36,583 bases of DNA. It comes from Limimaricola soesokkakensis (GTDB taxonomy: Bacteria > Pseudomonadota > Alphaproteobacteria > Rhodobacterales > Rhodobacteraceae). The translations under genes and the position numbers were made by a program. Positions within the stretch are counted from its first letter, which is position 1. Every line of letters starts with the position of its first letter. The DNA lies in the NCBI RefSeq assembly GCF_900172345.1, contig NZ_FWFY01000017.1, positions 1 to 36,583 of the forward strand. Direction: 5' to 3'. The notes under the pieces are model-generated. The model saw only the letters and a list, made by a program, of their open reading frames with translations. It did not search any database and had not been told where the DNA came from. Shown piece by piece: positions 1 through 36,583 of this stretch.

Positions 1-69
1 TCAGCCTTGGGCAATATCCCACCCGCCGAATTTGCCATGAAAACAGCACTGGAACAGCAGGCCGCATAG
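1..69 (+). CDS. IS3-family transposase, C-terminal end (partial)
   Basis: The window opens inside an open frame that ends at TAG 67-69 and reads SALGNIPPAEFAMKTALEQQ followed by two alanines. The LG..PPAEFA pattern close to the C-terminus is typical of the integrase-core (OrfB) protein of IS3-family elements. Only the last 22 residues are present, so the DDE catalytic residues lie outside the window. The assignment rests on a short motif and on the IS-like end that follows it. Transcription runs toward the EF-hand gene, which lies on the opposite strand. Confidence 0.55.
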   Translation, partial: SALGNIPPAEFAMKTALEQQAA

Positions 70-127
70 CCTCAGAAACCACCCATGGATTCTCCGTCAA
101 ACCGGAGGAAAGACGGGTCTCAGGTCA
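1..127 (+). mobile_element. Right end of an IS3-type insertion sequence (partial)
   Basis: After the transposase stop there are about 58 bases ending in AGGTCA at 122-127. Read on the minus strand this starts TGACCTGAGACCC and continues to TTTCCTCCGG, which resembles the terminal inverted repeats of IS3-family elements that begin with TG. The left end lies outside the window, so the repeat cannot be paired here. The boundary at 127 is an estimate. Confidence 0.45.
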
Positions 128-408
128 CTCTTCACCTTGTCCCGGAGCGCCGCGAGCCGCAGGGTGAGGCGGCTATCGTCGATGGCTTCGGCGAACTCTT
201 CCTCGGTGATGAAGCGGTCGCCCTGCGACGCCATCCGGAAAATGCGCTTGCTGCGGATTTCGGAAGCTTGCGCCCATTCCTTGCGGGACAACATGCCATC
301 GCCATCGGTATCATAGGTCTCGAAGGTCACCGATTGGGCGGTGGCCACGCCGGAGGTGGAGAGGAGAGCGCTTATGGCAAGCGCCGAGGCGGTGGTCAGA
401 AGTTTCAT
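97..408 (-). CDS. Exported EF-hand protein, C-terminus probably replaced by IS sequence
   Basis: A 103-residue protein starting at ATG 408 (MKLLTTASALAIS...). It has a Sec signal peptide over residues 1-25, so it should be periplasmic. One canonical EF-hand calcium loop covers residues 33-44 (D33, D35, D37, G38, E44), and a degenerate second hand (ASQGDRFITEEE) follows. A longer frame upstream of 408 is open, but the signal peptide fixes the start. The last ten or so residues and the stop codon lie at about 97-129, inside the putative IS3 right end, so the native C-terminus has probably been cut off and a new stop supplied by the element. It stands alone on the minus strand. Function is unknown beyond likely Ca2+ binding. 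Confidence 0.7.
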   Translation of the reverse strand: MKLLTTASALAISALLSTSGVATAQSVTFETYDTDGDGMLSRKEWAQASEIRSKRIFRMASQGDRFITEEEFAEAIDDSRLTLRLAALRDKVKSDLRPVFPPV

Positions 409-935
409 CGATCGGTCCCATGGCTGCGGTTTGACAGACAAGCTACTGCCCAATCGGGCGACAATAGGGCGCAATTCCTGCTACAAGTGGAGGCACGGCG
501 AAACGCTACGTCCCAATGAGAGGGCGGGGACGGAAACGTCCCAAGCGGATGATCGCCGCTCTTGGAGCCGGCACGCATACGGGTCTCGGAGACATGAGTG
601 ATGGCAAGGCCGAAGCGCCGCGCCGCCTTGGGGTTGAGGTCGATGTTGGCATGGGGGTCGACAACGGTGCGGACATTCGCGGCCTCGTCGCCTGACAGGT
701 AGGCGCATTCGGCGAGGGCATCGGTCAGGATCCGGGCCAAGCACAAGTTCACGGCCGGTCCTCCAATCAACAGGGAACGCAGGGTGCGATTGCTTGGGTT
801 GCTGTTCTCGGAGGGGACGGGTTTCCCACTTGCCCCGCGTTGCAGTTTCGGCGCGTTTTTGCCCTTTCCCAATTTCCGACGAAGTGCCGGCTTCTCTCCC
901 GCGACCGGGTACCGTAGCGTGGCAGAGCGCTGAAC
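409..935. other. Intergenic stretch with a possible gene remnant on the minus strand
   Basis: No complete gene is convincing here. In one minus-strand frame, around 560-770, the translation (for example LARILTDALAECAYLSGDEA and IDLNPKAARRFGLAI) looks protein-like rather than random. It has no credible start or family and runs into a low-quality frame on both sides. It may be a decayed fragment. The rest of the stretch shows nothing. Confidence 0.25.
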
Positions 936-1283
936 ATGCAGAAGGCATCGTCTCGTATGCTGCTGAGGCAAATCGTCGGGTTGACCCTTTGCTGGCTTCT
1001 GCTCCTCGTGGGGCTTGGGGAGGTTGCCGGTCCGGAACATGCCCACGCGGCAGACGGACACGCGGAGCACGCCTCCGTCGCAGCTCCCGTCATCTCCGGC
1101 CCCGCATCTCAATCCACGGCCTGTCATCCCAGCGTGCGGTGCATCATAGTTCCGGCGGACGAAGGCGCACTTGCCAGTCCACCGCTGCGGCTGGCTGGCC
1201 GGATGACCTTCAGTGTCGCTGGCTCGGAGCCGCCTTCGCAGCACCCTGACATCGCTCTGCCGCCACCCCGTCGAAGGGTCTGA
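936..1283 (+). CDS. Small exported His-containing protein, function unknown
   Basis: A 115-residue protein with an N-terminal hydrophobic export signal (residues 9-30, LLRQIVGLTLCWLLLLVGLG). A His-rich segment follows (EHAHAADGHAEHA), then a Cys pair six residues apart (ACHPSVRC), and a proline/arginine-rich tail. It begins the plus-strand copper block, 33 bases before the cytochrome c'-like gene. Its layout (signal, His patch, Cys pair, Pro-rich tail) matches the small protein at 3551-3892 although the sequences are not closely alike, so both may be periplasmic metal-binding or chaperone-like proteins. No family is recognised with confidence, and the start at 936 has only a weak AGAG ribosome site. 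Confidence 0.6.
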   Translation: MQKASSRMLLRQIVGLTLCWLLLLVGLGEVAGPEHAHAADGHAEHASVAAPVISGPASQSTACHPSVRCIIVPADEGALASPPLRLAGRMTFSVAGSEPPSQHPDIALPPPRRRV

Positions 1284-1316
1284 TCTGGACAATCGGACTC
1301 AGTCGACGAGGGCAGT

Positions 1317-1988
1317 ATGACAAGAAAGAAGATGGCGATGGCCGCGCTGGCGACTTGGGTCGCCGCAGGGGCCGCGCTCGCACATAGCGGCGCGACGGGC
1401 GTGGTGCGCGAACGCATGGAGGGGATGGTCGCGATGCGCGACGCCATGCGCGACGTGACCCCGATGATGCGCGGGGAAGCGCCCTATGACGCGGCGCGCG
1501 TGGCCGAGGCCGGTCGCGCGATCGCGGCGCATGCCGGGAGCGAGATGACCCGGCTCTTTCCCGAGGGCAGCGCGGACGGGGTCTCCTACGCGAAGGAGGC
1601 CATATGGCAGGAGCCCGAGACGTTCGATGCATTGGCCGAAGAGTTGCGGCGCCATGCCGAAGGCCTCGTGAAGGCCGCTCCGAACGGACTGACCGCGCCC
1701 GATCCTCATGCCGGCATGGCGATGGGCGGCTCCATGGCGGGGCATGAAGGCATGACGATGCCGGACCAGTCTTCGGACCGGGCCGGCCCGGGCGCCGGAT
1801 ACTCGGTGGCGCAGCTCCTCGGCATCGAACCGCGCAGAAGCGCGGAGCAGGAGGTGTCGGGGGCCACGGCCACGAAGGCCGCGGGCAGCTCCGCGCCCGG
1901 CTACGCGACACTCGCCGCGCCCGACGTCTTTCGCAGGATCGGCGAGACCTGCGCGGCCTGTCATGGCCGCTACCGGGCGGGGAGCTGA
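1317..1988 (+). CDS. Cytochrome c'-like (class II) protein with a Met-rich insert
   Basis: A 223-residue exported cytochrome. It has a signal peptide at residues 1-23 and a helical body. The single haem-binding CAACH motif sits almost at the C-terminus (C212, C215, H216), as in class II cytochromes c', where the haem motif lies in the last helix. Unusually, a Met/His/Gly-rich insert at about residues 128-150 (AGMAMGGSMAGHEGMTM) lies between the body and the haem helix and resembles copper-binding repeats. GAGG precedes the ATG. The stop is two bases from the next cytochrome start, so the two are co-transcribed. Class II cytochromes usually bind gases or transfer electrons; the insert and location suggest a role in copper handling, which is inference. 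Confidence 0.8.
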   Translation: MTRKKMAMAALATWVAAGAALAHSGATGVVRERMEGMVAMRDAMRDVTPMMRGEAPYDAARVAEAGRAIAAHAGSEMTRLFPEGSADGVSYAKEAIWQEPETFDALAEELRRHAEGLVKAAPNGLTAPDPHAGMAMGGSMAGHEGMTMPDQSSDRAGPGAGYSVAQLLGIEPRRSAEQEVSGATATKAAGSSAPGYATLAAPDVFRRIGETCAACHGRYRAGS

Positions 1989-1990
1989 GC

Positions 1991-2920
1991 ATGCGTGGGC
2001 TGCTCAGAAGCGTGCTGCTGGCGGCCGCCTTGGCCGGAGGCGGCTATGCCGGGCTGCGTGCCTGGCCAATCGGCGAGGCGGACGCGAAGATCTCCCTCGA
2101 TGGGGACGCCCGGCGCGGAGCCTACCTGGCGCGGGCGGCGGGCTGCGTGGCCTGTCATACCGACACGGCGGCCGATGGTCCGGCGCTGGCGGGCGGCGCG
2201 CCGCTCGACACGCCCTTCGGCAGCTTCGTGCCGCCGAACATCACGCCCGATTTCGAGCACGGCATCGGCAACTGGACCCCGGACGATCTCGCCCGGGCGC
2301 TGCGCGAAGGGGTGTCGCCCGAGGGCGAGCCCTATTACCCGGCCTTTCCCTTCGAGTTCTATGCAGACTTCTCGGACCAGGACATCGCCGATCTCTGGGC
2401 CGCGCTGGCGACGGTGCCGGCGGTGGCCGAGACCCGGGCGGAGAGCGACATCGGCTTTCCCTTCAGCGTCCGGTCCGGGCTGAAGCTCTGGCGCGCGGCT
2501 GCGCTCAGGCCTTCGGATGTCGCGCCGGTGCTGGGCCGCTCCGAGGCATGGAACCGGGGGCGAGAGCTCGTGGAAGGCGCGTCGCATTGCGGGGCATGCC
2601 ATACGGGCCGGGGCCTCATGGGGGGCCTCGACGCGGTGCCCTTCGGCGGCAATGACGACTTGCCGGGCGGCTCGGCAGCGCCGTCGATCCGGGCGGAGGC
2701 GCTGCGCGAGGGCGGCTGGACCGCCTCGGCGCTCGCCTATGCGCTGGAGACCGGCATCACCCCCTCGGGCGATGTGTTCGGGGGCTCGATGGCCGAGGTG
2801 GTGGAGCAGGGCACCGGCTTCCTCGACGAGAGCGACCGCCGCGCCATTGCGGCCTATCTGCTCGACCCAACGCCTCGGCCCGTGACGCCCGCGACCGACG
2901 AAGTGGCGCAGCTGCGCTGA
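1991..2920 (+). CDS. Dihaem c-type cytochrome
   Basis: A 309-residue exported protein with an N-terminal hydrophobic segment (residues 7-23) and two cytochrome c domains, each with one haem motif: CVACH (C52, C55, H56) and CGACH (C200, C203, H204). The arrangement resembles the cytochrome subunits of membrane dehydrogenases and the dihaem thiosulfate-dehydrogenase-like proteins. The N-terminal part (PLDTPFGSF..PNITPD) matches the alcohol/gluconate dehydrogenase cytochrome style. It starts two bases after the cytochrome c'-like stop. It most likely carries electrons in the periplasm, perhaps away from a copper or thiol oxidation step. No dehydrogenase partner is present in the window. Confidence 0.85.
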   Translation: MRGLLRSVLLAAALAGGGYAGLRAWPIGEADAKISLDGDARRGAYLARAAGCVACHTDTAADGPALAGGAPLDTPFGSFVPPNITPDFEHGIGNWTPDDLARALREGVSPEGEPYYPAFPFEFYADFSDQDIADLWAALATVPAVAETRAESDIGFPFSVRSGLKLWRAAALRPSDVAPVLGRSEAWNRGRELVEGASHCGACHTGRGLMGGLDAVPFGGNDDLPGGSAAPSIRAEALREGGWTASALAYALETGITPSGDVFGGSMAEVVEQGTGFLDESDRRAIAAYLLDPTPRPVTPATDEVAQLR

Positions 2921-2939
2921 CCGCAACGAAACAGATGCG

Positions 2940-2964
2940 CCGGCGCGCCCTCGGAGCGCGCCGG
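2940..2964 (+). terminator. GC-rich hairpin between cytochrome genes
   Basis: A perfect 9-bp stem (CCGGCGCGC / GCGCGCCGG) with a 7-nt loop lies between the dihaem cytochrome stop and the next cytochrome start. It is followed by CCTATTCC rather than a clean T-run. It could be a weak terminator or an mRNA-stabilising element that sets the expression ratio in the operon. Confidence 0.4.
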
Positions 2965-2990
2965 GCCTATTCCATTCGAAAGACGTAGCG

Positions 2991-3449
2991 ATGAACAAGA
3001 CGATCATTCTCGGCGCCATGGGCGTCCTCCTCGCCGGCGGCCTGCTCTGGGTCGTATCGAGGCCGGACGAGAGCGGCATGGGCGGCCAATCCATGACCCC
3101 GCCCGACAGCGGTGAGATCCCGCAGGGTGCGGCGATCGTCCGGGTGGCGCTGCCGACGGAGCTTTCGGAGCAGACGCAGATGGGCAAGCGCGCCTTCGAT
3201 GCGGTCTGCGCCGATTGCCACGGTCCCAACGCAGCGGGGCAGAACGGCGTGGCGCCGCCGCTGGTCCACAAGACCTACGAGCCCAGCCACCATGGCGACT
3301 ATGCTTTCCTCGCCGCCGTGCGCAACGGCGTGCGGTCGCATCACTGGGACTTCGGGGACATGCCTCCGGTCGAAGGGCTGACCGATGCGGATGTGGCGAA
3401 CGTCGTCGCCTACGTGCGGGCCTTGCAGCGCGAGAACGGCATCGACTGA
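2991..3449 (+). CDS. Membrane-anchored class I cytochrome c
   Basis: A 152-residue protein with an N-terminal signal anchor (residues 4-22) and one cytochrome c domain. The haem motif is CADCH (C73, C76, H77). The probable axial methionine is M124 in the GDMPP segment, giving the usual His/Met ligation of class I cytochromes. A His-rich stretch (EPSHHGDY, RSHHWD) lies between the haem motif and the Met. It is the third cytochrome in a row and sits upstream of the multicopper oxidase. The set could act as an electron relay for periplasmic oxidation, but the specific partner is inferred from position only. Confidence 0.85.
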   Translation: MNKTIILGAMGVLLAGGLLWVVSRPDESGMGGQSMTPPDSGEIPQGAAIVRVALPTELSEQTQMGKRAFDAVCADCHGPNAAGQNGVAPPLVHKTYEPSHHGDYAFLAAVRNGVRSHHWDFGDMPPVEGLTDADVANVVAYVRALQRENGID

Positions 3450-3550
3450 TGGCCGGAAGGTGATCCCTTGGCGGCGAAGCGCCGCCGCGGCTCCGCTCCG
3501 GACGCGAGCCACTTGTATCCGGGTCGGAACCTGCCATTTCTCATTTCAAG

Positions 3551-3892
3551 ATGCGACGTCGACATGTGATTCCCAGGCTCCTGATGGTTCTCTTCGGAGG
3601 GCTGCTGATGCTGTCCGTCGCGCTCTCCGGGGCAAGTGCCGCGACCGCCCTCGGCGAGGGCCAGGGACATAGTGCGCATCATCTCTCGATGCCCGAGCAT
3701 GGTGACCTGCCTGCGGAAGAGGCCGGATTGGCCGAGTGTGCCTTGCTATGCCTTGCCGAACGATTGCGCCCCCTGCGGCCCGAGGGCTATCGTAGCCTGA
3801 CCCGACGGACCGCGGTCGAGACGGGCTTTGCTCCGATCCTTATGGCGGGCCAGGCGCCCATGCCCCCTTGGCATCCTCCACAGTACGCCTGA
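3551..3892 (+). CDS. Small exported protein before the multicopper oxidase, function unknown
   Basis: A 113-residue protein with an N-terminal signal (hydrophobic residues 9-30), a short His segment (GHSAHHLSMPEHG), a Cys pair (AECALLCLAE) and a Pro/Trp/His-rich tail (PMPPWHPPQYA). It lies 74 bases upstream of the multicopper oxidase, on the same strand. Small exported proteins with a His patch and two cysteines are common partners of copper oxidases, but no named family is certain here. The ribosome site is weak, and an internal Met at residue 12 is an alternative start. Confidence 0.55.
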   Translation: MRRRHVIPRLLMVLFGGLLMLSVALSGASAATALGEGQGHSAHHLSMPEHGDLPAEEAGLAECALLCLAERLRPLRPEGYRSLTRRTAVETGFAPILMAGQAPMPPWHPPQYA

Positions 3893-3966
3893 AGTCCCGC
3901 GTCACCGCCCCCGATTGATCGGGTGGCCCCGCATCGCGGCCCCTTCGCCGCAAGGATTTCAGACAT

Positions 3967-5514
3967 ATGACCCATCACCTTTCCCGTCGCGGCTTCCTCG
4001 CCACTAGCGCGGCCGCAGCCGCATTCGCCACCATGCCTGCTGTCGGGCGCGCACAAGCCATGGAGCCGCTGCTGCTGCGCGCGACGACGCGCACGCTCGA
4101 CATCGACGGGCGCGCCGCCACCGTTATGGGGCTGCTCGGCCCGGATGACCGGCCCGGTCTCACGCTCGATCCCGGCCAGCGCTTTGCGGTGCGGCTCGAG
4201 AACCGGCTCGATGTCGAGACGCTGATCCATTGGCATGGGCAGATCCCGCCCAATGCCCAGGACGGCGTGCCGAACCTGCCGCTGCCCCCCATCGCCCCGG
4301 GCGAGAGCCGCGACTACGATTTCGCGCCGCTGCCGGGGACGCACTGGATGCACAGCCACCTGCCGCTTCAGGAGCTCGGGCTTCTGGCCGCGCCGCTGAT
4401 CGTGCGCCGCGCCGAGGACCTTGCCGCCGACCGGCAGGAGGTGGTGATGTTCCTGCACGACTTCTCTTTCAAATCGCCCGAGCAGGTGATGGAGGAGATC
4501 ACCTCGGGCATGGCGATGCACGGCATGGACCATGGCGGCATGGCCGGGATGGGCGCGACGAGCGGCATGGACCACGGCGCGATGAACGGCATGCCGGGTA
4601 TGGATCACGGCGCGATGACCAGGATGGACCATGGAGCTATGGCCGGGATGAATCACGGCGCCATGGCCGGGATGGATCATGGCGGCATGGCGATGGCGGC
4701 CGATCTCAACGACTACGACTTCGACGCCTATCTGGCGAATGACCGCACGCTCTCGGACCCCGAGCTGGTGCAGGTCGAACCGGGCGGGCGGGTGCTCCTG
4801 CGGGTGATCAACGCAGCCGCCGCGACAAGCTTCTGGATCGAGACGGGGGCGGTCGAGGCCCGGCTGGTGGCGGTTGACGGCCATGCCGTGCAGCCGATCT
4901 CCGGGCGTCGCTTCGGCGCGGCGATGGCGCAGCGGCTCGATATCGAGATCGATCTGCCCTCGGGCGGGGCCTTCCCGATCCTCGCGTTGCGCGAGGGGGC
5001 GCCGGAGCGTACCGGGATCGTGTTGGCGAGCCCCGGGGCACAGGTCGAGAAGATACAGGGCATCGCACCCACCGCGGCGCCGGCCTTCGATCTGGATCTC
5101 GGGCAGGAGCGGTCGCTGCGCGCCACCCAACCGCTGCCCGAGCGCGCCGCCGAACGGCGGCAGATGGTGATGCTGGGTGGGCAGATGCAGCCTTATGTCT
5201 GGACCATCGACGGCAAGACGTGGGCCGAGCGCCAGCCGGTCCCGGCCGTCTCGGGCGAAAGGGTCGAGCTGACCTTCCACAACATGTCGTCCATGGGGCA
5301 CCCGATGCATTTGCACGGGCACGTGTTCCAGGTCGTGGAGGCGGGTGGTCAGCGCTTCTCGGGCGCGGTGCGTGACACGGTCTACGTGCCGCCGATGGCT
5401 GCGGTTACCGTGGCGCTCGATGCCGGAGAGGCGGCGCGCTGGATGCTGCACTGCCACCAGATGCCGCATCTCGCGAGCGGGATGATGACCGAGTTCGCCG
5501 TCGCAGCGACCTGA
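3967..5514 (+). CDS. Multicopper oxidase (CopA/CueO type), Tat-exported
   Basis: A 515-residue periplasmic oxidase that would oxidise Cu(I) to the less toxic Cu(II), using O2. The Tat signal (SRRGFLATSAAAAAF) lies at residues 6-20. All four copper-ligand motifs are present: HWHG (H88, H90), HWMHSH (H129, H131), HPMHLHGH (H445, H448, H450) and HCHQMPH (H495, C496, H497, H501), with M506 as probable type-1 axial ligand. Between the second and third cupredoxin regions is a Met/His repeat at residues ~182-244, with six MDHGAM-like units, probably a Cu(I)-loading segment. Length fits the family. It follows the cytochrome block and precedes a His-tailed membrane protein on the same strand. Confidence 0.95.
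   Translation: MTHHLSRRGFLATSAAAAAFATMPAVGRAQAMEPLLLRATTRTLDIDGRAATVMGLLGPDDRPGLTLDPGQRFAVRLENRLDVETLIHWHGQIPPNAQDGVPNLPLPPIAPGESRDYDFAPLPGTHWMHSHLPLQELGLLAAPLIVRRAEDLAADRQEVVMFLHDFSFKSPEQVMEEITSGMAMHGMDHGGMAGMGATSGMDHGAMNGMPGMDHGAMTRMDHGAMAGMNHGAMAGMDHGGMAMAADLNDYDFDAYLANDRTLSDPELVQVEPGGRVLLRVINAAAATSFWIETGAVEARLVAVDGHAVQPISGRRFGAAMAQRLDIEIDLPSGGAFPILALREGAPERTGIVLASPGAQVEKIQGIAPTAAPAFDLDLGQERSLRATQPLPERAAERRQMVMLGGQMQPYVWTIDGKTWAERQPVPAVSGERVELTFHNMSSMGHPMHLHGHVFQVVEAGGQRFSGAVRDTVYVPPMAAVTVALDAGEAARWMLHCHQMPHLASGMMTEFAVAAT
4510..4698 (+). repeat. Met/His repeat inside the multicopper oxidase gene
   Basis: Six imperfect in-frame units encoding M-[D/N]-H-G-[A/G]-M, spaced irregularly with GM or TR linkers. 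The underlying DNA repeats ATGGATCACGGCGCGATG-like units, so the tract could expand or contract by slippage without a frameshift when whole units are lost. Confidence 0.8.
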
Positions 5515-5524
5515 AGCGGGCCCG

Positions 5525-5553
5525 CTGCGGCCGCTCCCTCCGGGTGGCCGCAG
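5525..5553 (+). terminator. Hairpin after the multicopper oxidase
   Basis: An 8-bp stem (CTGCGGCC / GGCCGCAG) with a 13-nt spacer lies 11 bases after the oxidase stop codon. There is no strong T-run (TCTCAG follows). It may be a weak terminator between the oxidase and the downstream membrane protein. Confidence 0.35.
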
Positions 5554-5722
5554 TCTCAGCGGACCGATGCGAGCGGCCGGCCGGCTTGGCCGTGCCATTC
5601 GGCATGCGCCGGCACGAGCCGGTCAACGGCCCGCAAGACGGCGCCATGCAGAACGATCCCCGATCCCGGCATGTTCGCGGGGACCGAACCAAAACCTCAA
5701 CCTCAGAGAAAGTTTCGACCAG

Positions 5723-6352
5723 ATGTCGATCAATGCTCAACCAGGCGACGTGACCTTCACCACGCCCTGGAACGTCTTCAAACCCTACTTCTCCTACCTG
5801 CTGATGTTCCTCGGCATGGGCCTGATCTCGGGCTCCATCGTGCACGCGGCGCAGGCAGATATGCGCCAGTATGCGCTTGTCCTGATGGCCATCGGGGCCG
5901 TGCTGTTCGCCTTCGGCTCCTACCTCAACGAGGTGCTCTTCAAGACCGGCATCCTCGGTGACAGCGTGTTGAAATACGTTTCGGTGTCGCTGCTCCTCGC
6001 GCTCGGCATCGGCATGGTCTCCGGGGCCGCGCAGCATTTCTACGATACCCCGGTCTTCGCCAGCTACATCGCGCCGATCGGCATCTTCGTATCCTCGCTC
6101 GCCTTCGCGATCCGTCAAGGATACGTCCTGCACCGCCGGAACTGGGTCTTCATGATCATGCTGGGTGTCGTCTTTGCGACCGTCTTTCACCTCGCCCTGC
6201 GCAGCTATGCCAGCAGCCTGCCCGTTAGTGTCGGTCATCACGGCATCGCGGCGGCGACGATGCATGGCGATGCGCATGACGACGGTCACGACCACGATCA
6301 CTCGGCGCCCGACCATGGCACAGCGGCAACCACCCTCGGCTCTGCCCATTGA
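5723..6352 (+). CDS. Polytopic membrane protein with a His/Asp-rich tail
   Basis: A 209-residue inner-membrane protein starting at ATG 5723 (MSINAQPGDV...). The frame is open further upstream to 5567, but that part is Arg/Pro-rich and non-membrane-like. About five hydrophobic segments are visible (around residues 22-42, 47-70, 85-105, 115-135 and 143-162). The C-terminal tail, from about residue 165, is rich in His and Asp (HGDAHDDGHDHDHSAPDHG) and is probably a metal-binding extension. I do not recognise the family. Position after the multicopper oxidase and the tail suggest a role in copper (or other divalent metal) handling. It is convergent with the SHOCT gene, and a terminator separates them. 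Confidence 0.7.
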   Translation: MSINAQPGDVTFTTPWNVFKPYFSYLLMFLGMGLISGSIVHAAQADMRQYALVLMAIGAVLFAFGSYLNEVLFKTGILGDSVLKYVSVSLLLALGIGMVSGAAQHFYDTPVFASYIAPIGIFVSSLAFAIRQGYVLHRRNWVFMIMLGVVFATVFHLALRSYASSLPVSVGHHGIAAATMHGDAHDDGHDHDHSAPDHGTAATTLGSAH

Positions 6353-6418
6353 TCGGTCGGTCGCTAGGTACAATCCTCAACCAAGTGAAGACTTTCCAAG
6401 CCAAAGGCTAGAAACTGA

Positions 6419-6440
6419 ACGGCCGCCCCAAGGCGGCCGT
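6419..6440. terminator. Bidirectional terminator between convergent genes
   Basis: A perfect 9-bp stem (ACGGCCGCC / GGCGGCCGT) with a CCAA loop, followed on the plus strand by CTCTCTTTCC. It lies between the membrane-protein stop at 6352 and the SHOCT-gene stop at 6471, so it can serve both. Confidence 0.75.
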
Positions 6441-6470
6441 CTCTCTTTCCCTCGCACCGTCAGCCGCCGG

Positions 6471-6779
6471 TCAGGCGTCGCTCAGCAGCTTCTTGCGGGA
6501 GGCGTATTCCTCGGAATCGATCTCGCCCTTGGCGAAACGCATGTCGAGTTCGGCGAGCGCGCCGGATTTCCGGCCCGGTCCGGCGCCCTCGTCGAGGCGC
6601 CGGACCAGCCAGATCACCCCGGCGACCACGAGGCCGAGTACGATCAGCCAGAGCACCGGGCCAAAGACCATGCCGAAGCCGCTGCCGCCCCAGCCCATCA
6701 TGTGCCCGTAACCATAGCCCTCCGGATCGGCGGATGCCGGGCCCGCGATGAGGGCCAGGCCGAATGCAATGCGGTTCAT
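6471..6779 (-). CDS. Small membrane protein with a C-terminal SHOCT domain
   Basis: A 102-residue protein. An ATG at 6791 is possible, but GGAG placed six bases before ATG 6779 favours MNRIAFG as the start. It has a signal-like N-terminus (residues 1-17), a Gly/Tyr/Met-rich stretch (GYGYGHMMGWGGSGFGM), a transmembrane segment at about 38-60, and a SHOCT domain at about 74-102 (LAELDMRFAKGEIDSEEYAS). SHOCT domains are short helical oligomerisation modules often at the C-terminus of small membrane proteins in metal-resistance loci. It is the last gene of the minus-strand copper block, downstream of the cupredoxin. No enzymatic role is apparent. Confidence 0.85.
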   Translation of the reverse strand: MNRIAFGLALIAGPASADPEGYGYGHMMGWGGSGFGMVFGPVLWLIVLGLVVAGVIWLVRRLDEGAGPGRKSGALAELDMRFAKGEIDSEEYASRKKLLSDA

Positions 6780-6946
6780 CTTGGTCTCCATGGCTCGTTT
6801 CCACCACGAACCATGAGGGGACAGGGCCCGTATCGCATTGATCTGCATCAATCGGGGCAGGGAGCCCAACCATTGCCGCAGCCCCATCTCGCCCAATCGG
6901 ACGTGCTGGTCGGGCCGCGCGGGCACCTCACCGCGCCGGGGTCGTG

Positions 6947-7453
6947 TCAGCTCGCGCCCAGCTCGACCTCGCCCTTCATGCCGGCTTCGAGATGGCCCGG
7001 AACGTTGCAAGCGTAGCCGACCTGACCGTCCTCGGGGAAGGTCCAGACGATCTCGCCGCTCTCGCCCGGCTCCAGCAGCACGCTGTTGGGGTCGTCATGC
7101 GCCATGCCCATCTCCTGCATCTTTTCGTGATCGACGCGGCGCATGTTCATCATGCCCTCGCGCATCATCGCCTGCATCTCGTCCTCATGCGCGGCCCAGC
7201 TGTCGGGGGTGCCGAGGTTGAACTCGTGGATCAGCAGGCCTTCGTTGCTCACGACGAAGCGGATCGTCTCGCCAGCGGTAACCTCGACCGAAGCGGGGGT
7301 GTAGCTCATCTCGTCCATAGCGATCTCGACCGTCCGGTCGACCTTCGCGGGATCACCCGGTTCGCCGATGCCTTGGGCGGAGCCGTGGCCCGGCCCGGCA
7401 AGGGCGCCACCGGCAAGAGGAACGAAGGCGAGGGCGGTGATCAGGCTCTTCAT
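6947..7453 (-). CDS. Periplasmic cupredoxin (plastocyanin/azurin-like copper protein)
   Basis: A 168-residue exported protein starting at ATG 7453, with AGGA eight bases upstream. The signal peptide covers residues 1-19. The cupredoxin fold has the type-1 copper ligand set H76 (LLIHEF), C149 (YACNVPGH), H154 and M159. Between H76 and C149 lies a Met-rich insert at about residues 93-118 (MQAMMREGMMNMRR), absent from plain plastocyanins, which may bind additional Cu(I). It probably stores or carries copper or electrons in the periplasm. It follows the DUF305 gene across a terminator-like hairpin. Confidence 0.9.
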   Translation of the reverse strand: MKSLITALAFVPLAGGALAGPGHGSAQGIGEPGDPAKVDRTVEIAMDEMSYTPASVEVTAGETIRFVVSNEGLLIHEFNLGTPDSWAAHEDEMQAMMREGMMNMRRVDHEKMQEMGMAHDDPNSVLLEPGESGEIVWTFPEDGQVGYACNVPGHLEAGMKGEVELGAS

Positions 7454-7483
7454 GGGCGGTCCTTTCGCTCGGATCTCGGGAAA

Positions 7484-7509
7484 GCGCCGGACCCTGTCGG
7501 GTCCGGCGC
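7484..7509 (-). terminator. Terminator or attenuator between DUF305 and cupredoxin genes
   Basis: A perfect 11-bp GC-rich stem (GCGCCGGACCC / GGGTCCGGCGC) with a 4-nt loop. On the minus strand it is followed by TTTCCCGAG. It lies 37 bases after the DUF305 stop codon and 31 bases before the cupredoxin start, so part of the transcription may read through. Confidence 0.65.
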
Positions 7510-7545
7510 GATAGCGCAAATGGGGGAAGCGGAGTTCTGCCGGGA

Positions 7546-8442
7546 TCAGGCCGAGCAGTCGAGGAAGCCGCGATAGCCCACCCGCAGGCCCTCTTCGAGA
7601 TGGAAGGTCATCTCGGCTTCGGCGCGGCGCAGGCTGCCATCAGTGTCGGTCCAGTCGGCGCCCGGGTCGGGCATGACGGAGACATCGACGCCTTCGGCCG
7701 CGAACCGCGCGCCGTCTTCCAACGTCTCGACGGCGATCGGGCCACCGGCGGCCAGCGGGACCAGCACGCCCGACAGCTTGATCGCACCGTTCTCGCCCGC
7801 CATGGCGAGCACCGGTTCGCCCTCATTGGTGCGGCGGAACTCACAGGTCGCGTCGCGTTCGAGCGCGGTCTCGATCTCCTCGGGGGTCAATCCCGCCGGG
7901 TCGAGGCCGGCCAGTTGCACGGAACTCAGCGCCTCCTCGACGGTGCCTTCCTCCGCGGGCGCTTCGGACTCACCGAGCGCCGGGTCCGTAGCGATGCCGT
8001 TCTCTTCGATATCGGCGATCAAGTGGCGCATCTCGCCGATCTCCTTGCGCTGCGCGGCGATGATTTCGTCGGCGAGCTTGCGCACGCGTGGATCCTCGAT
8101 CTGCGCACGCTCGGAGGTCATGATTGCGATCGAATGGTGCGGGATCATTGCCGCCATGTAGCTGGTGTCGTCCACCGTTTCCTGGCTGCGGATCAGCCAG
8201 AGCGTGACGCCGAAGACCACAACGGCCCCGGCGTAGATCGCGACGTTGATCGCCTTGTTCGAATACATCGACAGCATGAAGCTGAGCATGATCACCGCCA
8301 TCGCCGCACCCATCAGGAGCGCCATGTAGGTCCGGGTCTCGCTGAAGAAGACGTGCTCGAAGGCGTAGGTGTTGATGTACATCAGCCCGAACATCACCAC
8401 CGTCGAGGTCGCGATCATCGCGGCGAAGCGCCAGTAGGACAT
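7546..8442 (-). CDS. DUF305 membrane protein with an uncharacterised C-terminal domain
   Basis: A 298-residue protein with three N-terminal membrane segments (about residues 6-25, 39-59 and 66-85). These are followed by a DUF305 (CopM-type, ferritin-like helical) region at about 90-142 containing the characteristic MIPHHSIAIM motif (H102, H103). Proteins of this family bind copper or silver in the periplasm. The region from about residue 175 to the end is not part of DUF305: it is acidic, beta-rich in appearance, and has Cys residues near TCEFRR and at the C-terminus (FLDCSA). I do not recognise that domain. The gene lies between the ATPase and cupredoxin genes, all on the minus strand. Confidence 0.85.
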   Translation of the reverse strand: MSYWRFAAMIATSTVVMFGLMYINTYAFEHVFFSETRTYMALLMGAAMAVIMLSFMLSMYSNKAINVAIYAGAVVVFGVTLWLIRSQETVDDTSYMAAMIPHHSIAIMTSERAQIEDPRVRKLADEIIAAQRKEIGEMRHLIADIEENGIATDPALGESEAPAEEGTVEEALSSVQLAGLDPAGLTPEEIETALERDATCEFRRTNEGEPVLAMAGENGAIKLSGVLVPLAAGGPIAVETLEDGARFAAEGVDVSVMPDPGADWTDTDGSLRRAEAEMTFHLEEGLRVGYRGFLDCSA

Positions 8443-8492
8443 GGAAACTCTCCTTTCACTGCCGGACCGGGGAGGGTCCGTTTACATACGAA

Positions 8493-8527
8493 GGGGCGCC
8501 GCCGGACCGATGGCCCGGCGGCGCCCC
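8493..8527 (-). terminator. Terminator after the copper ATPase gene
   Basis: A perfect 13-bp stem (GGGGCGCCGCCGG / CCGGCGGCGCCCC) with a 9-nt loop lies directly after the ATPase stop codon (8535). On the minus strand TTCGTATG follows, so the T-run is poor, but the stem is very strong. Confidence 0.6.
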
Positions 8528-8534
8528 GTTTGGT

Positions 8535-10886
<2,352 letters not shown>

Positions 10887-10939
10887 GGCGCGTCCTCCTT
10901 TGCTCCGAATGCGCCGACTCGGCGCCTCGATGCCCTATT

Positions 10940-10956
10940 ATACCCCAGTGGGGTAT
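10940..10956. promoter_or_regulatory. CsoR-type operator, site 1
   Basis: A palindrome ATACCCC-AGT-GGGGTAT in the copA/csoR intergenic region. The G-tract/C-tract form with flanking ATA/TAT matches known CsoR operators (TATACCCC...GGGGTATA type). It is 54 bases upstream of the ATPase start. Confidence 0.85.
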
Positions 10957-10967
10957 GTGACGTCGAG

Positions 10968-10984
10968 ATACCCACATAGGGTAT
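10968..10984. promoter_or_regulatory. CsoR-type operator, site 2
   Basis: A second, weaker palindrome ATACCC-ACATA-GGGTAT. Its centre is 28 bp from the centre of site 1. The two sites together would allow a CsoR tetramer to bind each site and repress both divergent genes. Confidence 0.75.
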
Positions 10985-11054
10985 GTTCGGAACCGGTCGG
11001 ATGGCGTATGGTTCCATGTGCCGGAGGCGCAAGGCCTGGCTGGAGGCGACGAAC

Positions 11055-11333
11055 ATGCAGGAAAAGCAGAACAAGGCAGCGATCCAGAAGCGGCTGGCGC
11101 GGCTCGAGGGGCAGGTCCGGGGGATCTCGCGCATGGTCGAGGAGGATCGCTACTGCGTTGATGTGCTGGCCCAGACTGCGGCGGTGCGTTCGGCACTGAA
11201 GGCGGTCGAGCGGCTCTTGATCGAGGATCACACCAATCACTGCCTCGAAGCCGCGATCCTATCGGGCAATCCGGACGAGCAGCGCACCAAGTTCCGCGAA
11301 ATGGTCGCCCTGCTCGAGAAGGCACGTGACTGA
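11055..11333 (+). CDS. csoR: CsoR-type Cu(I)-sensing repressor
   Basis: A 92-residue all-helical DUF156/CsoR-RcnR-FrmR-family repressor. ATG 11055 is chosen because GGAGG lies eight bases upstream; an open frame extends to 10983 but through the intergenic region. The metal-ligand set is C34, H59, C63, the C-H-C pattern of copper-sensing CsoR rather than the nickel (RcnR) or formaldehyde (FrmR) patterns. Apo-CsoR binds the operators listed here; Cu(I) binding releases it and derepresses the divergent ATPase gene. The nearby copA and the matching operators support the sensor assignment. It is followed by an ion-channel relic on the same strand. Confidence 0.93.
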   Translation: MQEKQNKAAIQKRLARLEGQVRGISRMVEEDRYCVDVLAQTAAVRSALKAVERLLIEDHTNHCLEAAILSGNPDEQRTKFREMVALLEKARD

Positions 11334-11372
11334 ACCGCGCTACGCTCCGACGCCCCATGCCGTCGAGGTCGC

Positions 11373-11819
11373 ATGATCCTGGCCATTCCGATATCCGCCG
11401 TCGTCGTGGCGCTATGCAGCGCCATTCACTATGTCACGCTCAAGCAGGTCTCGGATGTGATCGCATCAGGTCCGGCCGATGCCCCGGGGCCGTCATCTTT
11501 ATTACGATCGGCGCGATCACCGTGGCGCATGTGATCGAGGCGCTGATCTATACCTTCGCCTTTATCTGGGGGGTGCAGGGTTTGCAGGTCGGCGACCTGA
11601 AGCCTTCTTGACCCGATGCGCCCGACCCGACGCTCATGGACTATTTATTTCTCGCTGGTCAATTTCACCACGCTGGGCCGCGGCGATCTGAACCCGGACG
11701 GCCATCTGCGCTTCATCAGCGGGATCGAGGCGTTCCACGGCTTCCTGACGATTACCGCCTCAGGCTCTTTCATGCTCCAGGTGATTGGGGGCAAGGCACT
11801 CTTGTCCGGCGAGGGCTGA
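11373..11819 (+). pseudogene. Ion-channel (two-TM potassium-channel-like) gene with two frameshifts
   Basis: The frame beginning ATG 11373 reads MILAIPISAVVVALCSAIHY and continues to about 11480. Sense then switches to another frame (AVIFITIGAITVAHVIEALI, ending at a stop at 11609-11611), and switches back for the last part from about 11630 (FSLVNFTTLGRGDLNPDG... to 11819). Joined, these read as one membrane protein whose last segment (VNFTTLGRGD) looks like the selectivity-filter region of two-TM ion channels (Ion_trans_2 type). At least two frameshifts are needed, so the gene is inactive unless the sequence has errors. It lies 40 bases after csoR. Confidence 0.65.
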
Positions 11820-11844
11820 CCCGTTCGCATCGGTAATCGGAAAG

Positions 11845-11895
11845 ATATTCTTGCGACACCGAACTGGCCGAACCGAATCGGCCCAAATATTCTTG
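11845..11895. repeat. Direct repeat and hairpin upstream of the first LDT gene
   Basis: ATATTCTTG occurs at 11845-11853 and again at 11887-11895, exactly 42 bp apart (about four helical turns). Between them is an inverted repeat GGCCGA-ACCGAA-TCGGCC at 11866-11883. The block sits 36 bases upstream of the LDT start and could be an operator. Confidence 0.35.
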
Positions 11896-11930
11896 GTCTG
11901 TCACAGGCGACCAATCATGAGGCGAGTGGT

Positions 11931-12551
11931 ATGCAGCGAAGACAGTTTCTGACGCGAATGGCGGGGTTCGGTCTGACCGGGGCTACACTGCCGGGTCTGG
12001 CGCAGGCGCATGCGGGGGGCACGCTGCCCGAGAAGTTCCTGCCACGCGAAGTCGAGATCGCACCGGGCATTGCCGCGGGCGAGATCCACGTGATGCCGGA
12101 CGAGTTCGCGCTCTACTGGACCCTGCCCGAAGGCCGCGCCATCCGCTACAGCGTCGGCGTCGGACGCGCGGATCTCTATCATGCCGGCAGCTACGTCGTT
12201 CAGGTAAAGAAGGAATGGCCAAGCTGGAAGCCGACCCCGGCCATGGTGCGGAGGGAACCCGAGAAATACGAGAAATATGCCGAGGACGGCATGCCTGGCG
12301 GTCTCGACAACCCGCTCGGGGCACGGGCGCTCTATCTCTTCGTCGATGGTCGGGACACCTATCTGCGCATCCACGGCACCAACCAGCCCTCGACGATCGG
12401 TCAGGCGGTTTCGAATGGCTGCGCTCGGCTGGTGAACGACCACATCATCGACCTCTACGAAAAGGTCCCCTTGGGCACGAAGGTCTTCCTCTACCCGAAA
12501 GCGGGCAACCCGTACCGGCCGGACCAGCACGGGATGGACCACCACGCCTGA
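11931..12551 (+). CDS. L,D-transpeptidase (YkuD domain), Tat-type leader, copy 1
   Basis: A 206-residue exported enzyme. An RR-containing leader (residues 3-26, MQRRQFLTRMAGFGL) suggests Tat or Sec export. The YkuD domain covers about residues 50-200, with the active-site stretch IHGTN...AVSNGCARL (H148, S161, C164). L,D-transpeptidases form 3-3 crosslinks in peptidoglycan or attach proteins to it through a cysteine acyl-enzyme. It is closely similar along its length to the LDT at 32443-33024 (shared IHVMPDEFALYWTLP, KKEWPSW, NPLGARALYLF), so the two are paralogues or a duplicated gene. Placement after the copper block suggests a role under copper stress; this is inference. Confidence 0.9.
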   Translation: MQRRQFLTRMAGFGLTGATLPGLAQAHAGGTLPEKFLPREVEIAPGIAAGEIHVMPDEFALYWTLPEGRAIRYSVGVGRADLYHAGSYVVQVKKEWPSWKPTPAMVRREPEKYEKYAEDGMPGGLDNPLGARALYLFVDGRDTYLRIHGTNQPSTIGQAVSNGCARLVNDHIIDLYEKVPLGTKVFLYPKAGNPYRPDQHGMDHHA

Positions 12552-13429
12552 GCGAGCTGGCAAGGGGACGATGCCTTCAGGCGAGCCGCCCGGGATGCCA
12601 TGCACAACCCCTGGCGGCCTCGTCAATCGCCGCGACGCACTCCTCATGCCTGTGCTCGTATTCGAGCCATTCCCGAACTCGGTCTATCGAGGATCGCCTC
12701 GATCTTGGCCTCGCGGAACGACCCGCGAAGCCCGGTATGTCGCGCTCATCGCCGTTGTAGACCACCGGCACCGCGCCAAACTGGCTGATCGCGCACGGCA
12801 CCCGGATGGAGTATCAAGTCGAGTCTCCCGCGTCATGGGGCAGGCTGCGTGCCCAGCGGGAATCAGAAGAATTCCGGTTTGAACCGGGTTCTGGCACGGA
12901 CCGGAATGCGGCGACGCCAAAAGCAACCGATGGCTCGGAGTTCGAAGGGTAGGGCACGTACCGCGATCGAGCCTCCACGGATTGCAAGTGCCACGCGGCA
13001 GGATCAGTATCTGTGCAACGCTTTGTGCAAAGCCAAATGAAGACCCCCGGGTCTCTGCCGAGACCCGGGGGTTCTCTGTCTGAACCTTAGCGTCTTTCCG
13101 GAAATTTGGCTGCGGCGGTAGGGCCCGGAGCCAAAATGCACAGCGCTGAAATCAAACCGAAAACCGGGACCAGCAGCACGTGCGACACCAGTTTGTGCAA
13201 AGGACTGTGCCACGAGCTGTGCAGCATGCCAAGCGGTCGCGAAGAGGGTGCTTCGTCAGTCTCGAGATCTGAACGAGCGTTTCTCCTGATTGATTTCGGA
13301 GCTGACGGTGGCCGCCACCAGCTTGCCCGCTTACGTCGGTCGGGATCGGCATAACCAGATGACACCACGCGCCCGCTTTGCGCGGTCAAACACGGGGCAC
13401 GCTGCGCGACAGAGGGCGATGTCGGTGGG
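12552..13429. other. Gene-poor stretch with decayed coding sequence
   Basis: No intact gene is convincing. On the minus strand around 12577-12800, protein-like sequence appears in alternating frames: VVYNGDERDIPGFAG in one frame, SFREAKIEAIL in another, then DRVREWLEYEHRHEECVAA back in the first. This suggests a small gene broken by two frameshifts; its family is not recognised. A short plus-strand frame, 12849-13040, ends just before the hairpin at 13043 but has no support. The remainder, up to 13429, shows nothing. Confidence 0.35.
13043..13072. terminator. Strong isolated hairpin
   Basis: A perfect 13-bp stem (ACCCCCGGGTCTC / GAGACCCGGGGGT) with a TGCC loop, followed by TCTCTGTCTG on the plus strand. 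It looks like a rho-independent terminator, but no convincing gene ends beside it. It may have terminated a lost gene or an unrecognised small RNA transcribed from about 12.9-13.04 kb. Confidence 0.6.
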
Positions 13430-14443
13430 CTACCGCCTGGGCGTGACGAGGAGGAAGGGGCTGTCTGTTTCCTGGGTGGCGGCCTGAACGAACGCGCGCC
13501 CTCCAACTCCGCCATCAATGAGCGCCTGTGCCAGTGAATGCTGATGGCTGAGACTGGTGACGGCACCGGCAAACCCGTCGGCAATCCGGCCAAGACGTGT
13601 CGCCGCGTTGCGTCGTGCGGAAACGGCGTCGGCCAGATCCTTTTCGCCAGCTGCGACCAAGCGCGCCAGCGCATCCGGGTTCAGCTGGTTCAGGCACCTG
13701 ATGTTGTCGTCCCGGTAGCGCGCCGCGTAATCGCCCGCGTGTGCCAGATCCTCTGAAATGAAAAGCGTTCGCAGTTCGGCCTCCTCGCAGAGCCATTTCG
13801 CCGAGCTCAGGGTCCAGATCAGGTCCAGTTGTTCCATTGGAAGGACAGTGACCTTACCCAAAGCCATGGCCTCCCGCAGCAGGTCTGAGAGGGTGCTCAC
13901 ATGGGTGGAAAGCTGTCTCTGCAGGTTGCTTGCGAGGGAAAGGCAATCCGTTCGGGTGACAACGCTGTCGAGATCCTTGAGCGCCGAGCGGATCTCGCTG
14001 AAGAGGCGTCGAAGCTCGGCCTCCTGTATCAGCCTGCCGATCTCTCGGACCTCGCCTCTCAGAGTTCCGAGATGGTTCTCGATGGCGTCCAGACGCATCT
14101 TCATGATCGCGAAGCCGGCAACGGACACGCCGATCCCGATTCCGGTCAGGGCCATGTTGGCGAACTGCAAATTCTGCAGCAGTGCCATGCCTTGCCCCAA
14201 CTCCTTCAGGGAGGCTTTGATCTGTTCGTTTTGGACGAGGCCAATGACCCCAAGAGGCGAGAAACCGGTCTGTGCAGCGGCACCACCGGCTTGCGTCAAT
14301 GCTTGAGCAAAGCTCTGCGTCTGCTGGACATGACCCAAGACCTGACCAGAGGAAACGTCCTTGATGATCGCGCCAATCAGTTGAGCCTGACCGGACGAGA
14401 CAAGCGCATCGAGCCCAGGGGGGATGGCGTAAAGAAGAGGCAT
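13430..14443 (-). CDS. Membrane protein with coiled coil, second gene of a coupled pair, function unknown
   Basis: A 337-residue protein starting at ATG 14443, whose first base overlaps the stop of the upstream gene (TGATG), so translation is coupled. The N-terminal ~90 residues are Gly/Ala/Gln-rich. A single membrane segment at about 94-114 (NMALTGIGIGVSVAGFAIM) is followed at once by a likely coiled coil (about 115-170, KMRLDAIENHLGTLRGEVRE). The C-terminal ~170 residues are soluble, helical and acidic/basic mixed, with no recognised motif. No signal peptide is visible. The architecture (membrane anchor, coiled coil, helical domain) resembles effectors seen in accessory or defence loci, but no homology can be claimed here. 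Confidence 0.75.
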   Translation of the reverse strand: MPLLYAIPPGLDALVSSGQAQLIGAIIKDVSSGQVLGHVQQTQSFAQALTQAGGAAAQTGFSPLGVIGLVQNEQIKASLKELGQGMALLQNLQFANMALTGIGIGVSVAGFAIMKMRLDAIENHLGTLRGEVREIGRLIQEAELRRLFSEIRSALKDLDSVVTRTDCLSLASNLQRQLSTHVSTLSDLLREAMALGKVTVLPMEQLDLIWTLSSAKWLCEEAELRTLFISEDLAHAGDYAARYRDDNIRCLNQLNPDALARLVAAGEKDLADAVSARRNAATRLGRIADGFAGAVTSLSHQHSLAQALIDGGVGGRAFVQAATQETDSPFLLVTPRR

Positions 14444-15123
14444 CAGGCGATTTCCAACTTGGCTTCGAGGCTCCGCAGCGTGGCCGCTTGTAGATCCGTG
14501 ACGAGACTGCGCTCGCCCGAAGCGAGCCCGTGACCCAATGCTGCGATGCGGGCGCGGCACTGTAGGCGGGCCTCCAAGTGGGCACGATTTTGGTCACTGA
14601 GCCAGTCGACAAGGCGGCTGCCGGTAAACGAGGCCACGGCGATCCCGGCGCCTCCGACTGCCAGGACCGGCCAGGAGATCGTGGTGGTGGTGAAGAAAAA
14701 GAAAGAGGTCGTCGTCACCGTCGCTATCGACATGACCGAGGGAATGGCAGCAAGGGATGCGGCGAGCACACCCACTCCGGCGAGCGCGGGCAGCGCAACG
14801 CGCAGAACATCCTGACTGGTGCCCTTCTCTGAAAGCGACGCAGCGAGCACCCCGATTTCCTCGTCCATCTCCGCTTCGACGCGGGTGGCGACCTGCCGTG
14901 CCCAAGGTTCAAAGAGCGTTTTCCAAAGGTTGTCGGGTGAAATTTGGGCCGTGCCCACAGCGATCGACGACATCGAGGCGACGGTGCTTTCGATCTTCGT
15001 CATGAGGGCGGGGAGAGCGTCCTCCACGCATTCGGTGATGCGCTCGAAGCGGGCTTGCCGCCATCGAATTAGTTCGAGCTCCACAATGGGGTCGGGAGAC
15101 AATGAAGGTGCAGGGAGGGTCAT
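14443..15123 (-). CDS. Membrane protein with hydrophobic hairpin, first gene of a coupled pair, function unknown
   Basis: A 226-residue protein. The N-terminal ~100 residues are a soluble helical region. The middle holds two or three hydrophobic segments (about 107-135, 139-152 and 153-168), interrupted by an unusual run, TVTTTSFFFFTTTTISW, at residues 136-151. The C-terminal ~55 residues are charged and helical. The stop codon overlaps the start of the next gene (TGATG), so the pair is expected to be made in a fixed ratio. I do not recognise the family. Both proteins have central membrane segments and long helices, so they may form one membrane complex. The next gene upstream on the same strand is the DUF4268 nuclease-like gene, 142 bases away. 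Confidence 0.75.
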   Translation of the reverse strand: MTLPAPSLSPDPIVELELIRWRQARFERITECVEDALPALMTKIESTVASMSSIAVGTAQISPDNLWKTLFEPWARQVATRVEAEMDEEIGVLAASLSEKGTSQDVLRVALPALAGVGVLAASLAAIPSVMSIATVTTTSFFFFTTTTISWPVLAVGGAGIAVASFTGSRLVDWLSDQNRAHLEARLQCRARIAALGHGLASGERSLVTDLQAATLRSLEAKLEIA

Positions 15124-15265
15124 CGCGGGTTCAGTCGGCCTATCTATGAAAAGACCATTTCACGTGGTCCTAAATCATCTTCATTCTGATTGTCGTGTCG
15201 TCTGCTGATCAAGCACGATCAGGAAATTTCATTGCGCGCACAGATGCTCGCGTCGATCTTGCCAC

Positions 15266-16435
15266 TCAGTCGTGACTGGATCTGACCTGCCCGTCACCGA
15301 GCCTCATGCGAGAGGCGAGGGAGCGCACGGGCTCCGAAAATACTTTGTCCATCTTGCGATAGCGTTCGACCAGCCAAGATATCATTTCTGGCCAGTTTTC
15401 TTTGCTATAACCCTGCGCCGGCGCCTTGCAGACCACCATGCTGACTTTCTTTTCATCGATCCGGCGCCATTCCAATTCTCCGCCCACAAGTTGCTCGTAT
15501 CGCTCCCGCTCTTGGATGAGCTGATCGAAGAGCCATTTATTCTCTGATGCACTGGGGCGGTTGAGCTGAAATTCAACTCTTACCTCGTCACGCACGAAAA
15601 TCAGAACAAGGCTACATCCGGCGACGCCAATGCTGGAGGTGAGCCAATGATCACGTGACGCAGTAATATTTTGCCACCGGTCAAGGCCGGCTGCGTTCAT
15701 CGCTTCCAACACTTCCGTCCAGAATGCGAGGCGTGTCTGATGCGATCGGCGTAATTCGCCTTTAGCCGACTTTTCTTCACTATCCTTTTCGGCCATGCGG
15801 ATCATGTAGTCGGCCGCTTCCGGCGTCGGGATGACCTGCTGGAGGTCGATGAAGAGCTCCTCTCCGAACCTATACGGCACAACCTTTACACAGCGCGCAT
15901 CGATTTGATGCTCGCGCAACCAAAGCACCGTGGCTGTGACCTCGCGCCGAAAATTCGCGGCGATGAAGACGACACGCTGGCTGGTTCCGTCATTCAGGAC
16001 CACCTCGTCGAGGGTGTCCTCGCCCAGAAATTCGCAGATCGTGCTGGTCGCATCTCCACCGCCATGGCGATCGAGATACTGCTGGAAGATCCCTACGATC
16101 TCGATTTTTTTCAGGCTTGAGCAGTAGGCAGCGTATTTCAGCGCCTGCCAGACTACATCTCGGCCGGAATCGTCCAGCTTGTTTTCAATGACGACAAGCT
16201 GCCCGCTCCGGTCAAGCGCCAGCAGGTCGAGCCGCTCCCGGGTGCCGTCGAAGCCGTCAAATTCCTTCTGGATGATCAGCAGGCCATCTTCGCCCTCACT
16301 CATTGCCTCGCAAAGAGCGTCGGGCATCGTGGCGAGCCACTCCTGAAGGTGCTCGCGCTCCCGGAACCCGACTTCGGAGAAGCTGGTGCGCTCAAGCTTA
16401 CGCAGGCGGTTGGCGGAGCGGTCAATCTGGAACAT
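15266..16435 (-). CDS. DUF4268-type protein with a PD-(D/E)XK nuclease-like N-terminal domain
   Basis: A 389-residue protein. Residues ~50-110 show a nuclease-like core: RERLDLLALDRSGQLVVIEN-K, giving D70, E84 and K86 in the spacing of a PD-(D/E)XK active site, followed by a helix with Q97 and YAAYCS. The C-terminal half (about 235-375) matches the DUF4268 style (TRLAFWTEVLEAMNAAGLDRW, a strand with VRVEFQLN). Such proteins are often found singly in accessory regions and are suspected DNA nucleases, possibly in phage defence; catalysis has not been shown for this one. It is a stand-alone gene on the same strand as the membrane pair that follows. Confidence 0.85.
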   Translation of the reverse strand: MFQIDRSANRLRKLERTSFSEVGFREREHLQEWLATMPDALCEAMSEGEDGLLIIQKEFDGFDGTRERLDLLALDRSGQLVVIENKLDDSGRDVVWQALKYAAYCSSLKKIEIVGIFQQYLDRHGGGDATSTICEFLGEDTLDEVVLNDGTSQRVVFIAANFRREVTATVLWLREHQIDARCVKVVPYRFGEELFIDLQQVIPTPEAADYMIRMAEKDSEEKSAKGELRRSHQTRLAFWTEVLEAMNAAGLDRWQNITASRDHWLTSSIGVAGCSLVLIFVRDEVRVEFQLNRPSASENKWLFDQLIQERERYEQLVGGELEWRRIDEKKVSMVVCKAPAQGYSKENWPEMISWLVERYRKMDKVFSEPVRSLASRMRLGDGQVRSSHD

Positions 16436-16836
16436 TCATTCACCTTGGGAACCGTTGAGGGCAACAGTAGCCGTAGCTCCCAGACCGTCTCCCATGCAAA
16501 GAAACATGAAGCCTCGATTTTCTATCATCGTTGTCGCATGGCATCGCTGCCAGATTCATTGAGACTTCGATATCTTGAAGCGTGACGCCCCATGATGGGT
16601 TGGGTAGGGGGGATTGGGATTTCCTTTTCAGTTCAGTATCTCGAGACCCGGGTTCTGGGGCGCCTGGAAGCCTCCACACCCCCAGTGCTGTATGATCGGG
16701 CAAAAGCATCGGCGGTCAGCCAAGGCGGACCCATATGATCTGCGAACGCTCCTGCTTTAACGGTGAGCCGCGTAGACAGCAGGAACCGTAGGGCCGCGTT
16801 TACAGTGATGCTATCCTCGTCTTAGGAGGACGAAGG
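16436..16836. other. Intergenic region between divergent genes
   Basis: About 400 bases between the divergent nuclease-like and antitoxin genes. No gene is convincing. It should hold both promoters. AGGAGG at about 16825 is the ribosome site of the antitoxin. Confidence 0.5.
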
Positions 16837-17202
16837 ATGGATCTACGCCATGACACGACACACCTACTTCGCGCGGACGGGAGTGTTATCATCAAGGCCT
16901 TGCTGTCGTCCCTCGGGTTGACCAGGAGCGAGCTTGCCGAAACCATCGGCGCCTCGGAGCAGTCCTTGGGTGACGACACGCAGGCGGCAAGCCCACAGAC
17001 CGAGCGCAGGCTCGCGGACCTGATTCAGATTCTGACGAAGCTGACGGACTGGTCTGGCTCCTTCGGCCATGCCTTCTTTCTCTTTACCTCACAGCCACTT
17101 GCGTCGTTCGCAGGGGAAACGGCAGCGGACCTGCTGCGCGCCGGGCGCGCAGAGGCGGTGAAGGCCTATCTCTCTCGCATCGAAGATGGTGGATATGCGT
17201 GA
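16837..17202 (+). CDS. MbcA/ParS/Xre-type antitoxin (orphan)
   Basis: A 121-residue protein with AGGAGG before its ATG. The N-terminal half is a helix-turn-helix (about residues 17-45, LLSSLGLTRSELAETIGAS). The C-terminal part (about 85-121) is the DUF2384-type toxin-binding region with FAGETAADLLRAGRAEAVKAYLSRI..GGYA. Antitoxins of this type normally neutralise a RES-domain toxin (an NAD-depleting enzyme) encoded just downstream. Here the next frame (17199) does not resemble a RES domain, and an IS5-type element begins about 380 bases further on. It is therefore an orphan antitoxin, or its toxin was lost when the element arrived. Confidence 0.85.
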   Translation: MDLRHDTTHLLRADGSVIIKALLSSLGLTRSELAETIGASEQSLGDDTQAASPQTERRLADLIQILTKLTDWSGSFGHAFFLFTSQPLASFAGETAADLLRAGRAEAVKAYLSRIEDGGYA

Positions 17203-17453
17203 GGGGAAGGGTCGATCAGGCAGAGATCGAAGCGGCGTTGCAAAGAGAGATAGCGACCAGAGAGGTCCCGTCCGAGGATAGCGAGATCCGGACGGAACGT
17301 TTTGTGAAACTGACGGGCAGGCCGGGCTCGAAAGAGGAGGCGTTCTTCGCGGGACGCGGCTGGGCCGGCGAAGGCATCGGCCTCTATGCCTTCGGCCATC
17401 TTGTCCATGCCAAGCAGGCCTGCCCTGACGCACGCCCTTCCATCCTTCCCTGA
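17199..17453 (+). CDS. Hypothetical small protein overlapping the antitoxin gene
   Basis: An 84-codon frame starting with GTG 17199 that overlaps the antitoxin stop (GTGA). The overlap suggests coupling. The product is mixed polar (VDQAEIEAALQREIATREVP at the start) and resembles no RES toxin or other family I know. It may be a degraded toxin relic, a real partner of unknown type, or a chance frame. Confidence 0.3.
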   Translation: MRGRVDQAEIEAALQREIATREVPSEDSEIRTERFVKLTGRPGSKEEAFFAGRGWAGEGIGLYAFGHLVHAKQACPDARPSILP

Positions 17454-17581
17454 AACGGAAAAGGACAGACCGACCCGCAGGCTCCTTAGAGATTGCCGCC
17501 GGGAAAGCCGGGCTCTACCAAATCCCAAAGGACTTCTGCATCGTCGCCGCCGTTGTGAATCGCCTCACTGGCCGAGCCACG

Positions 17582-18636
17582 ACGACCTTGTTGCACATCT
17601 CGGTGAGGGGGATTCACTGAGCGCGCGCTGATGGTTAGCTCGAGGGCATGCCGAAGCCTTCCCCGACCCGTTACCGCACGACGAACTGGGCAGACTACAA
17701 CGCGGCGCTGCGCAAGCGCGGCTCGCTGTCGGTCTGGTTTGACCCCGAGATGGTCTGGCACGCCGGCAAGACCGGGAAGCGTGGGCGGCCCGAGACTTTC
17801 TCGGACGCTGCGATCCAGACATGCCTCACTCTGAAAGTGCTCTTCGGGCTTCCGCTCCGGCAGACGGTCGGGCTGGTCGAGAGCTTGATCCAGATGGCGG
17901 GGCTGGATTGGCCAGTTCCGGACTATTCGACGCTGTGCCGCCGGCAGGCGCGGATCGCAGTGCAAGTTCCGTATCGCGCGTCAGGACAGCCGCTGAACCT
18001 GTTGATCGACAGCACCGGCATCAAGTTCCGCGGGGACGGCGAATGGCAGGCCCGCAAGCATGGCGCGTGACGCCGAAGGCAATGGCGGAAGGTTCATATT
18101 GCCATGGACGCGGGCACCGGGGATGTGCGCGCGGTCGAGTTCACCTCGAGCCGCCAGGGCGACAGCCCGCTGCTGCCGGACCTGCTGGCGCAGATCCCGC
18201 CGGAGGAGGCGATCGGCACGGTCACAGCTGACGGTGCCTATGATACACGACGATGCCATGGCGCGATCATCGATCGAGCTGCCGACGCGGTCATACCGAT
18301 CCGTCGTAATGGGCGTGTCTGGAAAGAAGACTGTCCCGCTGCTGCCGCGCGAAACGAGATCCTGCGGGCAACTCGGCGCTTGGGCCGGACGTTCTGGAAG
18401 AAGTGGACCGGCTATCACGTCCGAAGCCGGGTCGAGGCCAAGATGAACTGCCTGAAGCTCTTCGGCGAGAGGATCGTGTCACGAGATCCCGACCGCCAAA
18501 CCGCCGGAATCCAGACCCACATCGCCATCATGAACCGCTTCTCGGCCCTTGGACGGGCCGAGATCAGAGCCGTCTGCTGAAGAAAAGCGGAAAAGGGGAC
18601 AGTCATGCTCGCGGCTGCTTTGCGCAACATCGCCCT
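17582..18636 (+). mobile_element. IS5-family insertion sequence (inactive)
   Basis: An element of about 1.05 kb surrounding an IS5-type transposase. TGTTGCACA at 17589-17597 and, inverted, TGCGCAACA at 18621-18629 share the TGTTGC(A/G)CA core seen in terminal repeats of this family. The outer bases match poorly, so the exact ends are estimates and no target duplication could be defined. Confidence 0.5.
17648..18580 (+). pseudogene. IS5-family transposase with an internal stop codon
   Basis: One continuous frame of 310 codons is interrupted by a single TGA at 18068-18070. Before the stop: the N-terminal DUF4096/IS5 region (VWFDPEMVWHAGKTGKRGRP) and the first catalytic aspartate (D121 in LLIDSTGIK). 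After the stop, in the same frame: RRRQWRKVHIAMDAGTG, the second aspartate region VTADGAYDT, and the C-terminal RSRVEAKMNCLKLFGERIVS with the catalytic glutamate. All DDE parts are present, so a single nonsense change (or read-through) separates it from an intact gene. Confidence 0.85.
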
Positions 18637-18661
18637 TGGCAGGAATGGCTGCTCAGCGGAC

Positions 18662-19129
18662 TTAGCAGCCGTCGGGCGCGTGGTCCTTTACGACATTGAT
18701 CTCGACGCCGTGTTCCAGCAGAGCTTTCGCGGCGGTGATGACTTGATTGAAGCCGCCAGTGGAGTCGATTGCCTTCGCAGCAACTTCCTCAGTTGAACCA
18801 TCAAAACCTGTTTCGGTAATCTCCACGAAGGTCATGTTGTTCTTTTGCGGTGTGAACTTCCATTCGACGCTTGTTGCTTTCTCCCCGGCCGCCCACTCGA
18901 TCTTCAAAAGCGCATCTTTCTGAAATCCAATTACCTTCACATCGATTTTCGGCGCGTCGTCATCCATTCCGACGTGCCACTCCACCGATGCACCGGCCTC
19001 GAGACGGCCTGTGCTTTTCGGAAACCAGAACTTGGTCATTTGATCCGGATTGACGAATGCTTCAAACACCTCCTGAACAGGGCGGCGAATGAGCATTTCG
19101 GCTTTGGCTTTGATCTCGTTGTTCGGCAT
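18662..19129 (-). CDS. SRPBCC/AHSA1-family protein
   Basis: A 155-residue cytosolic protein. ATG 19129 is chosen because AGGAGG lies just upstream; the open frame extends to 19333. The sequence has the START/AHSA1-like pattern: IRRPVQEVFEAFVNPDQMTK near residues 14-34, FWFPKSTG, strands with SVEWHVG and VEWKFTP, and a C-terminal long helix (STGGFNQVITAAKALLEHG). Members bind small hydrophobic ligands or act as Hsp90 co-chaperone-like proteins; the substrate cannot be told here. It lies 25 bases from the IS5-type end and stands alone. Confidence 0.85.
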   Translation of the reverse strand: MPNNEIKAKAEMLIRRPVQEVFEAFVNPDQMTKFWFPKSTGRLEAGASVEWHVGMDDDAPKIDVKVIGFQKDALLKIEWAAGEKATSVEWKFTPQKNNMTFVEITETGFDGSTEEVAAKAIDSTGGFNQVITAAKALLEHGVEINVVKDHAPDGC

Positions 19130-19302
19130 AAGGCGTCGCCTCCTGTTGATTAACAGGGTAGCACGGCGGTCGAAAGGTTGGGAGGTTTGGGCTCGGAGCG
19201 ACCTTCGCCGCACGGGATCTGAAAGTAAGCTAAGGGCAGTCCCTGTCGGACGACTCAAATCGGCAGATTTCGATGGCTTCCGAGATCGCAAGCGCCTTGA
19301 TG

Positions 19303-19542
19303 CTAACTCGGCCCCTTCCGCTTCGGGCGCCACGGCATCTTCATGTAAAGATCTCCCGCGCGGAGTTCATCCAACATCTGCCGAAGTCGTTTTGCCTTGG
19401 TGTCTTCGCGCTGTGCCCTGTCGATCCAGCCGAGATAGTCATTGCGTTGATACCACGGTCGTTGGTCGTAACGCTCCCTGAGGCCCGCAGCGCCCAGCGC
19501 CTGCTCGACATGATACGGCATCGGGTGAGGCGGTCGCTTCAT
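19303..19542 (-). CDS. YdeI/OmpD-associated-type small protein
   Basis: A 79-residue protein with the pattern RPWYQRNDYLGWIDRAQRED followed by TKAKRLRQMLDELRAGDLYM and a basic tail (WRPKRKGPS). This matches the short C-terminal domain called bacteriocin-protection, YdeI or OmpD-associated. Members are small cytosolic proteins of uncertain role. The start at 19542 has only an AAGAAG-like ribosome site. The SRPBCC gene lies 173 bases downstream on the same strand. Confidence 0.75.
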   Translation of the reverse strand: MKRPPHPMPYHVEQALGAAGLRERYDQRPWYQRNDYLGWIDRAQREDTKAKRLRQMLDELRAGDLYMKMPWRPKRKGPS

Positions 19543-19702
19543 CTTCTTTTCATCCGATGCTTATGGGCGATGGCCACCATATCAACCGGGTCGAGATGGG
19601 TTGCGCCGACATTCTGCTCCCCACCCTGATGGCGGAAAAAGCCGACTGCACCGCACCATCATCGCCCTGCATACCGGTCAGCTGAAAAGTTGCTCTCGCA
19701 GA

Positions 19703-20212
19703 TCAAGACGTTCTCGCAACGCCGACGACGTAGTTCTCGCCATAAGCCTTCGCGCATTTCGGACAAGTGGTGTAGAAGAAATAGATGTCGTCATCTTCGT
19801 CGCCGGTCTTTCCCGCCAGTTCGCGCATCTCATGATACCAGTTCCCGGCATCACGGTATGGGCCCTCGAAGACCTTCGTCACGAAATCTCCGGATAAGGT
19901 GACGCTTTCTTCGTTCGGGACCGGGCCGGAGATCGCAAAGAGGTGTTCTGCCGACCACGGCGACAGATCCCGGCTCAGAACGATGAAATCGTTCGCGTCA
20001 CGGGCTTGCGCAGCGTCGATGTGCTTCTGGACGCGCTCGAAGACCCGACCCATGTTCAGAGGCACATGCATCATCGCCGTCGTGGTCGCTCGCACGAAGT
20101 TCTTGTCCTCGAAGTGCAGCTTGGCACCGTCCCAGCCTTCCGGGTTGAACCGCGGGCAGCACCCTGTGGGGTTGTCGCTGTCATCGTAGCGCGGGAGAGC
20201 ATTGGTCTCCAT
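19703..20212 (-). CDS. Conserved CxxC protein of unknown function
   Basis: A 169-residue cytosolic protein starting at ATG 20212 (METNALPRYDD...), with AGGAGG upstream. It has an early GCCPRFNPEGWDG segment, a central FVRATTTAMMHVPLNMG region, and near the C-terminus YFFYTTCPKCAKAYGENYVV, with a CxxC pair that may bind zinc or act in redox. Similar proteins are often labelled hydrolase in databases without evidence; I see no catalytic motif. It stands alone in a patch of small genes with the SRPBCC and YdeI-type genes. Confidence 0.7.
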   Translation of the reverse strand: METNALPRYDDSDNPTGCCPRFNPEGWDGAKLHFEDKNFVRATTTAMMHVPLNMGRVFERVQKHIDAAQARDANDFIVLSRDLSPWSAEHLFAISGPVPNEESVTLSGDFVTKVFEGPYRDAGNWYHEMRELAGKTGDEDDDIYFFYTTCPKCAKAYGENYVVGVARTS

Positions 20213-20242
20213 GGGACCCTCCTTTGGTTGCAGGTGGGGCAT

Positions 20243-20556
20243 CTTACCCGACCGGAACCCCTCGCGCCTTGATCCTGCTCAGGTCGGTGGCGAGACCACT
20301 GGGGCTTTTTGAGCCGACCCAAGCTGCGGGTGAACGAAGCCCGCGCCAGACAGGCCACGGCGTCATGTCGGGGTCGATGGGCCGGCAACCCGCGCCCCAG
20401 CACGCCATGCGGCACCGATGCCTTGGCATCTCGGGGCAGACCGTGACGCGGCTGAAAGGGGTCGGTTCGGGCCGCAGATGCAAGTTGGCGCGCCGGTGAT
20501 CGCTATCTGCTTCCCGCGGTTGCGCAGATAGCTTCATTCCGAGATCGGGCGGCGTC
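20243..20556. other. Intergenic stretch without a recognised gene
   Basis: About 310 bases between the CxxC protein gene and the EEP-family gene. I see no gene, RNA or repeat. The frames covering it lack start signals and family features. Confidence 0.4.
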
Positions 20557-21477
20557 TCACAGCCCCGAGAACTCGATTGTCACCGCCGCGTGATCGCTGG
20601 CATGCGGCCTATGCCGTCCAACACCGACAAGCCTTGCCCTGTGCATCCGCGATGCTTCGGTTCCCAAGCCACGGCGCACCACGACCGGCTCAGCATGTGG
20701 CCACTTCGTTGCAAGCGCTGGCGATCCGAGAAGCATATCCGGGCAGTGGTATGTCCTCGAGTGCGGATCGTAGTAGGTCCAGCGGCTGTGAACCGGCGTC
20801 CGCTTCATCAGATCGATCGAGAAACCTACCTCCAGCGGCGCAATGGCGCGCTCGCGCGAGCCGCTCCCGACATCCGGCTCATTGAGATCGCCAATTATGA
20901 GCCAGAGGCCGTCCGCAGGGTTTTCGAACTGACGTTCGACAAGGCGACGGGTCGCCAGCGCTTCCAATCTGCGCGTGGTCCAGGCCACGCTTGCATCTGG
21001 GTAGGGAGACTTGAAATGGCAGACGAACAGCGTCAGCCGACCGATCGTGACCATCAGGCAATCTCGACGAAAGACCGGCAGGTGCGGATTGACCCCGTCC
21101 GGCGGGGCTATGCCGGCTTCCGCCAATGTGAGCGATGCATGACTCCGGACTGCACCGACCCGGCGACGGGAAAGTAAAGCAACATCGAGGCCACGACCGT
21201 CATTGCCGGGTTGGCAGATGCGTTCGCCATATGGACGCACTCCCGCTGGCAGCAAATACGCGTCGTGAAAGTGCTCGAGCGTTACAAGATCGAACACTTC
21301 TTGCAGGGCCACCACGTCCGCGTTGATCTCCTTGAGAAGTTCCGCGGTCAGTTTGCGATCGGCTTCGTCGAGAGCGGTATCCTCCGGATCGTCGGAGTCC
21401 CAAGCCCCATGAAGCTGCTTGCTGCCGTCAGTCTTCAGAAGCCGCAGATTCTGAACATTCAATGTCGCTATGCGCAT
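20557..21477 (-). CDS. Endonuclease/exonuclease/phosphatase-family protein
   Basis: A 306-residue member of the EEP (DNase I-like) superfamily. The conserved metal/catalytic blocks are in order: MRIATLNVQNLR near the N-terminus (N7), ADVVALQEV (the metal-binding glutamate), the central VCHFKSPYP, IIGDLNEPD, and the C-terminal PHASDHAAVTIEF with the catalytic DH pair. These enzymes cleave phosphodiester bonds in nucleic acids or lipids; the substrate is not clear. No signal peptide is present. GTG 21489 is an alternative start, but ATG 21477 has a GGGG ribosome site. It is divergent from the bactofilin-like gene. Confidence 0.88.
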   Translation of the reverse strand: MRIATLNVQNLRLLKTDGSKQLHGAWDSDDPEDTALDEADRKLTAELLKEINADVVALQEVFDLVTLEHFHDAYLLPAGVRPYGERICQPGNDGRGLDVALLSRRRVGAVRSHASLTLAEAGIAPPDGVNPHLPVFRRDCLMVTIGRLTLFVCHFKSPYPDASVAWTTRRLEALATRRLVERQFENPADGLWLIIGDLNEPDVGSGSRERAIAPLEVGFSIDLMKRTPVHSRWTYYDPHSRTYHCPDMLLGSPALATKWPHAEPVVVRRGLGTEASRMHRARLVGVGRHRPHASDHAAVTIEFSGL

Positions 21478-21738
21478 GATCCCCAACACATCGCGTATGG
21501 GCGGGCTTTCAGAAAGACCCGGCAGATCGGAGCCCCACGCCGAGGCGCGCCGAATGAACGGCCCAAGCTGTCAGCTGTCCGGACCACCGCATTGCATGCC
21601 CGCGCGATGCCGGCGGTGCGCACAACGGAGTGGTCTGGCGATGATGGCACTCCAGCCGGTTCGCGTCGATTGATTTGGCGCAAGGCGGAGCATTCCGGAT
21701 GCCGTAGGATCTTGCCTGCCGGCGAACGGAGGCAAGAC

Positions 21739-22848
21739 ATGGCAAGGTTTCTTCTGGCTTTGGTTTCAGGCGTCGTTGCGGTGCCAGGCTGGGCACAGTC
21801 CGATGCTGTGTCCTTCGGCATTGGCGAAGACTTTTTCCTGGCCGGGCGATCGGTAAGTCATGTCGATGCCGGGACCGATGACCTGTTCATGGCGGGCGAA
21901 AGAGTGGCGGGAAAGGCCGACGTTGCCGGCTCGGCGCATCTGGCAGGCCGCGAGGTCACCATGGAGGGGACGGTGGGTGGCGATGCCTATGCGGCGGGGG
22001 AAGAGGTTTCTCTTCAGGGCGATGTGTTTGGAGATGTGACCATCGCCGGGCGCGCGGTGTCTGTCGCGAACGTTGGCGGTGATCTGCGAGCTGCCGCCTC
22101 CGAACTACGGCTGAGTGGCGACATCGGGGGCTATGCGATGGTGGCGGCCGAAGCCGTTGCATTCGATGCGGCGGTGGCAGGAGATGTGCGCCTCGCGGCG
22201 CAGAGGGTGGACTGGGGGCAAGCCGCGACGATCGCCGGACGGCTGCTTGTCTATGAAGCCGAGTCCGGCGCTCTCGAGATTCCCGAGCGCGTGCTGCCCG
22301 TCGACCGGATCGAACGGCGTGAGATCGAGGAATGGGATGGGCCGCGACAGCCAAGTTGGCGATGGGCCCTTGCCGGGTTCTTCCTGGGGGTGGTCGTGGT
22401 GGCAGCGCTGGCCGCGCTGGTTGCAGCCTTGGTGCCGGAGCGACTGGCTGAAATGCGGCGGCAGATACTGGCGCGGCCGTTCCGCAGTTTGTGGTTCGGC
22501 TTTCTGGCACAGTCGACGGTGATAGGAGCGGGCGTGGTATTCGCGATGACCATCGTCGGATTGCTGCTGACCCCGGCTATGGTGGTTCTGGCGCTCGTCG
22601 CCGGGTTGGCCGGGTATATCGTGGCAGCCTATGCGTTCGGAGTCGGCCTGCTGCTGGCGTTCGGCAGGCATGAGCCGGACACCATCGGTGATCGGGCGCT
22701 GGCTGCGGGCGTCGGGGCGACGGCCGCGGGACTTGTTGGGCTGATCCCGTTTCTGGGCTGGCTTTTTGTCCTTGCGCTGGTTCTCTCAGGGATCGGGGCG
22801 ATCACTGCGCGGGTGCTCCGACCCGAGTTCTTCGTGGATAGGCATTGA
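21739..22848 (+). CDS. Bactofilin-like beta-repeat domain fused to a polytopic membrane domain
   Basis: A 369-residue protein starting at ATG 21739 with GGAGG upstream. Residues 1-20 form a signal peptide. Residues ~40-170 show repeated short strands of the form AG..V.G.A.VAG.AHLAG, the right-handed beta-helix style of polymer-forming bactofilins. The second half (about 210-360) has four or five hydrophobic segments (WALAGFFLGVVVVAALAALV, VVFAMTIVGLLLTPAMVVLA and others). Exported bactofilin-like proteins with a membrane tail are widespread but uncharacterised; a role in envelope organisation is inferred. It stands alone. Confidence 0.8.
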   Translation: MARFLLALVSGVVAVPGWAQSDAVSFGIGEDFFLAGRSVSHVDAGTDDLFMAGERVAGKADVAGSAHLAGREVTMEGTVGGDAYAAGEEVSLQGDVFGDVTIAGRAVSVANVGGDLRAAASELRLSGDIGGYAMVAAEAVAFDAAVAGDVRLAAQRVDWGQAATIAGRLLVYEAESGALEIPERVLPVDRIERREIEEWDGPRQPSWRWALAGFFLGVVVVAALAALVAALVPERLAEMRRQILARPFRSLWFGFLAQSTVIGAGVVFAMTIVGLLLTPAMVVLALVAGLAGYIVAAYAFGVGLLLAFGRHEPDTIGDRALAAGVGATAAGLVGLIPFLGWLFVLALVLSGIGAITARVLRPEFFVDRH

Positions 22849-23318
22849 GATGAATGGCGCGAATGATTCGAGTAGCAAGCCATACGTAGCCGCCTCGTTT
22901 GCGGGCAAGACCGCCGATTATCCAATCTGCGCTGCGGTCGTCATGAATGCCCGTATTCGGCGAGGCAGTCAGCCGTTCTTCAGGTTCTGCAACGGGCCGA
23001 CCGCGGCACAGCACCTTATGCTGCAACTGCGAAAAACCGCAGGTTTAGCGCGGTCAGTAAGGGCTCGTTCCCGACCTTCGTCGGGCAGTTCCCCACCGAC
23101 TACTTCGGCAGGTCCAATTGAGACCGCCCCTTCATTCTTCAGTGGAGCGGCGGGCTGTCCCTCGTGTCGGCAAGAAGGGGAGTTCGGCTCGTAAAGGCAC
23201 CCATTTCTGGAATGCCACCTTTGAGGAGGGCGAACAGCTCTTTGCCTCGGCCGTCTCGACGGAACGCGTCAGCTGTCTGCCCGCCTAAGGGCGCGAGTCT
23301 CTTGCAGCGCACCCAGAC
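22849..23318. other. Gene-poor stretch
   Basis: No intact gene. The frames are short and show no family features. Base composition is more even than in the copper blocks. Confidence 0.4.
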
Positions 23319-23510
23319 TCAGACCTCAGCGTTGGAGGAGACCCAAGGCCGAACGATGCTGGCCAAATGGTAAAGCTGCGCCAAACGCTGCTGATCCCAA
23401 GAGAGATGGGCCAACTGCTCGGGCTGGATGGCCAAGGCCTGGGCCATCAGGTCGGCATCAATGAATCCGTCGTCGCGAACACAGTCGTCGAGTAGTCGTG
23501 CCGTGGACAT
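23319..23510 (-). CDS. Shortened MbcA/ParS/Xre-type antitoxin-like protein
   Basis: A 63-residue protein with GAGGG seven bases before ATG 23510. The N-terminus (DDGFIDADLMAQALAIQPEQ) resembles the first helices of Xre/MbcA antitoxins. The rest (QQRLAQLYHLASIVRPW) resembles the helix that follows the HTH in that family, as in the antitoxin at 16837 (ERRLADLIQILTKLTDW). The middle of the HTH and the whole toxin-binding C-terminus are missing, which suggests an internal deletion and truncation. No toxin gene is next to it. Confidence 0.4.
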   Translation of the reverse strand: MSTARLLDDCVRDDGFIDADLMAQALAIQPEQLAHLSWDQQRLAQLYHLASIVRPWVSSNAEV

Positions 23511-24401
23511 ACTGAAACCCTCATTCGTTGCTCATGGACTGATCGATCAATTCGTTACCAGGCAAACTCGTGAGTATCGCAACGCTCTGTGAGCACCGCC
23601 TGCTAACAACAAGGACAGGGCAGTGGCTGTGCGTTGTCTTCGTCATGACGTTCCAATCTGCGCCTCGCTGCCCAAGGGTCAAGCAAAGCTGGACACTTAC
23701 ATCCTGAGGGTAATCAGCGGGCCAAGAAGCTCGCGTTGAGCAGACAGCGGGTGACCTGTCGCACGGCCCCGTCGGCCATATGCCGGCAGGGTCTGTGCGA
23801 CCGAACCGGCGACCCAACATGTCGCCACGCGTCTGAGGATTGCGAAAAGACCGGGGGAACCCCAGTCACAATAGAGCGTTCCTGACGCACTGTTCCGACA
23901 ACGGTGAAGAAGGGGCAGCGCGTGCCGGTCAGGGATATTTTCCTCGCCCGGCGCGCGTGGCTTTCGACATTTAACTGGCCCCGCTTCCACTGGACTGAAT
24001 GCTGCTCGCAGTTGCCTTTGTATGCCTTCAGTTGCATGTCGGCTTATAGGCATTCACGAACGAAATACTCGCATCTGGCCAAGCTCGTCTTGCTGTCGCA
24101 AGAAAGTTAGCCGTGGCCACGGCGGTTCTTGCGCACCACCTCAGTGCCGACCCTTGCATATATCAACTCGCGTAAATTGACTCCGTCCGCTCCGAGGTCC
24201 TTTCACGGACGTAGATGGACCCACTTCGTTAAAGCAACCAACTCGAACCGGACTTTCGCTGCACCGGTCAGGAGTGTCAGCTCTGGGCCGGGGGCGCCAA
24301 TCGGTTATTAGGCCGCGAACCGACTTTGCAGAGTCCGCTTCCTGCGCATTCCAGACATTGGAGCAAAGTGCTGTAAGGCGTTTGCGCGGTATTTGTAGAA
24401 A
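23511..24401. other. Long stretch without recognised genes
   Basis: About 890 bases. Short frames on both strands lack plausible starts and families. I see no tRNA, clear terminator or repeat. It may be a decayed region at the join between the patchwork and the next functional block. Confidence 0.4.
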
Positions 24402-25358
24402 TTACTCGAACTCCATCTGCTCGAAGACGCGGCCCGCGTTCTTTGTTGCCAGTTCCTCGAAGGTGTCGAGATGCGCGAAGGGGCTCTGGTCGACGTAATA
24501 GGCATCCGCCAGACCGCCGCCTGCGTCGAGATGCGCGCCGATCTTCTCGCGCAGCCAGACGAGGTAGTTGCGGGTGTAGCGCCGCACCTGATCCATGTTG
24601 GTCGGGTGGCCATGGCCGGGGATGACATAGGTCGCGCCCAAGGGCTCGAAGGCGGTTTCCCATGTTTCGATCCAGGCGCGGGTGTCGGTGTCGGCGAAGA
24701 CCGGCAGCATGCGCTCGTGAAACGCCATGTCACCCGAGATCACCAGTTTCTGCTCGGGCAGCCAGACCACGATGTCGCCGGGGCTGTGGGCCGGGCCGAG
24801 GTAGAGCACCTCGATCGGGAAATCTCCGAAGGGCACGGTGTAGCTTTCTTCGAACGTCTCGGTCGGGCCTTGAAGACGGGTCGTCTCGAACCGGTCGCGC
24901 AGCAGCCGCTCGCCTGCCAGGAACGAAGCGTCGCCGTCCTCCTCGAAGGCGCGCGCTGCCTCCGTATGGGCCAGAACCGGCACGCCCTCGTCGACCCAGT
25001 AGCCGTTGCCGAGCATCGCGTGGCCCTGTCCGTTCTCGTCGATCACCAGCTTCACCGGCTGGTCGGTCACCGTGCGGATCTCGTCGTGCAGCGCCTGCGC
25101 CAGACCGCGGCTGGCGCCCGCGTTGACCACCACCACCCCGTCGCCGGTGACGATGAAGCTCAGATTGTTGTTGTGCCCGGCATTCTCGTAGGTCGGCGGA
25201 GCGGTGGCGCCGGTGGCGGTCCAGACGCCGGGGAGGAACTCCACCGGCTTGGCGTAGAGCAGCGAGCCCGGATACTGATCCGCGATGTCCTCGTCGGCCA
25301 GTGCCTCGGTGGCGGCGAACAGCGTCAGGGCGGCCAGCACGCCGGGAATATGTCTCAT
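24402..25358 (-). CDS. Exported MBL-fold protein with an altered metal-binding motif
   Basis: A 318-residue exported protein starting at ATG 25358 with AGGAG upstream; the signal peptide is residues 1-21. The metallo-beta-lactamase fold is clear, resembling SoxH-like and quinoprotein-associated exported hydrolases. The first metal motif, usually HxHxDH, is replaced by ENGQGHAMLGN (N109, Q111, H113, A114). The later ligands are present: H191 (GPAHSPGD), D210 (ISGDMAF) and the HGH of the PGHGHP segment. It may bind a single metal or use a different ligand set. It is the most downstream minus-strand gene of the LDT/Dsb block, 98 bases after LDT copy 2. Confidence 0.85.
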   Translation of the reverse strand: MRHIPGVLAALTLFAATEALADEDIADQYPGSLLYAKPVEFLPGVWTATGATAPPTYENAGHNNNLSFIVTGDGVVVVNAGASRGLAQALHDEIRTVTDQPVKLVIDENGQGHAMLGNGYWVDEGVPVLAHTEAARAFEEDGDASFLAGERLLRDRFETTRLQGPTETFEESYTVPFGDFPIEVLYLGPAHSPGDIVVWLPEQKLVISGDMAFHERMLPVFADTDTRAWIETWETAFEPLGATYVIPGHGHPTNMDQVRRYTRNYLVWLREKIGAHLDAGGGLADAYYVDQSPFAHLDTFEELATKNAGRVFEQMEFE

Positions 25359-25456
25359 CGAAATCCTCTCCTCCTGCCGCACGACGGGCGGGGCGTCTCG
25401 CCGGAGAGCATGGTGGCGCGGGCGGCGGTGGTCCAGCCCGCACCGCCCGCAAGGCT

Positions 25457-26035
25457 TCAGATGATGCGGACTTGCGTGCCGACCGGGGTGATGGCGAAGA
25501 GCTGGGCAACCATCTCGTTGTAGAGACCGATGCAGCCATCGGAGGAGGGCCGCCCGATCTTGCGGGTGTCATGCGTGCCGTGGATCAGGTAGGCGGGCCA
25601 GCTCAGATACATCGCGTGGGTGCCGAGCGGGTTGTCGGGGCCGGGCGGCATGTAGCGCAGCTCGGGATTGCGCTCGACCTGGCTCGGCGTCGGGGTCCAG
25701 TCGGGGCCGACCTTCTTGCGCACGATCTCGGTGTAGCCGCGCTTGGTCAGCTCCTCGGAGATCGGAATCGAGGTCGGGAAGACGCGGTAGTCCGAGGCAT
25801 CGGCGTTCCAGTAGTGCAGCGCGCGCGACTGGGTGTCGGCGACGATGGTGGCGACACCGAGCGTGTCGAAGTGATCCTGCCAATACTGGGTGCGGAAGCT
25901 CGACACGTTGCGCTGCACGGGGGCCTGCGCGGGAGGCCGTGCGGACTGTGCGCGCAACAGCGAGGGGGTGGCCAGCGCGGTCGTGGCGGCAGCCGCGCCA
26001 AAAAGCGCCTGCCGGCGGGTGGGGGTGGTGCTCAT
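25457..26035 (-). CDS. L,D-transpeptidase (YkuD domain), copy 2
   Basis: A 192-residue exported protein with a Tat-like RR leader (residues 1-30, TRRQALFGAAAATTALATPS). The YkuD domain ends with YLIHGTHD...SSDGCIGLYN, in which the catalytic His and Cys are conserved (SDGCIGL replaces the more common SHGC). It is less similar to LDT copies 1 and 4 than those are to each other. A CTTATC-N5-CTTAAG element lies 56 bases upstream of its start. It shares a direction with the DsbA-like gene, 77 bases away, but has its own putative control site. Confidence 0.9.
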   Translation of the reverse strand: MSTTPTRRQALFGAAAATTALATPSLLRAQSARPPAQAPVQRNVSSFRTQYWQDHFDTLGVATIVADTQSRALHYWNADASDYRVFPTSIPISEELTKRGYTEIVRKKVGPDWTPTPSQVERNPELRYMPPGPDNPLGTHAMYLSWPAYLIHGTHDTRKIGRPSSDGCIGLYNEMVAQLFAITPVGTQVRII

Positions 26036-26090
26036 CTTGCCTGTGGTCCTGCTCTTGGTTGGGAGGCCGGGACAGGTCGACCACGGTCGC

Positions 26091-26107
26091 CTTATCCCAG
26101 CCTTAAG
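26091..26107. promoter_or_regulatory. PmrA-box-like site upstream of LDT copy 2
   Basis: CTTATC-N5-CTTAAG (half-sites 26091-26096 and 26102-26107), 56 bases upstream of the LDT start. It has the same 11-bp repeat period as the site at 30167, with one degenerate half. Confidence 0.5.
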
Positions 26108-26112
26108 GGGGC

Positions 26113-26745
26113 TCAGCCGCGCGCCATCGCGATCGCGTTCTCGAGCCCGGCCTTGTCCATCGCGCCGGGGTAGATCACCGTGCCGATGATGAAGGCGGGC
26201 GTGCCGCGCAGCTGGAAGGCTGCTGCCTGCGCGCCGTTGCGGGTGAGAAGCCCGTCCCACTTGTCGCGGTTCTCGCCATAGGCGGCGTCGAGCGCCGCGA
26301 CGTCGAGCCCGGCCTCGGCGAGCGTCTCCTCGATCAGCGTGTCGTCCAGCCGCCCCTCGGTCGCCATCAGTGCGTCGTTCGCGGTCAGGTAGGAGTCGAG
26401 CGAGGCCGCGCCGAGCGCCAGCTGAGCCGCGCGCACCGATGGCGCGCCGAAGATCGGCCAATCCTTCATCACCAGCCGGACATTGCCGTCTGCTTCGACC
26501 ACCTCGTTCAGGACCGGGTGGTTCGCCTTGCAGTAGGGGCATTGGTAGTCGAAGAACTCGACGATGGTGACGTCGCCCTCGGGGTTGCCGAGCACCGGGT
26601 TGGCGGGGTCGAACATCACCTCGTCGATGGTCGGGCGCAGCGGCTGCTCCTGCGCGCGCGCCGAGCGCGTCGCGGTCCAGAGCGTGATGCCGCCCAAGGC
26701 GAGCAGGCCGCCGGTGAGCGCGGTGCGGCGGGTGAGGTTGGTCAT
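26113..26745 (-). CDS. DsbA/DsbG-like periplasmic thiol-disulfide protein
   Basis: A 210-residue exported thioredoxin-fold protein with an RR leader (residues 6-31, RRTALTGGLLALGGITLW). The active site is CPYC (C69, C72) in FFDYQCPYC, with the cis-proline in RGTPAFI near residue 188. The long helical insertion between them is that of DsbA-family proteins (Com1/ScsC-like). Such proteins oxidise or isomerise disulfides; with DsbD and the TlpA-like protein in the same operon, a reducing or copper-related role is likely. The start overlaps the stop of LDT copy 3 (ATGA). Confidence 0.92.
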   Translation of the reverse strand: MTNLTRRTALTGGLLALGGITLWTATRSARAQEQPLRPTIDEVMFDPANPVLGNPEGDVTIVEFFDYQCPYCKANHPVLNEVVEADGNVRLVMKDWPIFGAPSVRAAQLALGAASLDSYLTANDALMATEGRLDDTLIEETLAEAGLDVAALDAAYGENRDKWDGLLTRNGAQAAAFQLRGTPAFIIGTVIYPGAMDKAGLENAIAMARG

Positions 26746-27494
26746 GAGGTCTCTCCTTGGTTGGTCGTCTGCTGGGGAGTGGGCAGGGGCGTGCCCGGCG
26801 GCACCGTGCCCTTGCCGCTGTCGGCTTCGCTCAGCACCACGACCTTGGCGCCCGCGCGGGCGCGCTCGTGCAGGTCGATGATGTCTTGGTTGAACAGGCG
26901 GATGCAGCCGGCCGAGGTGGCCTTGCCGATCGACCATGGGTCGTTGGTGCCGTGAATGCGGTAGAGCGTGTCGCGCCCGTCCTTGAACAGGTAGAGCGCC
27001 CGCGCGCCGAGCGGGTTGTCGATGCCGCCCTCCATGCCGCCGGCATGGGGCCCGTAGAGGTCGGGATCGCGGCGCAGCATGTTGGGGGTCGGCGTCCAGC
27101 GCGGCCATTCGCGGGTGAAGGGGATGTTGCCTTCGCCCGAGAAGCCGCGCCCCTGATCGCCCACCGCGACGCCGTAGCGCATCGCCCGGTCGCCCTCCAT
27201 CACGAGGTAGAGAAACCGCGCATGCGGATCGACTACGATGGTGCCGGGCGCCTCGTCGGTCCAGTAGCCGACCTCCTGGCGGCGATTGCGTTCGTCGAGA
27301 TACTGTTCGGGCACGGCGGGAATGACCTCGCCCTCGTCCTCCACCGTCGCATACATCGCCCGGACCTCGGCGGGGAGCACGGGTTCGGCCTCGGGAGGAG
27401 CGGCGGGTTCGGGCGCTGGGGCGGCAGCGCAGGCCGCCAGAAGCGGCAGCAGCGCGAGCGACGCCAGCCGCCGGGGGCGGATGGTTCCGGTCAT
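26742..27494 (-). CDS. L,D-transpeptidase lipoprotein, copy 3
   Basis: A 250-residue protein with a lipobox (LLAAC, C22), so it should be a membrane-anchored lipoprotein. An Ala/Pro/Glu-rich linker (about 23-42) precedes the YkuD domain, which contains RYGVAVGDQGRGF, NPLGARALYLFKDG and the active-site block RIHGTNDPWSIGKATSAGCIRLF, with catalytic His and Cys. It sits inside the Dsb operon, with ATGA overlaps on both sides (TlpA-like upstream, DsbA-like downstream). The placement of a Cys enzyme among thiol-reducing proteins implies that its cysteine is kept reduced by them. Confidence 0.93.
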   Translation of the reverse strand: MTGTIRPRRLASLALLPLLAACAAAPAPEPAAPPEAEPVLPAEVRAMYATVEDEGEVIPAVPEQYLDERNRRQEVGYWTDEAPGTIVVDPHARFLYLVMEGDRAMRYGVAVGDQGRGFSGEGNIPFTREWPRWTPTPNMLRRDPDLYGPHAGGMEGGIDNPLGARALYLFKDGRDTLYRIHGTNDPWSIGKATSAGCIRLFNQDIIDLHERARAGAKVVVLSEADSGKGTVPPGTPLPTPQQTTNQGETS

Positions 27495-28309
27495 GGGGTG
27501 GTCCTTTCGAGGTCGTCGAGGCCCGCGCGGAGCTGCGCGCGGGAGATTTCGCCGGTATGGGCGGCCCGCTGCCTTCCCTCGGCGTCGAAGAACAGGGTGG
27601 TCGGCAGGCCCAGCAGGCCGAACGCCTCCATCAGCGCGCCCTCCGGGTCGCGCAGCACGCCGGTCGTGCCCAGCGACTGCCCCGCGAGGTAGGTCTCGAT
27701 CACCTGCGTCGCCTCGCGTTGGTTGGCGAAGAGGATCTGCGCCCCCTTCGTTTCGGCGGCGACCTCCATCATCATCGGCAGTTCGCGGCGGCAGGGCGGG
27801 CACCAGCTGGCCCAGAGGTTGATGACAAGCGGCTGCCCCGCCGTCTCGGCGAGCGGGAACGGGCGGCCTGACAGTTCCGCGAGATGGATCGCGGGCAGGC
27901 GTCCGCGCGTCTCGTCGGGCAGCGCGGCCCGGGCCACCGCGACCCCCGTGCCCGCGAGGGTGACGGCCAGCAGCAACGGCGTCAGCGTCCTGGGGTGGCG
28001 CAGCAGCGCCGCCACAAGCGCGAGGCCCAGCCCGAACAGGCCCACCTGCGGTGCGAAGCCGCCTTGCCAGAGCTTCAACGCGTCGAGCGGCGCAGCGCGA
28101 AAACTGTCCAACTGTATCGCCACGAAGCCCGCGCGCGCCGCGGCCACCCAGCCGAGGACGGCGATGAGCGACCAGCGCCGCAGCGCCTCGGCCTGCGCGG
28201 GGCGGCGCCACGCGGCGATCTCGGCGACGCCGATGAAGACGAGCACCGCGATCACGGCGAGGAATCGCTCGCCGGAGAACACCAGTGGGCCGATCGCCAC
28301 CGCGTTCAT
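27491..28309 (-). CDS. Lgt-like membrane domain fused to a TlpA-type thioredoxin domain
   Basis: A 272-residue inner-membrane protein. Residues ~1-130 hold about four hydrophobic segments and match part of the prolipoprotein diacylglyceryl transferase (Lgt) pattern: AARAGFVAIQ..., then LKLWQGGFAPQVGLFGLGLA. The C-terminal part (about 138-272) is a TlpA/ResA-like thioredoxin domain with NLWASWCPPCRRELP (C170, C173). The membrane part is too short for a full Lgt. It is likely a membrane-tethered thiol reductase that takes electrons from DsbD. ATGA overlaps join it to DsbD upstream and LDT copy 3 downstream. Confidence 0.85.
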   Translation of the reverse strand: MNAVAIGPLVFSGERFLAVIAVLVFIGVAEIAAWRRPAQAEALRRWSLIAVLGWVAAARAGFVAIQLDSFRAAPLDALKLWQGGFAPQVGLFGLGLALVAALLRHPRTLTPLLLAVTLAGTGVAVARAALPDETRGRLPAIHLAELSGRPFPLAETAGQPLVINLWASWCPPCRRELPMMMEVAAETKGAQILFANQREATQVIETYLAGQSLGTTGVLRDPEGALMEAFGLLGLPTTLFFDAEGRQRAAHTGEISRAQLRAGLDDLERTTP

Positions 28310-30144
28310 CGGATCGTCCGCGCCGAGGCCACGACCTCCTCCACGCCCGGCTCGCCGATCAAGCGGCTGCCCGGCGCCTCGCGGCCCTCGGCGTCGAGGA
28401 ACACCATGGTGGGCGGGCCGACCGAGCCGAGGTGATCGAGCAGCGCCTGCCCCTCGGCGTCAAACTCCGACAGGTCGGCGGTGATGAGCGTGGTGCCTGC
28501 CAGCGCCTCGCGGACCATCGGGTCGGGCCAGAGGCGGCGCTCAATCACCTTGCAGGTGACGCACCAGTCGGCGGTGACGTAGATCATCGACGGCCCGTCG
28601 CTCCCTGCGAGCGCGGCGTCGAGCTGCGGCACCGAGGTGACGGGGGTGAAGGCGATATCGTTATCGGCGACACCGGGCGCGGCCTCGGCCGGGCGCAGAC
28701 CGGCCAGCGGGCGCATCGGGTCCTCCGCGCCGCTCGCCGCCCCGAGGCCCATGAGCACGGCGGCGAGGATCGCGGCGAGCCCGACGGTTTTGCGGATGCG
28801 CGGCGCCGTGCCGGAGCCGGGCTCCAGCCGGTCCAGCCCGCCGACGAAGACGCCTGAACCAAGCAGCAGCGCCGCCCAGAGCGCCAGCGTGGCGGGGCCG
28901 GGCAGCAGCCGGCCGCCGAGCCAGATCGCCATGCCGAGGAAGACGACGCCGAAGGCGGCCTTAACGCCCTCCATCCATGCCCCCGCACGCGGCAGCATCC
29001 GCGCGCCGAAGGTCCCCGCGATCAGGAGCGGCACGCCCTGTCCCAGACCGAGCGCGAAGAGCGCGGCCGCACCGAGCCACGCGTCGCCGGTCCGCGCGAT
29101 GTAAAGGAGCGCCCCGGCCAGCGGCGCGGTCACGCAGGGCCCCATGATCAGCGCCGAGGTGAAGCCGAGCGCCGCGGCCCCGCCCAGCGTGCCGCCCCGG
29201 CCCGCACCGATGCCCGACAGCCGACCAGTCCAGGCCTGCGGCAGCCGCATCTCGTAGAGGCCGAACATCGACAGCGCCAGCGCCACGAAGACCACGGCGA
29301 CCACGCCCACGGCCCAGGGCGATTGCAGCGCCACCTGCAAGTTCTGGCCCGACCACGCGGCGATGAGGCCCAGCAGGCCGAAGGCCGCCGCCATCGCCAG
29401 CACGTAGGTGCCCGAGAGCAGCGCGCCGCGTCTGGCGCCGACCGTGCCGTCCTGTCCGGCCAGCAGCCCCGCGAGAATCGGAAACATCGGGAAGACGCAG
29501 GGCGTGAAGGCGAGCAGCAGCCCGAAGCCGAAGAAGCCCGCCAGCACGAGAAGCGGCCCACCACGGGCGCTCAGCCCGTCGAGCAGGCCGCCCTCATTGG
29601 CAAGGATGATGCCACTTTCCGATGCCACGGATGTCGCCGGGTCTTTGACGGAGGCGGGTCCGGGCGCGGGCGGCGTGGCCGCAGCCTCGATCGCGGGCAG
29701 GGTGTCGGTGACCGGCGGGTAGCAGATCCCGTCCTCCTGACAGCCCTGGTAGGTCACGCGCACCGGGCCTTCCGCCGCGCCGAGCTGCGCCTCGGTGCCA
29801 TGGAAATACACCTCGACGGTGCCGAAGGTCGGGTCGTCCTTGGTGACGCCGGGCTCGGTCTCGAGGGTCAGCGATCTCCCGTCCTCGGTCTCGGCGGCGA
29901 GGTATTCGCGGTAGAGGTAATAGCCCTCAGCAACGTCCCAGCGCAGCAGACGGCTGCCATCAGGCTGCGGCAAGACCTCGAGTGCGAAGGCCTCGCGCGG
30001 GTCCATCGGCGGCGACTGCCGGCCGAAGGCGTCGCCGCTCTGCGCAAGGGCGGCGGCGACGACCAGGGCGAGGGACAGCGCCGCGAGGAGCGGGGCGATG
30101 ATGGCGCGCCGCAGGGCGGCGGGGTATGAAAGGGTCCGTGTCAT
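28306..30144 (-). CDS. dsbD: Thiol:disulfide interchange protein DsbD
   Basis: A 612-residue inner-membrane reductase. The signal peptide is at about 1-35. The N-terminal periplasmic domain has the cysteine pair GCQEDGICYPP. The central eight-helix domain carries the reactive cysteines in AFTPCVFPMFPIL and GPCVTAPLAG. The C-terminal thioredoxin domain has ADWCVTCK (C528, C531). It moves electrons from cytosolic thioredoxin to periplasmic thiol proteins. It is the first gene of a coupled operon, dsbD-tlpA-LDT-dsbA. A perfect CTTAAG-N5-CTTAAG site lies 23 bases upstream of ATG 30144, and the response regulator is divergent. Confidence 0.95.
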   Translation of the reverse strand: MTRTLSYPAALRRAIIAPLLAALSLALVVAAALAQSGDAFGRQSPPMDPREAFALEVLPQPDGSRLLRWDVAEGYYLYREYLAAETEDGRSLTLETEPGVTKDDPTFGTVEVYFHGTEAQLGAAEGPVRVTYQGCQEDGICYPPVTDTLPAIEAAATPPAPGPASVKDPATSVASESGIILANEGGLLDGLSARGGPLLVLAGFFGFGLLLAFTPCVFPMFPILAGLLAGQDGTVGARRGALLSGTYVLAMAAAFGLLGLIAAWSGQNLQVALQSPWAVGVVAVVFVALALSMFGLYEMRLPQAWTGRLSGIGAGRGGTLGGAAALGFTSALIMGPCVTAPLAGALLYIARTGDAWLGAAALFALGLGQGVPLLIAGTFGARMLPRAGAWMEGVKAAFGVVFLGMAIWLGGRLLPGPATLALWAALLLGSGVFVGGLDRLEPGSGTAPRIRKTVGLAAILAAVLMGLGAASGAEDPMRPLAGLRPAEAAPGVADNDIAFTPVTSVPQLDAALAGSDGPSMIYVTADWCVTCKVIERRLWPDPMVREALAGTTLITADLSEFDAEGQALLDHLGSVGPPTMVFLDAEGREAPGSRLIGEPGVEEVVASARTIR

Positions 30145-30166
30145 GGCGCCCGGATCGGCGCGCTAC

Positions 30167-30183
30167 CTTAAGCGGCCCTTAAG
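30167..30183. promoter_or_regulatory. PmrA-box-like site between dsbD and the response regulator
   Basis: A perfect direct repeat CTTAAG-CGGCC-CTTAAG (half-sites 30167-30172 and 30178-30183), the spacing of PmrA/BasR-type response-regulator boxes. Being between divergent genes, it could serve autoregulation as well as dsbD. Confidence 0.75.
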
Positions 30184-30228
30184 CCCGCAGGCGCAACAGC
30201 GACGGCAAGGACGACAACCGGAGGCGGG

Positions 30229-30894
30229 ATGCGGGTTCTGATCGTGGAGGATGACGAGACGCTGGCCGACGGGCTGAGCGTCGGGCTGCGGTTGCAGGGT
30301 TTCACCCCGGAGCTGGTGACCTGCTGCGCCGATGCGCGCGAGGCGCTGGCGCAGGGCGGCTTCTCGGCGGTGGTGCTCGACCTGATGCTGCCCGACGGCT
30401 CGGGGCTCGACCTGCTGGCCGGGCTGCGAGCGGGCGGCGACCGTTTGCCGGTGCTGCTGCTCACGGCGCTCGACCAGGTGCGCGACCGGATCGGCGGGCT
30501 CGACGCCGGGGCGGACGACTACCTCGGCAAGCCTTTCGATCTGGGCGAGGTCAGCGCCCGGCTGCGCGCAATCATTCGCCGCGCCGAGGGGCGGGCCAGC
30601 GCGCTGCTCGAATGGAACGGGCTGCGGCTCGACCCGTCGCGGATGAGCGGCGAGATGGATGGGCGCGAGCTGCGCTTCTCGCGGCGCGAATTTTCGGTGC
30701 TGCGCGCGTTGATCGAGACCCCCGGCGTGATCGTCGAGAAGGACCGGCTGGAGGAGCGCCTTTACGGATGGCAGGAGGGGGTCGAGAGCAACGCCGTCGA
30801 GGTGCATGTTCACAAGCTGCGGGCCAAACTGGGCGCGGGCTTCATCGAGACGGTGCGCGGCGTCGGCTACCGCCTCGCGGAGCCGCGGCCATGA
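30229..30894 (+). CDS. OmpR/PmrA-type response regulator
   Basis: A 221-residue DNA-binding regulator. The receiver domain (residues 1-115) has the acidic pocket (E7, D8, D9), phospho-acceptor D51 in LDLMLPDGSG, the conserved Thr in LLLTALD and the Lys in GKPFDLGE. The C-terminal winged helix (about 125-221) ends with VHKLRAKLG and the VRGVGYRL wing. It resembles QseB/PmrA/TctD-type regulators. It overlaps the kinase gene by ATGA. It probably binds the CTTAAG repeats listed here; which signal it serves (copper, thiol or envelope stress) is inference from the neighbours. Confidence 0.93.
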   Translation: MRVLIVEDDETLADGLSVGLRLQGFTPELVTCCADAREALAQGGFSAVVLDLMLPDGSGLDLLAGLRAGGDRLPVLLLTALDQVRDRIGGLDAGADDYLGKPFDLGEVSARLRAIIRRAEGRASALLEWNGLRLDPSRMSGEMDGRELRFSRREFSVLRALIETPGVIVEKDRLEERLYGWQEGVESNAVEVHVHKLRAKLGAGFIETVRGVGYRLAEPRP

Positions 30895-32297
30895 GTTCGA
30901 TCCGCACGCGGCTGTTCGTGATCCTGTTGGCGGCGACCGGGGTGGTCTGGCTCTCGGCGGTCTGGTGGATCCAGCACTCGACCCGCTCAGAGGTTGAACA
31001 GGTGCTCGACGCGCGCCTCGCCGAGGCGGCGCAGATGGTCTCGTCGCTGATCTCGGACCGGCGGATCGACGTGGCCTCGGCCGGGCCGGTGGAGCTGGAC
31101 CTGCCCGTGCCCGCGGCGGGCTCGGACTATTCGCGCCAGCTCTCCTGCCAGATCTGGTCGCTCGACGGGACGCTGCTGGGCGCCTCAGCCAGCGCGCCAT
31201 CGGGGCGGCTCGCGGCGGAGCAAACGGGCTTTTCCGACAGCCTCGTCGATGGCGAGGCGTGGCGCGTCTACACCATGATCAACGAAGATCTGGGCCTGAG
31301 GGTGATGGTCGGCGACCGGCTCACCGTGCGCGAGCGACTGGTCACGGACGTGGTGCGCGGGCTGCTGCTGCCGGCGCTGGCGATCCTGCCGGTGCTGGCG
31401 GCGCTGATCTGGATCAGCGTCGGGCGCGGTCTTGCGCCGCTCGACCGGATGGCACGGGCGCTGAGCGCGCGAACGGCCGATGATCTCGGGCCGGTGTCGG
31501 CAGGCCCGCTGCCGCGCGAGATCCGGCCCATGGGCGCGGCGCTCGACGGGCTGTTCGCTCGCGTGGCCGGGGCGCGCGAGCGGGAGAAGAGCTTCACCGC
31601 CTTCGCCGCGCATGAGCTGAAGACCCCGCTTGCGGGCATCAAGACGCAGGCGCAGATCGCGGCGATGGCCCCGGACGAGGCGACACGCCGGCAGGCGCTG
31701 GCGCGGATCGAGGCCGGGGTAGCCCGCACCGACCGGATGGTTCGGCAGCTTCTCGAACTCGCTGCCGTTGACGGAGCTCCGGAGGGAGGTGGCGAGATCG
31801 TCGACATGACGCGCTTGGCGACCGACTTGGTGCAGGACATGCGGAGGCTGGCCATCGAGCGGGATGTGCAGTTCAGGCTGGAGATGGCACCAGAGCTGTT
31901 CTGCCGAATACCCGACCCGGTGCTGCCCGCCGTGGCGTTGCGCAATATCGTTGAAAACGCCGTGCTGGCGAGCCCGCCGGGCTGCGAGGTCGTGGTCGAA
32001 GGCGTGGCACGGGACGCGCGGATCACGCTGTCCGTGCTCGACCGTGGACCCGGCATTCCCGAGGCCGAGCGGGCCCGCGTGACCGAGCGGTTCTTTCGCG
32101 GTGCGGGCGCGCCCGCGGGGGGCAGCGGGCTGGGGCTGGCGATCGCGCAGGTGGCGGTCGAGCGGCTCGGCGGGCGGCTTGGCTTCGCGCCACGGGCGGG
32201 CGGAGGCGAGGCTGTGCAGATTGTGCTGCCCTGTGCCGGACCCCTTCACGAAAGCGGCAGGGCGTCGGAAGGACGCGACACTGCCACACGCTCGTAA
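30891..32297 (+). CDS. Sensor histidine kinase (QseC/PmrB type)
   Basis: A 468-residue inner-membrane kinase. Two membrane segments (about residues 7-26 and 155-176) enclose a periplasmic sensor of about 128 residues that carries a lone Cys (C86) but no clear metal motif. A HAMP-like linker (about 178-230) follows. The phospho-acceptor H241 lies in FAAHELKTPLAG. The ATPase domain has N (NIVENAVLAS), the G1 box DRGPGIP, and the G2 box GGSGLGLAIAQ. It overlaps the response regulator. The Cys and the neighbouring thiol and LDT genes make a redox or copper-related signal plausible but unproven. Confidence 0.93.
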   Translation: MSSIRTRLFVILLAATGVVWLSAVWWIQHSTRSEVEQVLDARLAEAAQMVSSLISDRRIDVASAGPVELDLPVPAAGSDYSRQLSCQIWSLDGTLLGASASAPSGRLAAEQTGFSDSLVDGEAWRVYTMINEDLGLRVMVGDRLTVRERLVTDVVRGLLLPALAILPVLAALIWISVGRGLAPLDRMARALSARTADDLGPVSAGPLPREIRPMGAALDGLFARVAGAREREKSFTAFAAHELKTPLAGIKTQAQIAAMAPDEATRRQALARIEAGVARTDRMVRQLLELAAVDGAPEGGGEIVDMTRLATDLVQDMRRLAIERDVQFRLEMAPELFCRIPDPVLPAVALRNIVENAVLASPPGCEVVVEGVARDARITLSVLDRGPGIPEAERARVTERFFRGAGAPAGGSGLGLAIAQVAVERLGGRLGFAPRAGGGEAVQIVLPCAGPLHESGRASEGRDTATRS

Positions 32298-32309
32298 GGC
32301 TGCCTTAAG
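32293..32309. promoter_or_regulatory. PmrA-box-like site upstream of LDT copy 4
   Basis: CGTAAG-GCTGC-CTTAAG (half-sites 32293-32298 and 32304-32309): the same 11-bp spacing with one imperfect half. It starts in the last codons of the kinase gene and lies 133 bases upstream of the LDT start, so the LDT probably has its own promoter in this gap. Confidence 0.55.
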
Positions 32310-32442
32310 CTCGATGCATTCGACACGGCATGGACGCACTGCGCTTGGAACCCCGGATCGACCGGTGCCAGCGCGGGGCCATCATTACCATATCCTGCGT
32401 ATGACATCCGTCGGCGTCGGGACAAAACGGACGAGGTGACGC

Positions 32443-33024
32443 ATGCTGAGACGAGGTTTTCTCAAGAGAACGGCCGCTGCTTTCGCGGGTGCCACGCTAC
32501 CCGCCGGGAGGGTGTTGGCGCATGAGGGCGCGGCGCAGGCCGCGGTGATCCCGCCCCGCGAGGTGGCCATCGCCGAAGGCATCCCGGCCGGGCAGATACA
32601 CGTCATGCCCGACGAGTTCGCGCTCTACTGGACGCTGCCGGGCGCGCGAGCGCTGCGCTACGCGGTCGGGGTGGGCCGAGACGATCTCTACGAGGCGGGG
32701 ACCTTCCTGATCCAAGCCAAGAAGGAATGGCCCAGCTGGACACCGACCCCCGGCATGCTCGAACGCGAGCCGGAGGTCTACGGCAAATGGGCCGACGGCA
32801 TGCCGGGCGGGATCGATAACCCCCTGGGCGCCCGGGCGCTCTACTTGTTCAAGGACGGCTACGACACCTTCCTGCGCATCCACGGCACCAACGCGCCATC
32901 CACCATCGGGACCGCCGTGTCGAACGGCTGCGCCCGCCTGGTGAACGAGCAGATCATCGAGCTCTATGAAAAGGTGCCACTGGAGACGAAGGTGTTCCTG
33001 TATCCCAAGGTGGGCATGGCCTAA
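32443..33024 (+). CDS. L,D-transpeptidase (YkuD domain), copy 4, paralogue of copy 1
   Basis: A 193-residue exported enzyme with an RR leader (residues 1-25, LRRGFLKRTAAAFAGATLP). The YkuD catalytic stretch is IHGTN...AVSNGCARLV (H147, S160, C163). It matches LDT copy 1 (11931-12551) almost position for position, including IHVMPDEFALYWTLP, AKKEWPSW, NPLGARALYLF and KVFLYPK at the end. It follows the two-component genes and has an upstream CTTAAG-type site. It is convergent with the SulP gene. Confidence 0.92.
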   Translation: MLRRGFLKRTAAAFAGATLPAGRVLAHEGAAQAAVIPPREVAIAEGIPAGQIHVMPDEFALYWTLPGARALRYAVGVGRDDLYEAGTFLIQAKKEWPSWTPTPGMLEREPEVYGKWADGMPGGIDNPLGARALYLFKDGYDTFLRIHGTNAPSTIGTAVSNGCARLVNEQIIELYEKVPLETKVFLYPKVGMA

Positions 33025-33076
33025 GGTTCGATCGCCGCAGAGGCAGGGCATGGGGCGGCTCGACCGGGGCACCGGT

Positions 33077-34831
33077 TCAGGCGCTCTGGCGGACCGGCTG
33101 CGGGGTTTCCGGCCCGCCTTCCGCCAGCTTGCACGCCGCCTCGTGCTGGCTGAGGAACACCTCGCCGGTCAGTTCGTCGAGGAAATGGCTGCGCTTGAGG
33201 CGATCCATCACCGGCCCCTTCACCTCGCTCAGATGCAGGCGGATGCCCGCGTCGTGCAGACGAGTGTTGATCGCCTCGAGCGATTCCAGCGCCGAAAGGT
33301 CGATCTCGTTGACTGCCGGGAACATCAGCACGACGTCGGTGAGTTCAGGCTTGTCGGCGGCATAGGCCGACAGCTGGTCCTCAAGATAGCGGGCGTTCGG
33401 GAAGTAGAGGCTTTCATCGACGCGCAGTGACAGCACGTGTGGCTGGGTCTCGACCTCGTGGCGCAGCACGTTGCGGAAATGCTCGGTGCCCGGCACCCGG
33501 CCGACCACCGCCATGTGCGGGCGCGAGGTCTTGTAGAGATGCACGAGGATCGAGGTGACCACACCCGCGGTGACGCCCACCTCGACACCGAACACCAGCG
33601 TCAGCAGGATCGTCGCCGAGACGGCGGCGAAATCGGCGCGGCTGAAGGCCCAGGCACGCTTCAGAACCGAAAAGTCGACGAGGCTGAGGACGGCGACGAT
33701 GATCGTGGCGGCCAGCGTCGCCTTGGGCAGGTAGTGGATCAGCGGCGTCAGGAACAGCGCGGCCAGCGCCAGGCCAAGGGCGGTGAAAGCCCCGGCGGCG
33801 GGGGTCTCGGCCCCGGCATCGTAGTTCACCACCGATCGCGAGAAGCCCCCCGTCACCGGGAAGCCGCCCGTGAAGGCCGCGCCGAGGTTGGCGGTGCCGA
33901 GCCCGATCAACTCCTGGTCGGGGTCGATGCGCTGGCGCTTCTTGGCGGCCAGCGTCTGCGCAACCGAGATCGACTCGACGAAGCCGATGATCGAGATCAG
34001 CAGGGCGGGGACGAACAGCTGCGACAGCAGCGCGGGCGAGAAGGAGGGCAGGGTGAGCGGCGGCAGGCTTTGCGGCACCTCGCCGACGATAGCGACGCCA
34101 CGTTTGCCCAGATCGAACAGCCAGACCGCCAGCGTCGTGGCGACGATGGCCAGGACGGGGCCGGTCTTGGCGCCGATGTCGGCCATGCGCGGGCCGAGGC
34201 CGATACGGCGCAACAGCGGCTTCAGCCCCTTGCGGACCCAGAACAGGAACGCGGTGGCAGAGACGCCGAGCACGACGGTGATCAGGTTGGTCTCGCCCAA
34301 ATGCGACCAAAGCCCGTCGAGGATCTCGATCAGCGTATGGCCTTCGCCTTCAATGCCGAGGATATGGCGCAGCTGGCTCGCCGCGATCAGGATGCCAGAC
34401 GCCGTGATGAAGCCCGCGATCACCGGGTGCGACAGGAAGTTGGCGAGAAAGCCGAGGCGGAACAGCCCCAGCGCCAGCAGCATCGCGCCCGACAGGAAGG
34501 CGAGCGTCAGCGCCGCGGCAACGTAGCCCGCCGTGCCGCTTTCGGCGATGTTGCCCACCGCCGCCGCCGTCATCAGCGACACCACCGCGACCGGGCCCAC
34601 CGCCAATGCGCGCGAGGTGCCGAAGATCGCGTAGAGCAGGATCGGCGCGATCGAGGCATAGATCCCGGCCTCGGGCGGCATGCCGGCAAGCAGCGCGTAG
34701 GCCAGCGACTGCGGGATCAGCATGATCGTCACGATCACGGCGGCGACCATGTCGCCGGTGAAGGTGGAGCGGTCGTAACGCCGTCCCCAGTCGAGGATCG
34801 GCAAATAGCGCGACAGCGGGGGCATGGTCAT
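33077..34831 (-). CDS. SulP-family anion transporter with a STAS domain
   Basis: A 584-residue inner-membrane transporter. The N-terminal pattern (YDRSTFTGDMVAAVIVTIML, IPQSLAYALLAGMPPEAGIY) and the middle GLGTANLGAAFTGGFPVTGG are characteristic of SulP/SLC26 proteins, which move sulfate, bicarbonate or other anions. Roughly 10-12 membrane segments span residues 20-420. The cytoplasmic STAS domain covers about 450-550 (VDESLYFPNARYLEDQL, EIDLSALESLEAINTRL). Near the persulfide-dioxygenase and YeeE genes, sulfate or sulfite export is a reasonable guess. A terminator separates it from the gene upstream. Confidence 0.93.
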   Translation of the reverse strand: MTMPPLSRYLPILDWGRRYDRSTFTGDMVAAVIVTIMLIPQSLAYALLAGMPPEAGIYASIAPILLYAIFGTSRALAVGPVAVVSLMTAAAVGNIAESGTAGYVAAALTLAFLSGAMLLALGLFRLGFLANFLSHPVIAGFITASGILIAASQLRHILGIEGEGHTLIEILDGLWSHLGETNLITVVLGVSATAFLFWVRKGLKPLLRRIGLGPRMADIGAKTGPVLAIVATTLAVWLFDLGKRGVAIVGEVPQSLPPLTLPSFSPALLSQLFVPALLISIIGFVESISVAQTLAAKKRQRIDPDQELIGLGTANLGAAFTGGFPVTGGFSRSVVNYDAGAETPAAGAFTALGLALAALFLTPLIHYLPKATLAATIIVAVLSLVDFSVLKRAWAFSRADFAAVSATILLTLVFGVEVGVTAGVVTSILVHLYKTSRPHMAVVGRVPGTEHFRNVLRHEVETQPHVLSLRVDESLYFPNARYLEDQLSAYAADKPELTDVVLMFPAVNEIDLSALESLEAINTRLHDAGIRLHLSEVKGPVMDRLKRSHFLDELTGEVFLSQHEAACKLAEGGPETPQPVRQSA

Positions 34832-34862
34832 CCGTATCCGTCCGGTCTTTGGGGAAGGAAAG

Positions 34863-34884
34863 CGGGCGGCCCGTGGGCCGCCCG
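34863..34884 (-). terminator. Terminator after the persulfide-dioxygenase-like gene
   Basis: A perfect 10-bp stem (CGGGCGGCCC / GGGCCGCCCG) lies just after the stop codon at 34890 and is followed on the minus strand by CTTTCCTTCCCC. It separates this gene from the SulP gene. Confidence 0.75.
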
Positions 34885-34889
34885 TAAGC

Positions 34890-35807
34890 TCAGTCGAAGC
34901 GGTTCACCGGCAGCTTCAGGTAGTGGTTGCCGTCATTCTCCGCCGGGGGCAGCCGACCGCCGCGCAGGTTGATCTGCAGCGCGGCGAGGATGCGGTTCGG
35001 CAGCGCCAGCGTCTTGTCGCGGGTCTGACGGCGCTCGATGAAGGCTTCGCGCTCGGTGCCATCCTTGACGTGGATGTTGTGCGCGCGGTGCTCGTCGACC
35101 GTGGCCTCCCACATCGGCTCCTTGCGCTCCTTGGTGCCGTAGTCATGGCCGACATTGAGGCGGGTGTTGCCCGGCAGGGCGAGGATGTCCTGGATCGAGT
35201 CCCACAGCTCGGCTGTCTTGCCGCCCGGGAAATCCGAGCGCGAAGTGCCGGCGTCGGGATGCATCAGCGTGTCATGCACGAAGGCCGCGTCGCCGCAGAC
35301 ATAGGTGATCGAGCCCAGCGTATGACCGGGCGAGAGCATCACACGCGCGTCCAGCTCACCGATCTTGAAGGTCTCGCCCTCCTCGAACAGGTGGTCGAAA
35401 TCGCGGTTCGCGTCGAAGGCGTCGGGCAGGTTGTAGATATCGGCCCAGATCTTGGCGATCTCGGGGACCAGCGCGCCGATGGCGTTGGGGGCACCGGTGC
35501 GCGCCTTGAGGTGCGCCGAGGCCATGACGTGGTCGGCATGGGGGTGAGTGTCGAGCACCCACTGCACCTTCAGGTCGTTGTCGCGCACGATGTCGAGAAC
35601 CTGATCCATGCTCTCGGTGGAGAAACGGTAGTTCTTGGGATCGAAATTCCAGACCACGTCGATCAGCGCCGCCTGACGGGTCTTGGGATCGGCGCAGATA
35701 TACTGGATCGACCCGGTGTCGGGCTCGTAGATACCCCAGACATCGGGGCTGCCTTCGCCGGTCGAGGGCGAATGGCGGACGACGCGGCTCTTGAGGGGGT
35801 CGGTCAT
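34890..35807 (-). CDS. Persulfide-dioxygenase-like MBL-fold protein (ETHE1/Blh type)
   Basis: A 305-residue cytosolic enzyme. The metal motif is complete: THPHADH (H88, H90, D92, H93), then H162 (SPGHTLGS), D179 (FVHDTLM) and H221 (NVGHDYG). The overall pattern (SIQYICADPKTRQAALIDVV, HADHVMASAHLKARTGAP, FPGGKTAELWDSI) is that of the glutathione-persulfide dioxygenases called ETHE1, SdoA or Blh, which use Fe(II) and O2 to oxidise persulfide to sulfite. Its start overlaps the stop of the YeeE-type gene (ATGA). The operon would import and oxidise reduced sulfur. Confidence 0.9.
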   Translation of the reverse strand: MTDPLKSRVVRHSPSTGEGSPDVWGIYEPDTGSIQYICADPKTRQAALIDVVWNFDPKNYRFSTESMDQVLDIVRDNDLKVQWVLDTHPHADHVMASAHLKARTGAPNAIGALVPEIAKIWADIYNLPDAFDANRDFDHLFEEGETFKIGELDARVMLSPGHTLGSITYVCGDAAFVHDTLMHPDAGTSRSDFPGGKTAELWDSIQDILALPGNTRLNVGHDYGTKERKEPMWEATVDEHRAHNIHVKDGTEREAFIERRQTRDKTLALPNRILAALQINLRGGRLPPAENDGNHYLKLPVNRFD

Positions 35808-36247
35808 TGGGTGGCTCCTTTGCTGAGGGGCATGGAGAGGTCAGGGGTATGCCGGGCCAGCCACATGCCGGCCAGCATGAAGGGCACGAAGATCAGCGTC
35901 CCGGTCGCCGCGATCGGCAGCGCGGTCAGCGCCGGGCCGGGGCAGAAGCCGCCGAGCCCCCAACCGGTGCCGAACAGCACCGCGCCGGTCAGCAGCTTGG
36001 GGTCGAGGTCGGTGCGGCTCGGGATACGGAACTCGGTGTCGAAGAACGGACGCGAGCGGCTCCGGGTGAGCCAGGCAAAGCCCGGTGCAGTCACCGCGAT
36101 GGCGCCGCCCATGACGAAGGCGAGGCTCGGATCCCAAGTGCCGAACACGTCGAGGAAGTTCAGCACCTTGGCCGGGTCGGACATGCCGGAGATGATCAGG
36201 CCGAAGCCGAAGATCAGGCCGGAGAGAAGCGCGAAGATCTGTTTCAT
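35804..36247 (-). CDS. YeeE/YedE-type half transporter (second unit)
   Basis: A 147-residue membrane protein with about four segments. Conserved features are SGLIFGFGLIISGMSDPAKV at residues 9-28 and GTGWGLGGFCPGPALTAL at about 93-110. The Cys in GFCPGP is the conserved thiol of YeeE/YedE-family proteins that take up thiosulfate-like sulfur. It pairs with the upstream gene (one base apart) as the two halves of the fold (PmpA/PmpB-like). It is coupled to the persulfide-dioxygenase-like gene. Confidence 0.92.
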   Translation of the reverse strand: MKQIFALLSGLIFGFGLIISGMSDPAKVLNFLDVFGTWDPSLAFVMGGAIAVTAPGFAWLTRSRSRPFFDTEFRIPSRTDLDPKLLTGAVLFGTGWGLGGFCPGPALTALPIAATGTLIFVPFMLAGMWLARHTPDLSMPLSKGATQ

Positions 36248-36248
36248 C

Positions 36249-36583
36249 TCAGCCTCCGATCAGGTGACGGGTGACGAAGACCGTGACGAAGGCCGCGGCC
36301 ATGAAGGTGACGGTGGCAGTGATCGAGCGCATCGAGCCGCGGCTGATGCCGCAGACGCCATGGCCCGAGGTGCAGCCATTGCCATAGGTGGCGCCGAAGC
36401 CCACCAGCAGGCCCGCGACCGCCATCAGCGCCGGGCTCGACGGCACCCATTGCTGCGGCCATTCGCCGGACACCAGCAGCCAGATCGGCGCGGCCAGCAG
36501 CAGGCCCAGCACGAACAGCGCCGAGACGCCGCGCGCCTCGGCATCGGTCGAGCGGGCGAAAATCCGCGAGGTGAGGCCGCTGA
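36249..36583 (-). CDS. YeeE/YedE-type half transporter (first unit, 5' end beyond window)
   Basis: The frame is open to the window end and lacks its N-terminus; 111 codons are visible. It contains [20 protein letters not shown], whose GNGCTSGHG motif carries the conserved cysteine of the family. The last ~30 residues include a membrane segment. The stop at 36249 is one base before the start of the second unit. The missing start lies to the right of 36583. Confidence 0.9.

Follow-up and report, generated by a model that had tools for sequence, protein, structure and literature searches.

A predicted cysteine-sensing regulon joining a DsbD/TlpA/DsbA relay to L,D-transpeptidases in Limimaricola soesokkakensis and related alphaproteobacteria

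To our knowledge, the protection of the exposed cysteine of L,D-transpeptidases (LDTs) in bacteria is understood mainly through one example from E. coli. Why, then, does a 36,583-nucleotide contig of Limimaricola soesokkakensis (NZ_FWFY01000017.1, hereafter the window) hold four LDT genes, one of them inside an operon of thiol-disulfide proteins? The four genes, recognized in an initial annotation, were borne out by a profile scan in which each YkuD domain scored above the Pfam cut-off, LDTc being scanned within a longer reading frame. They represent 4 of the 14 YkuD matches in the 3.94 Mb source genome. Since the window proteins combine the YkuD domain with a catalytic His/Cys motif, they are classed here as L,D-transpeptidases by sequence, with putative crosslinking activity.

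The core of the locus lies on the minus strand and comprises dsbD (28306..30144; protein-disulfide reductase model NF001419, 469.9 bits against a cut-off of 330), a TlpA-family thioredoxin gene (27491..28309) whose product has a WCPPC motif and an LGT-like membrane segment, the YkuD lipoprotein gene LDTb (26742..27494), and a gene of the DsbA family (26113..26745). As initially proposed, these four genes overlap by ATGA at all three junctions, and Pfam and NCBIfam agree on their names. The two cysteines of LDTb are those of the lipobox and the catalytic SAGCIR motif; the DsbA-family protein is ScsC/DsbG-like with CPYC, Thr-Pro at the cis-Pro position and a twin-arginine-like N-terminus. LDTc (25457..26035, minus strand; one Cys, twin-arginine-like N-terminus, motif SSDGCIG) stands outside the overlapping run, 77 bp past dsbA, and has its own near-copy of a TTAAG-N6-TTAAG box about 55 bp upstream (26090..26107, minus strand; two mismatches to CTTAAGGN4CTTAAGG). 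Next to it is a SoxH-related MBL-fold hydrolase gene (24402..25358, minus strand), for which the best NCBIfam model, TIGR04559, scores under its cut-off. Divergent from dsbD, and absent from the initial annotation, are genes for an OmpR-type response regulator (30229..30894, plus strand) and a histidine kinase with a 2CSK_N periplasmic sensor and a conserved Cys86 (30891..32297, plus strand). This pair separates dsbD from LDTd (32443..33024, plus strand), a YkuD protein with one Cys and a twin-arginine-like N-terminus that is the nearest window paralogue of LDTa. A perfect copy of the direct repeat CTTAAGG-N4-CTTAAGG, the predicted response-regulator site, occupies the dsbD/regulator intergenic region (30166..30183), and a near-copy about 130 bp upstream of LDTd overlaps the 3' end of the kinase gene (32292..32310). 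Genes for SulP (33077-34831), a persulfide-dioxygenase-like MBL protein (34890-35807), DUF6691 (35804-36247) and a YeeE/YedE piece near the contig end (36249-36512), all on the minus strand, are neighbours and not members of the module. LDTa (11931..12551, plus strand) is about 600 bp downstream of csoR in a copper island and outside the box regulon. The operon had been described as lying beside this island, and the two do share a contig; however, the island (about 2.0-11.3 kb) and LDTa are some 12 kb off, with an IS transposase gene between.

Matches to CTTAAGGN4CTTAAGG number seven in the window against 0.40 expected, both strands of near-palindromes being counted. Across 41 module loci, 54 of 65 boxes are found at dsbD, regulator, LDT, DsbG, DsbA or TlpA genes, and the reversed pattern, serving as control, gave no match in any gene class scored. 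A box is present upstream of dsbD in 37 of the 41 loci as opposed to 3 of 71 non-alphaproteobacterial loci, and in three of four further loci from the same genus; the fourth lies on a truncated contig that retains the kinase alone. Boxes of their own precede 5 of 49 LDT genes (4 of 12 for LDTc), SoxB-like genes in three loci and a SoxA/TsdA-domain cytochrome gene in one; within the window, none was found upstream of LDTb or at LDTa or the SulP, MBL, DUF6691 and YeeE/YedE genes. On the scale of whole genomes the picture is less clear. The repeat has 52 matches in 11 module genomes and its reversed control 36, both strands counted, and many boxes outside the module adjoin frames that match none of the queries used; taken by itself, the exact repeat thus lacks specificity at the genome scale. 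The source genome has three matches and two for the reversed control, and a second box there, on contig C22 between frames we take to be dnaJ-like and radC-like, was attributed to chance. Judging by the conservation of these copies, the regulator probably binds TTAAG-N6-TTAAG repeats, and a regulon of box, regulator, dsbD-tlpA-LDTb-dsbA, LDTc and LDTd is very probable.

The dsbD/tlpA/LDT/dsbA unit recurs in two orders, Rhodobacterales and Hyphomicrobiales, and since it also carries a conserved repeat, the gene arrangement is more than chance. An LDT gene is situated within 4 kb of dsbD in 25 of 31 alphaproteobacterial loci found through DsbD, compared with none of 43 non-alphaproteobacterial dsbD loci flanked by 4 kb to the left and right when searched by tblastn with alphaproteobacterial LDT queries. 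The unit is not invariant: among the 41 loci, an LDT is missing within 4 kb in 6 and a regulator of at least 55% identity in 11, at least one of these at a contig end, and one locus from the same genus lacks LDTb between tlpA and dsbA. In the LDT tree, one branch of 41 sequences unites all 28 operon LDTs with nine others from module loci and four solitary ones, and 33 of 38 solitary LDTb sequences form a separate group (SH-aLRT 84 and 96). The shared function once suggested for LDT and Dsb genes is partly supported by conserved coupling, by a common branch for the operon LDTs and by a box shared between dsbD and several LDTs. A coupling of all LDTs to Dsb was considered and rejected, as dsbD is near only 2 of 40 fetched LDTb-anchored regions (L045 and L047) and 38 are without it.

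The proteins themselves suggest how the unit could operate. LDTa, LDTb and LDTd keep the catalytic His and the SxGCxR motif; LDTc has Gly for the Arg that follows the catalytic Cys in the other window LDTs. LDTa resembles LDTc and LDTd in having a single Cys, although 13 of 58 LDT frames near dsbD of relatives have at least three as read, some starts being uncertain. Among 41 DsbA-family sequences the active site reads CPYC in 22, CPFC in 15, CPHC in 2, CPCC in 1 and CIYC in 1, and Thr-Pro fills the cis-Pro region in all 41. These active sites appear to be of the DsbG/ScsC type and not the CPHC/Val of DsbA, the equivalence of CPFC being our reading, and DsbG is annotated at some module loci. 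Turning to the kinase, a periplasmic Cys is present in all 35 scorable module-type kinases; 21 other 2CSK_N domains lack any Cys in this sensor stretch and have Tyr (20 domains) or Trp (one domain) instead. An AlphaFold model built from five sequences (mean pLDDT 69, pTM 0.43) places Cys86, with low confidence, in a strand between two long N-terminal helices. The conservation of this residue suggests that it may sense a thiol-reactive condition.

Collectively, these features point to a two-component system that senses through a cysteine and induces both a DsbD/TlpA/ScsC-DsbG-like relay and LDTs whose single Cys the relay would reduce, with reactive sulfur as the likeliest trigger; we give this reading as a whole a probability of roughly 0.48. 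A thiol-reactive condition would act on Cys86, and the regulator, through its repeats, would switch on dsbD-tlpA-LDTb-dsbA, LDTc and LDTd. DsbD moves electrons out of the cytoplasm, and here it would pass them to TlpA and the ScsC/DsbG-like DsbA. These two proteins could then keep or restore the reduced catalytic Cys of the co-induced LDTs, so that LDT crosslinks or the anchoring of wall proteins may continue under stress. That Dsb proteins could keep the LDT cysteine reduced was part of the initial annotation, and it gains a precedent by analogy from E. coli, in which DsbG interacts with single-Cys periplasmic transpeptidases and sulfenylation is involved, according to excerpts of a review (PMC3526765). 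On this analogy, the balance tips slightly towards LDTs being clients of the relay. Among the candidate stresses, reactive sulfur species come first, with sulfide, polysulfide, sulfite or thiosulfate reacting with cysteines; as the main signal, oxidants and copper rank a little lower.

The genes near the operon bear on the choice of trigger. Markers were tallied in 40 operon loci, consisting of 20 genome loci held out from the choice of sulfur markers and 20 hand-picked plasmid loci, with 38 solitary-LDT loci as controls. At least two sulfur markers occur in 14 of the 40 and at least one in 17; the corresponding counts for copper are 2 and 6. By sample, the loci with at least two sulfur markers number 5 among the 20 hold-out genome loci, 9 among the 20 from plasmids and none among the 38 controls, while 23 of the 41 module loci have no sulfur marker within 10 kb. 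Among the hold-out loci, the number with at least one copper marker equals the number with at least one sulfur marker, namely 5 of 20 in both cases (P 0.016 for either when compared with the 38 controls), and because of this equality our odds for sulfur as the main trigger were lowered slightly, leaving it a tentative proposal just short of even.

The alternative that survives best, although unlikely, is the copper-tolerance module favored at the outset: an Scs-like relay, with DsbD as ScsB, DsbA as ScsC and TlpA as ScsD, would bind Cu(I) and shield the LDT cysteines. The window DsbA is indeed close to ScsC in the PDB, its best match being 3gyk and its second 7rgv, the ScsC of C. crescentus (E 5e-25), followed by 4xvw, 6nen, 4gxz and 6mhh, entries whose names refer to copper or to DsbA-like proteins. 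According to excerpts of PMC8900818, ScsC binds Cu(I) and can restore tolerance of copper. Copper inhibition of LDTs is the subject of Peters 2018, going by its title as cited in PMC12729407 and PMC10864386. Gene context adds further support, as the copper island is on the same contig as the module here and, in Limimaricola variabilis, on the same plasmid. About 32 kb separate the LDTa/csoR/copA block of that species from the operon, with genes for a multicopper oxidase, SCO, DUF411 and a heavy-metal P-type ATPase in between, the nearest at about 11 kb. Yet the five genome loci with at least one copper marker, against 1 of 38 controls, include three that depend on a single match of 29-46% identity, and two or more markers are seen at 2 of the 20 genome loci and at none of the 38 controls (P 0.11). 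No box was found at the 16 copper genes scored or in 12 copper-cluster loci, and the copper-resistance island does not have the regulatory box or sensor type of the module. Of the neighbourhood predicted for YkuD genes, with dsbD/tlpA and copA/csoR alike, the Dsb half was recovered, copper markers being uncommon nearby.

Copper does adjoin relatives of LDTa and LDTc in a minority of genome-sample loci, at least two markers being found for 2 of 20 LDTa relatives, 1 of 20 in the top LDTc set and 3 of 20 in the lower one. LDTs and DsbA also meet in a separate copper cluster with the order RR-HK-LDTc-cytochrome c-multicopper oxidase-DsbA-LDT-CopA-CueR, where the kinases that were read have a different, His/Met-rich sensor. 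As an organizing stress, copper therefore fits LDTa and the separate copper-cluster LDT/DsbA locus better than the dsbD-tlpA-LDTb-dsbA operon. Even for that cluster there is a counterweight in D. shibae, where loss of the 102-kb plasmid made no difference to copper and its presence gave slightly higher silver resistance, according to excerpts of PMC9426580; this result counts against a copper function of the copper-cluster LDT/DsbA locus and against the copper-tolerance module as well.

A general response to periplasmic oxidants such as peroxide and hypochlorous acid, similar to HprSR-MsrPQ, is likewise doubtful. The sensor Cys would be oxidized and the LDT would be one of many clients, which would agree with the cysteine in the sensor, with sulfenylation as the DsbG precedent, and with the control of a periplasmic repair enzyme by HprSR/CusSR (excerpts of PMC9302797). 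However, the dedicated branch of operon LDTs and the boxes before LDTc, LDTd and some others make LDTs look like specific partners, and sulfur neighbours are enriched. Improbable in its full detail is a sulfur-sensing, plasmid-borne regulon in which adducts of sulfide-derived polysulfide, sulfite or thiosulfate on the LDT catalytic Cys would be stripped by the DsbD/TlpA/ScsC-like relay, joined in some hosts by a SoxB-like thiosulfohydrolase acting on cysteine-S-sulfonate, with fresh LDTs supplied. Very improbable is a role of the YkuD proteins away from the wall, in which they would carry or transfer cysteine in a pathway of periplasmic sulfur metabolism, with DsbD and TlpA as the reductants, as in Sox systems. 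SoxB-like and SoxH-related genes nearby or behind the box and the Gly of LDTc would suit such a role, but LDTa, LDTb and LDTd retain the His and the SxGCxR motif and LDTc-type genes, present in 363 of 394 genomes of a family sample, fit a housekeeping wall role.

The preferred regulon, a cysteine sensor with a thiol relay and LDTs, resembles several known systems in part. ScsD is TlpA-like, and the Scs operon (ScsB-ScsC-ScsD) similarly combines a DsbD-type transporter, an ScsC-like DsbA and a TlpA-like protein. Here the DsbA matches solved ScsC proteins, the DsbD was matched to a DsbD model, and the module differs by adding an LDT, a Cys-bearing sensor kinase and the TTAAG box; the surroundings of most module loci contain either sulfur markers or no marker at all, and a copper role of the module is putative. 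The DsbD-DsbG pair of E. coli shares a DsbD-fed CPYC/Thr-Pro protein and a single-Cys transpeptidase, whereas the module, known here from sequence, places reductase and client in one operon that is often plasmid-borne. In HprSR/CusSR-hiuH-msrPQ of E. coli, a two-component system likewise adjoins and controls periplasmic protein repair (same excerpts), although the module contains a thiol relay and LDT in place of a methionine sulfoxide reductase; the likeness drawn here is one of gene context and control. The bigR-blh sulfide detoxification operon is found near the module in Agrobacterium, Pseudorhizobium and Rhizobium sp. Q54 plasmid loci, as is blh without a gene named bigR in a Bosea plasmid locus; with no box directly upstream of any of the 74 sulfur-marker genes scored, though many of these sit within operons, it is a neighbour and not a member. 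The titles and abstract openings of the open literature searched contain no description of the dsbD-tlpA-LDTb-dsbA operon or its box.

Two look-alike LDT/Dsb arrangements can now be told apart, one with a Cys sensor and more often in sulfur settings, the other with a His/Met-rich sensor in copper clusters. The former brings together reductase, client enzyme, sensor and DNA box as a mobile unit across two orders, and as these are co-located, the sensor input, the DNA target and the client can each be tested by point mutation. A two-component sensor may in this way read periplasmic thiol damage through one Cys, and the arrangement suggests dedicated upkeep of wall enzymes under chemical attack on their catalytic Cys. 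If the sulfur-adduct reading is true, wall crosslinking would be an unrecognized target of reactive sulfur species.

The window corresponds to contig C39 in a genome of 3.94 Mb. Its minus strand carries dsbD, tlpA, an L,D-transpeptidase (LDT) gene (LDTb, 26742-27494) and dsbA, with ATGA at all three junctions. A further YkuD-domain gene, LDTc (25457-26035, minus strand), begins 77 bp past dsbA and is followed by an MBL-fold gene. Starting 84 bp from dsbD on the plus strand are a response regulator gene, a histidine kinase gene and then LDTd (32443-33024), to the right of which lie SulP, an MBL protein, DUF6691 and a YeeE/YedE piece. The best curated model for this MBL protein is the sulfur transferase/dioxygenase Blh, at 407.7 bits against a cut-off of 625 and with an alignment that begins at model position 139, without the N-terminal third. 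The fourth LDT gene, LDTa (11931-12551, plus strand), sits in a copper island about 12 kb left of the module; a two-frame transposase (DDE_Tnp_1_5 and DDE_Tnp_1, 17648-18580) separates island and module. Among the plasmids searched, the nearest match to the window is a plasmid of Limimaricola variabilis (dsbD 96.7%; LDTb 98.9% over the aligned 73% of the protein). In L085, the nearest plasmid relative, the IS21 pair istA/istB (~10865-13518) stands between a shortened LDTc, which it directly follows, and the MBL gene.

Protein searches of plasmids placed dsbD at roughly one gene's distance from an LDT in several Rhodobacterales and Hyphomicrobiales records. Among 20 plasmid loci, the full order, with the regulator-kinase pair divergent from dsbD-tlpA-LDT-dsbA, recurs in Limimaricola, Rhizobium rosettiformans, Agrobacterium K224, Paracoccus sp. 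TOH, Pseudorhizobium, Rhizobium Q54, Neorhizobium and Roseinatronobacter. Variants from Martelella, Bosea and Thioclava lack a tlpA gene separating dsbD from the LDT, those from Ensifer and Rhizobium WSM4643 have no annotated LDT, and in Palleronia the kinase pair is located elsewhere. The alphaproteobacterial dsbD sample comprised 41 loci: the window, these 20 and 20 genome loci (11 taken from genomes, nine from genome contigs). At a distance of up to 4 kb from dsbD, it contains a response regulator in 31, a histidine kinase in 30, TlpA in 33, a DsbA-like gene in 37 and an LDT in 35. Ten loci (the window, L045 and eight plasmid loci) had been found via the LDT and 31 via DsbD; since the six loci lacking an LDT all belong to the latter, the LDT count there is 25/31. 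The non-alphaproteobacterial dsbD loci numbered 71, classed by titles of which two read only "Pseudomonadota" or "proteobacterium"; in the 43 with 4 kb on both sides, tblastn with alphaproteobacterial queries found no LDT or module-type DsbA. The LDT-Dsb coupling proposed in the initial annotation is real and conserved. With up to three candidates scored per genome, dsbD was detected at E 1e-60 in 13/394 family genomes, our own included, and in 1/385 class genomes, again our own; the module is an accessory unit. The same-genus locus L341 keeps the box described below, the regulator-kinase pair, dsbD, tlpA, dsbA and LDTc, but its tlpA-dsbA interval shows no match to LDTb.

For 117 YkuD domains, a tree built by a short search without bootstraps places all 28 operon LDTs on one branch, together with nine others of module loci and four solitary LDTb relatives, which have no dsbD nearby. 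The SH-aLRT value of 84 gives this branch of their own modest support. A separate group (SH-aLRT 96) holds 33/38 solitary LDTb, one more falls outside both, and the copper-cluster LDTs, LDTa, LDTd and LDTc are placed elsewhere. LDTc and its nearest relatives carry SSDGCIG, with Gly after the catalytic Cys in place of the Arg found in the window's other LDTs, and LDTc-type genes match in 363/394 family genomes at E 1e-40.

The gap between dsbD and the regulator gene contains CTTAAGG-N4-CTTAAGG (30166-30183). Allowing up to three mismatches, the window has seven matches, both strands counted, against 0.40 expected; these represent three places (before dsbD, LDTc and LDTd) and one weak site within dsbD. 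The exact core, TTAAG-N6-TTAAG, occurs within 350 bp upstream of dsbD in 37/41 alphaproteobacterial loci (35/41 with a shorter stretch; of the four without it, L094 begins at a contig end) and in 3/71 others. It is also present in three of four further same-genus loci, the fourth being cut off. Per gene hit, the box stands upstream of DsbD in 38/42, the regulator in 32/37, DsbG in 3/6, LDTc in 4/12, LDT in 5/49 and DsbA in 3/38. It was absent from the copper-cluster loci and upstream of copper genes (0/16 scored), solitary LDTb (0/41) and sulfur-marker genes (0/74 scored, many internal to operons), and a reversed pattern gave none in any gene class scored. LDTc has it in 3/4 other loci where the regulator-kinase pair lies beside LDTc with no dsbD adjacent, and in 1/34 LDTc controls, in a locus having a related pair. 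Across 11 module genomes, both strands, the box had 52 matches versus 36 for the reversed control, so outside the module some copies occur by chance. In the 41-locus sample, 54/65 boxes stand at module genes. Among the remaining 11, some precede SoxB-like genes (L178, 13002-14486; L095, 6475-7902; L092, 2954-4402), whose best NCBIfam model is thiosulfohydrolase SoxB (TIGR04486) at 294-315 bits, below the cut-off of 550. Others precede a SoxA/TsdA-domain cytochrome, a thioredoxin, COX1/CcoN-like oxidase subunits (L178, 14734-16305; L179, 4685-6226) and a DoxX protein (L108, 6027-6590) that scores just above the NCBIfam cut-off for HvfX, a copper-binding RiPP maturation family (80.3 bits, cut-off 80).

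Module-type kinases, defined by at least 38% identity to the window's kinase and an adjoining close regulator, share a sensor cysteine in 35 of 36 aligned sequences, the remaining one being cut off at that stretch. Among 26 of the 27 2CSK_N matches in our genome and its relatives, five are module kinases with the Cys (the window's own and four of the genus), while the other 21, several of them mutual orthologues, have no Cys in the stretch (Tyr in 20, Trp in one). Sensors rich in His and Met, with no Cys between the membrane segments, characterise the copper-cluster kinases of L196, L197 and L241. Turning to the DsbA-like protein, its nearest PDB entry is 3gyk and the next 7rgv, identified in a passage of PMC8900818 as C. 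crescentus ScsC. It carries CPYC and Thr-Pro, a combination that an excerpt of PMC4460558 gives as the signature of DsbG-type proteins. According to part of a review (PMC3526765), the transpeptidases that DsbG favours are those having one essential Cys, a preference that may by analogy apply to the window operon.

Sulfur and copper markers were counted in retrieved loci no longer than about 20 kb; the 40 module loci among them exclude the window. At least two sulfur markers occur in 5/20 genome loci (P 0.003) and 9/20 plasmid loci (P 2e-5), each compared with 0/38 solitary-LDTb loci; at least two copper markers occur in 2/20 (P 0.11), 0/20 and 0/38, respectively. The genome set is the fairer one because the plasmid loci were hand-picked and used in choosing the sulfur markers. 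With a threshold of one marker, the counts are 5/20, 12/20 and 1/38 for sulfur and 5/20, 1/20 and 1/38 for copper, so the two are equal in the genome set, where three of the five copper loci depend on one match of 29-46% identity. Both marker kinds are present on the window's contig and neither in many loci. Sulfur is the favoured candidate for the module. A link to copper does apply to LDTa and to the copper clusters with LDTc. Copper genes lie near an LDTa relative in all three plasmids opened, but at least two copper markers accompany LDTa relatives in just 2/20 genome loci.

Copper clusters with LDTs, a DsbA-family gene and cytochromes c occur in L196 (4209-21832), L197, L199, L227, L233, L235, L241 and L243, from Roseobacter-group plasmids and family genomes, and variously add multicopper oxidase, CopA, CueR and a DsbD-domain gene. 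They form an LDT/DsbA arrangement of their own, linked to copper. The L197 cluster lies on pDSHI06, a 102-kb plasmid of D. shibae DSM 112351, a strain that may differ from the D. shibae of PMC9426580; a portion of that article reports unchanged copper resistance without the 102-kb plasmid and slightly higher silver resistance with it.

The mechanism guessed at in the initial annotation is of a fitting kind. Gene order, conservation, the box, the sensor Cys, active-site signatures and neighbour counts are all features read from sequence. Rather than as part of the copper island, the operon is best seen as an LDT and thiol-repair regulon under the control of a cysteine sensor, in which the kinase would sense a signal, the response regulator would bind the box, electrons would flow to the LDTs and a cell-wall outcome would follow.
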